A stretch of DNA of 64,000 bases from Alteromonas pelagimontana (GTDB taxonomy: Bacteria; Pseudomonadota; Gammaproteobacteria; Enterobacterales; Alteromonadaceae), in NCBI RefSeq assembly GCF_002499975.2, contig NZ_CP052766.1:3782001-3846000 (forward strand). Direction: 5' to 3'. The notes beneath the pieces are model-generated. The model saw only the letters and a list, made by a program, of their open reading frames with translations. It was not told the DNA's origin and did no database searches. Positions 1-64,000 of the stretch are shown here, in pieces (position 1 is the stretch's first letter; each line of letters begins with the position of its first letter). The position numbers and the translations under genes are program-made.

Positions 1-23
1 AGTTTCATACATAGTCCTGTTAG

Positions 24-752
24 TTAAATTGTCCAGCCGCCATCTACGACATGCACCTGCCCGGTAGTAAACGATGATTCGTCGCTTGCTAAATAAAGGG
101 CTAGCTGAGCCACTTCAATCGGTTGACCCAATCTCCCCATCGGCTGGCGCTGAACGAAGGCTTTGCGACTGGCTTCATAATCGCCATTTGCCGCCATTCG
201 CTGTTCAAGGGAGGGCGATTCAATGGTACCGGGGCATATAGCGTTAACCCGGATATTGTTTGCTACAAATTCGGCGGCCATTGCCTTGGTCATACCGATA
301 ACCGCAGCTTTACTTGCGCCATAAGAAAAACGGTTGCCAACGCCAGTAATACTGCTTGCAACGGAAGCCATATTAATAATGGAACCCGTCTTTTGAGCCA
401 ACATGCCGGGAATAAACGCCTGGCACAATCGATAAACAGAAGTGACGTTTAGTGCCAAGCAAGCCGCCCAGTCATCTTCTGAGCAATCCATTATCCCGCC
501 GTTCTGAACGACGCCTGCGCAATTAAACAGTATATCCACATTTCCGATTTGCGCCTGTAGCTGGTGAATATTGTCCAGATCAGTGACGTCTAAATAATGA
601 TGCTCAGCGACTTGCGTCGTTTTAAGTAGCGGCATATTGACATCAGTAGCAATGACCTGAGCACCTTGTTGATGAAACAACTCAGCGCTCGCCCTGCCAA
701 TTCCCTGGGCCGCCGCGGTAATTAATACCTTTTTGTTTTTAAGTCTTAGCAT
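24..752 (-). CDS. SDR oxidoreductase, probable 2-keto-3-deoxy-L-fuconate dehydrogenase
   Basis: A 242-residue classical short-chain dehydrogenase. The nucleotide-binding glycine motif is a variant (AAAQGIG, residues 13-19), NCAG follows at 77-80, and the catalytic set is S130, Y144 and K148 (YGASK). The C-terminal DGGW ending is usual for the family. It is the last gene of a minus-strand operon, only 3 bases after the UxaA-type dehydratase. In the non-phosphorylative L-fucose route the dehydratase product, 2-keto-3-deoxy-L-fuconate, is oxidised by an SDR of this kind, so the assigned substrate comes from context. The protein is cytoplasmic, with no signal peptide. The final diketo-acid hydrolase of the route is not visible and may lie to the left of the window. 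Confidence 0.85.
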   Translation of the reverse strand: MLRLKNKKVLITAAAQGIGRASAELFHQQGAQVIATDVNMPLLKTTQVAEHHYLDVTDLDNIHQLQAQIGNVDILFNCAGVVQNGGIMDCSEDDWAACLALNVTSVYRLCQAFIPGMLAQKTGSIINMASVASSITGVGNRFSYGASKAAVIGMTKAMAAEFVANNIRVNAICPGTIESPSLEQRMAANGDYEASRKAFVQRQPMGRLGQPIEVAQLALYLASDESSFTTGQVHVVDGGWTI

Positions 753-755
753 AAG

Positions 756-1961
756 TTATCCGAAAGGTAGACACTGCGGGCCAATAGGCTCGAAGGTTTT
801 GTAAGTAAGAATGAATTCCTGATGGCCGAGTGCTTCAGATTTCGTCGGTTCACCGTTAGCGACAGCCAGTACGGCGCGATAAATTTCATCGCCGATTTCA
901 TCAATGTTGGTATCTTCCTCCAGAATTCTGCCGGCGTTGATATCCATGTCTTCAGAAAGGCTGCGATAGGTCTCTGGGTTGGCGCAAACTTTTATCACCG
1001 GGGAAATGGCTGAGCCCACAACGGAGCCTCTGCCGGTGGTAAATAGAATGAGGTGTGCGCCGCAGGCAATCATTTCGACAATTTCGGCATTATCGGAAAT
1101 ATTGGGAAAGCCAAAGCGTGGCTCACCATCGGGTACCACATCCAGCAGGTAAAGCCCACCGCGGGGAGGGACATCGCCTGGCTTTATTATGCCGCTTATC
1201 TGGCTGCTGCCTGATTTACTGTATGCGCCCATACTTTTTTCTTCCTGAGTGGTTAGACCACCTTCTGCGTTGCCGGGCGCAAATGAGCCATAGCCCAGCA
1301 CTTTGTAATAGTTACTGGCTTTGTCCACGGCAGCAGTAATAATGTTACCCAGTTCAGGAGTGGCAGCACGTTCAGCCATGATCTGCTCACAACCAATTAA
1401 CTCTCCCGTTTCTTCAAAAATGCAGGTGGCTTGTTGCGCGACCAGTTTATCGAAAGATTTTCCCACTGCAGGGTTTGCTGTTATGCCACTGGTGCCGTCG
1501 GAACCGCCGCAAATCGTACCGATCACCAGCTCAGATACTGCCATAGGTTCGCGTTGCACAACGATGTGTTGTTGCAGGGCTTGTACTCTCATAATGCCGC
1601 TTTCAATCGCTGATCGAGTACCACCTTGTTGCTGAATCACCAATGTATCCACCGGACGGCCGGACCTGTGAGCCGCATCGTACAACGCTTCTCTGTTAAA
1701 GCCCTCGCACCCTAGCGACACCAGTAAAATAGCGCCAACATTGGGATGGCTGACAATACTTTGTAGCTGCTTTAAGGCGTAGTCATTCGGAAAGCAGCCA
1801 GGAAAGCCAATAAGATGGACGTCAGACTGGTCGGCTTTATCCACAATTTTGCGGGCCACATGGTGCGCACATTCCACCAGGTAACAAACTAACGTTATGT
1901 TTCTAATGCCTTTACGCCCGTCTGGACGTAAAAAGCCGCTAATCGCGGGAAGAGGTGTCAT
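756..1961 (-). CDS. UxaA-family dehydratase large domain, probable L-fuconate dehydratase
   Basis: About 401 residues matching the C-terminal catalytic domain of altronate/galactarate dehydratases (GARSVGSGI motif region GRGSVVGSAISP, ICGGSDGTSGITANPA, EETGELIG). The N-terminal SAF domain normally found in UxaA is absent; it occurs instead at the C-terminus of the preceding gene product. ATG 1961 is preferred: a good AAGGAG lies 11 bases upstream, whereas the in-frame GTG at 1970 would sit only 2 bases from it. The start lies inside the upstream gene, whose stop is at 1939, so translation is probably coupled. Between a fuconolactonase-like and a KDF-dehydrogenase-like gene the likely step is dehydration of L-fuconate. 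Most described L-fuconate dehydratases are enolase-family, so this would be a different solution; galactonate or altronate are alternatives. Confidence 0.8.
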   Translation of the reverse strand: MTPLPAISGFLRPDGRKGIRNITLVCYLVECAHHVARKIVDKADQSDVHLIGFPGCFPNDYALKQLQSIVSHPNVGAILLVSLGCEGFNREALYDAAHRSGRPVDTLVIQQQGGTRSAIESGIMRVQALQQHIVVQREPMAVSELVIGTICGGSDGTSGITANPAVGKSFDKLVAQQATCIFEETGELIGCEQIMAERAATPELGNIITAAVDKASNYYKVLGYGSFAPGNAEGGLTTQEEKSMGAYSKSGSSQISGIIKPGDVPPRGGLYLLDVVPDGEPRFGFPNISDNAEIVEMIACGAHLILFTTGRGSVVGSAISPVIKVCANPETYRSLSEDMDINAGRILEEDTNIDEIGDEIYRAVLAVANGEPTKSEALGHQEFILTYKTFEPIGPQCLPFG

Positions 1962-3101
1962 GGTTAACACTGCTCCTTGTATGGCTGGGAATGTAGTCGC
2001 TGCGCAAGTTGTTCAGATGCACATGCGCGCCTTGGGAAATATTCACTTTAGCGACGCCGATTGCCGCTCCATACTTGATAACTTTTTCCTCTTTCGCAAT
2101 GGTGTGGCGGGCGAGTTTGTGGCCTACGGCGATATCGGTTTCAATGGCTATTTCAACACCGTCGATGGTCATCACATCTCCCTTAGCAAGATTTCTACGG
2201 GCGATTAGCACGTTGTCGCGTTCATGCAGAAGAATCAGTGGGTGAGGTGCACTGTCAGGAGCAGGGCGGGCGAGGTTGTAAATTCTATGGCAATTAAGTG
2301 CAAACACAGCTTCACATTGCTTCGACGTTAATCGTTGTTGACAAAACTCAATACAAAACGTCAGCCATTGGCAATAGTTGCTTCGCTGGGTAACTACGGG
2401 CCAATCACTTCCCCATAGGATCCGATCAGCACCGAAATACTGTAACAGTAGATCCAGAAATTGTGCAGCTCCCGCTTTATTAAACGGCTCAGCCGATTCA
2501 GAGGGCAGGCCGGACATTTTAACTACCACGTTGGGATATTCTGCCAATGTTGCCATTGCTTCCCTCCAATTTTCCTGCGGCGCATTGTCTACACTGGGTT
2601 TGGCACAGTGGTCAATAATGATGGTCATTAGCGGGTAGCGTTGCGCCAGCTTAATAACAGCAGGCAGGTGAGATGAGGTCACTAGTGCATCAAACGGAAT
2701 TGCTTTGTCGCTGATAAACTGCAATACGGGGGCTAACGCCGGGTTAAGGATCCAGTTGACATCGCTAATGTCCTGCAACATGGGGCGCAGTCCCACCAGC
2801 TTTTTATTTTCTGCCAGCCGGGCGATACGTGCGATGGCATCCACAGCCGTAAAATCCGCCCATCCGACTACACCTAAAAATTGTTCAGGAAAATGTGAGG
2901 CTACGCCAAGCAGGTATTCAGTCTCAGCTTCAGTAGCAGCAGCTTGCACCAAAACACTGGCTGCGACTTGAGCTCGCTGCATTTCACTTAGTGCCTCAGA
3001 GGGGGTGAAGTCCCGATACAGTGCGCTTAAGCTCGGGGTTAGCCAATGATAGTCGCCCGGTGCAACTCCCAGATATGCAAATGGCTATCAATTATTTGCA
3101 C
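1939..3101 (-). CDS. L-fuconolactone hydrolase (amidohydrolase) fused to dehydratase SAF domain; apparent frameshift near 5' end
   Basis: The main open frame (from 2982) encodes an amidohydrolase-2 protein of the L-fuconolactonase type (DHCAKP, WGSDWPV, final barrel helix), followed after a short proline-rich linker by about 90 residues of a UxaA N-terminal SAF domain (DNVLIARRNLAKG, VHLNNLRSDYIP). The first 40 residues, including the metal-binding DSHLH motif, are in another frame: from GTG 3101, with a perfect AGGAGG six bases upstream, the reading is VQIIDSHLHIWEL, then a break near 3058-3064, after which GDYHWLTPSL continues into the long frame. One missing base, plausibly a C in CACCCGGGC, explains this. 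The GTG overlaps the upstream stop by 14 bases. As read, the enzyme lacks its HxH ligands; a sequencing error is possible. Confidence 0.8.
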
Positions 3102-4146
3102 AAAAAGCCTCCTGTAAGGAAAGATAATCTGCAGCTAAAAGATTCAGCTCCCGCAATGTTTCCCATACTTCAGTATCAATGTGCGTGTCGAAGTAGGCGA
3201 GATTTTGGCTGGCTTCTGTCAGAGAAGACATGCCGGGGACCACCGCGGTTATCACGGGGTGAGAAAGCACAAATTGCATTGCCAATGCGGCAAGAGGCAC
3301 ATTATATTCATCACAGACGGCAGCAAGGGCATTAACTTTTTGCACCACTTCAACAGGTGCAACCTGGTAATTGTAAAAAGGCGTTCTGCCGCTGCTTCCA
3401 CTGGCTAATATGCCAGAATTGTAGATGCCACCAGCGTATACTTGAATCCCTCGCTGTTGGCACTGTGTGAGTAACGGCAATGAAGCAGTGTGCTCTAACA
3501 GGGAAAACCGGCCCGCCAGCAAAATACAATCCAGTGGAAATAATCCTAATAAGGTTTGACAAGCCTCAGTTTCGTTTGCACCCACGCCGATGGCACTAAT
3601 ATCACCTGTGGCTTTTAGTTCTTCCAGTGCAAGAAATCCACTTTGTTCCAACTGCTTCATGTATTGCTGATTGTCACTACCGTGGGTGTACTCGCCAATA
3701 TCGTGGATCAGCAGAATATCGGGGTTGCGACCTAAACGCGCTATACTCCCCTCAAAGGAACGCATAATTCCCTCGTAGGAATAATCAAACTGGGCTGACA
3801 TTGGGTCGCAGTTGATAAAGCCGTCACTGCTTTTTGATGTAAACCCTGAGGAGTCAGCCTCAAGCACTCTTCCGACTTTCGTCGAGATAACCGTTCGTTC
3901 GGGAAATTGGGAACAAGAGCGAAAGACACCGCCCAACCGTCTTTCTGATAAGCCAAAACCATAGAAAGGTGCCGTGTCGATAACATTACATCCGTTTTCT
4001 AACATCGTGTGAACAATGGAAAAGCATTCCTCGTCGGTCATCGCCTTGTATAGATTACCGAAAGGCGCGCCACCCACCCCTAAACGCAAGCGTTGTGGAC
4101 GTCTTAAATACAGCGCCTCTTTATTCAAGGCGGTACTCATTGTCAT
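3088..4146 (-). CDS. Aldo/keto reductase, probable L-fucose (D-threo-aldose) 1-dehydrogenase
   Basis: About 352 residues, an AKR (beta/alpha)8 barrel of the D-threo-aldose 1-dehydrogenase type. Visible are GVGGAPFGNLY, the catalytic Asp and Tyr in IDTAPFYG, the Lys in STKVGR and the His in LLIHDIGEY. It would oxidise L-fucose to L-fuconolactone, the first step of the pathway encoded by the three genes after it. It is first in the minus-strand operon. The start is uncertain: ATG 4146 or 4140 fits the family length, and an upstream in-frame ATG at 4266 would add about 40 residues unlike the family. A 12-base palindrome lies about 40 bases upstream of the chosen start. Confidence 0.82.
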   Translation of the reverse strand: MTMSTALNKEALYLRRPQRLRLGVGGAPFGNLYKAMTDEECFSIVHTMLENGCNVIDTAPFYGFGLSERRLGGVFRSCSQFPERTVISTKVGRVLEADSSGFTSKSSDGFINCDPMSAQFDYSYEGIMRSFEGSIARLGRNPDILLIHDIGEYTHGSDNQQYMKQLEQSGFLALEELKATGDISAIGVGANETEACQTLLGLFPLDCILLAGRFSLLEHTASLPLLTQCQQRGIQVYAGGIYNSGILASGSSGRTPFYNYQVAPVEVVQKVNALAAVCDEYNVPLAALAMQFVLSHPVITAVVPGMSSLTEASQNLAYFDTHIDTEVWETLRELNLLAADYLSLQEAFCANN

Positions 4147-4181
4147 AGTGGCATAGCCCCGCTTCATCCATTCTTTTATGT

Positions 4182-4193
4182 TTTGTATACAAA
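4182..4193. promoter_or_regulatory. Perfect palindrome TTTGTATACAAA, candidate operator of the fucose operon
   Basis: A perfect 12-base inverted repeat in the AT-rich region between the fucose dehydrogenase gene and the divergent IclR gene. A related 13-base sequence occurs upstream of the fucosidase gene. Binding by the adjacent IclR protein is inference. Confidence 0.4.
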
Positions 4194-4389
4194 TGTGTTT
4201 TTTAAATATAAAATTTATTCTCTGATATGTAAACGCATTGTTAGATCTAATTTCAGAAGTTAACATGGCTGAGCGGATAACCGCGTGCTGTGACGCTTCA
4301 TGATACTAACAAAAATACTATTGAGTGCGTCCCGCACAAAGTTACGCCTTAGCATTTGATGATATGCAGAAAGGTTTGGAGATTGGTAA

Positions 4390-5211
4390 ATGCCCAAAAT
4401 AGAAAATCAGCCGCAGCAAGGTTTTAGCGATAAAGACCGGCGGGAGAGCGCCTCTTCCGAAAAAGCTTATACAGCGCCAGCGTTGGAAAAGGGCTTGGAT
4501 ATTATCGAATTACTTGCAGGCTCTGCGGAAGGCTTTAAATTAAAAGAAATGGCTAACCAGTTAGAAAAATCGGTTTCTGAAATATTCAGAATGGTGTGCG
4601 TGCTGGAACGAAGAGGATATATTCAGCTTGATGAAGAAACCGATAAGTACCGGTTATCACTCAAATTATTTGATGTAGCCCATGCTCACTCACCCATTAA
4701 GACTCTAACCGAAGTGGCTGTGGCTGAACTGGATTCGTTGACGAAAATTGTTGGGCAGTCATGCCATCTCTCGGTGCGTAATGGTATGCGCGCCGTTGTT
4801 GTCGCACAAAAAGACAGCCCCATGGATAAACTTATCACTATTCGGTTAGGGGCCTCGGCGTCTTTATTAAACTCCTGTTCGGGACATATCTTCATCGCCT
4901 TTACCAGTCGGAGCGATCATCCGGAAATATTTAAAGAAATTGAAAAGGAAATGTCACCGCAGGCGTTAAAAAGCTTGATTGACGTTGTAAAAAACCAAGG
5001 TTATGAACGTATGCTTAGCCGCCAGATTCAAGGCGTTGAAGATATCGGCTTTCCGATATTCGGGCGCGATAGAAAGTTGATTGCTTGTCTGGTGGTTCCT
5101 TACATTCATTATCTCGGTGGCTTAAATACGCTTGATATCAATACCACCATAGAAGAAGTTCGCAATTGTGCTCACCGTATCGCAATTAAACTTGGCGCTA
5201 CGAACCAATAA
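4390..5211 (+). CDS. IclR-family transcriptional regulator, probable L-fucose regulator
   Basis: A 273-residue IclR-type protein. The N-terminal winged helix-turn-helix runs roughly from residue 33 to 95 (ALEKGLDIIELL, FRMVCVLERRGYI) and the C-terminal effector domain follows (SCHLSVRNG, RQIQGVEDIGFPIFG). The ATG at 4390 has a GGAGA about eight bases upstream. It is divergent from the fucose operon and precedes the GH95 fucosidase gene, so L-fucose or a pathway intermediate is the likely effector. IclR members can repress or activate, and the sequence does not show which. Confidence 0.9.
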   Translation: MPKIENQPQQGFSDKDRRESASSEKAYTAPALEKGLDIIELLAGSAEGFKLKEMANQLEKSVSEIFRMVCVLERRGYIQLDEETDKYRLSLKLFDVAHAHSPIKTLTEVAVAELDSLTKIVGQSCHLSVRNGMRAVVVAQKDSPMDKLITIRLGASASLLNSCSGHIFIAFTSRSDHPEIFKEIEKEMSPQALKSLIDVVKNQGYERMLSRQIQGVEDIGFPIFGRDRKLIACLVVPYIHYLGGLNTLDINTTIEEVRNCAHRIAIKLGATNQ

Positions 5212-5218
5212 GTCTTCT

Positions 5219-5241
5219 GAGGACGCCTCCGGTCCTCTTTT
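5219..5241 (+). terminator. Rho-independent terminator after the IclR gene
   Basis: Stem GAGGAC/GTCCTC with a seven-base loop followed by TTTT, eight bases after the stop of the IclR gene. Confidence 0.6.
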
Positions 5242-5324
5242 CACCTCTTTCTCCTTCACCGTTTCACCTCTACAGACTCATTGTTCCTTTCTGGTCACTT
5301 AATCTAGTTAAATATGAAAAATAG

Positions 5325-5337
5325 TTTGATATACAAA
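5325..5337. promoter_or_regulatory. Near-palindrome TTTGATATACAAA upstream of the fucosidase gene
   Basis: It resembles the palindrome at 4182-4193 with one extra central base. A second half-related palindrome, TTGTACAA, lies at 5355-5362. Both precede the GH95 start and are candidate sites for the same regulator. Confidence 0.3.
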
Positions 5338-5398
5338 ACATGCATGGCTATGATTTGTACAATCGATTTACATATATTTTACAAGGTGCTGTCTAACG

Positions 5399-7807
5399 AT
5401 GTTTGGTTCCGCTTCTCTTTCACCCGTTGGTTACCGTGTGCGGCAGTTAAGCACCGCGGTGTTGTTGCTGTTACTCACAGTAACAGCAACAACCAGTGCA
5501 GCAGAAAGCTTATGGTATACAGCACCGGGAGCTGATTGGGAAAGCGAATCACTTCCTATTGGAAACGGCTTTTTAGGCGCGAGCGTGCTGGGCGGGGTGC
5601 AGCAGGAACGCATTGTTATCGCAGAAAAAACCCTGTGGACAGGGGGGCCGGGAAGCAAAGAAGGATATGTGACAGGTTTACCTAAAAATCCAGAACAATA
5701 TGCCAAAGCGTTAGCCCAAATACAGAAGACATTGCTACGCACTGGTAAGATGGCGCCTGAGGCAGTTGCAGAAAAACTAGGTCATGAACCTGGCGGATAC
5801 GGAAGCTATCAAAGGTTCGCCGATCTTATAGTGGATACTGATCACGAATTTTCTCAGATTAGCAATTACACCCGCACCCTGAATTTTGAAAGTGGAACCG
5901 CGACGGTTCAGTACGATTACCAAGGCGCCACCTATTACCGTGAATACTTTGTCAGCTACCCTGATCAGGCTTTGGCCGTGCGCCTGCACGCCAGCAAGCC
6001 AAAGCGAATGCAATTGGAAATTAGTTTGGATATTCCCGACAATCGTTCAGTAAATTGGGGCGGCAGTGAAAATCGCATCGCGGTGTCCGGAGCCTTGGCC
6101 GATAACAATCTGCAATATGTAGCCAATCTGGAGGTAGTCACCCATAACGGGAAGGTAAGTCGCCAACAAAACAAGATCATCGTCAGTGATGCAAGCGATG
6201 TCACAATGTTTTTTTTCGCAGCAACAAACTATGAGAATCATTATCCGGATTATCGTGGCGAGTCTGCTCAGCGCAACTTGAAAAACATTATTGCTTCTTT
6301 TTCTGGCGACTATGAAAAAGTCAAAAAACGGCATATTGAGGATCAGAGTGAATTATATCGTCGGGTGAATTTGGATCTAGATGCTGAAATACCCGATGTA
6401 CCTACCGATACATTACTTGCCCGTTACCAGCACGGTAATGCCTCAGCAGAGAGCACACGCGCATTAGAAGCACTGTACTATCAATACGGCCGCTATCTGT
6501 TAATTGCCTCTTCAAGGCCGGGAAGTTTGCCAGCGAATCTGCAAGGCGTGTGGAACAAACACGAACATGCACCATGGAATTCCGACTACCATTTTAACAT
6601 CAACCTGCAAATGAATTATTGGCTGGCAGATATGACTAATCTGTCTGAAACCAATATACCGCTGTTTGATTATGTAGAAAGTCTCATTCCACCGGGGCAA
6701 GAAGCCGCGAAAGCCATTATGGGCGCAAATGGCTGGACAGTATTTTTAAACAGCAATATCTGGGGGTTTAGCGGGACAATTGCCTGGCCTACGGCGTTTT
6801 GGCAGCCCGAGGCAGGAGCCTGGATTTCCCAGCATTTTTATCAGCATTACCTGTTTACGCAGGATAATAATTTTTTAAAGAATCGTGCGTGGCCCGTGAT
6901 GCGTGAAGCCACCGCTTTTTGGCTGGATGCGCTAGTAAAAGATCCAAACAGCGATACCTGGGTCGTGGTTCCCTCTTTTTCTCCTGAGCATGGCACGTTC
7001 GCGGTAGCAGCCGCAATGTCTCAGCAAATTGTGTCAGATCTATTGCGCAATACGCTTACTGTTGCCGAGCAACTGAATGAGAAGACGTGGGTAGAAAAAA
7101 TCACTCCCGTTCTCGATAAGCTTGAGCCCGGTCTTAAGATAGGAAAGTGGGGGCAGCTACAGGAATGGAGAAAAGACCTCGATGATAGAAAGTCGCATCA
7201 TCGGCATATTTCCCAGCTTTACGCGCTGTACCCGGGCAATCAAATTTCACCGGCGCAAACTCCCGAATTAGCCGAGGCTGCAAAGGTTACGCTAAACGCA
7301 AGAGGGGACGGCGGTACCGGATGGAGTAAAGCGTGGAAAATAAATTTCTGGGCGCGGCTATTTGATGGCGATAGAGCGCACAAATTACTACAAGAGCAGC
7401 TAGCCCACAGTACACTAAAAAACCTCTGGGATAATCATCCTCCTTTTCAGATTGACGGCAACTTTGGCGCAACCGCTGGCATGACTGAAATGCTTTTACA
7501 AAGCCATCTCGACAACCTCCATTTTTTACCCGCGCTTCCTGCTTCCTGGCCGGCAGGGCAGGTGACCGGTTTGAAAGCGCGCGGCAATATCCTGGTGGAT
7601 ATGAGATGGCAAGATGCAAGGCTTCAGCAAGCGACCATAAGTAGCGTGAGTGACCAACAGATTACGCTTTATCACGGCGATATGCGCGACGGTTTTCAGG
7701 TTTTAGATAGTGCTGGAACGTTGATAAAAACAAAGCTACAGGGAAATACCACCACATTTTCAGCTCAAGGTGGAAAAAAGTACGTGGTTACCCCTCACGC
7801 ACGTTAA
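5399..7807 (+). CDS. GH95 alpha-L-fucosidase, exported
   Basis: An 802-residue protein with an N-terminal signal peptide (hydrophobic run at about residues 19-32, cleavage near AAES). The GH95 N-terminal beta domain starts with the typical LPIGNGFLGASV, followed by an (alpha/alpha)6 barrel and a C-terminal sandwich. Residues corresponding to the known bifidobacterial AfcA active site are present: N400 and N402 (HFNINLQMNYW), E530 (SFSPEHG) and D686 (QIDGNFG). GH95 enzymes invert alpha-1,2-linked fucose such as Fuc-alpha-1,2-Gal on xyloglucan. It is followed by the TonB receptor, GH35 and GH31 genes. The ribosome site is weak (AAGG about 15 bases upstream). Confidence 0.93.
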   Translation: MFGSASLSPVGYRVRQLSTAVLLLLLTVTATTSAAESLWYTAPGADWESESLPIGNGFLGASVLGGVQQERIVIAEKTLWTGGPGSKEGYVTGLPKNPEQYAKALAQIQKTLLRTGKMAPEAVAEKLGHEPGGYGSYQRFADLIVDTDHEFSQISNYTRTLNFESGTATVQYDYQGATYYREYFVSYPDQALAVRLHASKPKRMQLEISLDIPDNRSVNWGGSENRIAVSGALADNNLQYVANLEVVTHNGKVSRQQNKIIVSDASDVTMFFFAATNYENHYPDYRGESAQRNLKNIIASFSGDYEKVKKRHIEDQSELYRRVNLDLDAEIPDVPTDTLLARYQHGNASAESTRALEALYYQYGRYLLIASSRPGSLPANLQGVWNKHEHAPWNSDYHFNINLQMNYWLADMTNLSETNIPLFDYVESLIPPGQEAAKAIMGANGWTVFLNSNIWGFSGTIAWPTAFWQPEAGAWISQHFYQHYLFTQDNNFLKNRAWPVMREATAFWLDALVKDPNSDTWVVVPSFSPEHGTFAVAAAMSQQIVSDLLRNTLTVAEQLNEKTWVEKITPVLDKLEPGLKIGKWGQLQEWRKDLDDRKSHHRHISQLYALYPGNQISPAQTPELAEAAKVTLNARGDGGTGWSKAWKINFWARLFDGDRAHKLLQEQLAHSTLKNLWDNHPPFQIDGNFGATAGMTEMLLQSHLDNLHFLPALPASWPAGQVTGLKARGNILVDMRWQDARLQQATISSVSDQQITLYHGDMRDGFQVLDSAGTLIKTKLQGNTTTFSAQGGKKYVVTPHAR

Positions 7808-7916
7808 GAAGGTTCGGCGACAACAGTGAAGTAGCGCCGAGTTTTGGAAAACACCGGGAGAAGTAGTAGCGGTACGCTCGGCAGTTTACATAAGATAAAA
7901 CCAAGTGGGATTACAC

Positions 7917-10733
7917 ATGAACGAGAATAAAGAAAATTTATCGATGAACAGGCCTGGGTTTCGTCGTTCCAGACTCACGCTTTGCATCGTCAGTGCGCTG
8001 GGAATGCTGATGCCGCTAACACTTAATGCCCAGGAAACTGCTGCAGAAGACGAGGACCAGGAAGTTGAAGTGATAGAAGTTTCTGGCTTACGGTCCAGTT
8101 TGGCCTCTGCCGTCAGTCGAAAGCAGTTTTCCGGGCAAATAGTCGATTCTATTATTGCTGATGACATCGGCAAGCTGCCTGATCTTAACGTGGCCGAGGC
8201 GCTGCAACGGATTTCCGGGGTGCAGATTTCCAGGAACCGGGGCGAGGGCAGCGATGTCGCGATCCGGGGTTTAACGCAGGTACGTACTGAGCTAAACGGG
8301 CGCGATATCTTTTCCACCACCGGGGGACGATCGCTTAGCTTTGAAGATGTCCCCTCCGAACTGCTTTCGGGGGTAGACGTTTATAAAAACCCATCGGCTG
8401 AACAAATTGAAGGTGGGATCGGGGGCCTGATTAACCTGCGAACGCGCAAGCCTTTCGATTCAGATGAGAGGTTAATTAGCGCCACGGCGCAAGCCATTCA
8501 ATATGATTTAAGAGATGATGTGGGTGCCAATTTATCAGGGCTCTATTCTGATCGCTGGGACACAGATTCTGGCGAGTTCGGCTTTTTGATCAATGCCTCT
8601 TTCAGCAAAACCAAATTCCGCGAAGATGCCGTTATTGTCGAACCTTTCTATACCCGCACCGATATTCCCGGTTATGAAGGTGAAGAAGTCGAAGTTGCTT
8701 CAGGCGGCGGTATCTCCGCCTGGCTCGGCGAGCGTGAACGGAAAGGTCTGGCGATGGCAGCACAATGGGCACCTAACTCAAATCTGATGATTTACTCACA
8801 GTATCTTCTGTCAAAGTATGAATTTTATGATCCGCAAACTACTATGTTTGGTTACGGTGCGGGAGAGGGCGGAACATTAGATGCTGTGGCGGGGGAGTTC
8901 AGTTTTGACGAGCAGGGCAATCTGCTCACCGGAGCTTACAACAATATACCATTGGAAACCGCTACCCGAGATGCTACCCGTAACTCAGAAACCTCAGATC
9001 TTTCTATTGGATTTGAGTGGCAAGTTTCTGGTCAGTTGGGGGTTAAGGCCGATCTGCAATATATTGATTCGTCCACTGATTATCGAGATGCTACAGGATT
9101 CGGGGGGCTAAAGGCCGGTTCAACCTTTTACATGGATCTTACCCAAGAGATCCCGCGCTATGAAGTAAGAAATACGGCTACAGACGCGGCTGATTTTTTA
9201 ACTAATCCGGATAATTATAGTTACACCGCCATGATGGCAAGATCTGCCGAGAACACAGGTGATGAACTTGCCGCCCGTACTGACCTTACCTGGGATTTTG
9301 ACCAGGGTACTATTTTCAGAACATTTACTACCGGCGCCAGATACACTACCAAAGATATTAACACTGCGGACTCAGGCTATGATTGGGCTGCAGTGTCCGG
9401 TCCTCCCTATGATGGCACCGATGAAGCAACTGCTGATTACATCGAATTCCCCGCTTATTATGCACAAGATCCTCACCAAACATCATTTTGGCGAGATGAT
9501 GGTGCACAGAATCCTTTTGGTCCGCACTTTGTGGTTGACCCTAATTTACTGGCAAATCCAGAAGAAGCGCTGGCAATATTGGCAGGGTTAAACCCACAAT
9601 CGGGTGCTGTGCCAGGCTTTACCGATAGAAACGAATTGAACTCCCAGGGCGAAGAGACAATGGCAATTTATGCAATGGTCGATTTCGGCTCAGTTGATGA
9701 TGATTTCTATGTCGGAAATTTTGGTGTGAGAGTCGTGAAAACGGACGTTACTGCTGAAGGTACGCAGACTTTAACCTATCGTTCCGCAGAAGATACCTCT
9801 ACGGATATTCAACAGCAAAGTGCAATTACCATTGAGCAAAGTTATACCGAAGTGTTACCTAGCTTTAATATTCGCTTTTTACTTACGGAACAACTGTATT
9901 GGCGACTGGCGGCTTCGAGGGGTTTATCTCGCCCCTCGTTCGATTCGCTTGCAGCTAACTTTTCTTACATTGAAAATTATATAGATGACGACGGCGATCC
10001 ATCAACACCTCCGGTTTACCGCGATAGCACCGGGACCGGCGGCAATCCGAATCTTAAGCCACTGACTGTTGACCAGTTTGATATGGCACTTGAATGGTAC
10101 TTTAGCCCAGGCGACTTAGCCTATGCAACATTGTTTCATAAGAAGGTGAAGAACTTCCAACAAAATGGGGTATATGATGCACCATTAGAAGTTCCAGGAA
10201 AAGGCACGCAGCAGTTCGAGGTTACTGCTCCGGTTAACGGGGAAAGCGGAACCATTAGAGGTTTTGAAGTCGGGATTCAGACATTTTTTGATTTCGTGCC
10301 AGCGCCCTTTGATGGCTTCGGAGTCCAAGCCAATTATACATATGTTGATAGTGAAGCACCGAGTCCTTCCGCAACAGACAGTAACGGCAATCCGCTTCTT
10401 GTGCCGCTGGAAGGGCTATCAAAAAGCAGCTATAACTTGATACTGTTGTACGACAAAGATGATTTATCTGCACGCGTAGCTTACAACTGGCGAGACGATT
10501 GGGTCATTACAACTTCTGGGAATGGCACGGGCAATTTGCCGATCTACAACAAGGATTATGGCCAACTGGATGCGTCGGTCTCCTACGATTTTACTGACAA
10601 TCTGTCCGTAACTCTCGATGCGGTTAATCTTACCGATGAGACGCGGGAAACTTATCAGGGGTTTGAAAACAGGCCTCGGGATTTTGTTTTGAACGACCGC
10701 CGGTACAGTCTGCGTTTACGTATGTCTTTTTGA
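7917..10733 (+). CDS. TonB-dependent outer-membrane receptor (probable xyloglucan oligosaccharide uptake)
   Basis: About 938 residues: signal peptide ending near LNAQE, a TonB-box-like segment (EVEVIEVSG), plug domain (IADDIGKLPDLNVAEALQRI, GVQISRN, IRGL) and a long beta barrel ending in an aromatic residue (LRLRMSF), as needed for outer-membrane assembly. ATG 7917 is favoured over an upstream in-frame GTG at 7905 because a GGGA element precedes it. Its position between the fucosidase and the galactosidase/xylosidase genes suggests transport of fucosylated xyloglucan fragments, but receptor sequence alone does not give specificity. Confidence 0.9.
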   Translation: MNENKENLSMNRPGFRRSRLTLCIVSALGMLMPLTLNAQETAAEDEDQEVEVIEVSGLRSSLASAVSRKQFSGQIVDSIIADDIGKLPDLNVAEALQRISGVQISRNRGEGSDVAIRGLTQVRTELNGRDIFSTTGGRSLSFEDVPSELLSGVDVYKNPSAEQIEGGIGGLINLRTRKPFDSDERLISATAQAIQYDLRDDVGANLSGLYSDRWDTDSGEFGFLINASFSKTKFREDAVIVEPFYTRTDIPGYEGEEVEVASGGGISAWLGERERKGLAMAAQWAPNSNLMIYSQYLLSKYEFYDPQTTMFGYGAGEGGTLDAVAGEFSFDEQGNLLTGAYNNIPLETATRDATRNSETSDLSIGFEWQVSGQLGVKADLQYIDSSTDYRDATGFGGLKAGSTFYMDLTQEIPRYEVRNTATDAADFLTNPDNYSYTAMMARSAENTGDELAARTDLTWDFDQGTIFRTFTTGARYTTKDINTADSGYDWAAVSGPPYDGTDEATADYIEFPAYYAQDPHQTSFWRDDGAQNPFGPHFVVDPNLLANPEEALAILAGLNPQSGAVPGFTDRNELNSQGEETMAIYAMVDFGSVDDDFYVGNFGVRVVKTDVTAEGTQTLTYRSAEDTSTDIQQQSAITIEQSYTEVLPSFNIRFLLTEQLYWRLAASRGLSRPSFDSLAANFSYIENYIDDDGDPSTPPVYRDSTGTGGNPNLKPLTVDQFDMALEWYFSPGDLAYATLFHKKVKNFQQNGVYDAPLEVPGKGTQQFEVTAPVNGESGTIRGFEVGIQTFFDFVPAPFDGFGVQANYTYVDSEAPSPSATDSNGNPLLVPLEGLSKSSYNLILLYDKDDLSARVAYNWRDDWVITTSGNGTGNLPIYNKDYGQLDASVSYDFTDNLSVTLDAVNLTDETRETYQGFENRPRDFVLNDRRYSLRLRMSF

Positions 10734-10791
10734 TTAAATTGGGGCCTGGGCCATTTATGCACTTGTCCAGGCCGTTTACTGGATAGACAAC

Positions 10792-11191
10792 ATGCAGCAG
10801 GATAATTTTCTTCGTCACTTTGTCATTATTGGTGGCGGAACCGCAGGCTGGATGGCTGCGGCGGCATTGAATCGTGTGCTCAAACAGCATCCGTGTCAGG
10901 TGACCGGGGTTGAATCATCCAAAATCGCTACGGCGGGAGCAGGGGAGGCGAGTATTCCCCTTATTCGACTGTTTAAGCGACTGTTGGACATAGACAAAAA
11001 GGAATTTTTGCGCGCCATTAAACGCACTTTTATGTTAGGTATCGAGTTTATCAACTGGCGCAAAGAACAGCACAACTACTTTCATCCTTTTGGGATTTGG
11101 CGCCGACATTGATGCTGTACCTTTTCATCAACATTGGCGAAAGCGCATGATACATCGTATAGCCAGCGCTTTTCTTGTGCAAGTTCGCTAG
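10792..11191 (+). pseudogene. Decayed flavin-dependent tryptophan-halogenase-like gene
   Basis: The first 107 residues match the start of tryptophan halogenases: FAD-binding IIGGGTAGWMAAAAL, AGAGEASIP, IEFINWR and NYFHPFG. At about 11095 the frame breaks; the next frame continues with FGADIDAVPFHQHW, typical of the family, and stops at 11189-11191. The remaining three quarters of the roughly 500-residue protein, including the WxWxIP motif, are missing before the next gene. Halogenase-like genes commonly accompany TonB receptors in marine polysaccharide loci, so this is a remnant of an accessory gene. It cannot encode a working enzyme as read. Confidence 0.8.
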
Positions 11192-11254
11192 CAATATGAC
11201 AAGAACCATCTTTAGTTCCTAAGCACCGGCTTTTAAGTTAAAGGATTAGACACA

Positions 11255-12991
11255 ATGAAATTAGCACCACGATTATCACTGTATTTTGCCATTGTGGTGA
11301 TTACGTCTGTTACCAGCCTTGCGGGCTGTAGTCATTCTGCAGCGGGGGCGAAAACGGCATTCCGTTCAGGGAATAATGATGCGTCTTTGCCGCGAGTGCA
11401 AAGTGAAAACGGCAGGCACCGGTTTATTGTTGATAATAAGCCGTTTCTTATTTTAGGGGCGCAAACCAACAATTCAGCAAATTATTCGGCTGCTCTGGCG
11501 GACGTGTGGCCGGTGGTTGAGAAAATGCAAGCCAATACCTTAAGTATTCCTGTTGCATGGGAACAAATCGAACCGCAAGAAGGGCAGTTTGATTTCAGTT
11601 TTCTGGACACCTTAATTGCCGAGGCAGCAGCACATAATGTAAGGCTGAATCTATTATGGTTTGCCACCTGGAAAAATAATGCGCCCCATTACGCACCTTC
11701 CTGGGTAAAGCTGGATAACCAGCGCTTTCCCAGAGTCATCACGAAAGACGGAAAAATGCTTAACTCGTTGTCTCCGCTAGGAAAGGAAACATTGGCAGCA
11801 GATAAGCGTGCATTTATGCAATTGATGAGCTACTTAAGAGATAACGATCCCGCTCATCGTGTAATTATGGTGCAGGTAGAAAACGAAGTCGGCACCTATG
11901 GCAGCAAAAGAGATTTCTCCGCCATGGCGAATACTCAGTTTAATGCGCAAGTCCCTGCAAAGCTTCGCGAGGCGATGAACCTACCTGCCGGTTCCTGGCA
12001 ACAGGTTTTCCAAGAGGATGCCGACGAATTTTTCCACGCCTGGCATATCGCTACCTACGTGGAAGAAATTGCTCAGGCCGGCAAACAAATTAAAAACTTA
12101 CCTATGAACGTCAATGTCGCGCTGCGCAATCCCTTTACGCCAGGTGATGGCTATTCCATGGGCGGTCCCACAGACAACGTTATCGACTTATGGAAAATCG
12201 CTGCGCCCAGTATTGATATGATATCTCCTGATATTTATTTTCGCGATTTTAAAACCGTTGCGCGAGTGCTCGAACTTTATTCACGGCCAGACAATCCTCT
12301 GTTTGTCGCAGAGATTGGTAACGCTGAAGGTTACGCCCGCTACTTTTTTCAAACTCTCGGTGAGCAGGGAATAGGTTTCGCGCCCTTCGGTATGGATTAT
12401 ACCGACTACGCCAATTTTCCTCTGGGAGCTAAAGCGGTCAACGATGAGGTCATTAACGCTTTTGCTGAGAATTACCGGTTATTCGCTCCAATGGCAGAGG
12501 CCTGGGCGGCGCTGAGTTATAAACATCCGGTATGGGGTTTTGCTGAACCCGATTCAGAGAAAAGTGAGGATGTGTGGAACGCCAAAGGTTCTGGCGATGA
12601 CACGGCTTCCGATAATGAAAAAGACAAGGAAGGAGCGCGTTTCACACAAACCGCCGATTTGGGTAAGTGGAACGCGGAAGTGACCTATGGCCGGGAAATG
12701 TTTTGGATAAATCCTCCCACCGGCAACGATCCTGCCTCTGGTGGCGCTGCCATCATAAAGCTGTCAGAGAATGAGTTTTTAGTGACGGCGTTTCGCGCGC
12801 GAGTCACCTTTGTGCCTTCTGATGAATTGAAGGGAACGCCGACTATGATTGAGCGGGTGGAAGAGGGGCATTTTGAGGGGCAGAAGTGGGTGTTTGAACG
12901 GGTCTGGAACGGCGATCAGACCGATTGGGGACTAAACTTTACCTCTCGTCCACATGTGTTGAAGGTCAAGATGGCTACCTATCGAAGATAG
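11255..12991 (+). CDS. GH35 beta-galactosidase lipoprotein (DUF5597 type)
   Basis: 578 residues. The signal peptide ends in a lipobox (LAGC, Cys at about residue 25), so it is a lipoprotein. The GH35 catalytic barrel shows the acid/base in VQVENEVG (E211) and the nucleophile in FVAEIGN (E353), followed by a C-terminal beta region of the DUF5597 type. In the Cellvibrio japonicus xyloglucan system a GH35 enzyme (Bgl35A) removes galactose from xyloglucan side chains after fucose is cut. Neighbouring GH95 and GH31 genes support that role here. The ATG at 11255 has AAAGGA about ten bases upstream. Confidence 0.87.
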   Translation: MKLAPRLSLYFAIVVITSVTSLAGCSHSAAGAKTAFRSGNNDASLPRVQSENGRHRFIVDNKPFLILGAQTNNSANYSAALADVWPVVEKMQANTLSIPVAWEQIEPQEGQFDFSFLDTLIAEAAAHNVRLNLLWFATWKNNAPHYAPSWVKLDNQRFPRVITKDGKMLNSLSPLGKETLAADKRAFMQLMSYLRDNDPAHRVIMVQVENEVGTYGSKRDFSAMANTQFNAQVPAKLREAMNLPAGSWQQVFQEDADEFFHAWHIATYVEEIAQAGKQIKNLPMNVNVALRNPFTPGDGYSMGGPTDNVIDLWKIAAPSIDMISPDIYFRDFKTVARVLELYSRPDNPLFVAEIGNAEGYARYFFQTLGEQGIGFAPFGMDYTDYANFPLGAKAVNDEVINAFAENYRLFAPMAEAWAALSYKHPVWGFAEPDSEKSEDVWNAKGSGDDTASDNEKDKEGARFTQTADLGKWNAEVTYGREMFWINPPTGNDPASGGAAIIKLSENEFLVTAFRARVTFVPSDELKGTPTMIERVEEGHFEGQKWVFERVWNGDQTDWGLNFTSRPHVLKVKMATYRR

Positions 12992-13020
12992 CTGGCGAAA
13001 ATTTTAAGCGTAGGAAAATA

Positions 13021-15966
13021 ATGGAGAACTATGTGAAGTCATCATTGCGATTATTCGGTGCCGCCGCGTTTACGCTATCGGCTGTTATAACGTTGTCTGG
13101 GTGCCAACCGAATCAGGTTAATAGCGCGCAGGCTGCCGAGACTAAAAATGCAGCTGCCCGTTATCAGGAAACGGCAAACGGCGTAATTGTACAACCCTCT
13201 TCAGGGGAAGCAAAACTGGTAAGGGTTGAAGTCTACCGGAATAATATTTTTCGGGTTACCAATTTACCCCACGATAATCTTGAAGCGATTGCAGAAAGTA
13301 TTCAGGTCACTGCCAAACCTCAGGGCGAATTCAGCATTTCGCAGCAAGGTGAGAAGGTGACACTTACTACGTCTGGTGGCTATGCCACCGTGGATGTGAA
13401 CAGCGGCAATGTTGCCGTTTTCAATAATCGCAATGAGCAGTTGCTGACAGAAGTAGATAGCGGCACTTTCGGGCCGGTTACCGCTGATCCGGTAACGCCT
13501 GAAAAGGACAGTTTTTCTCTGCGTCAACAGTGGAATAAAAATACTGACGAAGCGTTTTACGGGCTTGGTCAGCATCAAAACGGTGAGGTAAATTTCGCCG
13601 GTGATAATCTGGAAATGACCACCTACAATTTGGAAATTACCATTCCTCTGGTGGTGTCCAGCCGTAACTATGGCGTGTTGTGGGATAACGCTTCAGTCAC
13701 TCATTTTGGCAACCCTGAAGGTGCCGTGCCTCTGCCGGAGAACCTGAAGCTTTATGATGCGCAAGGTAAGCCCGGCGGATTAACAGCCAAATATTTCGAC
13801 GGTGATAAATTACTGCTGACCCGGGTAGAGGCCGAACCTGATTATCAGTTTTTAGCCAATAACAGTACCCGTGAACATCCTTTTCCTGATGAGTTAGGAA
13901 ACGTTACAGCGCCAAGAGTGGAATGGTCAGGAAGTATTGAATCTGACACTTCAGGTAACCATTTTTTTAGAATGTACAACAGTGGCTACGCCCAACTGTG
14001 GTTAGGCGGTGAAAAGGTACTGGACCGCTGGCGAATGAACTGGAATCCCTGGTATCACGACGTTCGCTATGAAATGACCGCAGGTAAAAAGACGGATATT
14101 CGTATTAATTGGGATTCAGAAGGTGGATATATCCGTTTAAAACACGCGCCGCCGCTTGCTCATGCTGACCAGTATTCGCTGTCGTTTGCTTCGGAATCAG
14201 GAAAAGCAATTGATTATTATGTCGTTATTGCAGAAGACTACGATGGTGTGATTCAGGGATACCGTGCCCTTACCGGCAAGGCAGTTATGTTGCCAAAATG
14301 GGCTTATGGATTCTGGCAAAGCCGGGAAAGATATCAAAACCAGCAGGAACTTGTCGACGTGGTGAAGGAGTATCGCAAGCGAAAAATTCCGCTGGATAAC
14401 ATTGTACTGGATTGGTCCTACTGGCCTGAAGATAAATGGGGCAGTCATGAGTTTGATAAGGAGCACTTTCCTGATCCGAAAAAAATGGTGGAGCAAATTC
14501 ATGATTTAGACGCGCAAATTATGATATCGGTGTGGCCCAAGTTCTACCCTAATACCAAAAATTACCAAGAGCTTGCAGCCAAAGGTTATATGTTAAGCAA
14601 AAATGTCGATAACGAGAAAAACCTCGACTGGATTGGCAAAGGTTATCTCAATGGCTTCTACGACCCGTACCCGGAAGAATCACAGCAAATCTTCTGGCGA
14701 CAAATTGAGGAAAATCTGAACGTGCTTGGTATCGACGCATGGTGGCTGGATGCCTCTGAGCCCGATATTCACTCGAACCTGTCTTTCACGAAGCGTAAGG
14801 AAATAATGACGCCGCTTTCCGTTGGCTCGGGCACAGAATATTTCAATTCTTACGCGCTACCTAATGCCGAAGGGGTTTATAAAGGTGAACGTAAAGATGA
14901 TCCTGAGAAGCGATCGTTTATCCTTACCCGTAGCGGCTTTGGCGGCATTCAGCGTACCGGGGCAGCAATCTGGAGTGGCGATACCGTTCCCCGCTGGTCA
15001 AATTTGCGCGAGCAGATAGCCGCAGGCATCAGTACTGGTTTATCGGGTATGCCGAACTGGACAATGGATATCGGCGGCTTTACGCCAGAAAATAAATACC
15101 GCAATACCAGCAACGGTTTCGTGGGGCACTTTTCTGGTCTTGAGCCTGAAGACATTCAGCCTTGGCAGGAACTGAATGTGCGCTGGTTCCAGTTTGGCGC
15201 CTTTGTGCCTTTATTTCGTTCTCACGGACAAAACCCTTACCGCGAAATTTATAATATTGCCGATGAAGGTTCCAAAGCGTACGACTCCATGGTCTATTAC
15301 ACCAAACTTCGTTACCGCCTGATGCCTTATATCTACAGCGAGGCAGGTAAACAGTATCATCAGGACGATACACTGATGCGCGGCTTAATAATGGATTTTC
15401 CTGAAGATAAATCGGTGCGCGATATCAACAATCAGTATATGTTTGGCCCGGCGTTTTTGGTCAATCCAGTGGATAAAGAAGGTGCCACTGCTCGTGAGGT
15501 TTATTTACCTGAAGGTACTAAATGGTACGACTTTTATACCGGTAAATCTTTTGATGGCGGACAGACCGTTTCGGCTGACGCCCCACTTGAACGGATGCCA
15601 TTGTTCGTCCGCGCTGGCTCAATAGTGCCTACTGGCCCGGCAATACAGACAGTTTATGAAAAACCCGATGCCCCAATACTGTTGACTATCTATGCCGGTG
15701 CCGATGGAAACTATAGCTTCTATGAGGATGATGGTAAGAGCTACGACTACGAAAAAGGCGAATTCAGCTTCACGCCCATTCGTTATGACGACAGCAACAA
15801 GCGCCTTGTCATTGGTGCCAGACAGGGGCAATTTCCTGAACAGAATAAAACGCGGAAGTTCAGAGTGCGCCTGATTCGGGGAGAACAACAGGACGCCGCC
15901 AATTTGGACGTGAAACCTGAGCATTCAATTTCCTATAAGGGTGAGGAAGTTATCGTTCAACTGTAA
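13021..15966 (+). CDS. GH31 alpha-xylosidase with inserted PA14 domain, lipoprotein
   Basis: 981 residues from ATG 13021, which follows TAGGAAAATA; an earlier in-frame codon at 12925 lies inside the previous gene. Signal peptide with lipobox LSGC. The N-terminal beta sandwich is interrupted at about residues 253-395 by a PA14 domain (TAKYFDGDKLL, FFRMYNSGYAQLWLGGEKV), then the barrel with the nucleophile in WWLDASEPD (D577) and acid/base in WSGDTVPRW (D654). This architecture is that of C. japonicus Xyl31A, an exo-acting xyloglucan-oligosaccharide alpha-xylosidase; PA14 helps bind long oligosaccharides. It probably acts after GH95 and GH35. Alpha-glucosidase activity is a less likely alternative. 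Confidence 0.9.
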   Translation: MENYVKSSLRLFGAAAFTLSAVITLSGCQPNQVNSAQAAETKNAAARYQETANGVIVQPSSGEAKLVRVEVYRNNIFRVTNLPHDNLEAIAESIQVTAKPQGEFSISQQGEKVTLTTSGGYATVDVNSGNVAVFNNRNEQLLTEVDSGTFGPVTADPVTPEKDSFSLRQQWNKNTDEAFYGLGQHQNGEVNFAGDNLEMTTYNLEITIPLVVSSRNYGVLWDNASVTHFGNPEGAVPLPENLKLYDAQGKPGGLTAKYFDGDKLLLTRVEAEPDYQFLANNSTREHPFPDELGNVTAPRVEWSGSIESDTSGNHFFRMYNSGYAQLWLGGEKVLDRWRMNWNPWYHDVRYEMTAGKKTDIRINWDSEGGYIRLKHAPPLAHADQYSLSFASESGKAIDYYVVIAEDYDGVIQGYRALTGKAVMLPKWAYGFWQSRERYQNQQELVDVVKEYRKRKIPLDNIVLDWSYWPEDKWGSHEFDKEHFPDPKKMVEQIHDLDAQIMISVWPKFYPNTKNYQELAAKGYMLSKNVDNEKNLDWIGKGYLNGFYDPYPEESQQIFWRQIEENLNVLGIDAWWLDASEPDIHSNLSFTKRKEIMTPLSVGSGTEYFNSYALPNAEGVYKGERKDDPEKRSFILTRSGFGGIQRTGAAIWSGDTVPRWSNLREQIAAGISTGLSGMPNWTMDIGGFTPENKYRNTSNGFVGHFSGLEPEDIQPWQELNVRWFQFGAFVPLFRSHGQNPYREIYNIADEGSKAYDSMVYYTKLRYRLMPYIYSEAGKQYHQDDTLMRGLIMDFPEDKSVRDINNQYMFGPAFLVNPVDKEGATAREVYLPEGTKWYDFYTGKSFDGGQTVSADAPLERMPLFVRAGSIVPTGPAIQTVYEKPDAPILLTIYAGADGNYSFYEDDGKSYDYEKGEFSFTPIRYDDSNKRLVIGARQGQFPEQNKTRKFRVRLIRGEQQDAANLDVKPEHSISYKGEEVIVQL

Positions 15967-15983
15967 ACGTGTATAACCTGAAG

Positions 15984-16004
15984 GCGGCGTTCATATAACG
16001 CCGC
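15984..16004 (+). terminator. GC-rich hairpin between the GH31 and SGNH genes
   Basis: Stem GCGGCGTT/AACGCCGC with a five-base loop, then TACTTTTG. It may terminate or only attenuate transcription, since the next gene starts 29 bases later. Confidence 0.55.
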
Positions 16005-16032
16005 TACTTTTGTTTAATTTGGAGAATAACGA

Positions 16033-17352
16033 GTGATAAGAACGATGTCTTATTCGTTTCGTTCTACAGGAATGTGTTGTGTGCTGCTTTTCGCACTGGC
16101 TGCCTGTTCCGGAAACAGTGGAAGAAGCGCAGTACAGCAAGCCGGCGAAAGTATCGTGTTATATAACAACGATACACCACAATCATGGCAGCTTTACGTT
16201 CGCAACCATGAGCAGGACATGCCGGTGAAGCATTCCGCTAACGTCGGAAACGGGATGGTAAAGCTGGACACGGTAAAAACCGACGACCGTGGTCAGGCGT
16301 TGGCGTTAGATTTTCAGGAAAGCTGGTCTTCCGGACTTTATTTTTTAGGTGAAGGAGTCAATTTGCAGCCATTTGTTGCCAACGGAATACTGGAATTTGA
16401 TATGCAGGTAGAGGCAATAGACAGAGGAATTGTCAGCGTAAGTGCTAATTGCACGCCATACTGCCATCGTCATTTTCGGTTAAGGGAATGGGCCCAGGAA
16501 AACGTAGGAAGCGGTTGGCACCATCTGGCAATCCCGGTACGTTGTCTGGTTGATCCCACAGCCGACTTATCGGCAGTTAAACGGGGATTCAATCTGGAGA
16601 CCGGCGGCAATGGCAAACTTAAAGTCGCAAATATAGCGTATCGGCGATCGGGTACTGCTAATGTCGATTGCAAAAGTGATGAACAGTTAGCGTTAACACC
16701 GGCTCCTTTAAATGAATACTGGTCGACGGATTGGTGGATGCCGCGTCATGAAGAGAAGCTTGCCCAGGCAAAAGAGCAAGACATTGAGGTTGTGATGCTG
16801 GGTGACTCGATCACGCAAGGCTGGGAAAATGGTGGTAAAACTGTATGGTCTTCCCATTTTGGCGACATTTCTACACTGAATCTGGGATTTGGCGGAGATC
16901 GCACAGAAAACGTGCTGTGGCGCTTACAACATGGTGCGTTAGATAATGTATCGCCTGAGCTGGTGGTGATAATGATTGGTACCAACAACACCGGGCATCG
17001 GCTGGACAGTCCTCAGGCAATAAGTCAGGGGGTTGCAGCAATTGTTGATAAAGTGAAAAAAGCGACGCCTGATGCTAAGGTGCTGTTACTCGCAATTTTT
17101 CCCCGTAGTGCAGAGGCAGCCGACGAGCTACGGCAAAATAATGAACAAACCAATGCACTATTAAAACAGCTTGCGAAAGAAAAGGGGGTTATGTTTGATA
17201 ATTTTAACAAGCAGTTTCTTACTGCAAATGGCGAGCTAACCACCACGATTATGCCGGATTTACTGCATCCTGAGGAAGAAGGCTACGAAATATGGGCCAG
17301 GCAACTGGAGCCCTATATTGATAAATACGTGAGAAACGACACGTCGCAGTAG
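16033..17352 (+). CDS. SGNH-hydrolase lipoprotein with N-terminal carbohydrate-binding-like domain
   Basis: 439 residues from GTG 16033, with GGAG eight bases upstream. The lipobox is LAAC. Residues about 35-215 form a beta-rich domain resembling the galactose-binding-like domain found in exo-glucanases (SSGLYFLGEGVNLQPF, RCLVDPTADLSAVKRGFNLET). The C-terminal half is an SGNH/GDSL hydrolase: S259 in MLGDSITQGW, GFGGDRTENVLWR, GTNN, and D409/H412 in PDLLHP. It most resembles PAF-acetylhydrolase-like carbohydrate esterases. Plant xyloglucan is O-acetylated, so it may remove acetyl groups from the oligosaccharides handled by this locus; this is inference. Confidence 0.8.
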   Translation: MIRTMSYSFRSTGMCCVLLFALAACSGNSGRSAVQQAGESIVLYNNDTPQSWQLYVRNHEQDMPVKHSANVGNGMVKLDTVKTDDRGQALALDFQESWSSGLYFLGEGVNLQPFVANGILEFDMQVEAIDRGIVSVSANCTPYCHRHFRLREWAQENVGSGWHHLAIPVRCLVDPTADLSAVKRGFNLETGGNGKLKVANIAYRRSGTANVDCKSDEQLALTPAPLNEYWSTDWWMPRHEEKLAQAKEQDIEVVMLGDSITQGWENGGKTVWSSHFGDISTLNLGFGGDRTENVLWRLQHGALDNVSPELVVIMIGTNNTGHRLDSPQAISQGVAAIVDKVKKATPDAKVLLLAIFPRSAEAADELRQNNEQTNALLKQLAKEKGVMFDNFNKQFLTANGELTTTIMPDLLHPEEEGYEIWARQLEPYIDKYVRNDTSQ

Positions 17353-17366
17353 ATATAGCGGAAGGT

Positions 17367-17401
17367 AAAACCGGGAACCCACATTGTGCGTTCCCGGTTT
17401 T
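17367..17401. terminator. Strong bidirectional terminator
   Basis: Twelve-base stem AAAACCGGGAAC/GTTCCCGGTTTT between convergent genes, with T runs on both strands. It closes the xyloglucan operon on the plus strand and the dienelactone-hydrolase-like gene on the minus strand. Confidence 0.85.
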
Positions 17402-17421
17402 CTTTTACGACATGTAGAAGG

Positions 17422-18297
17422 CTATAGCGCCCGTTGAAATAAAGCTAACATTCGCTTCCACGCCTTTTCAGCCTGTTCTTCATTGTAGGCTTGTGAATCT
17501 GGCGGCGTCCAGCCATGTAAAGTACCCTCATAAACCTCAATTTCTGCAGGAATATTGGCTTTCTTATAAGCCTCTACAAGCATAGGTTTCATATCGGGAT
17601 GCTTTTCATTATCGTTTTCTGCGATTGCGTGAAGCACTTGTGCATCAGTGCCGGGAATGGTCAGGTGCGGGCTATTCGGCTCATCAGTTGCCAAACCGCC
17701 GCCGTGAAATGTGGCTATTGCGCCAATCCGATTGGGCATTGCTGCGGCAGCAAACATGGCGAACGGACCACTCATGCAGTAGCCCATTACGGCACCCTGA
17801 CGGGATTTATCTACCTGCTTTTGTTTATCCAGAAATCTGAAAAAAGCTTGTGTATCCGAAACCACTGCATCGGCTGTGAGCTTTTCGCGCATAGGGCTAA
17901 GAATCTCCCATGCAGCATCAGAGGGGAAAGTGACATTTTCTGGTAGCGCCAGGCCTTTGGTATCGCGGTAAAAAGGATTAACCACCAGTACGCCATAGCC
18001 TTGTGCTGCCAAACGCCTTCCCATTATGTCAAAAGCTGGTCTACGCCCCTTAATATCCGGCCACATGACAACTGCTGGGTGCTTACCACTGGCAGGAGCA
18101 ATGTAAAGACAATCGGCCTCACCGTCGCGGGTGGTCACAGTTACCTGTTGTTCGGTGACATCAGCGGCACCAATGGCAAACTGAGGAAAGGCGGCGACAA
18201 TACCGCTGGCTGCCATCATTTTGCCGAAGTTGCGTCGGTTCAGCTTGTTCAAGCTCAGAAATTTTTCAATATCTTTTTCCGTTTGACTATCACACAT
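17422..18297 (-). CDS. Dienelactone-hydrolase-family protein with Tat-like leader
   Basis: 291 residues. The N-terminus carries a twin-arginine-like leader (LNRRNFGKM followed by a hydrophobic stretch to about residue 44). The alpha/beta-hydrolase core has the dienelactone-hydrolase cysteine nucleophile in MGYCMSG (C174), D229 in ENDNEKH and H261 in LHGW. Family members hydrolyse lactones or esters. It is likely exported to the periplasm, beside the GMC oxidoreductase genes, where lactones could form by sugar oxidation; the true substrate is unknown. The gene is separated from the next upstream gene by about 340 bases, so it may have its own promoter. Confidence 0.8.
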   Translation of the reverse strand: MCDSQTEKDIEKFLSLNKLNRRNFGKMMAASGIVAAFPQFAIGAADVTEQQVTVTTRDGEADCLYIAPASGKHPAVVMWPDIKGRRPAFDIMGRRLAAQGYGVLVVNPFYRDTKGLALPENVTFPSDAAWEILSPMREKLTADAVVSDTQAFFRFLDKQKQVDKSRQGAVMGYCMSGPFAMFAAAAMPNRIGAIATFHGGGLATDEPNSPHLTIPGTDAQVLHAIAENDNEKHPDMKPMLVEAYKKANIPAEIEVYEGTLHGWTPPDSQAYNEEQAEKAWKRMLALFQRAL

Positions 18298-18640
18298 AGC
18301 AGGTTTCCATTGAATATAATTGTTAGGAATTCATTGTAGTAGGTTAGCAGGAGGATGTGGAAAATTAACCCGCTTTTATCCACTTTTACCGAACGACGAA
18401 TGGCTAAATAACCCGACTCGGGATAGGAATTGTCGTATAGACTTTAAACATCCTTTTATATCAGGATGTAAGATATAGCTGTCGATTGTTCTTAAGCTAA
18501 TATTGAGCGGCGCGGCTTATCCTGAGTTGAGGTTAAATATTTAAAACTTAAGGCATGACGGGCGGGGAAGAGTAATGGTCTTTTACGCAAGTGGTAAAAC
18601 CACCCGTAGCAGACGGTGAGTGTCAGCTACGGGTAGCGGA
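18298..18640. other. Gene-free stretch
   Basis: Upstream region of the dienelactone-hydrolase-like gene. Apart from the hairpin at its right end (18602-18634) I see no coding sequence or clear operator. Confidence 0.5.
18602..18634 (-). terminator. Hairpin after the TIM-barrel lipoprotein gene
   Basis: Stem ACCCGTAGC/GCTACGGGT with a 15-base loop, seven bases after the stop of the minus-strand gene and followed on that strand by GGTTTTACC. The T run is short. Confidence 0.5.
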
Positions 18641-19552
18641 TTAACGGGCGCTTTTTATGATTCCATCAAAGCCAGCTTTCGATTGCGTCAGCGCTTCCAT
18701 AGGAGAAAGTCCATTAGGATATTCTTCCTGTTCGATAACAATCCACTTCGCACCACCATCAGTGATGGTAGCGGTATACACGGCTTTCCAGTCGATATTG
18801 TCTTTTCCAATAATCGGCACGTACTGGCTATCTTCCGCTACGTCTGACTTAAAGTGTGTGGTGAGCGTGCGCCCAGGGTAATGCTTTACAAACGCGATAG
18901 GATCTTCGCCGGCATCTATTGTCCAGCCCACATCCTGCTGAAGGATCACTGACTTCGGCGTATTCTCCGCCAGATATTCCAAATAGCTGGCATCGCCGTA
19001 ATCCTGCCACTCTTGAGCGTGGTTGTGAAAACCCACTCGCATGTCCAATGGCTTAAGTTTTTCGGCAAGGGCAGAAAGGTCTTCAGCAACCGCTTTCACA
19101 TCGTCGCCATTAAATGCGCGGTCGTCCCAAGGAATGATAAGCCATGATGCGCCCAGCTTTTTATAGAAGTCAGTGGTATTGTCAAAGTTATTTTTTAACT
19201 GATCGATACCCACGTGGGCACCACTGGCTTGTAAACCGATAGACGCTAAATAGTCTTTTAACCCTTCTGGATCCTCAGCATAAGGGCCAAAATCGCCGGC
19301 AAATTCCACACCATCAAACCCTAAGTTGGCAATCTGTTCCAACGTACCTTTAAAGTCCGCTTTAAGAGAGTCTTTGACCGAGTAAAGTTGAACGCTTACT
19401 TGCGGGGCTTGCGCTGACGTTGCTTCAGCCGCGCCCTCTGGCTGCTTTGGCTGTTGGGTTTGCGGCTCGCTGCATCCGCCAATGGCAAACAACACAACGG
19501 AAATGCCCACGGCGGAGAGTAACTTGCGCTTAAACTGATAGATGGTGTTCAT
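18641..19552 (-). CDS. Sugar phosphate isomerase/epimerase-like TIM-barrel lipoprotein
   Basis: 303 residues with a lipobox (IGGC, Cys at about residue 27) and a low-complexity Gln/Ala/Pro linker, then an AP-endonuclease-2/xylose-isomerase-like barrel (VQLYSVKDSL, GFDGVEFAGD, VGFHNHAQEW, LQQDVGWT, HFKSD). The acidic and histidine residues typical of metal binding are present. Its start overlaps the GMC oxidoreductase stop by four bases. Periplasmic proteins of this type occur with GMC dehydrogenases and may isomerise or cleave oxidised (keto) sugars. The substrate cannot be read from the sequence. Confidence 0.83.
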   Translation of the reverse strand: MNTIYQFKRKLLSAVGISVVLFAIGGCSEPQTQQPKQPEGAAEATSAQAPQVSVQLYSVKDSLKADFKGTLEQIANLGFDGVEFAGDFGPYAEDPEGLKDYLASIGLQASGAHVGIDQLKNNFDNTTDFYKKLGASWLIIPWDDRAFNGDDVKAVAEDLSALAEKLKPLDMRVGFHNHAQEWQDYGDASYLEYLAENTPKSVILQQDVGWTIDAGEDPIAFVKHYPGRTLTTHFKSDVAEDSQYVPIIGKDNIDWKAVYTATITDGGAKWIVIEQEEYPNGLSPMEALTQSKAGFDGIIKSAR

Positions 19553-21279
19553 GATAGTCTTCCTGCTTTAACTTCCTTGGCTGCGTAATCGACGGCTCTG
19601 GCAGTAATTGCCATAAAGGTAAGTGAAGGATTGCCTACCCCTGACGAACAAAAGCTGGAACCGTCGGTGACGAATAAATTAGGTACATCATGGGATTGGT
19701 TATACCCATTAACAATAGAATTTTTTGGATCCCGGCCCATTCTGGCGGTGCCAACTTCGTGAATGGCCAATCCAGGCGGTTGCCCTAAAAGTTGTTGTTT
19801 AATATTGGTAAAGCCAGCTTTTTTCATCATATCGCTGCCCACTTCCAACGCGCTGTTCATCATTGCATTTTCATTATCCGACCATTGGCAGTGAATATGC
19901 AATTGCGGAATTCCCCATTTGTCTTTTTTGGTGGCGTGCAGCGATACCTGATTATCACGGTTAGGCAACATTTCTCCCTGAGCCTGTAGCCCCATGCCCC
20001 AGCTTCCCGGGTTGTGAAGCATGTTTTTAAAGGACACACCAAAACCATCGGCATTAGCCATATATTGCCAATCGCTTCTTGATGCGCTGCCCGCAAACGC
20101 ATAGCCTCGCTTGAACGCTTTGTGATATTTCGAAGGCTCATAATGAAAATTTGGCACATATAAAGACGCAGGACGTCTTCCTACGTAGTATTCATCCTCG
20201 TAACCATCAATATTCGCAGTTACCAGTGCGTTGTAGTTATGGTCCATCAAATACTGTCCAAGTACGCCGGAGCTATTGGCAATACCGTTGGGAAAACGTT
20301 TGGAACGACTGTTCAGCATAATTTGTGTAGTGCCAAGTGTCGATGCGCACATAAATACAATTTTACCGAAGTATTCCCGCTCTTTAAGGGTGTCGTTATC
20401 AATAACGCGCACACCTTTTACGCGATTAGTCGCTTCATCATAAATTAAGCTTTCTACTACGCTATTGGGCGCGATGTGCAGGTTACCGGTAAGAGCGGCA
20501 GCAGGCAAAGTAGCGCTTTGTGTGGAAAAATAGGCGCCGAAGGAACAGCCTTTTTGGCATTCGTTTCTTGCCATACAGCGCATACGACCTAAATCAACCT
20601 GCACTTGTTGAGGTTCGGTAAGATGCGCGCAGCGGCTTATAATCACCGGTTTATCCGGCACTTCCTGCTTCATTTTTTCAGCGAAATATTTTTCAGGCGC
20701 AGTCATCTCAAACGCGGGCTGAAAGACACTATCAGGAAGCTGTGGCAGGTTCTCTTTGGAACCACTAATGCCTACAAAGCGCTCAACATACTCATACCAA
20801 GGCGCAAGGTCTTTATAACGAATAGGCCAATCATTCCCGTGTCCGTCACGTGAATTGGCAAGAAAATCAAATTCACTCATTCGATAGGACTGACGGTGCC
20901 ACAACATGGATTTACCGCCTAACTGATTGGCGCGTATCCAACTAAACTCAGTTCCTTCGCTTGTGGAATAGGGGTAATCTTTGTCGTTACCAAAAAATTG
21001 CTTGGTACCATCGTTAAATGCGTAACACTGCTTCTGAATTTTATATTGCTCTTCGGCAAGTTCACGGTCGACTTTGGTTCGGTTAGGGTATTCCCAGGGC
21101 GGCTTCCCTTCGGTGATGTAGTCTTTTCTATGAGTCACCACTCGACCGCGTTCAATCATCAGGGTTTTAAAACCCTTTTCACATAATTCTTTCGCCGCCC
21201 AGCCGCCAGTGATGCCTGAGCCAATGACAATAGCATCGAAATTTTCATTCGATTGTTCGATATAGGTTTCTTTTTTCAT
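19549..21279 (-). CDS. GMC-family FAD oxidoreductase (sugar/glycoside dehydrogenase large subunit)
   Basis: 576 residues. The FAD-binding GxGxxG is near the start (IGSGITGGWAAKEL), with WIRANQLGGKSMLWHRQSYR and the C-terminal GMC segment (GTARMGRDP, LFVTDGSSF). It has no signal peptide; such large subunits are exported by riding with a Tat-bearing small subunit, and that partner is the preceding gene (gap 27 bases). The pair resembles glucoside 3-dehydrogenases and gluconate 2-dehydrogenase type enzymes, which normally pass electrons to a cytochrome c. No cytochrome gene is seen nearby. It likely oxidises sugars or oligosaccharides in the periplasm. Confidence 0.88.
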   Translation of the reverse strand: MKKETYIEQSNENFDAIVIGSGITGGWAAKELCEKGFKTLMIERGRVVTHRKDYITEGKPPWEYPNRTKVDRELAEEQYKIQKQCYAFNDGTKQFFGNDKDYPYSTSEGTEFSWIRANQLGGKSMLWHRQSYRMSEFDFLANSRDGHGNDWPIRYKDLAPWYEYVERFVGISGSKENLPQLPDSVFQPAFEMTAPEKYFAEKMKQEVPDKPVIISRCAHLTEPQQVQVDLGRMRCMARNECQKGCSFGAYFSTQSATLPAAALTGNLHIAPNSVVESLIYDEATNRVKGVRVIDNDTLKEREYFGKIVFMCASTLGTTQIMLNSRSKRFPNGIANSSGVLGQYLMDHNYNALVTANIDGYEDEYYVGRRPASLYVPNFHYEPSKYHKAFKRGYAFAGSASRSDWQYMANADGFGVSFKNMLHNPGSWGMGLQAQGEMLPNRDNQVSLHATKKDKWGIPQLHIHCQWSDNENAMMNSALEVGSDMMKKAGFTNIKQQLLGQPPGLAIHEVGTARMGRDPKNSIVNGYNQSHDVPNLFVTDGSSFCSSGVGNPSLTFMAITARAVDYAAKEVKAGRLS

Positions 21280-21306
21280 GTCTTAGTACTTCTCAATTCA
21301 TCTGAC

Positions 21307-21897
21307 TTAGTAAAAGGCTTTAGAACTATAAGCGCTGCCAATTTCGGAATAGGGCACAGAACCACGAAAACCGCCGGGAACAGCGAGGTAAGTCAGTTCT
21401 TTTGTTGCGCCGGGCATAGAGGTGTAATAGCCAAATACAATGAGCCCTTTGAGCATTTTAAACGCTTGATGATGTTGGTCAGTGAAGGGCGATTCTTTCG
21501 CTTCAAGCGCTGTAAGTAATTCCAACTGTTGCGTTTCCTTCGCTGCAGTAAACCCTGTGGCATATTTGTCTTCGCTACTATGAGCAATCTTGTTTAACAC
21601 TTCGACTATGGCGTCGCCTTCATTTGGCGTAAACACCGCCTGAAGTTGGTGATCAACAAAATGATGACAATTAACATCTGCTGCGCTCGGTGTATCGGTT
21701 TTGGGAATGGTGAGTTCACACACCTTCTTTAAAACTTCGGTCTGAAGCGGAGAAAATAATTTAGGCTTCTCTTTCCCATTTCCCTGGCTATAGGTTGACA
21801 ACGCAGCCATCGATTTGGAGCTTAACAGCACGCTTGCCGTTGCACTTCCTGCTATTACTGAAACGCCCTTAAGTATGTCTCTGCGGGAGATTTTCAT
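21307..21897 (-). CDS. Gluconate 2-dehydrogenase subunit 3-like small subunit, Tat-exported
   Basis: 196 residues with a clear Tat signal (SRRDILKG followed by a hydrophobic stretch), then the gluconate_2-dh3 domain (LTIPKTDTPSAADVNCHHFVD, GYYTSMPGATKELTYLAVPGG). It is the usual small subunit of periplasmic GMC dehydrogenases and carries the large subunit across the membrane. First gene of a three-gene minus-strand operon with the GMC oxidoreductase and the TIM-barrel lipoprotein. Confidence 0.88.
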   Translation of the reverse strand: MKISRRDILKGVSVIAGSATASVLLSSKSMAALSTYSQGNGKEKPKLFSPLQTEVLKKVCELTIPKTDTPSAADVNCHHFVDHQLQAVFTPNEGDAIVEVLNKIAHSSEDKYATGFTAAKETQQLELLTALEAKESPFTDQHHQAFKMLKGLIVFGYYTSMPGATKELTYLAVPGGFRGSVPYSEIGSAYSSKAFY

Positions 21898-22167
21898 TGC
21901 ACTTCTACCTTCATTGTTACTTCATAAGCCGTTATGGGGAAAACGGGAATGTTATACAACCTCAGCTCAAAGACCGTGCTTCTCGACAGCGATGTATGGC
22001 GCTTTTTCACCTTATAGCCAGCTATAGATCAGGTAAACGGGCGTTACTATTCGCCAACATATGCCGCCAACATGTGAAAGTCGAGAATACTCGCTTCAGA
22101 AATTCGGGTTGTATAGTTTATTTATATGTAAATTTTATTAACAACCTGGCGTCACTTTACCTGTTTG

Positions 22168-22181
22168 TGTAACCGGTTTCA
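22168..22181. promoter_or_regulatory. LacI/GalR-type operator-like sequence TGTAACCGGTTTCA
   Basis: Fourteen-base imperfect palindrome with central CCGG, about 270 bases upstream of the GMC operon start. It closely matches (reverse complement TGAAACCGGTTACA) the sequence at 24421-24434 and suggests shared control by a LacI protein encoded in this window. Confidence 0.45.
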
Positions 22182-22238
22182 ATTAGTTTGGAGAAAATGG
22201 TAAAAATACAAAAAGAAAACGGTAAATCATTTAAGTTT

Positions 22239-22260
22239 CTGCGGAGCCGAAGCCCCGCAG
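22239..22260 (-). terminator. Hairpin with TTCG loop behind the cupin gene
   Basis: On the minus strand the stem is TGCGGGGC/GCTCCGCA closing a TTCG loop, about 50 bases past the cupin stop. There is no strong T run, so termination is uncertain. Confidence 0.4.
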
Positions 22261-22312
22261 ATAGGTTTAAACTACCGCTAACGTTTGGCAAATTCTCGCG
22301 GTGCACGTAATG

Positions 22313-22765
22313 TTAAGGCTGTTCAGGCAGCGGTTTCCCTTTACTGTGCCACTTCATTACAACAAATTTTAGCGGAATATCCCCGGTATTTTTAATCCCG
22401 TGTGACTCCCACGGCGACGCATAAAGCATGTCACCTGTGGAGGCTGGCGTATCTTTACCATTTACTGTCCATACGCCGTTGCCTTGCGTCACCATCAGGT
22501 ATTCTTCTTCTGGATGAACATGAGGAGGATGAATTTCTTTACCAGGCTGAATGACAGCAAGCCCGGTGAGTGACTGTTCAGTTCCCACCGTATCACCGGT
22601 AAAATAGCTATAGAATACCCAGCCATCACCTTTTTCCGCTGTAGCATCTTTTAACGGCATAATAGCGGAGGTAGTAAGTTCTTCTGCTGGAGTAGCGCAC
22701 ACAGGAGCCAACATCGCGGCGCCCATTAAAACAGCAGTTATTTTAGAGGCTAAATGAAATGTCAT
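22313..22765 (-). CDS. Exported cupin-domain protein
   Basis: 150 residues: signal peptide (about 24 residues, cleavage near ATPAEE) and a single cupin_2 barrel. The first metal motif is HPPHVHPEEEYL and the second histidine lies in WESHGIKN. Family members bind a metal and act as isomerases, dioxygenases or sugar-binding proteins; nothing fixes the reaction here. It lies between the GMC operon and an aldo/keto reductase on the same strand, suggesting a periplasmic role in handling oxidised sugars. Confidence 0.8.
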   Translation of the reverse strand: MTFHLASKITAVLMGAAMLAPVCATPAEELTTSAIMPLKDATAEKGDGWVFYSYFTGDTVGTEQSLTGLAVIQPGKEIHPPHVHPEEEYLMVTQGNGVWTVNGKDTPASTGDMLYASPWESHGIKNTGDIPLKFVVMKWHSKGKPLPEQP

Positions 22766-22877
22766 GATCTACATGTTCCTTTTGGTTTAGATATTTAGGC
22801 CAACACGCCCTTGCAAAAAATTTTTTACTTTTACCGCCCGAATAACTGTTCCGAAGTATGAGTCATAACGAAGACGC

Positions 22878-22990
22878 CATTCAGAACACGCTGTAAACCC
22901 TTCCGTGGGCCTCAGCCGCAGCATCCATGCTGTTGCGCAGCGCCTGCTGCACAGCGCCTGTTGCACAGCGCCTGCGGACAGTTCTGAATG
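22878..22990. repeat. MITE-like element bounded by a 10-base inverted repeat
   Basis: CATTCAGAAC at the left and GTTCTGAATG at the right are exact reverse complements, about 90 bases apart. The interior is GC-rich with a dyad (AGCATCCATGCT) and tandem 14-base repeats. About 18 bases just inside the left end (ACGCTGTAAACCCTTCC) recur with small changes at 48671. The pattern suggests a short interspersed non-coding repeat. Confidence 0.6.
22931..22972. repeat. Three tandem 14-base repeats (TGYTGCRCAGCGCC)
   Basis: Copies at 22931, 22945 and 22959 differ by one or two bases, and a partial fourth follows. They sit inside the MITE-like element and look like local slippage expansion. Confidence 0.75.
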
Positions 22991-23143
22991 ATACCCCCGT
23001 TTTGCCTTTTCATGTGTAGCACACTTACGAACAGCTATTTAGTGTCGGTGTGATTCTTTACGCTTAGCGTTATACTAGTTGTAGCTTTACTACTTTACGA
23101 ACAACTACCATCGTGCAAGTTGTATGTCGATGTGATGTCGCTA

Positions 23144-24142
23144 TCAGCGTCTTAAAATCGCGTCAATTTGGCCAAGCTCATCTTCACTAAACCCCGGTGC
23201 TTGAGCAATTTTTACTGCCTCTTCAATCTGTGACACCCTGCTGGCACCCATTATCACCGAGGTTACAGTAGGTTGGCGGTGTAACCAGGACATAGCGAGT
23301 TGCGCCATGGTCTGACCGCGCTCTAGTGCAATTTCGGCCAATGCCTTCACCTTCGCTAACTTCTCTTGCGTAATATCGGCACGATGAAGTCTGGGACTAT
23401 CAGGACTGTTGGCTCTGGAATCCGCAGGAATACCTTCCAGATAGCGACTGGTAAGAATACCTTGCTCAAGGGGAGAAAACGGAATGCAGCCTATGCCTCT
23501 TTCCTGTAAAACGTCATGTAGATCATCTTCTTCCGTCCACCTGTCAAACATAGAATACCTTGGCTGGTGAATAAGACAGGGCGTGCCTAGTTCATTTAAG
23601 ATATCTGTGGCGTAACGGGTTTGATCAGCGGTGTAGTTTGATAACCCTACATACAGTGCTTTGCCTGATCTTACAGCGCTATCCAGTGCGCCCATTGTTT
23701 CTTCTAAGGGGGTCTCAGGATCAGGACGATGACTGTAAAAAATGTCTACGTATTCAAGGTTCATACGTTGCAGGCTCTGATCCAGGCTGCTTAACATGTA
23801 CTTCCGCGACCCCCAATCACCATAGGGGCCATCCCACATTGTATAGCCTGCTTTGGTAGAGATAACTATTTCATCTCTGTAACTTCGAAGGTTGTTTTTC
23901 AGTATCCGGCCAAAGGCGGTTTCCGCACTTCCTGGGGGAGGGCCATAATTATTCGCTAAATCAAAATGCGTAATTCCCGCATCAAAGGCAGCAAAGAGTT
24001 TTTGCTCTGCTAAACGTTGCGGCGTGTCCAGACCAAAATTTTGCCACAGACCCAGCGACACGACAGGAAGTCGCAATCCGCTGGTTCCGCAACGTTTGTA
24101 TTTCATTTTTTCGTACCGCGCTGCTGAAGCCTGGTAGTTCAT
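23144..24142 (-). CDS. Aldo/keto reductase, YghZ/GpR type
   Basis: About 332 residues. The catalytic tetrad is visible as Asp and Tyr in HFDLANNYG, Lys in STKAGY and His in YSHRPDPETPLEE. The sequence resembles the E. coli YghZ group (L-glyceraldehyde 3-phosphate reductase and related enzymes), and INTERPRO-type landmarks such as GLSNYTADQ and SPLEQGILT fit. Three in-frame ATGs lie close together (24157, 24148, 24142); GGAG favours 24142. It is divergent from the TonB receptor gene, and the shared intergenic region carries two LacI-like operators. Physiological substrate unknown. Confidence 0.85.
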   Translation of the reverse strand: MNYQASAARYEKMKYKRCGTSGLRLPVVSLGLWQNFGLDTPQRLAEQKLFAAFDAGITHFDLANNYGPPPGSAETAFGRILKNNLRSYRDEIVISTKAGYTMWDGPYGDWGSRKYMLSSLDQSLQRMNLEYVDIFYSHRPDPETPLEETMGALDSAVRSGKALYVGLSNYTADQTRYATDILNELGTPCLIHQPRYSMFDRWTEEDDLHDVLQERGIGCIPFSPLEQGILTSRYLEGIPADSRANSPDSPRLHRADITQEKLAKVKALAEIALERGQTMAQLAMSWLHRQPTVTSVIMGASRVSQIEEAVKIAQAPGFSEDELGQIDAILRR

Positions 24143-24420
24143 AGTCATGCACTCCATGTGGTCGATTTTTAATGATCACGACAATGCAATTCGGTTACAT
24201 CGCACGTTTCACTGCTAAATTCTTGAGGCACAGGGAAAAGAGCGGTGAAGTCCTCCGCGTTTCGCCCGTCTCCTATCTGTATCTGGATATAGTGAAACCT
24301 TTATATTTCCTAGGGTTATAGGTTTTGCATATAAGAACGGCTATTTTTGTAAATATTTTGCCTCTTGTAAAGACATTGTTATTGAAAAGTGAAGGTTGAT
24401 GTATTACATTGCGTGAAACA

Positions 24421-24434
24421 TGAAAACGGTTACA
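24421..24434. promoter_or_regulatory. LacI-type operator-like sequence TGAAAACGGTTACA
   Basis: Imperfect palindrome about 90 bases upstream of the TonB receptor start. It differs by one base from the reverse complement of the site at 22168-22181. Confidence 0.5.
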
Positions 24435-24436
24435 TG

Positions 24437-24448
24437 TGAACGCGTTCA
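24437..24448. promoter_or_regulatory. Perfect palindrome TGAACGCGTTCA, candidate LacI operator
   Basis: Twelve-base perfect palindrome three bases from the previous site. It has the same outer arms as the TGAACCGGTTCA sites at 32765 and 33936, with CGCG in place of CCGG. Confidence 0.55.
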
Positions 24449-24522
24449 AGATCCTTGTTGGGTTAGAGAATAAGAGATGTATCCGGATTCACTGTATCTT
24501 AACGCTAAGTAGGGACTGAAAA

Positions 24523-27500
24523 ATGAAAGTATTTACGAACACACATAAGCGCTATCAGCTGTCAGCACTGACATTAGGAGTGTTGGCAAGCCTTCAGGCA
24601 GGTCAGGTACGTGCTCAGGAAACCGACGCCGCCGTTGATGAGAGCAGCATAGAAGTCATCAATGTAAGTGGTATTCGTGGTTCGCAGGTCGCATCTATCT
24701 TTAATAAACGTACTGCCGATACAGTCGTTGATTCTATTGCTGCTACCGATATCGGCAAGTTACCGGATGTCACGATTTCAGATTCGCTTCAGCGTATTTC
24801 CGGTGTTCAGATTCGACGTTCTGCCGGTGAGGGCGCATCGCTAAACATTCGCGGTTTGCCGCAAGTAGTGACTCAGCTGAACGGTGAGCAGTATCTGGGG
24901 GCTAACTCTGTTGTCTCTACTCAACCGAACTTCAGCGATATTCCTTCACAACTTTTCCGCGGTGCCGATGTATATAAAAATGCCACTGCAGATTTAGGAA
25001 ATGCGGGCATTACGGGTACGGTAAACCTGAAGACCTATCGCCCCTTTGACTTTGAAGAAGGTCAAACGGTCTCAGGCTCTGTAGAATTTCAACGTGGTGA
25101 TGAAACCCAGGAAAATGATCCTAACTTATCCGCCCTGTACAACTGGCATAATGGTAAAGTCGGCTTTTTAATATCCGGTACTTACGCCAATGTTAATTTA
25201 GCTAACTCCTATAACGGCTTGAACACCGGCAGTCCTGGGGATGCTGGCTGGACTGACCGCACCAGCGCCGAAGAAGTAGGCGAGCCCGGCCGTGATGGAC
25301 GCGTTATTCTTGGAGCTCAAGGCTTTTCGGCGTGGAATCAGGGCACAGAGCGGGAACGTTTTGGCATAAACTCTTCTACTCAGGTGGATTTGGGTGAAGG
25401 ATTTGTATTTACCGCTGATATTTTCTATACCGAGCAGGAAGAATTCAATCGTAAATTGGGTATGAGCGCCACCAACAAGTGGGGGCCACGTGGCTGGTTT
25501 ACGCCTACCGAAGAACGTGCTACTGGTGCAATGATTGATGGCGGTGAGGTCTACGCATGGTCACAGGCTGAGCTGTATCCTTCGCGGTTAAAGTCGTTTA
25601 CGCAGAATGACGTTTACAATAACAGCTCCACCAATATAAATTTGCAACTGGATTACGACAACGGCGGGGCGTTCACCGGTGAGTTTCGAACCATAATTGG
25701 TCGCGCTTCCCAAGAACACCGTCATGGCTATAACGAAGGCGATTTAACTAATGGTTCAACCACGTTGGGAAGAACAACCAATCTGGTTCCCTCCGATAAA
25801 TGTGGCCCGAACGATGAGGTGGTAGGCGATGAAGGAGGTTGCCTGCAAGCTATTAATGCCAACGGCTACAGTGAAGATCCCCATTTAACCTACGACACTA
25901 CTGGAGAACATCCGGTGTGGAGCGGCTTTGATCGCGAACTTGCAGGTGGATTGGGCGGCGGTGCCACTATCGCAGATTATATGGCAAATCTGGATAGCTA
26001 TAACGTCGGAGCGTTTTCTTCTGAAGGTAACGAAAATGCAGAAGGTGATCTGAACGCGTTCAGCATGAAAGGGAAGTACCGTTTAGAAGAAGGCTATATT
26101 ACCAGCATCGATGCGGGAATTCGTTACGCCAAACGTAGCGCGGAATATGAACGGTATAATCTGTTTTCTCCAGTACAAACTGCTGGGTGTGAAGCGCAAT
26201 GGAAGGCCACCGACGTGCTGCTAAACGCCCCCGCACCAGCCTGTTCTGATGGCGAAACGGTTAACGGCGAATTTATGCCTTATGCCGCTTTGGAAAGTAT
26301 TCCTCTTGATCAGTACAACAATGTTGTGCAGGTGACAGATTTTGGCCCTGTTAGTGGCATTCCTGCTGTCTGGGCAGCAGATCCTCGCGACTATGATGAT
26401 CCCGAAGCTTTCCATAACAGAGTATTTGGTTCCAGCACGAAAAATGTAATACCGGGTTCCAGCTTTAGCGCCGATATTGCAGAATTAAACTATTTTGTTC
26501 AGGCAAATTTTGAAGCATTAGATGGCCTGTTAAAAGGTAACGCAGGCGTACGTGTAATTGAAACCGATTTATCGGTTAAACAAAATATTGCCGGTGAAAA
26601 CAAAGCGTACGGCGGTACGGCTGTAGATACCGGCGATGTGCTTTCAAGCAGGGATTACACTAACGTTTTGCCATCGCTGAACGTTTCTTACAGCATTACT
26701 GATGATCTTGTTGCAAGGTTTGCTTTTTCAAAAGCAATGACCCCTTTGAACCTGAACCAGTATGGCGAAGGTTTGACTCTTAGCAACGCTTTGGATTCTG
26801 TAGCGGGAAGTCCCACCGAAGGGCAGTTTATTGTGACCGGAGGCAGCCTGGCTGGAAACCCGAATCTGGACCCGTGGGAATCGACGAATTACGACATTTC
26901 TTTGGAATGGTACACCGGCGAAGCCAGCATGATAAGCGCGGCGATTTTCCGCGTTGAGATTGACAGCTTTACCGTAAGCGAGACGGTGGATATGGAAATG
27001 CCTGACGCCGATGGTATTGTGCGCCGTAGCGTGCCTATTTCAACGCTGGTGCAGGGAGAAGGCGGCACGCTTAAAGGTTTTGAAATCGGGGCAAAAATTG
27101 CCTTAAGCGATTATCTTGCCGCCGACAGTATGTTCACCAACTTTGGTATCGATTCTAACTTTACCTATTCACCCAGTGAAGGTTCTGGCACCGATATCTA
27201 CGGCGAACAAAATATGTTTAACGACAACTCCGAGCGCCAGTTTAACTTGATTGGCTGGTATCAGGGCGACCGTTTTGAAGCGCGTATTGCATACAACTAT
27301 CGTAGTGAACGTTTGGCAGGACAGGGCGGATGGGGCGCGCTGAATCTGTTTCAGGACGAAACTGCCTATGTGGATGTGTCGGCCAGCTACGATATCAACG
27401 ACAATTTCACTGTTTATGCGCAAGGGTCTAACGTGACCGGTGAGTATGAAGACTACTATCTGCAATGGCCGGACCAGTACGCCTTCCAGAACTACTATGA

Positions 27501-27537
27501 AACCCGTTACACAGTGGGTGTGCGGGCAAAGTTCTAA
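24523..27537 (+). CDS. TonB-dependent outer-membrane receptor (probable manno-oligosaccharide uptake)
   Basis: 1004 residues: signal peptide ending near VRAQE, TonB-box-like SIEVINVSG, plug domain (IAATDIGKLPDVTISDSLQRI, IRGLPQVVTQLNGEQ) and a beta barrel ending in an aromatic residue (VGVRAKF). It stands alone between two terminator or promoter regions and is followed by a LacI regulator and an acetylesterase. Association with the mannobiose pathway genes a few kilobases on suggests a mannan-derived ligand, which is inference. Confidence 0.9.
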   Translation: MKVFTNTHKRYQLSALTLGVLASLQAGQVRAQETDAAVDESSIEVINVSGIRGSQVASIFNKRTADTVVDSIAATDIGKLPDVTISDSLQRISGVQIRRSAGEGASLNIRGLPQVVTQLNGEQYLGANSVVSTQPNFSDIPSQLFRGADVYKNATADLGNAGITGTVNLKTYRPFDFEEGQTVSGSVEFQRGDETQENDPNLSALYNWHNGKVGFLISGTYANVNLANSYNGLNTGSPGDAGWTDRTSAEEVGEPGRDGRVILGAQGFSAWNQGTERERFGINSSTQVDLGEGFVFTADIFYTEQEEFNRKLGMSATNKWGPRGWFTPTEERATGAMIDGGEVYAWSQAELYPSRLKSFTQNDVYNNSSTNINLQLDYDNGGAFTGEFRTIIGRASQEHRHGYNEGDLTNGSTTLGRTTNLVPSDKCGPNDEVVGDEGGCLQAINANGYSEDPHLTYDTTGEHPVWSGFDRELAGGLGGGATIADYMANLDSYNVGAFSSEGNENAEGDLNAFSMKGKYRLEEGYITSIDAGIRYAKRSAEYERYNLFSPVQTAGCEAQWKATDVLLNAPAPACSDGETVNGEFMPYAALESIPLDQYNNVVQVTDFGPVSGIPAVWAADPRDYDDPEAFHNRVFGSSTKNVIPGSSFSADIAELNYFVQANFEALDGLLKGNAGVRVIETDLSVKQNIAGENKAYGGTAVDTGDVLSSRDYTNVLPSLNVSYSITDDLVARFAFSKAMTPLNLNQYGEGLTLSNALDSVAGSPTEGQFIVTGGSLAGNPNLDPWESTNYDISLEWYTGEASMISAAIFRVEIDSFTVSETVDMEMPDADGIVRRSVPISTLVQGEGGTLKGFEIGAKIALSDYLAADSMFTNFGIDSNFTYSPSEGSGTDIYGEQNMFNDNSERQFNLIGWYQGDRFEARIAYNYRSERLAGQGGWGALNLFQDETAYVDVSASYDINDNFTVYAQGSNVTGEYEDYYLQWPDQYAFQNYYETRYTVGVRAKF

Positions 27538-27558
27538 AACTGAACTTGCCGAAAACTG

Positions 27559-27583
27559 AGGTGCCAGCGTTGCTGGCACCTTT
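27559..27583 (+). terminator. Terminator after the TonB receptor gene
   Basis: Stem AGGTGCCAGC/GCTGGCACCT with a three-base loop followed by TTTGG, 22 bases past the stop. Confidence 0.7.
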
Positions 27584-27807
27584 GGCTGTTGCGCTTATTA
27601 ATTAGTGTAAAGGGACTTTATCAACGCGCTGACGAACATACTTATGGATAAATTTCTCTTTCTATTAAGTTTTTCACAAGTTAGGGTGTTTGTTGAAAAC
27701 GAAATAGTTCAGAATAATACCTTGTGCAGGGACAGCATGATGAAACTCACTATTACGAGTGCTCGAATCCTGCAATCTTTCTCCAGATAAGAAATAAAGA
27801 TAAATGT

Positions 27808-28800
27808 ATGGCGACAATTCGAGATGTTTCTAAAGAATCCGGTTTATCCATTGCCACGGTGTCCCGCGCAATAAGTAATCCTGAGCTGGTTTCAAAGGAA
27901 AGTCTTAAACGGGTTAACCAGGCCATAGATAAACTTCAATACCGGCCGAACCTGACGTCCCAAAAATTCCGTTTACAGCGCACCAATACTATCGTTGTGC
28001 TGGTTCCCAATATTGCCAATTTGTTTTTTGCCAGTCTCATCAGTGGTATAGAAGATACGGCTGCCAAGTACGGCTATAACGTGTTGTTAGGGGATACAAG
28101 AGATATTACCAGCCGCGAAAAAGAATTTATTAACCTGGTGGAAACCCGACAGGCTGACGGGATCATTCAGCTTCGCCCCCATCATAAAGAGTCATTGCTA
28201 CCTAACTGCAATGTGAAAGCAGTGAACGCAGCGGGCTGCGCGAATACTCCCTATCTTTCAGTGCGTATCGACAATACGGAAGCTGCGTATAAGGTAGTCA
28301 AATACCTGCTCGATCAAGGTCACAGAAAAATCGGAGTCATTTCTGGTTTAAAAGATAACCCCCATACCCGCGATCGTATGTTGGGCTACCGTCAGGCTTT
28401 GCAGCAGGCAAATATCGCGTTCAACGACGATTATGTAATAGAAGGGGACTTTACTCTTTGGTCTGGATTAAATGCTGTTCAGCACTTTGCGCAGCTTAAA
28501 GACAAGCCCACAGCATTATTTTGTATGAATGACGAAATGGCGATTGGTGCAATTAAAGGCTTAAAAGAGAAGGGGCTTCGCGTACCTCAGGATATCTCAG
28601 TGACAGGGTTTGATGATTTAGAGGTATCTAATTACAGCGACCCACCGCTGACTACAGTACGCCAGCCTGGTGTAAAAATTGGTGAAAAGGCCGCCGAATT
28701 ACTTTTCCAAATGATCGAGGGAACTGAGCCAAAGTTAATTGAATACATCTTGCCTTTCGAACTGATAATTCGTGAAAGCACCCGGCCATATTTACTCTGA
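27808..28800 (+). CDS. LacI-family transcriptional regulator
   Basis: About 330 residues from ATG 27808 (MATIRDVSKESGLS), the conserved LacI start; the in-frame extension from 27724 does not match the family. Helix-turn-helix at residues 4-25, hinge near residue 50, then a periplasmic-binding-protein-like effector domain (PNIANLFFASLISGIEDTA, FDDLEVSNYSDPPLTTVRQP). It is close in sequence to the second LacI protein at 32793, sharing long identical stretches, so the two are probably paralogues with similar operators. Likely effectors are manno-oligosaccharides or related sugars. Confidence 0.92.
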   Translation: MATIRDVSKESGLSIATVSRAISNPELVSKESLKRVNQAIDKLQYRPNLTSQKFRLQRTNTIVVLVPNIANLFFASLISGIEDTAAKYGYNVLLGDTRDITSREKEFINLVETRQADGIIQLRPHHKESLLPNCNVKAVNAAGCANTPYLSVRIDNTEAAYKVVKYLLDQGHRKIGVISGLKDNPHTRDRMLGYRQALQQANIAFNDDYVIEGDFTLWSGLNAVQHFAQLKDKPTALFCMNDEMAIGAIKGLKEKGLRVPQDISVTGFDDLEVSNYSDPPLTTVRQPGVKIGEKAAELLFQMIEGTEPKLIEYILPFELIIRESTRPYLL

Positions 28801-28916
28801 CAGAACTTTTTTCTAAACGCTGAGTTGATACGAGCATCAAAAGATTGCGGTTACCGATGTACTCTTTGATTCTTCAGACTCAGGTCGACATTTACCAATG
28901 GGAATGAAATTAACTG

Positions 28917-30836
28917 ATGAAAATAGCAATTATTGCAGGACTGCTGTCGATGATTAGCATTCAAAGCGTAGCAATGACAGTGTCTCCTTTGTTCACCGAC
29001 CATATGGTGCTGCAGCGCGATAAAGAAGTCAAAGTATGGGGCAGCGCGCCGCCGGGACAGAAAGTAAAAGTCTCCGTTAATCAACAGCAATTTTCCACCG
29101 TCACTGACGAAAGTGGTAACTGGACACTCGTTATGCCACCTCATCAAAAAGGCGGCCCTTTTACGCTGCTGGTTGAAGGCGATGAGACCCGTGAAGTATC
29201 GGATTTGTACTTTGGCGAGGTGTGGATAGCGGGCGGGCAATCCAACATGGAGTGGGATTTACAGGATAATGTAGTCGGGCACGAGCAGGAAGTTGCCAAT
29301 GCAGAAATACCCTTGATCCGCTTTTTTGATGTGCCAAATACGCTGTCTCCGAAAAAGCAGGAACAGTTGCCTGAAGGGCAATGGCGGGTTGCATCGCCAG
29401 AAACTGCTGGTGAATTTTCCGCTGTGGCATGGTTTTTCGCTAAGCGCTTGCAGCAACATGAAGATGTGGCGGTGGGCATCATCGAAAGTAACTGGGGCGG
29501 TACGCCGGCAGAAGCATGGACAGATATCGACGAAGTAAAAAATGTTCCGGGCTATAAAGCCATGGCAACTGAAGTGTTAAAAACTGAAAACTGGCCGCAA
29601 AAGCTTGCGGCGAATGAAAAGCGAAATACTGAGAAGTGGTCCCGGATAAACAGCGTCGAGCAGGCACTGGCCACCGGTGCTGCCGGTATCGGCTTTGATG
29701 ATAGCTCATGGGCTATTCGTACTTTACCTAATACCACGGCGCTACACGATTTTGTGTGGCTACGACATAGGTTCACCCTAAGTAGAAATGAAGCGCAGAG
29801 TTCGGTTGCGTTAAGTTTGGGAGATATTGTTCAAAACGCTTTTATTTTCATCAATGGCAAGTTACTGGCAACCGAAGACTGGCGCAATGGCGACTCCCTT
29901 CATGAAGTGCCAGCTTCTATGTTAAAAGCGGGAGAGAATGTCATTGCGATTCGCGCAGCCAATGACTGGGACAACAATGTGTTTGTGGGCAAAGAGGGTG
30001 AAATATGGCTGTCGGTAAAAGGAGAAAAGACGGATCTGTTCGCAGACTGGAAATACAGCAACCAGGTAGAGCCTCCCATGCCCGATGTAAAAAACTACAG
30101 CTTTACGCCAGGATTTCTTTATAACGCAATGATTTACCCGCTGTTGCCTTATGCAGCGGCTGGAGTTATCTGGTATCAGGGCGAAAGCAATGTCGAGCGG
30201 CACCCTTATTACGCCGCGTTGTTCTCGAAAATGATTGAGAATTGGCGCACCCGCGCAAATGCTCCTGATCTCCCCTTTCTTTATGTACAGCTAGCGGCAT
30301 TTTTACCGCGTCAGCCATTGCAGCCGGATAGCGCCTGGGCTTATTTGCGAGATGCGCAGCGCCAAACCTTGGCTTTACCGTTCACCGGTATGGCGGTCAC
30401 TATTGATGTAGGCAATGGCGACGACATCCATCCTAAGCGTAAACGAGTGGTCGGGGAACGGCTATGGCTGCAGGCGGCAAGTAAGGTGTATGGCGATAAT
30501 ATCCTGTCCTCTGGTCCGGATTATCGAGCAATGGAAAACCAGGGTAGTCGCATCATCGTGCATTTTGACCATGACAAAGGCTTGCAAACCACCGACGGGC
30601 AAGCTCCTAAAGGCTTCATTATTGCAGGTAAAGATGGAGTCTTTTATAGAGGAAAGGCAACGATAAAAGGGCGTACTGTAGAGGTTCACCATCCACAAGT
30701 TAGCGAGCCCGTGGCCCTGCGTTATGCCTGGGCAGATAATCCAGCAGTAAATCTGGTAAACGCTGAAGGTTTGCCAGCTGTACCTTTTAGAACGGATAAC
30801 TGGAACGCAGAACACGTAAGTGCGGCATCAGAATAA
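28917..30836 (+). CDS. Sialate-O-acetylesterase-like carbohydrate acetylesterase (CE20-like architecture)
   Basis: 639 residues with a signal peptide (to about residue 20). The layout is an N-terminal beta sandwich (MVLQRDKEVKVWG), SGNH core with the nucleophile S109 in AGGQSNMEW, an inserted jelly-roll domain at roughly residues 250-370 (FVWLRHRFTLSR, INGKLLATEDW), then the rest of the SGNH core (VIWYQGESN) with D502 and H505 in GDDIHP. Xanthomonas xyloglucan acetylesterase (family CE20) has this layout. Here, beside mannobiose genes, acetylated mannan is an equally likely substrate. Sialic acid genes are absent, which argues against the literal family name. Confidence 0.85.
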   Translation: MKIAIIAGLLSMISIQSVAMTVSPLFTDHMVLQRDKEVKVWGSAPPGQKVKVSVNQQQFSTVTDESGNWTLVMPPHQKGGPFTLLVEGDETREVSDLYFGEVWIAGGQSNMEWDLQDNVVGHEQEVANAEIPLIRFFDVPNTLSPKKQEQLPEGQWRVASPETAGEFSAVAWFFAKRLQQHEDVAVGIIESNWGGTPAEAWTDIDEVKNVPGYKAMATEVLKTENWPQKLAANEKRNTEKWSRINSVEQALATGAAGIGFDDSSWAIRTLPNTTALHDFVWLRHRFTLSRNEAQSSVALSLGDIVQNAFIFINGKLLATEDWRNGDSLHEVPASMLKAGENVIAIRAANDWDNNVFVGKEGEIWLSVKGEKTDLFADWKYSNQVEPPMPDVKNYSFTPGFLYNAMIYPLLPYAAAGVIWYQGESNVERHPYYAALFSKMIENWRTRANAPDLPFLYVQLAAFLPRQPLQPDSAWAYLRDAQRQTLALPFTGMAVTIDVGNGDDIHPKRKRVVGERLWLQAASKVYGDNILSSGPDYRAMENQGSRIIVHFDHDKGLQTTDGQAPKGFIIAGKDGVFYRGKATIKGRTVEVHHPQVSEPVALRYAWADNPAVNLVNAEGLPAVPFRTDNWNAEHVSAASE

Positions 30837-30944
30837 GCAACCCAAACAAAGATTGAGCAGAAAGTTAAACTGATATACTAATTCTCCCGTTGAGTGAGCA
30901 CACATCAAGGAGGATTCGTACTAGTATTGTTTGGTATAAAATAA

Positions 30945-30984
30945 GGCTGCCACTGTTACCAGAGGCGCGATAACAGGGGCAGCC
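30945..30984. terminator. Long hairpin between convergent esterase and Nudix genes
   Basis: Two stacked stems, GGCTGCC/GGCAGCC and CTGTTA/TAACAG, around a 14-base loop. Probably ends transcription from both sides. Confidence 0.55.
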
Positions 30985-31021
30985 GCTTTAGCATCCAATT
31001 GCAATATGCACGTAAAGTGTA

Positions 31022-31522
31022 TTAGCGTCTGCAAAAGCGCCGTATGGCTTCACGCAGTGATGGAAAAGCAATTGTCGTTAAATCAATTTTATCGCGCTCC
31101 AGCCAGTGAACCTGAAGAATTTCACTAGCTTCTGGAGTGAGTGTCGGGCGTGAAGACAGTTCAATCGAAAATACAGCATCACAGGTATGATACAGTACAT
31201 CTGTATACCGATAGGTGTTAGGCAAAGACACAAAGTATTGCCAATCGGTCAAGGTTAACCCCAGCTCTTCTTCCACCTCTCGCGACAAAGCCTGCTCAAG
31301 AGATTCGCCGTGATCAACAAAACCGCCCGGCAGATCGAACATTCCTTTCCCCGGATTTCTGGCTCTCTGGGTAACTAACATGGCATTGTCACAAGTAATA
31401 ATACCGGCCACCGCTGATGCCGTATTGTGATAATACACGAAGCCGCAGTCTGGGCAGCGATATTCAGAGCCGTTGATAGTTGAGATATTGGCGCTTCGGC
31501 ATTGCGGACAAAAGTTAAACAT
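31022..31522 (-). CDS. Nudix hydrolase with zinc ribbon
   Basis: 166 residues from ATG 31522, preceded by ACGGAG at good spacing. The N-terminus has a four-cysteine zinc ribbon (CPQC, CPDC), followed by a Nudix domain with a near-canonical box (GGFVDHGESLEQALSREVEEELG). Such proteins hydrolyse nucleoside diphosphate derivatives, but the substrate is not readable. It begins 13 bases after the AGE-family isomerase gene and is probably co-transcribed with it. Confidence 0.85.
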   Translation of the reverse strand: MFNFCPQCRSANISTINGSEYRCPDCGFVYYHNTASAVAGIITCDNAMLVTQRARNPGKGMFDLPGGFVDHGESLEQALSREVEEELGLTLTDWQYFVSLPNTYRYTDVLYHTCDAVFSIELSSRPTLTPEASEILQVHWLERDKIDLTTIAFPSLREAIRRFCRR

Positions 31523-31535
31523 AGTGACTCCGTAG

Positions 31536-32714
31536 TTACTGGCAACGCAGACGCAGCCAGTTGAATACTTCATTATGCGTCATACATAAATGATATAGGG
31601 TACTGGCGGGCATGGAAGCGTCAAGAATGTTGTTTTTTTCATCCCGACGATCGATATAATGTCCGGCACGTTCAGGGTGACGATAATGACGCATCAGACT
31701 TGATAGGGCGTTTGAGGCGTCGTTGACATAAGCATGGCTCTTGTTTTTTTCATTGGGAAACAATATTGTCATGGCCAGAGCTGCTTTCACCCATTCTGTC
31801 ATAGGCCAGCAACGTTTGGTGCCTGTAATTACCTCGCCAGTTGCAGTCACGGCGTCAAGAAGTAGGTCAGAACTTTTGCAAAGACCAATTTTGAGTGCCT
31901 GGCGATAAAGCGTAGTGCAATATTTGTGTACAGGCTTGCCAGATAGGCTCCCATATTTATACAGCAGCCATACCCATTCCATCATATGGCCGGGTTCAAT
32001 TACATGACTACGAGCGGGATCGGGTTGCCAGTTGTCAGTAAAAAATTCCCGTAGCACAGCCGCTTCTTCATCAAAAAAAACTGTTTCGAAAAGCGCGAAC
32101 ATTTCTCCGGCGTAAGCTAACCATTTGGCGTCTCTGGTGGATTCATACAACGCCATAAATGCTTCGAAAAGGTGCATGTGCGGGTTTTGCCGACGGACCT
32201 GATAGGCATAATCACCTTCTTTCCATCCTCCGCGTGAACCTTTTAATAAATGTTCAATGATGTTTATTAAATTATGGGCATTTTTCAGCGCGTGTAAATC
32301 GTGAAACACTCGATAGCGCCATGCGTAAGCCAAAAGAAAAAAGGCGCAGTCGTACAAATCTCGCGAAGTATCAATAACCTGATTTTCAGCATTTAGTATG
32401 GTGGGATAAAAACCCGGAGAATGACTTTCGGTCGAATTCGCCAGGAAACTGTCAATGCCATGCAGGATGTCACTACCTGAATCTGTCCACCCACGCGTTT
32501 GGCCGTAGCAGACGCAGAACATTTGCCGGGCTTGAACTCGAATTCGCTTGTGGCTGCGTAAATCGGGATGACCATGGGCGGTAAAGGTCTCGATGCTAGC
32601 GCCACTTGCCTCAAAACCATTGGCTAACCATACGGGAAAAACCTGTTGTCCCAGCCAATGATCATAAGCATTAGCGGCTTCAACTAAACGGCAATTGTTA
32701 ATTTTACTATTCAT
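31536..32714 (-). CDS. AGE-family sugar isomerase/epimerase, probable D-mannose isomerase
   Basis: 392 residues of the N-acylglucosamine 2-epimerase (alpha/alpha)6-barrel family: RVQARQMF, QNPHMHLFEAF, EPGHMMEWVWLL, PMTEWVKAAL. It resembles mannose isomerase or YihS-type members more than cellobiose 2-epimerases. With mannose-releasing neighbours, conversion of mannose to fructose fits. An operator palindrome lies about 50 bases upstream, and the LacI gene that probably reads it is next. The protein is cytoplasmic. Confidence 0.83.
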   Translation of the reverse strand: MNSKINNCRLVEAANAYDHWLGQQVFPVWLANGFEASGASIETFTAHGHPDLRSHKRIRVQARQMFCVCYGQTRGWTDSGSDILHGIDSFLANSTESHSPGFYPTILNAENQVIDTSRDLYDCAFFLLAYAWRYRVFHDLHALKNAHNLINIIEHLLKGSRGGWKEGDYAYQVRRQNPHMHLFEAFMALYESTRDAKWLAYAGEMFALFETVFFDEEAAVLREFFTDNWQPDPARSHVIEPGHMMEWVWLLYKYGSLSGKPVHKYCTTLYRQALKIGLCKSSDLLLDAVTATGEVITGTKRCWPMTEWVKAALAMTILFPNEKNKSHAYVNDASNALSSLMRHYRHPERAGHYIDRRDEKNNILDASMPASTLYHLCMTHNEVFNWLRLRCQ

Positions 32715-32764
32715 TCAAACGCGCTGTCGGAATTACGAGATATAGCTCAATAATACCTTAAAAA

Positions 32765-32776
32765 TGAACCGGTTCA
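32765..32776. promoter_or_regulatory. LacI operator palindrome TGAACCGGTTCA (copy 1)
   Basis: Perfect 12-base palindrome with central CCGG between the LacI gene stop and the isomerase start. Identical to the copy at 33936. Confidence 0.75.
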
Positions 32777-32792
32777 ATTCTTAACTGTAATG

Positions 32793-33785
32793 CTATTGGA
32801 AAGGCCCGGTGCTTTCGCGAATAATAAACTCAAAGGGAAGAATGACTTCTTCCGACTTTGGCGTGTCACCCTGAATAAGAGATATCAGCATTTCAGCGGC
32901 TTTCTCGCCAATTTTTTCTGCAGGCTGGGCGACCGTCGTAAGTGTAGGCACTACATATCGTGATACATCCATATCGTCAAAGCCTGCGACGGAGAGATCC
33001 TGTGGAATGCAAAATCCTTTGTCGATAAAGCCTTTCATAGCAGCAATGGCCATTTCGTCATTCATACAGAAGAAAGCAGTGGGCATGTTTGGCATCTGAC
33101 AAAATTGTTCGGCGGCACTTAGACCAGACCAGTAGTTGAAATCGCCTTCAACGACAAGGTCTTCATCGTAATCTATACCAGCTTGAGACAACGCCTTTTT
33201 GTAGCCTTCTAATCGATCAATCGTATGGGGGTTATGATGCAGACCTGAGATAACACCAATACGTTTATGCCCAAGACCAATAAGATGCTTAACGATTTTT
33301 TCTGATGCGGCAACATTGTCTATACGGACAGAATAAGAAGGTGTCCCACTACTGCTACTGGCGGTAACACTGGGAACGCCTTTGATAGGCAATAATGCTT
33401 CATCTTTGTAATACGGACGCAGATTAATTAAACCATCAGCAAGCCGGGTTTCGACCATGCGGATGAATTCTCTTTCTCGCTCAAGAGAGTCTTTAGTGTC
33501 GCCTAACAACACGCTAAAGCCAGCAGCCTGGGCAACAGCTTCAATCCCGCTAATCACTTTGGCGAAAAACAGGTTAGCGATATCGGGCACCATTACTACC
33601 AGCGTTTTAGAAGTGCTGGCACGGAATTTCTGCGCCAGCATGTTGGGCTTGTAGTTAAGCTTTTTTATGGCCGCTTCAATTTTTACCTGGTTTTTTCTGG
33701 AAACTTTTTGCGGATCATGTAGTGCCTTTGAGATAGTGCCGGTAGATAATCCAGCTTCACGCGCTACGTCTTTGATTGTCGCCAT
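32793..33785 (-). CDS. LacI-family transcriptional regulator of the mannobiose locus
   Basis: About 330 residues from ATG 33785 (MATIKDVAREAGLS), with AAGGAAC six bases upstream; the longer reading from 33839 is not family-like. Helix-turn-helix at residues 4-25 and an effector domain with FDDMDVSRYVVPTLTTVAQP. Identical palindromes lie on each side of the gene, one before the isomerase/Nudix operon and one before the symporter/GH130/epimerase operon. This supports local repression of both, with its own promoter possibly included. Confidence 0.92.
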   Translation of the reverse strand: MATIKDVAREAGLSTGTISKALHDPQKVSRKNQVKIEAAIKKLNYKPNMLAQKFRASTSKTLVVMVPDIANLFFAKVISGIEAVAQAAGFSVLLGDTKDSLEREREFIRMVETRLADGLINLRPYYKDEALLPIKGVPSVTASSSSGTPSYSVRIDNVAASEKIVKHLIGLGHKRIGVISGLHHNPHTIDRLEGYKKALSQAGIDYDEDLVVEGDFNYWSGLSAAEQFCQMPNMPTAFFCMNDEMAIAAMKGFIDKGFCIPQDLSVAGFDDMDVSRYVVPTLTTVAQPAEKIGEKAAEMLISLIQGDTPKSEEVILPFEFIIRESTGPFQ

Positions 33786-33935
33786 AAAAGTTCCTTTGTT
33801 TCTAAAGCCAGTGCACGCACTATACCTGACAAACGACATATGGGAATAGTGATTAAGATACCAATGGCTAACGGAGATATTCTCGAATTTTTAGAAAATA
33901 TTTGTAGGTAAAAAGGTTATATTTTACTTGAATTG

Positions 33936-33947
33936 TGAACCGGTTCA
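33936..33947. promoter_or_regulatory. LacI operator palindrome TGAACCGGTTCA (copy 2)
   Basis: Perfect 12-base palindrome 63 bases upstream of the symporter start, in the divergent region shared with the LacI gene. Confidence 0.75.
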
Positions 33948-34009
33948 ATTTATGTTCTTGTAGCATAGTTGCTCCACGTTGTTAACAGGCTGTAACACGG
34001 AATGAATAT

Positions 34010-35878
34010 ATGAAGCTGTCTACCCTGGACGTACTGGTCGTTGTTGGCTATCTGATTGTTGTGGTACTGCTGGGTGTTTTTATCTCAAAAACAGCGAAAA
34101 AAAATACCAAGGGATATTTTCTTGGCGGAAACCGTATTCCCTGGCCTTTTCTCGGCTTGTCGAACGCATCGGGTATGTTTGATATCAGCGGCACCATGTG
34201 GATGGTGTATCTGCTTTTTATCTATGGTTTAAAGAGTGTATTCATACCCTGGTTGTGGCCCAGCTTTAATCAAATTTTTTTAATGGTGTTTCTATCTATC
34301 TGGTTGCGCCGCTCCGGAGTCATGACCGGGGCCGAGTGGATCCGTTTTCGCTTCGGCGTTAGCAGAGGTGCTACGCTCAGCCACCTCATCGTTGTCCTGT
34401 TTGCATTGTTAAGCGTGCTCGGATTTTTGGCCTACGGGTTTATCGGCATTGGTAAATTTGCCGCTGTATTCCTACCCTGGCAACTTAACTCCGATCCTCA
34501 CATGAACGAAGTTTACTACGGGCTTATCGTCACCGCATTAACCGCTATCTATGTGGTAAAGGGCGGTATGGTAAGCGTGGTTTTTACGGAAGTCTTACAG
34601 TTTATTATTATGACTGTGGCCTGTATTGCTATTGGCATTATTGCTATGCAACAAGTGTCTCCACAGATGCTTCAACAGGTGATTCCAGACGGATGGGAAA
34701 GTTTGGGGTTTGGCTGGCAGCTTGACCTCGACTGGAGCGGTGTCCTTGAACAGGCCAACGCGCAGATTGTGACGGATGGTTGGTCCTTATTTTCAGTATT
34801 CATCATGTTGGTGTTGTTCAAAGGCATTTTACAAAGCATGGCTGGCCCAGCGCCAAACTTCGATATGCAACGGGTATTATCTGCCCGTAGTCCCACTGAC
34901 GCTGCGAAGATGAGTGGTTTCGTCAGCATTGTACTGCTATTTCCCCGCTACATGATGATTACCGGTTTGACCATTCTGGCTTTGGTTTACTTCATGCCGG
35001 CGCTACAGGCGATGGGTGAAGAGGTAGATTTTGAGCAGATACTCCCGTTTGCTCTGGCAAACTTTGTACCGAACGGTCTGCTAGGGCTGATTATCGCGGG
35101 ATTGCTGGCTACCTTTATGTCTACCTTTGCCGCTACTACTAATGCCGCACCCGCCTACGTAGTTAACGATATCTATCGTCGCTATATCAATCCTGAAGCT
35201 ACGGAAAAGCAAGCAATCTGGATGAGCTATATGGTGTCCATTGCCTTTATTGTATCGGGGACGGTATTTGGCCTGTTTATTCCCTCTCTGAACAGCATCG
35301 TAATGTGGCTGGTTTCCGCATTATATGGCGGCTACACCGCTTCGAATCTCCTTAAATGGTACTGGTGGCGGTTTACCGGCATGGGCTATTTCGCTGGCAT
35401 GTTGGCGGGCATTCTTGCCGCCATTCCCATGATGTTTACCGATATTTCGCCGCTCTACGGGTTTCCTGCCATGTTTACTCTGTGTTTGCTGGCTTGTGTT
35501 GTGGTGAGTTTAATATCGACTCCGGATGATATGGCGGTGCTAAAGCACTTCTACTTGAAAACCCGGCCCTGGGGTTTATGGGGGCCCGTTCTACGTGCGC
35601 TACAGGCAGATAATCCCGCCATCCAAGCTAATCGGGACGGGCTACGGGATGCCATAAATATTGTGGTCGGAATTTTCTGGCATACCGCATTAACTGCAGC
35701 ACCCATCTTTATGGTGATACGGGAGTGGCCCGCTTTTTTTATTGCTATGGCTGTTGCAATAAGTACTACAGTGTACTTGAAATTTTTCTGGTGGGACAAT
35801 CTGCAGGATTGGCCCACCGACATAAAGGCGGCAGAACCGACTCAGCCCCTCTCATCTCAACTCCAATCTTCAAAATAA
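34010..35878 (+). CDS. Sodium:solute symporter family transporter
   Basis: 622 residues with about 14 predicted membrane segments, of the SSS/SLC5 type (GYFLGGNRIPWPFLGLSN, ASGMFDISGTMW, and the central ATFMSTFAATTNAAPAYVVNDI). It begins the operon with GH130 and cellobiose 2-epimerase and is preceded by a LacI palindrome. The likely role is sodium-driven uptake of mannobiose or related disaccharides across the inner membrane. Confidence 0.9.
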   Translation: MKLSTLDVLVVVGYLIVVVLLGVFISKTAKKNTKGYFLGGNRIPWPFLGLSNASGMFDISGTMWMVYLLFIYGLKSVFIPWLWPSFNQIFLMVFLSIWLRRSGVMTGAEWIRFRFGVSRGATLSHLIVVLFALLSVLGFLAYGFIGIGKFAAVFLPWQLNSDPHMNEVYYGLIVTALTAIYVVKGGMVSVVFTEVLQFIIMTVACIAIGIIAMQQVSPQMLQQVIPDGWESLGFGWQLDLDWSGVLEQANAQIVTDGWSLFSVFIMLVLFKGILQSMAGPAPNFDMQRVLSARSPTDAAKMSGFVSIVLLFPRYMMITGLTILALVYFMPALQAMGEEVDFEQILPFALANFVPNGLLGLIIAGLLATFMSTFAATTNAAPAYVVNDIYRRYINPEATEKQAIWMSYMVSIAFIVSGTVFGLFIPSLNSIVMWLVSALYGGYTASNLLKWYWWRFTGMGYFAGMLAGILAAIPMMFTDISPLYGFPAMFTLCLLACVVVSLISTPDDMAVLKHFYLKTRPWGLWGPVLRALQADNPAIQANRDGLRDAINIVVGIFWHTALTAAPIFMVIREWPAFFIAMAVAISTTVYLKFFWWDNLQDWPTDIKAAEPTQPLSSQLQSSK

Positions 35879-35897
35879 TCGCGAGAGAACAGATTTT

Positions 35898-37073
35898 ATG
35901 ACGCAATCTTTATTCGACGAACGCCTTGATGCTTTACGTACGGCTCATGAGGCTCTCATTCAGAAGAAGAATTCGCCAACGGGGCTGAGCAATGGCATCT
36001 ACCAACGCTGGGAAAACCCCGTGATAACGGCAGCGCATATTCCATTGAACTGGCGTTATGACTTTGACCGCCAGACCAATCCTTTTCTGATGGAACGCAT
36101 CGGCGTAAACGCCGCTTTTAATGCCGGCGCAATCTATTTTAACGGCAAGTACCTGGTTGTGGTGCGGGTAGAGGGGGCGGATCGGAAATCCTTTTTCGCC
36201 GTAGCGCAAAGTGACGATGGGGTAAGCAAGTTTACATTTTGGAATCGGCCCATCGACATGCCAGAAACCCATGAGCCAGACACCAATGTTTATGATATGC
36301 GTTTAACGAAACATGAAGACGGCTACATATATGGGCTGTTTTGCACTGAACGCAAAGATAAAACGCGTATGGATGATACGTCAGCAGCCGTTGCCCAGTG
36401 TGGCATTGCGCGCACAAAAGATTTAGTGAAGTGGGAGCGTTTGCCTGACCTTATCACTCACAGCGGTCAGCAGCGTAACGTGGTACTGCACCCCGAATTT
36501 ATCGATGGCAAATACGCCTTGTATACGCGTCCGCAAGATGGCTTTATTAGTGTCGGCGGTGGCGGCGGTATAGGCTGGGGCCTGACGGCTAGCATGGAAA
36601 ACGCGCAAGTTGATGAAGAAAAGATTATTGATCAGAAGGTTTACCATACTGTTTATGAGCTGAAAAACGGGCAGGGGCCTGCGCCTCTAAAAACCGCTCA
36701 GGGTTGGCTGCATCTGGCACACGGCGTTAGAAACACTGCTGCAGGGTTGCGTTACGTGCTTTATATGTTTATGACAGACTTAACTGCGCCATGGAAAATT
36801 ATTTATAAACCTGGTGGATTATTTCTTGGGCCCGAGGGCGAGGAACGGGTAGGCGATGTGAGCAATGTAGCGTTCACGAACGGATGGATACGTAACCAGC
36901 ATGACGATGTTTTTATTTATTACGCTTCTGCTGATACGCGGCTGCATGTGGCCACCACCACGATAAACCAGTTGGTCGATTACTGTGTTAATACGCCAGA
37001 AGATAAGTTGACCTCAGCAGCATCCGTATGTGCAATTAACACGCTCATCAGTAAAAATGAGGGCAAATTGTAA
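35898..37073 (+). CDS. GH130 4-O-beta-D-mannosyl-D-glucose phosphorylase
   Basis: 391 residues, the length of GH130 subfamily 1 enzymes. The five-bladed propeller motifs are seen (NPVITAAHIP, VRVEGADRKS, EPDTNVYDMRLT, SGQQRNVVLHPEF, GPAPLKTAQGWLHLAHGV). The catalytic Asp corresponds to D133 in VYDMRL. These enzymes phosphorolyse mannosyl-glucose to mannose 1-phosphate and glucose. The stop overlaps the start of the following cellobiose 2-epimerase by one base, and that enzyme supplies its substrate from mannobiose. Confidence 0.92.
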   Translation: MTQSLFDERLDALRTAHEALIQKKNSPTGLSNGIYQRWENPVITAAHIPLNWRYDFDRQTNPFLMERIGVNAAFNAGAIYFNGKYLVVVRVEGADRKSFFAVAQSDDGVSKFTFWNRPIDMPETHEPDTNVYDMRLTKHEDGYIYGLFCTERKDKTRMDDTSAAVAQCGIARTKDLVKWERLPDLITHSGQQRNVVLHPEFIDGKYALYTRPQDGFISVGGGGGIGWGLTASMENAQVDEEKIIDQKVYHTVYELKNGQGPAPLKTAQGWLHLAHGVRNTAAGLRYVLYMFMTDLTAPWKIIYKPGGLFLGPEGEERVGDVSNVAFTNGWIRNQHDDVFIYYASADTRLHVATTTINQLVDYCVNTPEDKLTSAASVCAINTLISKNEGKL

Positions 37074-38293
37074 TGGCAGTAGCCGCGTTGCCTTATAAAC
37101 CTTTTTCCCGCGAAGCGGTGCTTGGTGAACTTGAAGGTATTGCGAATTGGTGGGCCACCATCGCGGTAGATGAGGAACAGGGGGGCTTTTTTGGCGAAGT
37201 CGACGCGTTTTCAAAACCCGTATCTGGCGCTCCCAAAGGTGTCATTCTGAATACCCGTATCCTTTGGTTTTTCAGCGAACTGGCGCTTTTTAATGGCGAT
37301 ACCCGCTACACCGCCCTTGCCACCCGGGCTTACGAGTGGATTTGCCATAATCTGGTTGATCACGAGTTCGGCGGCTTATTTTGGGAAGCTGATTCTGCTG
37401 GTCACCTGGTGCAGGGTAAAAAGCAAAGCTATGCGCAGTGCTTTGGCATCTACGCGTTAAGCCGGTACTACGCGCTAACCCAAAATTCCGAGGCACTGGT
37501 CTTGGCAAAAACATGCTTTCAACTAGTAGAAAAACACGCCAGAGATAGAGAAAACGGCGGCTATATAGAGGCCTGTACGAGAGAATGGGGCGCTATTGAA
37601 GATTTCCGTTTAAGTGAAAAAGATCTCAATTGTCCTAAATCGATGAATACCCATTTGCATGTACTTGAAGCGTACTCGGCGCTGTATCGTGTACACGCTG
37701 ACGATGAGGTTAGCGAAGCGCTGCAACATATTGTTGATACATTTCTCGAACGAATCATGGATGGTGCAACCGGTCACCTAAAGCTGTTTTTTAGCCAAAA
37801 ATGGGAAGATCTGTCAGCTACTGTATCGTTTGGCCATGACATTGAGGCAAGCTGGCTACTTCATGAAGCGGTGGAAATTCTTGCTGATGAGAAGCGTAAA
37901 GCGCAGGCCGAATCGGTCATACTTGCTTTGGCAGAAAAAACACTTCGTCAGGGTATGAGTGATGCCGGCTTTTTATGTGATGATGCCGATGTTTCCAGCG
38001 GCCACCGTAAAAATATCAGCTTCTGGTGGGTACAAGCAGAAGCCCTGGTAGGTTTTTTTAACGCTTACCTGCTCACCGGTAACAGCGGCTACTACCACAC
38101 GTGTGAGACAATCTGGTCGTTTATTCAGCGTTATCATAAAGACGATCAAGGTGGTGAATGGTATTGGACAGCAAAATGTCACCACGCACCAGCCGAACCT
38201 ACCTATAAAGCCGGTTTCTGGAAGGCGCCTTACCATAGTGGACGCGCGATGATGGAACTTTGCCATCGTTTCGATAAACTGACACCGAGGTAA
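37073..38293 (+). CDS. Cellobiose/mannobiose 2-epimerase
   Basis: 406 residues of the AGE fold with cellobiose 2-epimerase landmarks: KSMNTHLHVLEAY, SFGHDIEASWLL, FWWVQAEALVG and WKAPYHSGRAMME, containing the catalytic histidines. It converts beta-1,4-mannobiose to mannosyl-glucose for the GH130 phosphorylase. One-base overlap with GH130 shows translational coupling. Its partner set is the classic mannobiose route (epimerase plus mannosylglucose phosphorylase). Confidence 0.92.
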   Translation: MAVAALPYKPFSREAVLGELEGIANWWATIAVDEEQGGFFGEVDAFSKPVSGAPKGVILNTRILWFFSELALFNGDTRYTALATRAYEWICHNLVDHEFGGLFWEADSAGHLVQGKKQSYAQCFGIYALSRYYALTQNSEALVLAKTCFQLVEKHARDRENGGYIEACTREWGAIEDFRLSEKDLNCPKSMNTHLHVLEAYSALYRVHADDEVSEALQHIVDTFLERIMDGATGHLKLFFSQKWEDLSATVSFGHDIEASWLLHEAVEILADEKRKAQAESVILALAEKTLRQGMSDAGFLCDDADVSSGHRKNISFWWVQAEALVGFFNAYLLTGNSGYYHTCETIWSFIQRYHKDDQGGEWYWTAKCHHAPAEPTYKAGFWKAPYHSGRAMMELCHRFDKLTPR

Positions 38294-38512
38294 TCCTACT
38301 ACGCATGGATGTAATGCTTCTTTGCCACCGATCGAGAGAGTTTATTATCTATACGTAGCAGAATATAATTACTCATCTTTCCCGGAGGCATAGGGAAGAA
38401 TTCACGGATGATTCGTAAGTGATCGCAGAAACTGTAGCTGGGGTAACCTGAAAGCTTATTTGCTGACATAGACGGATAGAGGAGCTCACCATAGAAGTAC
38501 GTTTTATTTATT

Positions 38513-38531
38513 AATAGTAATAATTATCATT
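38513..38531. promoter_or_regulatory. Fur-box-like 19-mer
   Basis: Matches the consensus GATAATGATAATCATTATC at 13 of 19 positions by eye, with the core AATGATAAT-ATTA on the reverse strand. It overlaps where a promoter for the predicted small RNA would lie. Confidence 0.45.
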
Positions 38532-38532
38532 T

Positions 38533-38620
38533 ACAGATCATCCATCAAAAGGTAAAGTTATTTCTCTTGGAAATAGTCTCTCTAATAGAGTTTTAGCTGG
38601 TCGAACGGCCAGCTTTTTTT
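38533..38620 (+). ncRNA. Candidate iron-responsive small RNA
   Basis: About 88 bases starting just after the Fur-box-like site and ending at a perfect rho-independent terminator. Inside are two small hairpins, ATTTC/GAAAT (38560-38574) and CTCT/AGAG (38580-38590), before the terminator stem. Size, Fur site and terminator resemble RyhB-type RNAs, although I do not see the RyhB core sequence. The start point is a guess from the promoter position. Confidence 0.4.
38595..38620 (+). terminator. Rho-independent terminator of the candidate small RNA
   Basis: Stem AGCTGGTC/GGCCAGCT (one G-T pair) with a GAAC loop and seven T residues. It is 300 bases beyond the epimerase gene, too far to be that gene's ordinary terminator. 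Confidence 0.75.
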
Positions 38621-38774
38621 CGCACAATCGTTCCTCGTCTCTTTAATGCTGCACGGGTCTTTATCACGACTGGCAGACATTAATGCTATTGAATCAATCT
38701 CTTAATCTTTTTGTGTAGCAGGATGATATGCTTTATGGTACTTGTCATTAAACAACATTAAAAAGGAAGAGGGA

Positions 38775-39311
38775 GTGACTGCATCAACCTATGTCACAAT
38801 AAGAACCTTCGACAAAGCGCAATTAAAGCAGGCTATTATTTTCTCTGGCATTAGCCCTAAAGTCATGCGGCGGGTGTTTGGCGCGTGGATATTGTTCGCG
38901 CTAATCGTAGGGGTAATTGTGTCGTTGGCTCCAGATCTGAGTAAAACATTCATTTTTACCACCTTTGGAGCACTTATCGCATTCACCATTGCCATGTTTG
39001 CGCAAAGCCGTATTGCAGAAGGGTGGCCCTCTATCGTTTTTTTAGAAAACGAAATTTGCGTTATTCGCGATCCGCAAAAAAGGGAATTCATCTGTGTACT
39101 GCCTGACGCAGTGAAGCAGGTAGAGCCTTCTTTTATTAAACCTAATAAAAAGGCTGTAGCCGTAGTACTGGATTCTGAAAAACTTTCGCAGCACGATGTC
39201 GTTTTGCTAAACAAAGCAGTTTGGCCACGGGACGACAGACTGTTGGGGCTTGCCCATTTTATTCCACGGGAAGAAGCCTGCGAGCGCATCAGAGAGACTT
39301 TACCCTCGTAA
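38775..39311 (+). CDS. Hypothetical membrane protein, two transmembrane segments
   Basis: 178 residues from GTG 38775, which follows GGAAGAGG; an upstream TTG at 38742 is less likely. Two adjacent membrane helices (about residues 38-80: IVGVIVSLA and FTTFGALIAFTIAMFA) are followed by a cytoplasmic beta-rich domain (FLENEICVIRDPQKREF), as in YcxB-like proteins. I do not recognise a function. It is monocistronic by appearance. Confidence 0.65.
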   Translation: MTASTYVTIRTFDKAQLKQAIIFSGISPKVMRRVFGAWILFALIVGVIVSLAPDLSKTFIFTTFGALIAFTIAMFAQSRIAEGWPSIVFLENEICVIRDPQKREFICVLPDAVKQVEPSFIKPNKKAVAVVLDSEKLSQHDVVLLNKAVWPRDDRLLGLAHFIPREEACERIRETLPS

Positions 39312-39464
39312 CGTTAAGAATCTTCAGCTGCAAAATGTTGGCCTATGTTGTGCTTACCCTTTATCGGAGCTTCCGTTGGGCAACTTTAGCGGGTGTAGGT
39401 GAGTCTACTCGGGTTAACATGAACCACAGTGGGATAGAGGCCACAGCGCCAATAAGAAAACAAT

Positions 39465-39878
39465 ATGCCAGAAAAAAATGTTTTGACAGTATTAGTGGCA
39501 GAAAATAATCCTGTTGCGGCTAGCCGCCTCACTCGTCTGCTTGCTGGTTTAGGATGGAAAGTAGATTACGCTGCGAGCGGTAAGCTCGCTATCAGGCTGG
39601 CGACGCTGAACCGTTACGACGTGGCTTTGCTTAACATCCACATGCCAGATATGGAGGGCGAAAACATATGCCGGAAATTAAAATTACTTAAGCCGAATCA
39701 CCCACCCGTAATCTTAATGGCGCCACAAAGTAGTGCGGGTATTGACCTCAGCCACTGCACTGCAGACGACATTGTCTCTGATCTTAACAACTACAAAGAT
39801 GTGGTAGAGCGTTGCCAACGGCTCGCTGCTTTAACAGCAAGCGCCCGTAGATTGCCAGAATTGGCAGTTTCTGCTTAG
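39465..39878 (+). CDS. Degenerate response-regulator receiver protein
   Basis: 137 residues with the CheY-like fold (VLTVLVAENNPVAASRLTRLL, hydrophobic strands). The position of the phosphoryl-accepting aspartate is asparagine (N57 in VALLNIHMP) and the acidic pair near the start is EN. The conserved lysine and threonine are not obvious either. It probably cannot be phosphorylated and may act by protein binding. No kinase gene is adjacent. It stands alone with about 150 bases upstream. Confidence 0.7.
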   Translation: MPEKNVLTVLVAENNPVAASRLTRLLAGLGWKVDYAASGKLAIRLATLNRYDVALLNIHMPDMEGENICRKLKLLKPNHPPVILMAPQSSAGIDLSHCTADDIVSDLNNYKDVVERCQRLAALTASARRLPELAVSA

Positions 39879-40326
39879 CCAGGTTTATACCTGACTTTTC
39901 CGTTCTTAAACAAGCACCACGAAAAATAACCACCCATTACTCTCGTCACAGTAAAGCCTTCGAGCTGTAGTCTCCCATGTTGTGCATACCTTTTCAGAAA
40001 ATAACGCTGTCATACTCTACAAAAAAAATGAAGCTAGCTTTGACTCGTGTCAGTAGTGATAATTAATTTTATCCGCAACGACTTGCACTCCCTTAATGAA
40101 AACTGAAGGACTTAGTTGAGTCGCTTGAATGAAATGCTACGTTTAATAGGGGCACGTAGGAATTTGGCAACGCGGGTACCGCCCTTGTTATAAGGAAGCC
40201 GAACCTCGCCTGCTTCATTAACCGCCAGATACGTCCTGAGTGAGTCGATATCACATTGATTTGGTATGACTACATGAGTAGGCACTGTTATTGCTTTTCA
40301 GAATAAAATCAAGAAGGAGGAGCTGC
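39879..40326. other. Mostly gene-free stretch
   Basis: The left part shows nothing recognisable. The right part has a protein-like minus-strand open frame at 40112-40285. Confidence 0.4.
40112..40285 (-). CDS. Possible small protein of 57 residues
   Basis: An open frame from GTG 40285 that reads like real protein (DIDSLRTYLAVNEAGEVRLP, then a basic C-terminus RVAKFLRAPIKRSISFKRLN). There is no convincing ribosome-binding site and a stop lies just upstream. It could be a small protein or the tail of a decayed gene. Too short to place in a family. Confidence 0.3.
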   Translation of the reverse strand: MPTHVVIPNQCDIDSLRTYLAVNEAGEVRLPYNKGGTRVAKFLRAPIKRSISFKRLN

Positions 40327-40746
40327 GTGGATTTGGATCTACACCTGATATTCTATCACTTCTATCAAATGGGTATAGCGTTCATTCTTGCATTACCCAT
40401 TGCTTACAATCGAGAACATAGAGCCGACGGGGCTGGCATCCGTACATTTCCACTGGTAGCAATATCTGCATGTGCATTTATGTTGGTGGGAAGGGATGTT
40501 TACGAGGACGGCGAAGCGGAAGCTCGTGTAATGTACGGCATTGTTACCGGCATTGGCTTTATCGGGGGCGGCGCCATCCTTAAAAACAGCAAGCGAGTAG
40601 CCGGCACTGCGACTGCAGCAGGTATCTGGTTGGTAGGAGCGCTGGGTGTCTCTGTAGCCTACACCCGCTATGAAATCAGTCTAGTGCTATCGTTCATGGG
40701 GTTCATTATTTTCCAGTTTTCTGATCCGATGAAGAAACGTGTTTAA
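40327..40746 (+). CDS. MgtC/SapB-family inner-membrane protein
   Basis: 139 residues from GTG 40327, with AAGGAGG six bases upstream, which decides the start. The MgtC/SapB membrane domain is clear: REHRADGAGIRTFPLVAISA, GIGFIGGGAILK, GTATAAGIW. Four or so membrane segments. Members are linked to growth at low magnesium and membrane-potential control; the long C-terminal ACT-like domain of MgtC itself is absent. It converges on, and overlaps by 41 bases, the gene on the other strand. Confidence 0.85.
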   Translation: MDLDLHLIFYHFYQMGIAFILALPIAYNREHRADGAGIRTFPLVAISACAFMLVGRDVYEDGEAEARVMYGIVTGIGFIGGGAILKNSKRVAGTATAAGIWLVGALGVSVAYTRYEISLVLSFMGFIIFQFSDPMKKRV

Positions 40747-41716
40747 TCCGGTTAGGGTTAAGCTGGAGCTTTGTTAATAGGGGAAAATGGTCTGAGCCGT
40801 AACCGGGCAGACGTTTAATATGAACCAATTCAAATTCGGCACTGTGAAAAACGTGATCCAACGGCCAGCGTATCGGGGGATATTTTGCGTGGAAAGTATT
40901 GAAAAAACCTCGCCCCCTGCGCGGATCTTTAGCGCCGCTAGATTTTCTGAATTTGCGAGTGGTGGGTGACCATGCTACATCGTTTAAATCGCCAGCCACA
41001 ATTACAGGTACCGTTTTCTCGGCAACTTCGCGCCCAATAACCGCTAATTCGGCATCTCTTGGACCGGCTGTTTCATTCTCTGTTGGACTCGGAGGCTTCG
41101 GGTGCAGACAGTACACTACAACCTCCTGCCCGGCTAATTCAATGGTAATTTCCATTGAGGGTACGCCTTCCTCAATAATGTAGCGGATTTTCTCCGCCTT
41201 AAAAGGAATGCGACTGTATAGGTGCATACCATAAAGATTTTCAAGAGGGCAGGCAAGGCGGTGCGGGTATGAGTCGTGAAGCTCTGCTAGTTCTTTTTCC
41301 CATTTACCGTTGGTTTCCAGAGTAATGAGTAAATCAGGTTTATTCTCTTTCACCAGACCTTTCAGTCCAGCGTAGTTTTCGTTGTACATATAGACGTTGC
41401 TTGTCATGACGGAGATGCATTGCTCCGCCTTCGCTTCTTTGACTCTTACTACTTCTTTTTTCCATAACCTTGTGTAAGGAATTATCCATAAAACCTGGTA
41501 AAAAATGGCTGCCCCCAAAGCGACCATGAAAACAAGGGAGGTCGTTAAATGACTGCCAAAGTTTATTCCCCAGCCCAAGAGAGTCACCAATAAGAGGACG
41601 AACAACTGCACGCGGGGAAATTCCCATACGCGGATTGTCCAGTGCTCTCCTGGTAAAAGAGGAGCAATAGTCGTAAACAGCAGCAGAGTGCTCATTAGTG
41701 AGAGCGTCTCAAACAT
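40706..41716 (-). CDS. Membrane-anchored endonuclease/exonuclease/phosphatase-family protein
   Basis: 336 residues. Three N-terminal membrane segments occupy about residues 1-85, followed by an EEP-type phosphodiesterase domain with Asn in MTSNVYMYNENY, Glu in LLITLETN, Asp/Asn in GDLNDVAWSPTT, Asp in PLDHVFHS and the terminal GSDHFPLL. The active site probably faces the periplasm. Members cleave phosphodiesters in nucleic acid, lipids or sugars, and the substrate here is unknown. Confidence 0.82.
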   Translation of the reverse strand: MFETLSLMSTLLLFTTIAPLLPGEHWTIRVWEFPRVQLFVLLLVTLLGWGINFGSHLTTSLVFMVALGAAIFYQVLWIIPYTRLWKKEVVRVKEAKAEQCISVMTSNVYMYNENYAGLKGLVKENKPDLLITLETNGKWEKELAELHDSYPHRLACPLENLYGMHLYSRIPFKAEKIRYIIEEGVPSMEITIELAGQEVVVYCLHPKPPSPTENETAGPRDAELAVIGREVAEKTVPVIVAGDLNDVAWSPTTRKFRKSSGAKDPRRGRGFFNTFHAKYPPIRWPLDHVFHSAEFELVHIKRLPGYGSDHFPLLTKLQLNPNRIKHVSSSDQKTGK

Positions 41717-42091
41717 AAGCGATTGATCCTTTTAAGAACATTCTGAATTTACAGCAACTTGTTGCGGATACCAAGATCAAAGACAAAGGGTAGTACAGCA
41801 ATAAAGCTTATCAGGTTTAGTAGTACGCGTTAATTGTAACATTATGAGATAGCCCTTTATCGTTATTTTCCGGCCATACTTTCAGTATGGTGGCGTAGCC
41901 AATGATGGGAGGTGAGACGGATTTATCTCTGCACGTTTCTCTGAGTAAAAACTACTAATTTTACCGTAAACATTGCAGCAAATTTTTGCGAAATGTTGTC
42001 TTTAGCCGCGGTTTTCGCAATATTATCAAGCTATTAAGTGTTGGCATAGAACTAGCTTTGTACTCAGAGTATTGACAAAGGAGAAACAAAC
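41717..42091. other. Gene-free stretch before the BON-domain gene
   Basis: Carries the small hairpin at 41874-41890 and the promoter region of the BON-domain gene. No coding sequence seen. Confidence 0.5.
41874..41890. repeat. Inverted repeat CCATACT/AGTATGG
   Basis: Perfect seven-base arms with a three-base loop in the long upstream region of the BON-domain gene. It could be an operator or an RNA hairpin. Confidence 0.4.
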
Positions 42092-42709
42092 ATGAAACGT
42101 TCAATTTTATCGTTGATAGTAGCTGGTACACTGTCTGCTTCCGCTCTAGCCGGTGATATGAATAACGAGAATAAATGGGAGAAAGGCGCAAAAGATGCGT
42201 GGATAGACGGTAAAGCTGAAGCTACGTTGCTTTTTAATGGAAATTTAAATTCTTTCGATATTAATACCGACGTCCAAAACGGTAAAGTTGTGCTGACAGG
42301 AAAGGTCGAAAATTCCGTTGATAAAAAACTAGCAGAAGAGTTAGTTGCTAATATTGATGGAGTAAGTTCTGTAGATAATCAACTCTCTGTGGTTGAAGAC
42401 TGGGACAATGATGAAATGACCGCTTCATCTAATTCCGATGTGGATGACGACGATGCGGATGATGAAAACGCATTAACCGACGCGAAAATCGCTACGGTGA
42501 TCAAAACGCGTTTGCTTATGGACAGCGATATCTCTGGCTTAGACATCGACGTTGATGTAGAAGATGGAAATGTAACACTGACCGGAGACGTAGGTTCGGA
42601 TGCTGAACGGCAACTAGCGGTAGAAATTGCTAAAAATGCTTCAGACGTGAAGAATGTAGAAGACAATTTAAAAGTCGCTACAAAAACAGCAATGACCAAT
42701 ACTCAGTAG
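42092..42709 (+). CDS. Exported protein with two BON domains (OsmY-like)
   Basis: 205 residues: signal peptide (cleavage near ALAGD), then two BON domains at about residues 45-110 and 130-198 (NGKVVLTGKVENSVDKKLAEELV and DGNVTLTGDVGSDAERQLAVEIA are the repeated cores) separated by an acidic Asp-rich linker. It is predicted periplasmic. OsmY-like proteins help under osmotic or envelope stress. A good GGAG site precedes the ATG. Confidence 0.88.
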   Translation: MKRSILSLIVAGTLSASALAGDMNNENKWEKGAKDAWIDGKAEATLLFNGNLNSFDINTDVQNGKVVLTGKVENSVDKKLAEELVANIDGVSSVDNQLSVVEDWDNDEMTASSNSDVDDDDADDENALTDAKIATVIKTRLLMDSDISGLDIDVDVEDGNVTLTGDVGSDAERQLAVEIAKNASDVKNVEDNLKVATKTAMTNTQ

Positions 42710-42730
42710 CTAACGCTCCAAAGTAAAGAA

Positions 42731-42755
42731 AAAGGCACCTCGGTGCCTTTTTTTA
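42731..42755 (+). terminator. Terminator after the BON-domain gene
   Basis: Stem AAAGGCACC/GGTGCCTTT with a two-base apex, followed by T residues. Confidence 0.8.
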
Positions 42756-42998
42756 GCTCTACAAGTTGCCCTGTAAATTTTTCCCATCACTCAGCAAAGC
42801 TTATACTCCTCCGTATGAATGACCTTTAAACCGAAACTACAACTTTATTATTACCCGCTGTTTTTGCTGACACGAAGCGTTTTTTTATATTTTTGCGCAA
42901 TTGGTTCGTTAATTGAATATGTCAGACTATCCAGTACCTTTGCGAATGGTATGAAGAACTGGACAGACAGAATTAACTATAAAGAAAGGACTGACATC

Positions 42999-43181
42999 AT
43001 GAAGTTTCTTAAACCTAAATACCCGCCTCAGCCGAACAGCCGCTTTCAAAAATATTTGCAGAGTCAGCCAGTGTTTAACTGGTTTGATAGATATGAGAAG
43101 CAACACGACGTACAAAGGGTGGATTCAGCTGAAAATGCAGCTTTGTATCGTAATTGGATGGCTAAACGTGTAGGTGAATAA
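42999..43181 (+). CDS. Small hypothetical protein, 60 residues
   Basis: From ATG 42999, with AAAGGAC at good spacing; the longer in-frame reading from 42819 lacks such a site and is not protein-like. Basic N-terminus (MKFLKPKYPPQPNSRFQKYL), no signal peptide or membrane helix. I do not recognise it. Confidence 0.5.
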   Translation: MKFLKPKYPPQPNSRFQKYLQSQPVFNWFDRYEKQHDVQRVDSAENAALYRNWMAKRVGE

Positions 43182-43383
43182 AAAGAAACTCAATGGGCAA
43201 TATCTACGAAAATTCTGTAGTAATTGCCCACTCAGTTTTAACGGCTATCAGCGGTTATACCATCAAATAAAAATATTTTATAATTCAGCAAGATATGCGA
43301 ATTTTCTTCAGGCTTTTTAATACCACTCTGGTATAGAGACTGCACTCTGGTTAATGGATTTAACGACTTCGGAGGTAGGCACA

Positions 43384-43737
43384 ATGCGTTTCATTAAATG
43401 GGCTCTTTTATCCGTGTTACTTTGTGGCAGTGTTGGGGTTATCAGTCAGCCCCAGGTAATAGCCGAATTTTTATCTTCACCAGAAGAATCTCGCAAATTA
43501 GCGGCTAAAAATGATATCGATATGCAAGCCGTAAAACGTCAGTATTTAGAGACAGAGTTTGATCTACACAAACGGGATCATATTATTCGCCAGCAGCGTA
43601 TCAAACATTATCTTGAGTTGGCCAAGCAGTACGACAGCAACGAGTGGTATTCCAGCCGCGATGACGTATTAAGCCGCGCTAAAAACCTTCTTACACACCA
43701 CGAAAGGATGGGAAGTGGTATATATGCAAGCCTTTAA
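43384..43737 (+). CDS. Hypothetical exported protein, 117 residues
   Basis: From ATG 43384, with GGAGGT seven bases upstream. The first 22 residues form a signal peptide or membrane anchor (FIKWALLSVLLCGSVGVI), and the rest is helical and charged (SPEESRKLAAKNDIDMQAVKR region). The stop lies inside the start of the MlaA gene, so the two are translationally coupled. Function unknown; it may serve the lipid-transport pair that follows. Confidence 0.65.
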   Translation: MRFIKWALLSVLLCGSVGVISQPQVIAEFLSSPEESRKLAAKNDIDMQAVKRQYLETEFDLHKRDHIIRQQRIKHYLELAKQYDSNEWYSSRDDVLSRAKNLLTHHERMGSGIYASL

Positions 43738-44617
43738 GCAGATAGTAATTATATTAGCAGTGGGCGTGATCGCGGGTTGCGCCACTCCCCAGGAAAGCGA
43801 AGAGCAAGCGACACAGAGTAATCAAACAAAGGAAGAGCGCCAGCAACCCAATCAGAATGTTGAGCAACTGAGTGCGGGAAAATCTGTTACTGTTGAAACC
43901 AGCCAGGGTAAAATCAGTGTCGAACCTACAGTTGTTGCAGTAACCGATGCGCAGGGCAGTTCGGACGTAGCAACCGGTGATTTTTATTATGACCCTTGGG
44001 AAGGCTTTAATCGCTCAGTCTTTGGCTTCAATAATTATCTCTATCAATATGTACTGATTCCGGCTTCAAACGGCTACCAATATGTGGTGCCTGTCGTCGT
44101 CAGAGACAAAATCGGTAATGCGTTTGACAACATCCGCGAACCCCTGAACCTGGTGAACAATCTTTTTGCCGGCGAAGTTGATGAGGCGGGTGTTAATCTT
44201 GGCCGATTTGTTATTAACTCGACAGTTGGCATTTTAGGTTTATTTGATCCCGCTACCAACTGGTTCGAAATGGAACCGAAGAAACAAACCATTGCTGATA
44301 CGCTGCAGCGTTATGATGTGCAGTCGGGGCCGTATCTGGTGCTACCTTTGCTAGGCCCGAGCGACACCCGAGGTGCCTTTTCCACCGTTACCGAAGGTTT
44401 TATTCATCCTATAAACCAGTTTTTTGAGCCCCCTGAATCATACCAGTTACGTACCGCTGATGGATTTGATGATTTTTCTAATCAATCCGACACCTACCAG
44501 CAGCTTTATCAGCAGGCAGAAGATCCTTACATCTACTTTAGAAACCAATATATACAGGGACAGCGGCGAGATGAACTCTTCCAGTACAACAACGAGCAGC
44601 AACAAGACGAAAAATAA
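43724..44617 (+). CDS. mlaA: MlaA/VacJ-family outer-membrane lipoprotein
   Basis: 297 residues from ATG 43724, with a lipobox (IAGC) and a Gln/Glu-rich linker. The MlaA domain starts at DPWEGFNRSVFGFNNYLYQYV and includes LGRFVINSTVGILGLFDPA and GPYLVLPLLGPSDTRGAFS. MlaA removes misplaced phospholipids from the outer leaflet. Its 3' end overlaps the RND transporter start by 47 bases. No mlaBCDEF genes are near. Confidence 0.9.
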   Translation: MQAFKQIVIILAVGVIAGCATPQESEEQATQSNQTKEERQQPNQNVEQLSAGKSVTVETSQGKISVEPTVVAVTDAQGSSDVATGDFYYDPWEGFNRSVFGFNNYLYQYVLIPASNGYQYVVPVVVRDKIGNAFDNIREPLNLVNNLFAGEVDEAGVNLGRFVINSTVGILGLFDPATNWFEMEPKKQTIADTLQRYDVQSGPYLVLPLLGPSDTRGAFSTVTEGFIHPINQFFEPPESYQLRTADGFDDFSNQSDTYQQLYQQAEDPYIYFRNQYIQGQRRDELFQYNNEQQQDEK

Positions 44618-47045
44618 ACTTGCCAATGGAATTGTGGCAGCAAGATGGTTTCTGATCCTCGCGTTCGCGATAGCGATCGGTGTGCTGGGTTATTTTGTCA
44701 GCCAGTTTAAGATTGATGCGTCAGCAGACACGCTGCTGGTTAAAGATAATAAACTTTATATTCAGACACAGGTTGCCAACCAGCAGTTTTCTCCGGATGA
44801 ATTTATTCTGTTAGCTTATGAGCCAACTGCGCACGCCCTTTTTAGCCAACAAACCTTTGACGATATCAGTGCGCTATCGGAAAAAATTCGCCAGCTAGAC
44901 AGGGTTAAAGCTGTCACTTCCATTTTGACTGTCCCGTTAATTAACGATACCTCTGCTTTAACCGGCGGGACAGAAGTCAGCTCCCTTACCTGGCAGAATC
45001 AACACTATTCTCCTGAGGTCATGGAAAATCTGGTGGTCGATCATCCGATTTTCACCGACTTGCTGATAAACCGCCAGGGTACCGCCACTTCTATTCAGAT
45101 TGTATTTGAAGAAAATCCAGAACTGGCACAGATAGAGTCAGAAATGACGAGGATCCAGGCACAGTTGCTAGAAGGCGATTTAACCCCAGAGCAGGAGCGA
45201 AGACTTAGCGAATTAAAAGCCAAAGCTGATCCCATAAAGCAAGGGCTGATAGAGCAACGAAAAAAAGAAATTGAGCAATTAACGCAGATTAGCAAGCAGG
45301 TTGAAGATCGGGCCAACACATACATGGGCGGTTCCTACGTGGTGGGCCAGCATTTAATCGATATTATCAAATCTGACTTAACCAATTTCGGTCTGGCGAT
45401 TTCTGTCGTCATTGCTTTATTGTTATTGTTTCTCTATCGGTCCATAAAATGGGTGCTTTTTCCTTTGTTTTCCTGTGCCGTGAGTGTGCTGCTGACAATG
45501 GGGATTTTTGGGTTTTTGGATATGCGCACCACGGTTATATCCGCCAATTTTGTTGCACTGCAGCTGATTCTTACGCTAGCGGTGATGATACATCTGATAG
45601 GAGCTTATCGAGAAATTAGCCGCAACAATCCGGCGTTCTCCCAGCGTGAAAGAGTGATTGCCACATTAAACGATAAACTCGCTCCCAGTTTTTTCGCCAT
45701 GCTTACTACTTCCGTGGGCTTCGGCTCGCTTATTTTCAGCGGATTGCAACCGGTGGTAGATTTCGGCTGGATGATGCTGGTATCCATGTTAGTGACCATC
45801 AGTGTAAGCTTGCTCCTGTTTCCCGCGTTACTAACCTTATTACCTGCAAGTCAAGAGTCTTCAGAATATCGTTTCATTGAAAAAGCGCTGGATGACGTTA
45901 AGCGTATGAACCTGGCTATTCCTAAATCTGTGGCTTTGGTGTGCATACTGATATTTTTGGGGACGGCATTGGGTATTTCACGTTTAGACGTGGAGAACTC
46001 CTTTATTGACTATTTTGATGATGATACTCAGGTTCACAAAGAGCTGGCTTTTATTGACCAGCAGTTCGGAGGCTCAACGCCGCTTGATATCATCCTTAAC
46101 GTTGATCAGGTAAACGATGATCAGGAATTGGTGCTTACGGCTGATGCAGTAAACCGTCTACAACTTGTTCAGGCTGCAGTAAAAGCGTTTGAAGCCACTG
46201 GCAGTGTGACTTCTGTCGCCAACTTTACTGATTTAGCCAAGCAGCTCAATGATAACAAGCCGCTCACTGAATATGAGTTAACTACCATTTATCATATTCT
46301 TGATAAACAGGTTGTAAATCAACTTGTAGGAGCCTATTTTTCTCCAGACTCTCAACAGTTGCGGATCTCAATTCGAATTCAGGACACCACCGCAGGGCTC
46401 GATCGCGAAACCTTCATGAACGACTTACAGAAAGATTTGCAAGCTGTTGGTGTAGAGAGAGATGAATATCAACTCACTAACCTGTTCGTACTGTACCAGG
46501 ATATCCTTAGCCGCTTATTTGACTCTCAGGTGACAACTTTGGGGATCGTGTATGCGGTGCTGGCACTGGTACTGCTACTGATTTTCCGATCATTAAAGAT
46601 TGCGCTTATTGCCCTGGTACCTAATATACTTACCACGCTCGGCATCCTGGGGGTAATCGGATGGTTAGGCATTCCTCTTGATATTATGACAATTACCATT
46701 GCGGCCATTGCAATGGGCATTGCCGTTGATGACACCATTCACTTTTTACACGCTTATCTGCAGGGTAGGAAGGACGCGACAGCAGAAAGTAACGAGGCGA
46801 GTAGTGCAAGTAACCGGGCTTTTGGTCATACCGGCTTGGCGATAGTATTTACTACAACAATTATTACCATCGGCTTCTCAATATTTGGGCTTTCAAACTT
46901 TTTACCCAGTGTATATTTTGGCTTGCTCACCGCTACGGCAATGATATTTGCTTTAATTACCGACCTTACGTTACTGCCGGCGCTATTAAACTGGTTAGTT
47001 GCCAGGCCCAATAAGCCGCAGCAAAGTTCCAGAGAGAGCAATTAA
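44571..47045 (+). CDS. RND/MMPL-family transporter
   Basis: 824 residues from ATG 44571, inside the end of mlaA; the family N-terminus (ARWFLILAFAIAIGVLGYF) follows directly. Two repeats of a large extracytoplasmic loop plus six membrane segments are visible, with the second SSD-like block IAAIAMGIAVDDTIHFLHAYLQG. A coiled-coil-like insert occurs near residues 190-230. MMPL-type exporters move lipids, and overlap with mlaA suggests a joint role in lipid traffic across the envelope. Confidence 0.87.
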   Translation: MNSSSTTTSSNKTKNKLANGIVAARWFLILAFAIAIGVLGYFVSQFKIDASADTLLVKDNKLYIQTQVANQQFSPDEFILLAYEPTAHALFSQQTFDDISALSEKIRQLDRVKAVTSILTVPLINDTSALTGGTEVSSLTWQNQHYSPEVMENLVVDHPIFTDLLINRQGTATSIQIVFEENPELAQIESEMTRIQAQLLEGDLTPEQERRLSELKAKADPIKQGLIEQRKKEIEQLTQISKQVEDRANTYMGGSYVVGQHLIDIIKSDLTNFGLAISVVIALLLLFLYRSIKWVLFPLFSCAVSVLLTMGIFGFLDMRTTVISANFVALQLILTLAVMIHLIGAYREISRNNPAFSQRERVIATLNDKLAPSFFAMLTTSVGFGSLIFSGLQPVVDFGWMMLVSMLVTISVSLLLFPALLTLLPASQESSEYRFIEKALDDVKRMNLAIPKSVALVCILIFLGTALGISRLDVENSFIDYFDDDTQVHKELAFIDQQFGGSTPLDIILNVDQVNDDQELVLTADAVNRLQLVQAAVKAFEATGSVTSVANFTDLAKQLNDNKPLTEYELTTIYHILDKQVVNQLVGAYFSPDSQQLRISIRIQDTTAGLDRETFMNDLQKDLQAVGVERDEYQLTNLFVLYQDILSRLFDSQVTTLGIVYAVLALVLLLIFRSLKIALIALVPNILTTLGILGVIGWLGIPLDIMTITIAAIAMGIAVDDTIHFLHAYLQGRKDATAESNEASSASNRAFGHTGLAIVFTTTIITIGFSIFGLSNFLPSVYFGLLTATAMIFALITDLTLLPALLNWLVARPNKPQQSSRESN

Positions 47046-47460
47046 GCTCTCTTGTCGGGAAGATAAAATTGAGCGAGTACAAAGCAAAGATTGCCGAAAA
47101 AGAGCATTTAAAATGATTGATTGACTTCGAAAGAAGAATTTAAAGTCATTGATGAAGTGTTAGATAACCCTATGACTGTTTCCGTGAAATGCTGCCAGAT
47201 AAAGGCTAGTGTTCCTCAATTTGTTAAACAGCCTGCCTCTGCGGTTGTGCTTAAGGTACCGCTATTTACGCGAGAATAGCCAGCTGAAAGCCTGGGGCAG
47301 GGCACCGTGTTCATTGATCGCCGTAATTTAACCTCAATGGTTTTCGCTAACGAGCAGGGTGAACGTAAAACCTGAACCGTGAGTTAAGAGGCTTGTACTT
47401 TCCTGAAAATAAGTATAAATTTTGGGGTTGGAAACGGAGTTCTGTATTAAAGGAAAGCGC
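47046..47460. other. Stretch with decayed coding remnant
   Basis: At about 47286-47374 one frame reads ESLGQGTVFIDRRNLTSMVF then NEQGERKT and a stop, like the tail of a real protein, but stops interrupt it upstream. I cannot name the family. Confidence 0.35.
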
Positions 47461-47694
47461 GTGGGAGCATCTAAAACGAGTAAATTAAAAGATAGATATT
47501 ATTTCTTCACAAGCCATTCCTCTTCTGCCAAAGTTTGGTTGGCGTTTTTCATCTGTTGTACTATATCTTTATTCCTCGCGTATTCCCTGCTGACCATCTT
47601 TGATAGACGTCCTGACATTTCAGAGGAACAAGAATCGTCGTTATTGAAAGTAGATATTGCTGATTATACGGTTCAGCTTAGCCCCGAGGAATAA
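47461..47694 (+). CDS. Small hypothetical membrane protein, 77 residues
   Basis: From GTG 47461, with AAAGGA six bases upstream. One membrane helix (WLAFFICCTISLFLAYSLL) sits between a basic N-terminus and an acidic C-terminus. Unrecognised; confidence in the gene itself is moderate. Confidence 0.45.
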   Translation: MGASKTSKLKDRYYFFTSHSSSAKVWLAFFICCTISLFLAYSLLTIFDRRPDISEEQESSLLKVDIADYTVQLSPEE

Positions 47695-47994
47695 ACTCTC
47701 TCTTTCTTTAGTCTCATCGCGCGGCTGACCCTTTTTCACGATTGGCCATCATTCTAATCGGCAAGGCTGTGCTCACTCAGCGCAAAAAAGCCGCGCCCGA
47801 AAAGAGATAAATGGTTTCCTCTGTTTCTGAGCTGATCAGACATCAGTGTGGATCAGTATAATGTTTGCAGCAAATTGGAAAAGCGGTTTGGCAAGTTATA
47901 TTGTTTATCTGGGGTTTACTCTAGTTCGTTTTGAACTGGAACATGCGGTCATAAAAAAACCAGGTAAAAACCTGGTTTTTTTATCGTATTTCAA
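47695..47994. other. Gene-free stretch
   Basis: Contains the terminator at 47954-47982. Nothing else was seen. Confidence 0.5.
47954..47982 (-). terminator. Terminator after the small lipoprotein gene
   Basis: Stem AAAACCAGGT/ACCTGGTTTT with A and T runs on both sides, so it can act in either direction. Confidence 0.8.
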
Positions 47995-48189
47995 TTAGCA
48001 ATCCTGGTCTTTTGTGTCCATGCCTTCTTTAGCATCTTCACAAGCGTCTTCCACAGCGTTACCCGTATCAGTTACCACGTCGTCTAACTCTTCACCTGCA
48101 TCCTCCGCAGGGCCCTGATCACAGGCGCTAAGAGACAGAGCGAACCCAGCAACCATCAAAGTTTTTAAAAATGCTTTATATGTCATCAT
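47995..48189 (-). CDS. Small entericidin-like lipoprotein
   Basis: 64 residues with a lipobox (LSAC) and an acidic mature part (EDAGEELDDVVTDTGNAVED) containing further cysteines. This resembles entericidin/small stress lipoproteins. CTTTCTCC on the plus strand gives a GGAGAAAG site before the ATG. It lies next to the DUF1328 gene on the same strand. Confidence 0.75.
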   Translation of the reverse strand: MMTYKAFLKTLMVAGFALSLSACDQGPAEDAGEELDDVVTDTGNAVEDACEDAKEGMDTKDQDC

Positions 48190-48217
48190 ATTCCTTTCTC
48201 CTTTATCCTAATTAATC

Positions 48218-48394
48218 TTAAACTCTAGGTGATTTACCGCGTAACGCATTTGCAATAAGCGAAATGACCAATAGCGCGACAAATACGAAGAATAAAAACT
48301 GAGCAATACCTGTAGCTGCACCGGCAATGCCACCGAAACCAAAAACTGCTGCAATAATGGCGATAATAAAGAATGTAATAGCCCAACCTAACAT
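48218..48394 (-). CDS. DUF1328 (YtjA-like) small membrane protein
   Basis: 58 residues reading [20 protein letters not shown], then [20 protein letters not shown] and ending in RGKSPRV. This is the full length and pattern of DUF1328/YtjA proteins: two membrane helices joined by a Gly/Ala turn. GAGGAT lies about seven bases before the ATG. It starts 28 bases upstream of the lipoprotein gene, so they probably share a transcript. Such proteins are common among stress-induced genes; their role is unknown. Confidence 0.9.
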
Positions 48395-48831
48395 AAGTAA
48401 ATCCTCTTATTGCTTCCGTAAATTCACAATAAGATATGCGCGAACTGTGCCAAATCTGCAAGCATTTGATTTTAATCCTTAAATAATAATTTTTCACGAA
48501 AGGTAGTGAGTTTTATTATTCACTATTACAAGAAGAATGCACTTTTTACACGATGCTAACAAGGTGGGACGCCTAAGTTAATCCTCATCTTCTCCTCTAT
48601 ATATCGAGGGCAAGAGCATGAATGAACAAACATTCAGCAGTCTTAAGTAATAAACAAAATTTATCATCGAAACGCCGTAAAACCCTTCCTGATGGCTCTG
48701 CTGGAGCATGGATGCTTAAGCAGTTCGACTAAAAAATCTTCACTTATCGCGAAAAATCATTCACGATCTCTCCCTGTCCATATCCCTGACGATCTTGATA
48801 TAATCTTGCCATCCAACATCAAGGACCTTCC
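48395..48831. other. Gene-free stretch with a partial interspersed repeat
   Basis: Holds divergent promoters for the DUF1328 and YfbR genes and the repeat-like stretch at 48671-48715. Confidence 0.5.
48671..48715. repeat. Partial relative of the MITE-like repeat
   Basis: ACGCCGTAAAACCCTTCC resembles the left interior of the 22878 element (one substitution and one extra A). A dyad around AGCATGGATGCT follows, as in the first element. The 10-base terminal repeats are not seen. Confidence 0.45.
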
Positions 48832-49476
48832 ATGTCAAAAAATCATTCCGCCTTTATTGGGCTAATGCAGCGGGCAAAAAACGTAAAGCGTTGGCCATTA
48901 ATGGCGCAGTTTCAGGATGAAATTCTTTCCACCCATATTTATGAAGCTGCTGTCGTCGCACATATGTTGGGAGCCATTGCCGCGGACGTATTTGAAGAGG
49001 ATATTGATCCTGATCGGGTAGCATCTATGGCACTTTTTCATGAAGGGAGTGAGATAGCGGGAATGAGTGATATTCCTAGTCCGGTTAAATACCACGACCC
49101 TGAAACGACAACCGCAATAAAAAAACTGGAGCGCCGATTCGAGGCAATGCTGATTAAAACGCTTCCTGAAAAGCTGCAGGCTCGTTATCAGCCTCTTATT
49201 GAGCAGGACAAAGAAGATGCCCACGTACGCTTGGCGAAAGCTGCAGATGTCCTTTGTGCATATTTAAAATGTGATTACGAGCTGTCTAAATCGAACGGAG
49301 AATTTTCTAACGCCAAGCAGGAAATGGAAATTCAGCTTGGAAAGTATCGTGAGCTTCACCCGTGCGTTGACTATTTCTGTCAGGTATTTTTAGAAGATGC
49401 AAAAGGGACGTTAGATGAACAAACACGGGATTTGGACTGGGTAGAAAGAGCGAATACCCTTCATCTTTCGGAATAA
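48832..49476 (+). CDS. YfbR-like 5'-deoxynucleotidase (HD fold) with altered HD motif
   Basis: 214 residues matching YfbR over the full length: RWPLM near the start, H35, FHEGSE at 69-74, the DIPSPVKY segment and KAADVLCAYLKC with D139. YfbR dephosphorylates deoxynucleoside 5'-monophosphates using a metal held by the HD pair. Here the HD is H70-E71, an Asp-to-Glu change at a metal ligand; the catalytic Glu (E74) is retained. Activity may be kept or changed. The gene stands alone. Confidence 0.85.
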   Translation: MSKNHSAFIGLMQRAKNVKRWPLMAQFQDEILSTHIYEAAVVAHMLGAIAADVFEEDIDPDRVASMALFHEGSEIAGMSDIPSPVKYHDPETTTAIKKLERRFEAMLIKTLPEKLQARYQPLIEQDKEDAHVRLAKAADVLCAYLKCDYELSKSNGEFSNAKQEMEIQLGKYRELHPCVDYFCQVFLEDAKGTLDEQTRDLDWVERANTLHLSE

Positions 49477-49497
49477 CTGTGAGCTTAAGTTTAACCC

Positions 49498-49529
49498 TAC
49501 CCATGACGCCTTTCGCCATGGGTAATTTT
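49498..49529. terminator. Hairpin between convergent YfbR and DUF2383 genes
   Basis: Stem TACCCATG/CATGGGTA with an 11-base loop, then ATTTT on the plus strand. Confidence 0.6.
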
Positions 49530-49537
49530 CCTGAGGT

Positions 49538-49984
49538 CTACGCCGTAGCATCCTGTAAAGATTTCATTTCATCGTGACATTGCTGCATACGAACTCGGAC
49601 CCGGCGAAGCTCAGTGGCGCAGTTGGCGGGCTGGTTTTCTTCCAGTGCGTCGTCAATGGCTTCGAGAACTTTGTCTTCAACTTCTTCAAGCTGGTCTACA
49701 TAAGTGTGGTCTTTATTCGAACTCAGGGCGCCCAGAAGATTCGTATACATGTTGCGTACATCAACAGTCCAGTCAGAATCGGTTTCTGCATCACCTTGTT
49801 CAGAAACCGCGTAGGGCTGAAGGGCGGCTATGGCTTCCTGCTTTTCGGTAATCATTCTGGTGAACATCGCTTTCAAATTTTGCTGGGACACTTTTTCGAT
49901 CCCGTCCTGATAAAATTCTATCCCACCATTCATTACTTTGATTATGTCAGTTACTTTGTCAACCTGGGGTGTTTGATTACTCAT
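49538..49984 (-). CDS. DUF2383/PA2169-type four-helix protein
   Basis: 148 residues from ATG 49984, with GGAG seven bases upstream; a longer reading adds an unrelated hydrophobic leader. It is all-helical and ferritin-like (VTDIIKVMNGGIEFYQDGIEKV, a second repeat with CATELRRVRVRMQQCHDEM). PA2169-type proteins occur with stress genes and have unknown activity. No metal motif is obvious. Confidence 0.8.
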   Translation of the reverse strand: MSNQTPQVDKVTDIIKVMNGGIEFYQDGIEKVSQQNLKAMFTRMITEKQEAIAALQPYAVSEQGDAETDSDWTVDVRNMYTNLLGALSSNKDHTYVDQLEEVEDKVLEAIDDALEENQPANCATELRRVRVRMQQCHDEMKSLQDATA

Positions 49985-50730
49985 AGGAAATCTCCACATA
50001 CAAAAGAAAAGAAAAAACGCCAGCCAATCTCGCAGACTTCGGTTGAATACAATGCACACTACGTTCCATAGTAAGACCGGTAATGAGTTTGTAATGTTGA
50101 ACAACCTTGCTGATTAATAACAGTTTTTTGAAAACGTAAAAAGAGAGTCTGGTGTGGCGCGGGATATTGGAATAAGAACCAGTAAAATTTACCTTCTCGT
50201 TGTAAGAAGAGAAGGCTCTGGTGCGGCAAAGCTATAGAAACGGTTTGGCTGACAACACAGGAAGACACTCAGCTGCAGGCTCTTAATATTGTCGCTGTTC
50301 TTATTTAAGCAGGAAAGATCGCTAGAGGGAATGGGTAAATTTCTTCAGTGCAATGGGATTCGCCTCCTCGTTATGTGTATCAGGATGATGTTCAACAAGA
50401 AAGTTTCTTATGCTTGGGGTAGTTCTGTGAAAACTATGTTAAGCAGCTTGCTACCAGTAATTCGCTTTGTTGTGTGCTCACCCAGCGCGAGAATTTTTCA
50501 AATTTTGACAAGCCAAAATCGTGAAGGTTTAGGGGGCTAAATCAAGCAAGATGTCCACTGACGACTGAGAAAGATGTTACTGCCACTACTCCTTTTGATA
50601 GAAGTATCACGGGCTCATTGGATGAATGAAATGGCCGCATTAGGAAAATCGGCGTAACTGAGGTGAGTGAAGCCGGTTGGCCACGTAACCAATTATCTCT
50701 CGTTGATAAACAGTTTCAACGTCTTAGCGG
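49985..50730. other. Long stretch without an intact gene
   Basis: The right end (about 50560-50734, plus strand) reads like a decayed gene with one in-frame TGA: EKDVTATTPFDRSITGSLDE, stop, NGRIRKIGVTEVSEAGWPRN. The family is not recognised. The rest shows only chance open frames. Confidence 0.35.
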
Positions 50731-51297
50731 CTAATCTGGCTTAGTTGACAAAATTTCATCGACTGCAAACGCATTGTTACCAGTGGAAACCTTATTTGCG
50801 CCCATTCTCACCATTACAGAATAATAAATATCATTCATAGGCTTCGTTTCTACGCTCATTTCGGTACCTGTGTTTAGCGGCTGTACAATTTCACTACAAC
50901 CGGACATTGTACACTGCTCATCTTTCATCACCGGCGGTTTCGGCTCATTTCTTGAACGAGTGACTGTTTTACCAATCGTCCCTTTCTTTTCAACATCGGT
51001 TTTTACAATCGCTACCCAGCTATAGCCTCTCTCTTTCGCCAATTCAGCTGAACGATAAAGTGTATATTCCTGCACTTTGTCAGCCGGAGTTTCATCTGTA
51101 GCTTTAAACATTACCCGATATTCATTATCACTTAACTGGACACTGGAGTATCCATAACCGTTAAATGTCTTAGCTGACTGATATGGGGTAGGAGCTACGC
51201 TGGGTAACGAAGAACATGCCGCCACCATCAGTATTCCGGACATTAACACTGTTAATGTACATTTGGGTATTCGAGCTGTTGAAGGTAGCAATTTCAT
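50731..51297 (-). CDS. Hypothetical lipoprotein (CC0125/CC1285-like)
   Basis: 188 residues with a lipobox (VAAC), then a small alpha/beta domain (YRVMFKATDETPADKVQEYTL, RSAELAKERGYSWVAIV) typical of the CC0125/CC1285 lipoproteins and a disulfide-like CTMSGC insert. Function unknown. It is downstream of the YqjDEK-like operon on the same strand. Confidence 0.75.
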   Translation of the reverse strand: MKLLPSTARIPKCTLTVLMSGILMVAACSSLPSVAPTPYQSAKTFNGYGYSSVQLSDNEYRVMFKATDETPADKVQEYTLYRSAELAKERGYSWVAIVKTDVEKKGTIGKTVTRSRNEPKPPVMKDEQCTMSGCSEIVQPLNTGTEMSVETKPMNDIYYSVMVRMGANKVSTGNNAFAVDEILSTKPD

Positions 51298-51306
51298 GAT
51301 CTGTCC

Positions 51307-51564
51307 TTAGGTAAGAAATTTAAACATCGCGGTTCTTGCGAACGTGAGCAGCGCCATTCGCTTTCCCGAAGAGGGTTGGCTTGATGTTAACCCTTTAAAT
51401 ACTCCACTACAGAAGAAGCCTAATAAGACTGAAGGTGACGCGATAAACAATCTTGTTCGGATTTTAAGTCTGGCCACTGCATAGTCACTTCGTCTTTGCG
51501 AAATTGAGTAATGTTGATGGGCGTGATGAACAGCGTTTATTTCCTTGTTAAGGAACATTGCCAT
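51307..51564 (-). CDS. YqjK-like small membrane protein
   Basis: 85 residues with an AAGGAG site just before the ATG, nine bases after the YqjE-like gene. A basic N-terminal half (SQRRSDYAVARLKIRTRL) precedes a short hydrophobic stretch (LFIASPSVLLGFFCSG), as in E. coli YqjK, and the yqjD-yqjE-yqjK order is conserved. Sequence similarity itself is weak, so this rests partly on context. Confidence 0.55.
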   Translation of the reverse strand: MAMFLNKEINAVHHAHQHYSISQRRSDYAVARLKIRTRLFIASPSVLLGFFCSGVFKGLTSSQPSSGKRMALLTFARTAMFKFLT

Positions 51565-51573
51565 AATTTCTCC

Positions 51574-52074
51574 TTAATGTACATCTTCCTCAACGCCAGC
51601 CTTTCCTATAAAAGCGCGAACGATCGGCATGAAAGTCAGATGCTTATAAGCGTTTTTTGCCACTGTGAATGCAAAAGCAGCAAGACAGCCATTGATGATA
51701 ATTAATACCAATGAAGACCACGCAAAGTGTAAACCAGCATGATGAAGCGCAATTCCTAATGCCACATTAATAACCAACCAACAGCAACAAGCGAAAGTAA
51801 ATGAAGCAAGTAACGAAAGGGCGGTAACGACAAGAGACTTTTTAACGAGCTCTGTCTCTGCAGCCATGACTTCCGAAAGCGCTTCAACTTCTGCTTTTTT
51901 CTGCGCATATACGTTTTTAAAGGCGTTTAGCGTTTCTTTAAAAGTTGCGTCATCATCAGGCCTTTTTTCATCAGCACATGAATCTGCCCGGCCAGTATCA
52001 CTGGCCGGGCAGTAGGGATTGGTTTCATTGGACCCGTAGGCCGCATTGTGAAACTGTTCCTTGTTAGTAGACAT
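51574..52074 (-). CDS. YqjE-like phage-holin-family membrane protein
   Basis: 166 residues: a polar N-terminal 50, an amphipathic segment (KKAEVEALSEVMAAETELVKK), then two membrane helices (LLASFTFACCCWLVIN and SSLVLIIINGCLAAFAF). This matches YqjE/holin-X proteins. It begins two bases after the YqjD-like gene ends and is followed by a YqjK-like gene. Confidence 0.78.
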   Translation of the reverse strand: MSTNKEQFHNAAYGSNETNPYCPASDTGRADSCADEKRPDDDATFKETLNAFKNVYAQKKAEVEALSEVMAAETELVKKSLVVTALSLLASFTFACCCWLVINVALGIALHHAGLHFAWSSLVLIIINGCLAAFAFTVAKNAYKHLTFMPIVRAFIGKAGVEEDVH

Positions 52075-52076
52075 GC

Positions 52077-52418
52077 TTACTTTTTGCGCATCAGTGAAGT
52101 GATCAACATACCTGCTGCAAACGCTACACTTGCGGCAGCTATAGGATTTTCCACTGCGTACTTACGCACTGAAGAACCTAGCCATTTTTGCTCTGCTTCG
52201 CGTTTGCTGGCAGCAACTTTTTCGCTAGTTCCTGAAGCGGATGAACGTAGCGTTTCCTCTGCTCGACTTGCAGAACTCGCTAATTTATCTACAGAAGAAT
52301 GCAGAGTTTCCTGAAGCTTATCAGTGACTGGATGAGATTTCTCTCCCACACCGTTTGCAGTAGATGGTTTTTTTGAAGCTAAATTATCTGTTACGCCTTG
52401 TGGTGTTTGAATAGCCAT
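52077..52418 (-). CDS. YqjD/ElaB-like (DUF883) membrane-anchored protein
   Basis: 113 residues from ATG 52418, with AAGGAG upstream. The N-terminal part is helical and charged (DKLQETLHSSVDKLASSASR), the C-terminus is a single membrane anchor (ENPIAAASVAFAAGMLITSL) ending in basic residues, as in YqjD/ElaB, which bind ribosomes in stationary phase. First gene of the three-gene operon. Confidence 0.85.
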   Translation of the reverse strand: MAIQTPQGVTDNLASKKPSTANGVGEKSHPVTDKLQETLHSSVDKLASSASRAEETLRSSASGTSEKVAASKREAEQKWLGSSVRKYAVENPIAAASVAFAAGMLITSLMRKK

Positions 52419-52590
52419 TGCTATCTCCTTTTCGATGAATTTCTGCATAGAGGGCGCTGCAATGCGTGTACCAAGACGAAGATATTCGTAAGCCATTAAT
52501 TATGAAGAATATTTTAGAAGGGTACCGCTAAGATAAATATTGTGCCAAGTAAATCCTTCAGCGGGCTTGTAATAATTGCGTAAACAACGC

Positions 52591-54585
52591 TTATCTGAAC
52601 AGAACTTGCAAATCATCTTTACTGACGGGCTTTAGCACCGATTGCTGAATACCGAGTTTTTGAAGATCTTTAGGATCGGGCTCGCGGCCACTTACAATAA
52701 TGATATCAACATCGGTCTGCAGTGACTTGATTTCTGCAGCCAAATCCAAACCACTGTAATCCGGTAATGTCAGATCCAACAGGACAGAATCAAAATAGTT
52801 ATCGCTCAAGGTATCCAGCGCTTCTTTACCTGAATGGGCAATAATGACATCATGACCTTGATGAGTAAGCAGTAACTGAACAAGTTCAGCTGCATCATGA
52901 TCATCTTCAACCACTAACACTTTTTTTCCCGTGTTAGGATTATCTACTTTATCAAATTCCTGCTGAGACGTACCCTCAACCTCAAGCAGGTTATCAGCTT
53001 CAACCGGCGTACTGATTAAATACTTATCGAGCACCTGGATAAGCGCTGTCTTTTCAATAGGCTTTCCGAGTACATCGTCAAACCCCTCGTCTAACAATGA
53101 CTGTTTTAAGCCTTTGCGGCTGGCTGCAGTAATGGCTACGACAGCTACATTACAGTTATGCTTTCGAAGAGCCTTTAATGCGTCGATACCACTCATAACC
53201 GGCATATGAATGTCCATCAACACCAGGTGGAAAGGGTGACCTTCCTGCTCTGCCATAAGCACCGCTTCTAGTGCTTTTACGCCGTTTTCCGCATAAGCAA
53301 CAGTAGCGTGGCATTGACTTACCATATGCCCCGTAAGACGTCTTATTTCTCGCAAATCATCCACAATCAGTACGCGCCCTGACACATGCAACATAAGAGT
53401 CTGAGCAGTACGCGAGCTGGGGACGGCCAAGTTTAACTGTTCGCGGTGTTGCTGACTAATATCGCCGGGATCGATGGTAAAAGAAAAGACACTACCTTTC
53501 CCAAAGACAGATTCCACAGAGATGTTACCGCCCATTTTACTTACCAGCTCGCGGCTGATTGCCAGTCCCAAACCTGCACCACCATGATTTGCTCTCATGA
53601 CATCTTCAATTTGTTCAAAAGGATGAAAGATGTCTTCAAGCTTGTCTGGCGGCATTCCGATGCCTGTATCTTTTACCTTAAACAATAATCGTTCTATATC
53701 ACCGGGATACTTAGGCGGTGTGACTTCTACCGATACGCCGACGTGGCCAGTATCGGTGAATTTAACCGCATTACTGATTAGATTAATGAGCACCTGGCGA
53801 AGTCGCGTAGGATCAGTTCGGATCATTTCTGGAATTAGCGATTCCGAAACCACTGACATTTTGAGCCCTTTATCCTTGGCTGCCAAATTCATAAGGGAAT
53901 GAACGTCTGTCATAAAGCTGCTTAGATTAATGACTTTCTGCGATAGCTCTAGCTTATTGGCCATAATCCTTGACATGTCGAGGAGGTCGTTCAATAAACT
54001 AAGCAAATGTTTGCCGTTTGTATGAATAATCGATAATTCCTGGTTCAGGCGATCATTGGCAACGTCATCAAGTAATAATTCGGTATAGCCCAGAATAGAA
54101 GTAAGAGGGGTGCGCAGTTCGTGGCCCAAATGTGCGAGAAATTTATCTTTGGCTTTGTTTTGCTGTTCGACCTTGTGCCGTTCTATTCGCTCATTTTCAA
54201 TTTCCCGACGAACCATAGCGTACCGCATGGTACGCATAAAACGCGGTGTTTCTATTTCACTTTTTGTCAAATAGTCTGCTGCACCTGCACGCATTACCAT
54301 TTCGTCAATTTGGATATCTGACTGTCCAGTCAGAATAACCACTGGGACCGAAATGCCATTGGACTTGAGAATTTCCAGTACATCAACGGCGTTTTCGGCG
54401 CCTAAAATATAGTCTAGCAAACAAATATCGAAGGATTTTTTATTAAAAGCTTTAACGGCGTGGGCGCTATTGGTTACCCAGGTTATCTGGAATTTAGGAT
54501 CTTCACACTGTGACAGATAATCCGCAGTTAGAAAATAATCATCTTCATCGTCTTCTATCAATAATACGCGAATGATATCTGTCAC
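52591..54585 (-). CDS. Hybrid sensor kinase: receiver, histidine kinase, two receivers
   Basis: 664 residues. An N-terminal receiver (D58 in CLLDYILG) is followed by a coiled linker, a HisKA domain (H155 in AHLGHELRTPL), a HATPase_c domain (LISNAVKFTDTG, DTGIGMP, GGAGLGLAIS) and two more receivers with their own aspartates (VLMDIHMP, VLLDLTLP). There is no membrane segment, so it is cytoplasmic and probably takes its signal from an upstream phosphodonor. Last gene of a five-gene signalling operon, 22 bases after the receiver gene. Confidence 0.93.
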   Translation of the reverse strand: MTDIIRVLLIEDDEDDYFLTADYLSQCEDPKFQITWVTNSAHAVKAFNKKSFDICLLDYILGAENAVDVLEILKSNGISVPVVILTGQSDIQIDEMVMRAGAADYLTKSEIETPRFMRTMRYAMVRREIENERIERHKVEQQNKAKDKFLAHLGHELRTPLTSILGYTELLLDDVANDRLNQELSIIHTNGKHLLSLLNDLLDMSRIMANKLELSQKVINLSSFMTDVHSLMNLAAKDKGLKMSVVSESLIPEMIRTDPTRLRQVLINLISNAVKFTDTGHVGVSVEVTPPKYPGDIERLLFKVKDTGIGMPPDKLEDIFHPFEQIEDVMRANHGGAGLGLAISRELVSKMGGNISVESVFGKGSVFSFTIDPGDISQQHREQLNLAVPSSRTAQTLMLHVSGRVLIVDDLREIRRLTGHMVSQCHATVAYAENGVKALEAVLMAEQEGHPFHLVLMDIHMPVMSGIDALKALRKHNCNVAVVAITAASRKGLKQSLLDEGFDDVLGKPIEKTALIQVLDKYLISTPVEADNLLEVEGTSQQEFDKVDNPNTGKKVLVVEDDHDAAELVQLLLTHQGHDVIIAHSGKEALDTLSDNYFDSVLLDLTLPDYSGLDLAAEIKSLQTDVDIIIVSGREPDPKDLQKLGIQQSVLKPVSKDDLQVLFR

Positions 54586-54607
54586 ATTGCACCTTTGCCT
54601 TTACAAC

Positions 54608-55060
54608 TTAATCGTGAGGTAGCTCAACAAATTCAATCCAGTAGCGTCCCAGCGCTCGCATGAGATCCACCAAACCTTCGAAATTTACTGGTTTGGTGAT
54701 ATAAGACGCACAACCTAGATCGTATCCGCGTAACATGTCTTCTTCTTCTTTAGAAGTGGTAAGAATCACTACTGGGATAGAACGGAGAGCAGGGTCCGCT
54801 TTTATTTCCTGCAAAGCCTCCCGGCCATCTTTACGCGGCATGTTCAAATCTAACAAGATAAGACTAGGGCGAGGAGAATCTTTTGGATCACTATATTTTC
54901 CTTCGCGACGTAGATATTCAAGTAACTCTACACCATCTTCTACACAATAGAGGTTGTTTAACACCCGACTTTCTTTTAACGCATCAATGGTTAAAAGACG
55001 ATCATCCTCGTCATCATCTGCCATTAAAATATTAATGGATGTGGCGCTTTTAAGAGGCAT
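54608..55060 (-). CDS. Single-domain response regulator (Rcp1-like)
   Basis: 150 residues, receiver only. Acidic pocket MADDDEDD, phosphoacceptor D71 in ILLDLNMP, T in ILTTSKEEED and K in SYITKPVNF. AAGGAG precedes the ATG, which overlaps the end of the CHASE3 kinase gene by 11 bases. It is the likely partner of that kinase and may pass phosphate to the hybrid kinase that follows. Confidence 0.92.
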   Translation of the reverse strand: MPLKSATSINILMADDDEDDRLLTIDALKESRVLNNLYCVEDGVELLEYLRREGKYSDPKDSPRPSLILLDLNMPRKDGREALQEIKADPALRSIPVVILTTSKEEEDMLRGYDLGCASYITKPVNFEGLVDLMRALGRYWIEFVELPHD

Positions 55061-56564
55061 TACTTACTACTCCTTCACTGTTAGTTGTCGCAAATGGTTC
55101 CCCATTTGTCGGCATAGTAATCACGAATTTGGTACCTTTTCCTGGTTCGCTATAAGCACGGATTTCGCCGTTATGGCGCTCTACTATGCGCCGACACACC
55201 GCCAGACCGATTCCCGTGCCTTTATAAGAACTACGGCCATGCAAGCGTTGAAAAGGCGCAAATATCTTTTCTGCAAAAGACTGGTCAAAGCCAATGCCGT
55301 TATCTTCAATGGTAATTTGAATCCATTCATAACTGTCGATCTGCAGGAACATTGATAATTCTTCTGCCGCAGGCGTGCGATAGGACACCGTAATTACCGG
55401 CGTCTCATTGTCTTTTTTAAACTTCAGCGCGTTGGAGATAAGATTAAGAACAAGTTGCTCAAACTGGGACTTATCGGCTTGAATAGTTGGCAACTTGGGC
55501 AGGGTAATTACCGCTTCCCCTTCTTCAATTGCAATCTCCAGGTCTTCAAGCACGTTTTCAAAGACTTCGTTAATATCCACTGATTCAAACGCTTTGCCGC
55601 GTGTGGCTATACGAGAAAATGCTAACAGATCGGTAATCAGCATTGACATTCGTTCTGCAGCACTGAGCATACGTTTTAGAAAATCTTTGCCACGTTCGTC
55701 AATAACGTCGTTGTAGCCTGAATCGAGACGGTTGCCGAACGCGCGAATTTTTCGCAACGGTTCCTGTAGGTCATGAGAGGCAACAAAAGCAAAATCCTCT
55801 AACTCGCGATTACTTCTGGCTAGCTCTTCAGAATAAAGTTTAAGCTCTTGCGTTCGCAGTGCAATCTTGTCTTCAAGTTCTTCGTTGGATTCTTCAAGAG
55901 CGCGCTGATGTAGGAAGGTTTCACGCATATTGAGCTTAAGTAAAACAAATATGGAGATAATAAGTAAGGCGGTCGTGAGGGCGGAGATCAGTAACGTGTT
56001 CACCGAGTCACGTCGTAATTGCATGAGATTCGCCAGGTGTTTTCCCTGCATTTCCCTTTCAGAATTATCAATATTTCTGAATAAGGACTGGAATCTGTCG
56101 TAAAGCTGCAAGCCGACATTAGATTGCACGATATTTATTGCTTCATCTACATTACCGGCGCGGGCAATTTCAACGGTGCGGATGAGCTCGTTCAGTTTTA
56201 CTTTGCTCAATTCCAGGAGCTGATCAACCTGGCGAGTTTGCTCGGGTAAATCTGATGCTAAAGCGCTAATTTCGACCTCATCAATCAGGCCGTTCAGACG
56301 ATTGAGCGTGGCAGTATATTCTACCAGATACTTATCGTCGCCCGTCAGCAGATAACCGCGCTGGCCCGATTCTGCACGCAATATAGCCATGTGAAGCGTG
56401 TTGATGGCATTGATGACCCGGTTTGTACTAAACAGCCTGGCTTCTAACGCTGCCAAGTCATCAAGCGTGCTTACCACGTAAAAAGAGTTACCCGTAATAA
56501 TCACCACCACCACACCTACCAGTATTACCCAGCTGTAGAGTGATTGAACCAGCTTGTTTAGCAT
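55050..56564 (-). CDS. CHASE3-domain sensor histidine kinase
   Basis: 504 residues. A membrane helix near residues 13-32, a periplasmic helical CHASE3 sensor (AESGQRGYLLTGDDKYL is the diagnostic segment), a second helix at about 190-212, a coiled linker, the phosphoacceptor H264 in SHDLQEPL and the HATPase domain (LISNALKFKKD, DNGIGFDQ, GTGIGLAVCRRI). The signal is not identifiable. It starts five bases after the small dimerisation-like gene. Confidence 0.93.
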   Translation of the reverse strand: MLNKLVQSLYSWVILVGVVVVIITGNSFYVVSTLDDLAALEARLFSTNRVINAINTLHMAILRAESGQRGYLLTGDDKYLVEYTATLNRLNGLIDEVEISALASDLPEQTRQVDQLLELSKVKLNELIRTVEIARAGNVDEAINIVQSNVGLQLYDRFQSLFRNIDNSEREMQGKHLANLMQLRRDSVNTLLISALTTALLIISIFVLLKLNMRETFLHQRALEESNEELEDKIALRTQELKLYSEELARSNRELEDFAFVASHDLQEPLRKIRAFGNRLDSGYNDVIDERGKDFLKRMLSAAERMSMLITDLLAFSRIATRGKAFESVDINEVFENVLEDLEIAIEEGEAVITLPKLPTIQADKSQFEQLVLNLISNALKFKKDNETPVITVSYRTPAAEELSMFLQIDSYEWIQITIEDNGIGFDQSFAEKIFAPFQRLHGRSSYKGTGIGLAVCRRIVERHNGEIRAYSEPGKGTKFVITMPTNGEPFATTNSEGVVSNAS

Positions 56565-56569
56565 ACAAC

Positions 56570-56794
56570 TTATTCCGCCTGAAGGTCACCTAGGTCTGAC
56601 AACATTTTCGTCAGTGCTTCACTGCAATCTTTGGTGCCGGCAATTATTTTATCTAACGCTTGCTCAGCTTTTTCAACCGGTAAGTCTCCGTTTAACACCA
56701 TTTTTATTAATTCGGCTTGCATGGAAATACGGTTGAGCGGCTTGCGAGCATCATGTACATGTGTGGCTATCATTGCCATTTCTTTGTCATTCAT
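56570..56794 (-). CDS. 74-residue stand-alone HisKA-like helical protein
   Basis: Reads like the dimerisation/phosphoacceptor helices of a kinase with no ATPase domain: H14 in HVHDARKPLNRISMQAELIK, then a second helix with EKAEQALDKIIAGTKDCSEA. GGAG lies eight bases before the ATG. It sits between an NtrC-like regulator and a CHASE3 kinase, with gaps of 17 and 5 bases. It might be a phosphotransfer carrier, an adaptor, or a competitor for the kinase dimer. Whether H14 is phosphorylated is unknown. Confidence 0.75.
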   Translation of the reverse strand: MNDKEMAMIATHVHDARKPLNRISMQAELIKMVLNGDLPVEKAEQALDKIIAGTKDCSEALTKMLSDLGDLQAE

Positions 56795-56811
56795 TATTAC
56801 ATCTCCGACGA

Positions 56812-58146
56812 TTACTCGTCTTTGCTCAGGTCTCCGTAAGCATGAAGTCTGTTGTACAGGGTTTTTGTGCTGATACCAAGCATTTCCGCTGCCAATGTCT
56901 TGTTTCCATTCACTTTTTCGAGCGTTGCGTAAATAAGCTCCTTCTCTACATCTTCTATCGTCCGGCCGGCTTGTAACGCTGGCGCTGTCGATTGCTTCTT
57001 AGCGAACGGAGATTCAATAGTTTTTGGTAATTCGATTTCCGCTTTCGTGGGATCGCTCATAATGGCCGCACGATGAACAAAGTGCCGTAATTCCCGAACA
57101 TTTCCTGGCCAATCGTAAGAGGTCAGGGTATCAAGCTGTACCGGATCCCATTCAAATTCGGTATCGTTTTCTTTATTCAGCTCTTCAATAAAATAAGTCG
57201 CTAACAGAGGAATGTCTTCTTTGCGCTCGCGTAGTGGTGGAATGGTAATTGGAAATACAGCCAGACGAAAGTAGATATCTTCCCGCAATACCTTGCTTTC
57301 AGCAATGGTTTCCATAGACCGGTTAGTCGCGGACACCACACGACAATTTACGGGAATCGTTTTGGTTCCACCGACCCGAATGACAACCTTGTTTTCTAAT
57401 ACCCGCAGCAGATTGGGCTGCATATCGATCGGCATCTCGGTAATTTCATCAAGAAAAAGGGTGCCGTTCTCAGCTTGTTCAAAGACCCCGGATTTACGAC
57501 CCACAGCCCCGGTAAAGGCACCTTTCTCATGGCCGAACAGCTCGCTGCCAATCAGTTCTTTAGAAAATGCTCCACAGTTAGTGGCAACATAAGGACCTTC
57601 TACGTCAGAAGCTTGATGGATTGCTTCGGCTACGACTTCTTTGCCGACGCCACTTTCGCCGAGCAACATGACGTTTGCGCTGGTACGGCTCACCCGTTCA
57701 ATGAGCTTGTACAACTCGCGCATTGATGCTGATTCGCCAATAAGGTGACCAAAGTATTTTTTAATTTTAGAGCCTGAACTTTTATCCTTGGCTTTCTTTT
57801 TGCCTTGCAGAACCGCTTCAATTTCTTCCCGTTGAATTGGTTTTACCAGATAATCAATGTTGGGCCCACATAACCCTTTTATTATTCCTCTGACGGAGGG
57901 ATGACCGGTAATCAGCGTCACTCTCGGGCGTTTATCTAATTGGTCAAGTTCCTCGAAAAGATGGACGCCGCTACCATCAGGAAGCATAAAATCGAGCAGG
58001 ATATGATCAAAAGATTCTTTAGTGAGCCACTCGCGGGCTTCTGCAAGGGTTCCTGCTGTCAAGACGTCATGCCCCAGAAACTCTATGATAGTGCAGGCTA
58101 CATCTGTGAACTCAGGATCATCGTCAACGAGTAAAACAGTAAGCAC
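56812..58146 (-). CDS. NtrC-family sigma-54-dependent response regulator
   Basis: 444 residues: receiver (D52 in ILLDFMLP), AAA+ domain with Walker A GESGVGKE (163-170), the sigma-54-contact GAFTGA (209-214) and Walker B region LFLDEITEMP, then a Fis-type helix-turn-helix (GNKTLAAEMLGISTKTLYNRL). First gene of the minus-strand signalling operon, preceded by about 200 bases shared with the divergent ExoD gene. It probably activates RpoN-dependent promoters in response to the encoded kinases. Confidence 0.95.
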   Translation of the reverse strand: MLTVLLVDDDPEFTDVACTIIEFLGHDVLTAGTLAEAREWLTKESFDHILLDFMLPDGSGVHLFEELDQLDKRPRVTLITGHPSVRGIIKGLCGPNIDYLVKPIQREEIEAVLQGKKKAKDKSSGSKIKKYFGHLIGESASMRELYKLIERVSRTSANVMLLGESGVGKEVVAEAIHQASDVEGPYVATNCGAFSKELIGSELFGHEKGAFTGAVGRKSGVFEQAENGTLFLDEITEMPIDMQPNLLRVLENKVVIRVGGTKTIPVNCRVVSATNRSMETIAESKVLREDIYFRLAVFPITIPPLRERKEDIPLLATYFIEELNKENDTEFEWDPVQLDTLTSYDWPGNVRELRHFVHRAAIMSDPTKAEIELPKTIESPFAKKQSTAPALQAGRTIEDVEKELIYATLEKVNGNKTLAAEMLGISTKTLYNRLHAYGDLSKDE

Positions 58147-58354
58147 AAAAAACTTCCTTTTGTAACGATTATATTGCCAGAGAAAGATATACAGGGAATT
58201 GGCAAAACCGGATCAGGCCAATACCTGCTTACGAGGCAACATTCTACGGTGTGTTTGCCTTAAAAGAAACGTATTTACAACCGTTTATAAACAATGGCAT
58301 AAAAATAGCACAACTTCGATCGAGGAAAGCATTTACAATTACAGGAAACGGAAC

Positions 58355-58957
58355 ATGTTTACCCAAGCTGCGCAACGTTCAATGACATTGTACGAGTTAT
58401 TGGGGCGGATGCAATCTTCAGGCAGGGAAGAAAAAGTCGCTTTTGGTGAATTACTAACACTAATGGAGAAGCGTGGCTTTGGTCCTATGCTGGCAGTGCC
58501 AGCATTTATCTGCTCTACACCAATAGGCGCAATCCCCGGAATACCCACTGTGACGGGAATAACAATTTTTCTTATTTCGTTGCAAGTTTTACTGGCGAAA
58601 GGGCATCCATGGTTACCTTCCGTGATAAAAGACATTCACATGAGCCGCGATTCCCTTAACACTGGCATTCAAAAAGTGAAGCCCTATGTTGTGTATGTAG
58701 ATAAATTTTTAATGCCGCGATGGTTCTTTATGCGCCAGATGCTGTTTCGAAGTTTGATCGCACTTTGCTGCGCCTGCTGCGGATTAATGATGGTGCCACT
58801 TGAACTGGTGCCTTTTTTAGGTCTGATACCTGCATTTTCCGTTCTAATTATGGCTGTTGGTATGGCTACTGATGATGGGGCGATAGCGTTGCTGGGGTTG
58901 TCACTGGCAATAACAGGGTTTGTTATGGGCGGGCAGCAGTTGTTATCACTGACCTGA
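58355..58957 (+). CDS. ExoD-family exopolysaccharide synthesis membrane protein
   Basis: 200 residues from ATG 58355, with AGGAAACGGA before it; the extension from 58199 is not family-like. ExoD landmarks are clear: LTLMEKRGFGPMLAVPAF, PGIPTVTGITIFLIS, PWLPSVI, and C-terminal hydrophobic segments. ExoD proteins affect exopolysaccharide production or alkaline sensitivity. Its stop overlaps the divergent-strand GGDEF/EAL gene end by 12 bases (convergent). Confidence 0.85.
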   Translation: MFTQAAQRSMTLYELLGRMQSSGREEKVAFGELLTLMEKRGFGPMLAVPAFICSTPIGAIPGIPTVTGITIFLISLQVLLAKGHPWLPSVIKDIHMSRDSLNTGIQKVKPYVVYVDKFLMPRWFFMRQMLFRSLIALCCACCGLMMVPLELVPFLGLIPAFSVLIMAVGMATDDGAIALLGLSLAITGFVMGGQQLLSLT

Positions 58958-60826
58958 ATGGACAACCGTTTTTTGGGAAGCGGACATCAAGGCGTCGATG
59001 CCTGTTACCGGTACCGGACGCCCGTAAAAAAAGCCTTGGGCAATAAGGCAATTAAGTCGTTGAAGTGTTTCTGCCTGTTCTAGCGTTTCCACGCCTTCAG
59101 CAACGATACCAATGCCTAAGCTGCGACATAACGATACAATACCTTCAACTATTTTTTCATCTTTTGAGTCTGGGCGCAGCTCCTGAATAAATGACTTATC
59201 CAGTTTGACGGTATCGATATCCAGGTCTCGCAAGTAGGCGAACGAGCTCATGCCGGTGCCAAAGTCATCGATTGACGTTTTTATTCCTAATGACCTGAAA
59301 GATTTTATCATTTTTTTGCTAACGCCGATGTCGACCATTGTCGCACTTTCAGTGAGCTCAAATTCCAGCAATGAGGGAGTAATCGCAAAATGCGCGAGGA
59401 GTTGTTCCACAAAAGGGACGAATGCGCCGTCAATTAAATTGTAGGCAGATAAGTTGACAGACACGGGAATGGCGCGACCCTCATCCTCCCAGATTTTAAT
59501 CTGACTTACGGCACTTTCCAGCGTGTAGCGGGTAAAAGCGTGAACAATTCCGCTTTGCTCGACCAAATCGATAAAGTAGCCGGGAGGCAGTAAACCTTCT
59601 TCAGGATGATTCCAGCGAACTACGGCTTCTACTCCCACTACACTGCCAGTGCTCATGACCACTTTGGGCTGGTAATACAGCTCAAATTGCTGCTGATGCA
59701 GGGCTGAACGCAGTTGGCTTCTTAACGTGACTTTGATTGTGCTGTTGTAGGCAAGACGGTCGTTATAAATCTGCACCCCCAAACGCAGCCGCTTTGCGCG
59801 GTGCATTGCATTTTCGGCATTTTTGATAAGGGTTTCTATCATACGCCCGTGTTCTGGCATAAGCACGACGCCAATGCTGCAGCCAATTTCGAATGCGCTG
59901 CTTCCCACGCGTAAAGGCTCTCGGCAGTCATACAAGATTTTAAATGCGCGGTCTTGTACTTCCTCGCGCTTCACATGGGGCAGCCACAACACAAACTCGT
60001 CGCTACGATAGCGAAATACCTGCATCTCTTTGCCTGCCAAATGGGTAAGGCGCTTCGCGTAAGCTTTGAGTAGCCGATCGCCCATATCATGGCCGAGAGC
60101 ATCATTAATGTCTCTGAATCTATCTAAATCCAGTAAAAACAGAGCACCTTTATTTTCATCCTCTTCCTGTAATGCGAACAAGGCATTGCGGTTATATAGC
60201 TGCGTAAGATTATCCGTTAGCGCTAAACGCTCCAGCGCCTTACTGGCCTTTTCAAAGCGACGAGTAATAAATGCTGACATAATGAGGGCAGACCATACTG
60301 CCAGCCAGAAGGTAAGAAACGCAGCTACAGACAATCGGCTAATAATTTGTTGAGAAACCTGGACAAGCCCGATAGCTTCCCACACCACAAACAGCGTGTC
60401 GTCGGTGCCTGCAAGCTTTGCTCGATGGGCGAAATAGTTTTGATCACCAAACGTAAAAAAGCCTGTGTCGGAAAGTGCCGCAAGAACATTATCGACATCG
60501 AACTGCTTTTCTGGCTGTAGTAACGTAACGTCATTGACACTTACGAAAACAACATCCTTGGTGAGTATGGCGACATCTCTACCCGTTAACGTTACCTGTT
60601 TGTTGGGCAGGTTGTCCGCGGATAACTGCGGCAAGATCAATTCTTCTATGTCACTAAACTGATCTTTAAACGCCTGAACCTCTAAATCTTCCTCCATTTC
60701 CAGCATTAGCCCGTAGCCCACGTAACAGAATATCGCTATCACTAAGAGTGACAGAGATATAGAGCCTAGCAGCAAACGCTTTCGCAATTTGTTGTCGTTT
60801 TTTATTAATTCCAGGCTATCGGGCAT
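58946..60826 (-). CDS. GGDEF/EAL protein, GGDEF degenerate, EAL probably active
   Basis: About 626 residues. Two membrane helices flank a periplasmic region (roughly residues 20-170). The GGDEF domain has YRSDEF in place of GGDEF, so cyclase activity is unlikely. The EAL domain keeps key residues (GVEAVVRW as the EAL motif variant, FELTES, SIDDFGTG, VKLDKSFI, AQGFFYGRP), so it probably breaks down cyclic-di-GMP. The start at 60826 is chosen over 60904 on family pattern; no strong ribosome site helps. Confidence 0.88.
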   Translation of the reverse strand: MPDSLELIKNDNKLRKRLLLGSISLSLLVIAIFCYVGYGLMLEMEEDLEVQAFKDQFSDIEELILPQLSADNLPNKQVTLTGRDVAILTKDVVFVSVNDVTLLQPEKQFDVDNVLAALSDTGFFTFGDQNYFAHRAKLAGTDDTLFVVWEAIGLVQVSQQIISRLSVAAFLTFWLAVWSALIMSAFITRRFEKASKALERLALTDNLTQLYNRNALFALQEEDENKGALFLLDLDRFRDINDALGHDMGDRLLKAYAKRLTHLAGKEMQVFRYRSDEFVLWLPHVKREEVQDRAFKILYDCREPLRVGSSAFEIGCSIGVVLMPEHGRMIETLIKNAENAMHRAKRLRLGVQIYNDRLAYNSTIKVTLRSQLRSALHQQQFELYYQPKVVMSTGSVVGVEAVVRWNHPEEGLLPPGYFIDLVEQSGIVHAFTRYTLESAVSQIKIWEDEGRAIPVSVNLSAYNLIDGAFVPFVEQLLAHFAITPSLLEFELTESATMVDIGVSKKMIKSFRSLGIKTSIDDFGTGMSSFAYLRDLDIDTVKLDKSFIQELRPDSKDEKIVEGIVSLCRSLGIGIVAEGVETLEQAETLQRLNCLIAQGFFYGRPVPVTGIDALMSASQKTVVHSGQ

Positions 60827-61145
60827 TACTCGACCGGTGTGCAAAGTTGAAAGTAGCAGTGGGTGATGTTCGAATGATGACAAGTACGTTGCCAACGCTG
60901 GCAAAGTTTACAATTACCCACAGAGAAAAAGACAAGCTACGTGTGTAGCGGGAGAAAAAGTAGCGGGGCAGACGCTCAATTGCTTTAACACCAGAAGTGC
61001 ATTGAACTGTCAGATTCATTCAAAAAACGCCAATAAAACAGCGTCTTTACTTATTTCCATCGCAAGCGGTTTCATCCATAACTGCAGTTTTTTATTATAA
61101 TTCTATGGCTGTGCTGGTAGGTTATAACCTGATACGTGCTGAGGT

Positions 61146-62063
61146 TCAACGACTATTGTCAAAAACCCGCTCGGCAGAGGGAAGTTGCATCGATTGATAG
61201 CGCAATTCTCCAATTAATGATCTGGCGGCTGGGCCTAGTCGGTCGCCGTCTTCAAAACTGAGGTAGAGGAGAGCTTTGCGAACGCCTTCTTGCTCTAAGG
61301 GAAGGGGAACCAGTTGTCCGCAAGACAATTGGTGCCGTATGATTGCAAGAGGCAGCCACGCGAACCCTAATCCTTTGGTGATAATATCAACAGAGGTGCG
61401 AACATGACTGACTGTCCAGCGCTGGTCTGCACCCAACCAACCTGCATCTGCTTTGCGCTCGGTTGACGAATCCCTCACCACGATCTGCCGATGGGATTTT
61501 AAGTCTTCCTTGGTAAGTGGGCGATGTAATTGATGCAAAGGATGTCGGGGATGCGCAACTGCCACAAACTCAATCTCGCAAAGATCTTCACTAAAGCCAG
61601 TTGGGAAAGGAAAAGGAGAGATAGCAATATCGACTTCCGCAGATTTGAGTAGCGAGTTCGCTCCATTTAGTACGGTTTCCATGACTTCAATTCGCAACAG
61701 CGGATATTCCTGCGACACTTTATCCAGTACGTTGTAAAGTAACTCAGGCGGAAAAATAATATCCACGGCAATACGTAACTGAGTTTCTGTTCCTCTTTTT
61801 AAACTGGCGGCCACAGCTTCTATTTTATGGGCTTCATCAAGCAGAAAATTCGCCCGTCTTAACATCATTTCACCAGCTTCTGTTAATCGGACGCGTCTGC
61901 CGTCATTGATAAACAAGGCCACACCCAGCGCATTTTCAAGCTTTTGTACCGCATGATGAACGCTTGACTGACTTTTATGTACAGACGTAGCTGCCTGATT
62001 AAACCCGCCGGAATCAACCACAGCTTTAAACATTCGCCATTGTTCGAGGGTTGCTTTTAGCAT
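61146..62063 (-). CDS. LysR-family transcriptional regulator
   Basis: 305 residues. N-terminal winged helix-turn-helix (FNQAATSVHKSQSSVHHAVQKLENALG), then the substrate-binding domain (AVDIIFPPELLYNVLDKV). It is downstream of the rhodanese gene on the same strand with a gap of about 90 bases; no metabolic partner points to a target. Function of the regulon unknown. Confidence 0.92.
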   Translation of the reverse strand: MLKATLEQWRMFKAVVDSGGFNQAATSVHKSQSSVHHAVQKLENALGVALFINDGRRVRLTEAGEMMLRRANFLLDEAHKIEAVAASLKRGTETQLRIAVDIIFPPELLYNVLDKVSQEYPLLRIEVMETVLNGANSLLKSAEVDIAISPFPFPTGFSEDLCEIEFVAVAHPRHPLHQLHRPLTKEDLKSHRQIVVRDSSTERKADAGWLGADQRWTVSHVRTSVDIITKGLGFAWLPLAIIRHQLSCGQLVPLPLEQEGVRKALLYLSFEDGDRLGPAARSLIGELRYQSMQLPSAERVFDNSR

Positions 62064-62154
62064 TTTAAGAATCAGTTAATGAGAATGGTGATGCTATTCT
62101 AAACCTTCTACTAAGAGATTGAGTAGCGTTTCCTTTTGTGCTTTAGCGTTTTAC

Positions 62155-62523
62155 TTACCCCTGTTTTGTCACAGTTTTTTCAAACGCCTGCTGAACGTCT
62201 TTGATGTTACTCGTAATCGCTGAGACATTTTCGTAGCCCATTTTTACCAGTTGTTCCGCTGCTAACAGGGCGCGTACGCCAGATGCGCAGTGCAGATAAA
62301 CCGGTAGCGATGGATCAGGGTAGGCCTGCAGCATCTTCATTTCCAACATGCCACGGGAAAAACGTATGGCTGAAGGGACAGGCGCGGTTTCCTGCTCTGC
62401 AGTTTCGCGTACATCAACTATGATCCCCTTATTGCTCGAACTCTCTTCAGCAGCTTCTTGAGCTGACACGCGTCTGATAGCGCCGGGTATAGCAGCTAAT
62501 CGATCCTCAATGGTAAGTAACAA
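62155..62523 (-). CDS. Rhodanese-like sulfurtransferase
   Basis: 122 residues, a single rhodanese domain with the catalytic cysteine C79 in YLHCASGVRALL and the VDVRETAE entry motif. It is divergent from an ArsR-family regulator, with inverted repeats between them. This pairing is typical of sulfide/persulfide-responsive control, although the substrate here is not known. Confidence 0.88.
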   Translation of the reverse strand: MLLTIEDRLAAIPGAIRRVSAQEAAEESSSNKGIIVDVRETAEQETAPVPSAIRFSRGMLEMKMLQAYPDPSLPVYLHCASGVRALLAAEQLVKMGYENVSAITSNIKDVQQAFEKTVTKQG

Positions 62524-62564
62524 TCATGACTCCTTAATATCTTCCATTCTGTTAACTCAAAGTA

Positions 62565-62598
62565 GAAGTATCTTGTCATAATTTCAACAAGTTACTTC
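62565..62598. promoter_or_regulatory. 34-base inverted repeat, candidate ArsR operator
   Basis: Arms GAAGTATCTTGT and ACAAGTTACTTC match at 11 of 12 positions as reverse complements around a 10-base AT-rich centre. It lies in the rhodanese/ArsR divergent region. Confidence 0.65.
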
Positions 62599-62682
62599 GA
62601 TAGGCTTTAAGTGGTGGCATTTTCAAGATAAACGCACTTGCCATTCACGAGCAGGACGCGCTTCAATATATACCCTCTCTAA

Positions 62683-62698
62683 GTAGTAAAGTAACTAC
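62683..62698. promoter_or_regulatory. Second inverted repeat adjoining the ArsR start
   Basis: GTAGT and ACTAC separated by six bases, ending immediately before the ATG. It could serve autoregulation. Also consistent with the weak ribosome site. Confidence 0.45.
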
Positions 62699-63025
62699 AT
62701 GACTCTAATGCAAAATACAAAAAAAACGCGAGAACTGCTTACTCACGCTGAGGATGTAGAACGTTATTTAAAACATTTGGCGAACAAAACGCGCTTAAGA
62801 GTGATGGGCTCACTTCTGGAGCAGGAACTTTCTGTGACTGATCTTCTCAAGCGTATTCCAGTGACTCAACCGGTGCTGTCTCAACATCTGGCGTTGCTCA
62901 GAGACGCCAGCCTTGTCGCCACTCGCCGCGACGGCCAAGTCATTTACTATCGTATAGCAGATACGCGTATCCATCGCACAATGTCTCTCCTTACTGATTT
63001 TTTCTGTAAAAGCGGTGACGGCTAA
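62699..63025 (+). CDS. ArsR-family transcriptional regulator
   Basis: 108 residues with the ArsR winged helix (RLRVMGSLLEQELSVTDLLK, TQPVLSQHLALLRDASLV). Only one cysteine (C103) is present, so the two-cysteine persulfide sensor of BigR/SqrR is not evident. The gene overlaps the end of the fumarase gene by four bases on the opposite strand. It is probably the regulator of the divergent rhodanese. Confidence 0.88.
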   Translation: MTLMQNTKKTRELLTHAEDVERYLKHLANKTRLRVMGSLLEQELSVTDLLKRIPVTQPVLSQHLALLRDASLVATRRDGQVIYYRIADTRIHRTMSLLTDFFCKSGDG

Positions 63026-64000
63026 ACAAGATTGGCCGGGTCCAGGAGCTTTTTGAGCTCAGCGGTATCTAAATCGGTCATTTCCTGCGCAACTTCGAAA
63101 ATGTCCCGTTTTTCCTGATAGGCTCTTTTGGCGATTTCTCCTCCTTTTTCATAACCGATTCGTTGATTGAGAGCGGTGACAAGTATGGGGTTTTTTGCCA
63201 ATACTTTGCTCAACTGCTGTGTGTTTACAGTAAAAGTATTTATTGCTTTTTCACTAAGGTGGTTGCAGCTATTGGCCAGCAATTGAATACTGCGCAATAT
63301 GTTATTGGCAATTAACGGCAGCATCACATTTAACTGAAAATTACCTGACTGCCCTGCAACCGTCACTGCTGTGTGATAACCCATGACTTGTGCAGCGGCC
63401 ATCGCTGCTGCCTCCGGGATGACGGGGTTCACCTTGCCCGGCATAATACTGCTACCAGCCTGCAATTTGGCTAACGCAATTTCGCCCAATCCGGCTAATG
63501 GCCCGCTGTTCATCCATCGCAAATCATTGCTGATTTTCATAATCGCTACAGCCAAAACAGACAATTGCCCAGAAAATTCTACAGCGGTATCTTGCGCAGA
63601 CAGCGCGGCAAAATGATTATCAGTTACTGTAAAGGTGATACCGAGTTGTTCTGTAAGTACCGACGCGACGCGAGCGGCAAATTCAGGATGAGTGTTAACG
63701 CCTGTACCCACTGCAGTGCCGCCTATGGCGAGTTGACTTAACCGCTGATGAGTATCTGACAAACGAGCCTGAGCTTGTTTAAGCTGCGCATACCAACCCG
63801 ACATTTCCTGCGCAACAGTGACGGGCATGGCATCCATTAGATGCGTTCGGCCGGTCTTTATCACCGTTTCAAATTCCACCATTCTGCCTTCAATGCTTTC
63901 GCAAAGCTTATCTATCGCAGGCATTAATGTATGGGTTGATTCAATTAGCGCGCTGACATGAATAGTAGTAGGAATAACGTCATTAGAACTTTGTCCTTTG
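63022..64000 (-). CDS. fumC: Class II fumarate hydratase, 5' end beyond the window
   Basis: The visible 326 residues cover the central and C-terminal parts of a class II fumarase/aspartase-family protein. The frame is open to the window edge, where GQSSNDVIPTT appears; downstream are KTGRTHLMDAMPVT and the signature GSSIMPGKVNPVIPE. The signature and THLMDA favour fumarase over aspartase. It interconverts fumarate and malate in the citric acid cycle. Confidence 0.9.
   Translation of the reverse strand, partial: KGQSSNDVIPTTIHVSALIESTHTLMPAIDKLCESIEGRMVEFETVIKTGRTHLMDAMPVTVAQEMSGWYAQLKQAQARLSDTHQRLSQLAIGGTAVGTGVNTHPEFAARVASVLTEQLGITFTVTDNHFAALSAQDTAVEFSGQLSVLAVAIMKISNDLRWMNSGPLAGLGEIALAKLQAGSSIMPGKVNPVIPEAAAMAAAQVMGYHTAVTVAGQSGNFQLNVMLPLIANNILRSIQLLANSCNHLSEKAINTFTVNTQQLSKVLAKNPILVTALNQRIGYEKGGEIAKRAYQEKRDIFEVAQEMTDLDTAELKKLLDPANLV

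Follow-up and report, generated by a model that had tools for sequence, protein, structure and literature searches.

An L-fucono-lactonase fused in frame to the SAF subunit of a putative two-chain L-fuconate dehydratase

The closest described counterparts of the system studied here belong to the UxaA/GarD superfamily, for which section 8 of PMC6336799 reports a heteromeric L-fuconate dehydratase from Paraburkholderia mimosarum (A19U_RS0100650/0655) that was assigned from gene context, names four conserved cysteines for the two-chain dehydratases and presents the sulfolactate sulfo-lyase SuyAB as a heteromeric member. According to passages of PMC9100392, the fucose locus of C. jejuni encodes Cj0482 (88 aa) and Cj0483 (389 aa) as the halves of an altronate-hydrolase-like protein, and Cj0483 is dispensable for L-fucose use in this organism, which counts against the explanation that we favour below. 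The steps of the non-phosphorylating L-fucose pathway are outlined in parts of PMC11199699. A published fusion between a lactonase and a SAF domain was not found among the open-licence papers listed for the topic, an earlier report elsewhere being possible, and the main text of PMC4921024, which surveys gene fusions in metabolism, contains no lactonase, altronate or fuco.

Gene content of the locus and structure of the fusion

The window, the whole stretch of 64,000 nucleotides that was analysed (G000:C1:3782001-3846000), is part of the 4.31 Mb, single-contig genome of Alteromonas pelagimontana. On its minus strand the reading order begins with an aldo/keto reductase (AKR, 3088-4266), for which the real start is possibly internal to the listed frame. 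It is followed by the fusion frame (1939-2982), then by a UxaA-type gene without SAF (756-1970) and finally by an SDR dehydrogenase (24-752). Pfam and the source names of its relatives make the AKR a probable L-fucose or D-threo-aldose 1-dehydrogenase, and from Pfam and context the SDR probably catalyses the 2-keto-3-deoxy-L-fuconate dehydrogenase step; an SDR adjoins the large subunit in four other loci as well (L066, L085, L073 and L161). The plus strand carries a divergent IclR-type regulator (4390-5211) and, as pathway context, a GH95 enzyme (5399-7807) and a TonB-dependent receptor (7905-10733), all identified by Pfam, GH95 being the family of alpha-L-fucosidases. By its content the locus is a non-phosphorylating L-fucose cluster. 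Two further regions of the window may be mentioned: from 5399 to 17352 the GH95 and receptor genes, a GH35/42-like gene with DUF5597, a GH31 gene with PA14 and a GDSL esterase gene follow each other and resemble a locus for a polysaccharide containing fucose, and two GlcNAc-2-epimerase-like genes, a GH130 gene, a sodium symporter and a LacI regulator (31536-38293) look like a mannoside utilisation cluster.

The fusion gene encodes 347 aa from an ATG at 2982, in a frame that is open from 3084 and free of stops over 381 codons. Within this single open frame Pfam detects Amidohydro_2 at residues 3-237 (E 3.3e-40) and SAF at residues 256-327. The first part (2272-2982, minus strand), an L-fucono-lactonase of the COG3618 type without its N-terminus in this frame, is closest by sequence to 4dlf (E 5.1e-26); NF052480 was scored on this truncated fusion only and gave 150.7 bits, under its equivalog cut-off of 400. 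The second part (1987-2235, minus strand) is a SAF domain of the UxaA/GarD type, as found in the small subunit of the dehydratases; it is closest to the altronate hydrolase 3k3s (E 4.7e-14) and matches positions 3-84 of the galactarate dehydratase profile. As an intact relative we modelled P0011 with AlphaFold (pLDDT 89, pTM 0.74), whose lactonase part resembles 4dlf with a TM of 0.90 and whose SAF part resembles 3k3s with a TM of 0.94-0.96, both by target length.

The two parts are connected by a junction of about 12 residues (2236-2271, minus strand). In a codon scan the stretch from the end of the lactonase (..HRIYNLARPAPDSAPH) to the core of the SAF (LILLHERDN..) proved free of in-frame ATG, GTG and TTG, the earliest in-frame start codon past the junction being a GTG within DNVLI, so that the lack of an internal start, as stated in the original prediction, is correct for the window copy. 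This junction can be aligned with those of 23 other fused proteins, its linker being four residues longer than most.

The beginning of the lactonase and the remainder of its gene do not share one frame. A short frame from a GTG at 3101 (VQIIDSHLHIWEL; 3039-3101, minus strand) contains the lactonase start including DSHLHIW and overlaps the end of the AKR gene, and a single one-base frame break at about 3055-3066 splits it from the remainder, which the original prediction had missed. The ATG at 2982 falls inside the barrel, and the homology extends upstream to about 3066. DxHxHxW is the N-terminal metal motif of the COG3618 L-fucono-1,5-lactonase, and it is out of frame in the window copy and in frame in all 41 other listed fusions. 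As the break cuts off this motif, the lactonase half of the window copy may be dead or mis-sequenced; judged from its sequence, the copy could still make the SAF part, and an active lactonase is probably not to be expected. For an identical protein of 347 aa a contig of 3,376,110 bases is given, and for the large subunit two contigs, the longest having 4,314,189 bases, which hints, and no more than hints, at a second assembly sharing the frame break.

The SAF-less partner and the distribution of the fusion

The gene following the fusion (756-1970, minus strand) starts with a GTG at 1970, overlapping the end of the fusion frame, or alternatively with an ATG at 1961, which would give the 401 aa of P0121. 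Pfam finds only GD_AH_second and GD_AH_C in it, confirming that the neighbouring gene is SAF-less, and SAF was found in none of the 120 large subunits listed. A SAF small subunit is nevertheless present beside the large subunit of the window, as part of the fusion. The cysteines 34, 59, 88 and 154 of the large subunit are kept in all ten aligned rows and, from their order and spacing, probably correspond to the four published ones.

As the Pfam SAF model is weak here and failed to detect the SAFs encoded separately in G531 and G197, we built a small-subunit model from four SAFs, which recovers the free-standing SAF genes in G744, G531 and G197, the last of these lying outside the model. Both G000, the genome of the window, and G733, which belongs to another family, have two GD_AH_C genes, one for a one-piece enzyme and one for a SAF-less protein, and in both of them the matches of the four-SAF model are limited to the fusion and to the SAF within the one-piece enzyme, with no further small-subunit SAF. 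The second UxaA-type gene of G000 (G000:C1:2287916-2289397) is this one-piece enzyme with its own SAF in a frame of 520 codons. In the large-subunit tree, which was calculated from chosen rows, the four one-piece enzymes used sit on a distant branch, and a SAF split off a one-piece enzyme within this clade is ruled out by the same tree. The partner of the fusion thus belongs to the two-gene dehydratases and is not, as had been proposed, half of a normally single enzyme; in this branch of UxaA, SAF is usually a separate small-subunit gene.

Such a separate gene is found in several relatives. L085, from G744 of the same family, shows the order AKR, lactonase, SAF, large subunit and SDR, the GTG of the SAF overlapping the lactonase stop out of frame; its lactonase equals that listed as P0042 (Alteromonadaceae bacterium BrNp21-10). 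The same order with SAF as its own gene is kept in L073, and the SAF of G531 has its own ATG. In other loci SAF and the large subunit are placed before the AKR or behind it, or form one chain. In G1086 (L041/L163) the TGA of the lactonase is followed by a short in-frame stretch that looks SAF-like by eye and is perhaps the remnant of a lost fusion; another SAF is located behind the AKR elsewhere in this genome.

Lactonase and SAF occur together in 42 of 120 proteins listed from 6318 matches, namely in that of the window and in 41 others, with carriers named as Steroidobacter, Peristeroidobacter and Sphingopyxis. The four SAF motifs are present in 41, 42, 42 and 42 of these 42 fusions. Of the 42 linkers 26 could be parsed by script, and 15 of these 26 contain an internal Met, as does the fusion of G733, so a free SAF could also arise there. 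The precomputed domain column shows SAF for only four of the 42 proteins, that of the window included, so that the SAF is easily overlooked in annotation; where proteins with SAF behind a lactonase or an AKR carry a source name, this is mostly amidohydrolase, L-fuconolactonase, aldo/keto reductase or D-threo-aldose 1-dehydrogenase. The label 'unfused' for listed proteins means that SAF is absent, some of them being encoded on short contigs and possibly cut.

The genome sets that we searched comprised 59, 369, 398, 397, 150 and 196 genomes and overlap, and in the last four of them the matches read for a fusion are those returned as loci. Most lactonases read are unfused: the 137 locus rows, which include one plasmid, reduce to 116 distinct lactonase places, of which two were fused, those of G000 and G733, and among the 59 genomes of the genus the fusion was found in this one only. 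In G733 the fusion is followed by a large subunit without SAF and by an SDR, and no AKR was found within the 16 kb read there. The search for amidohydrolase-SAF fusions next to a SAF-less UxaA, which had been suggested with the original prediction, revealed recurrence also in another family, the SAF-less partner beside the fusion having been seen in G000 and G733. Five plasmid records cover at least 80% of P0011, and pAB510a of Azospirillum, the one read, has a lactonase followed by a one-piece enzyme and no fusion. A contig scan gave two spirochaete loci that match only SAF and the large subunit.

Taking these data together we are largely confident that the fusion joins an L-fucono-lactonase to SAF as the small subunit of an L-fuconate dehydratase that is of the UxaA/GarD type and made of two chains, and that it docks on the large subunit in a shared complex, where docking, substrate and complex are what we infer rather than observe. 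The SAF part would dock on the adjacent SAF-less large subunit and complete the dehydratase, and the lactonase would thereby ride on it, so that the complex would carry two consecutive steps of non-phosphorylating L-fucose oxidation. L-fuconate as the probable substrate is assigned from the context of GH95, AKR, lactonase and SDR. A bifunctional lactonase-dehydratase complex is thus a likely prediction; a direct hand-over of the aldonate between the two sites, as also suggested originally, would be conjectural.

Repeated fusion of SAF and its possible causes

SAF was also found fused to the AKR. In G1086 it is in frame with the AKR, and the neighbouring genes encode a large subunit without SAF and an SDR; the AKR is clear in Pfam and the SAF stays below the cut-off (17.2 vs 21 bits), the small-subunit model detecting it at 1.3e-34. 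An ATG at this junction leaves room for a separate SAF start. The AKR-SAF frame (L161:2880-4166), with an AKR of the L-fucose dehydrogenase type, adjoins a SAF-less large subunit. Among 120 proteins listed for this frame from 8000 matches 97 contain SAF behind the AKR, the carriers including Sphingobium, Sphingomonas, Novosphingobium and Phenylobacterium. Seven other loci of this family (L181, L189, L198, L200, L202, L204 and L206) have an independent SAF gene behind the AKR, read in a different frame. As the same SAF is fused to the lactonase and to the AKR, the subunit appears to join whichever pathway enzyme precedes it, and the most economical reading is a common rule by which the small subunit became attached, on several occasions, to the pathway enzyme encoded before it. 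The tethering of lactone hydrolysis to dehydration, as originally suggested, remains plausible in light of these results and is not specific for the lactonase. If SAF must meet the large subunit in order to work, each fusion would also link the dehydratase with either the lactonase or the dehydrogenase.

To follow the history of the fusion, a first lactonase tree was calculated from 103 rows, including 27 of the 78 listed unfused proteins and 34 hand-chosen loci, in which 35 fused rows form one starred clade. For the tree of the lactonase domain 71 of these 103 rows were kept, long branches and near-copies being dropped, and here the fused label changes six times, five of the changes being forced by starred branches. 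When the 23 fused rows are constrained to one clade, the likelihood falls by 146 log units (p-AU 9e-57), and a single ancestral fusion event is rejected by this AU test. The lactonase of the window is sister to the unfused L085/P0042 (100/99), in agreement with the large-subunit tree, where that of the window groups with P0124, P0122 and L085/P0135 (97/98) and apart from that of G733. The changes may be gains or losses, several gains being the likelier reading of the tree because the unfused rows are spread over it. A quick AKR tree of 88 rows, which took 54 of the 97 AKR fusions and from which P0317 was left out as probably truncated, shows six changes of the fused label, four of them forced; the SAF tree is too short for placing the SAF of the window. 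The repeated change of the fused state and the fusion of SAF to two different preceding enzymes are what is new here.

These changes would also fit a neutral fusion of neighbours, in which an adjacent SAF gene was joined by small indels and the product was tolerated, SAF working despite the extra N-terminal mass, with neither channelling nor a selected complex. The overlap in L085, where a SAF start already lies out of frame on the lactonase stop, and the fusion to either upstream neighbour, lactonase or AKR, point in this direction, and we regard the neutral reading as a serious possibility that falls only a little short of an even chance. On the other hand some fused groups are large, as seen from the starred clade of 35 rows and the 97 listed AKR-SAF proteins, the fusions in the small sample of loci read involve only enzymes of this pathway, and in L183 and L187 no other Pfam domain is seen in the long frames that precede SAF. 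Going beyond the bifunctional complex, the small subunit might act as docking adaptor of an L-fucose oxidation metabolon that, fused to AKR or lactonase, would join three consecutive enzymes and hand on the lactone or the aldonate within the complex, which we consider a rather doubtful extension.

Another explanation would be a frame artefact or a decaying gene, the fusion and the N-terminal break both resulting from an indel or sequencing error in a separate pair. The frame break near the gene start, the separation of lactonase and SAF by a frame change at the same place in the nearest relative and the occurrence in one of the 59 genomes of the genus would agree with it. The 381 codons without a stop, the alignment of the junction with 23 other fused proteins and the fusion in G733 stand against it, as does the lack of an obvious split pair among the neighbouring genes and 20 further frames of the window in a Pfam scan that was not systematic, making this explanation improbable. 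A mere artefact of the junction is excluded by the 41 other listed fusions, the junction alignment and G733, and the single open frame together with these 41 proteins confirms that the predicted fusion is real. From the case that had been named as refuting it, a separate SAF gene does exist in L085, whereas conservation of the fusion elsewhere makes it unlikely that a frame error produced the junction. It is highly improbable that SAF serves the lactonase as a domain for sensing or binding and that the large subunit acts by itself, since this SAF is closest to that of UxaA/GarD in sequence and fold, is encoded next to a large subunit lacking SAF and takes the place of the separate small subunit with the gene order unchanged, even if SAF domains occur in other proteins and the Pfam model matches further frames in these genomes.

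That one small subunit was fused repeatedly to two different enzymes encoded before it suggests that enzymes of sugar-acid catabolism associate physically, which is testable as fused and unfused versions exist in nature.

Comparison with known systems

By description, not by sequence, the enzyme of P. mimosarum is similar to that of the window, as section 8 of PMC6336799 gives it as a two-chain member of the UxaA/GarD superfamily with L-fuconate as substrate by context; the same section describes its small subunit as an own gene, whereas that of the window is fused to the lactonase. Cj0482/Cj0483 of C. jejuni, likened again by description rather than sequence from passages of PMC9100392, differ from the window in having a free SAF half. 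SuyAB catalyses a different reaction from the putative dehydratase. To our knowledge SuyAB is not fused to a preceding enzyme. The L-fucono-1,5-lactonase of COG3618 (4dlf/4do7), reportedly described by Hobbs in 2013, resembles the lactonase part (TM 0.90 for the relative P0011) but has no SAF. One-piece UxaA and GarD (6u7l) consist of the same three domain types, but combine them in a single chain.
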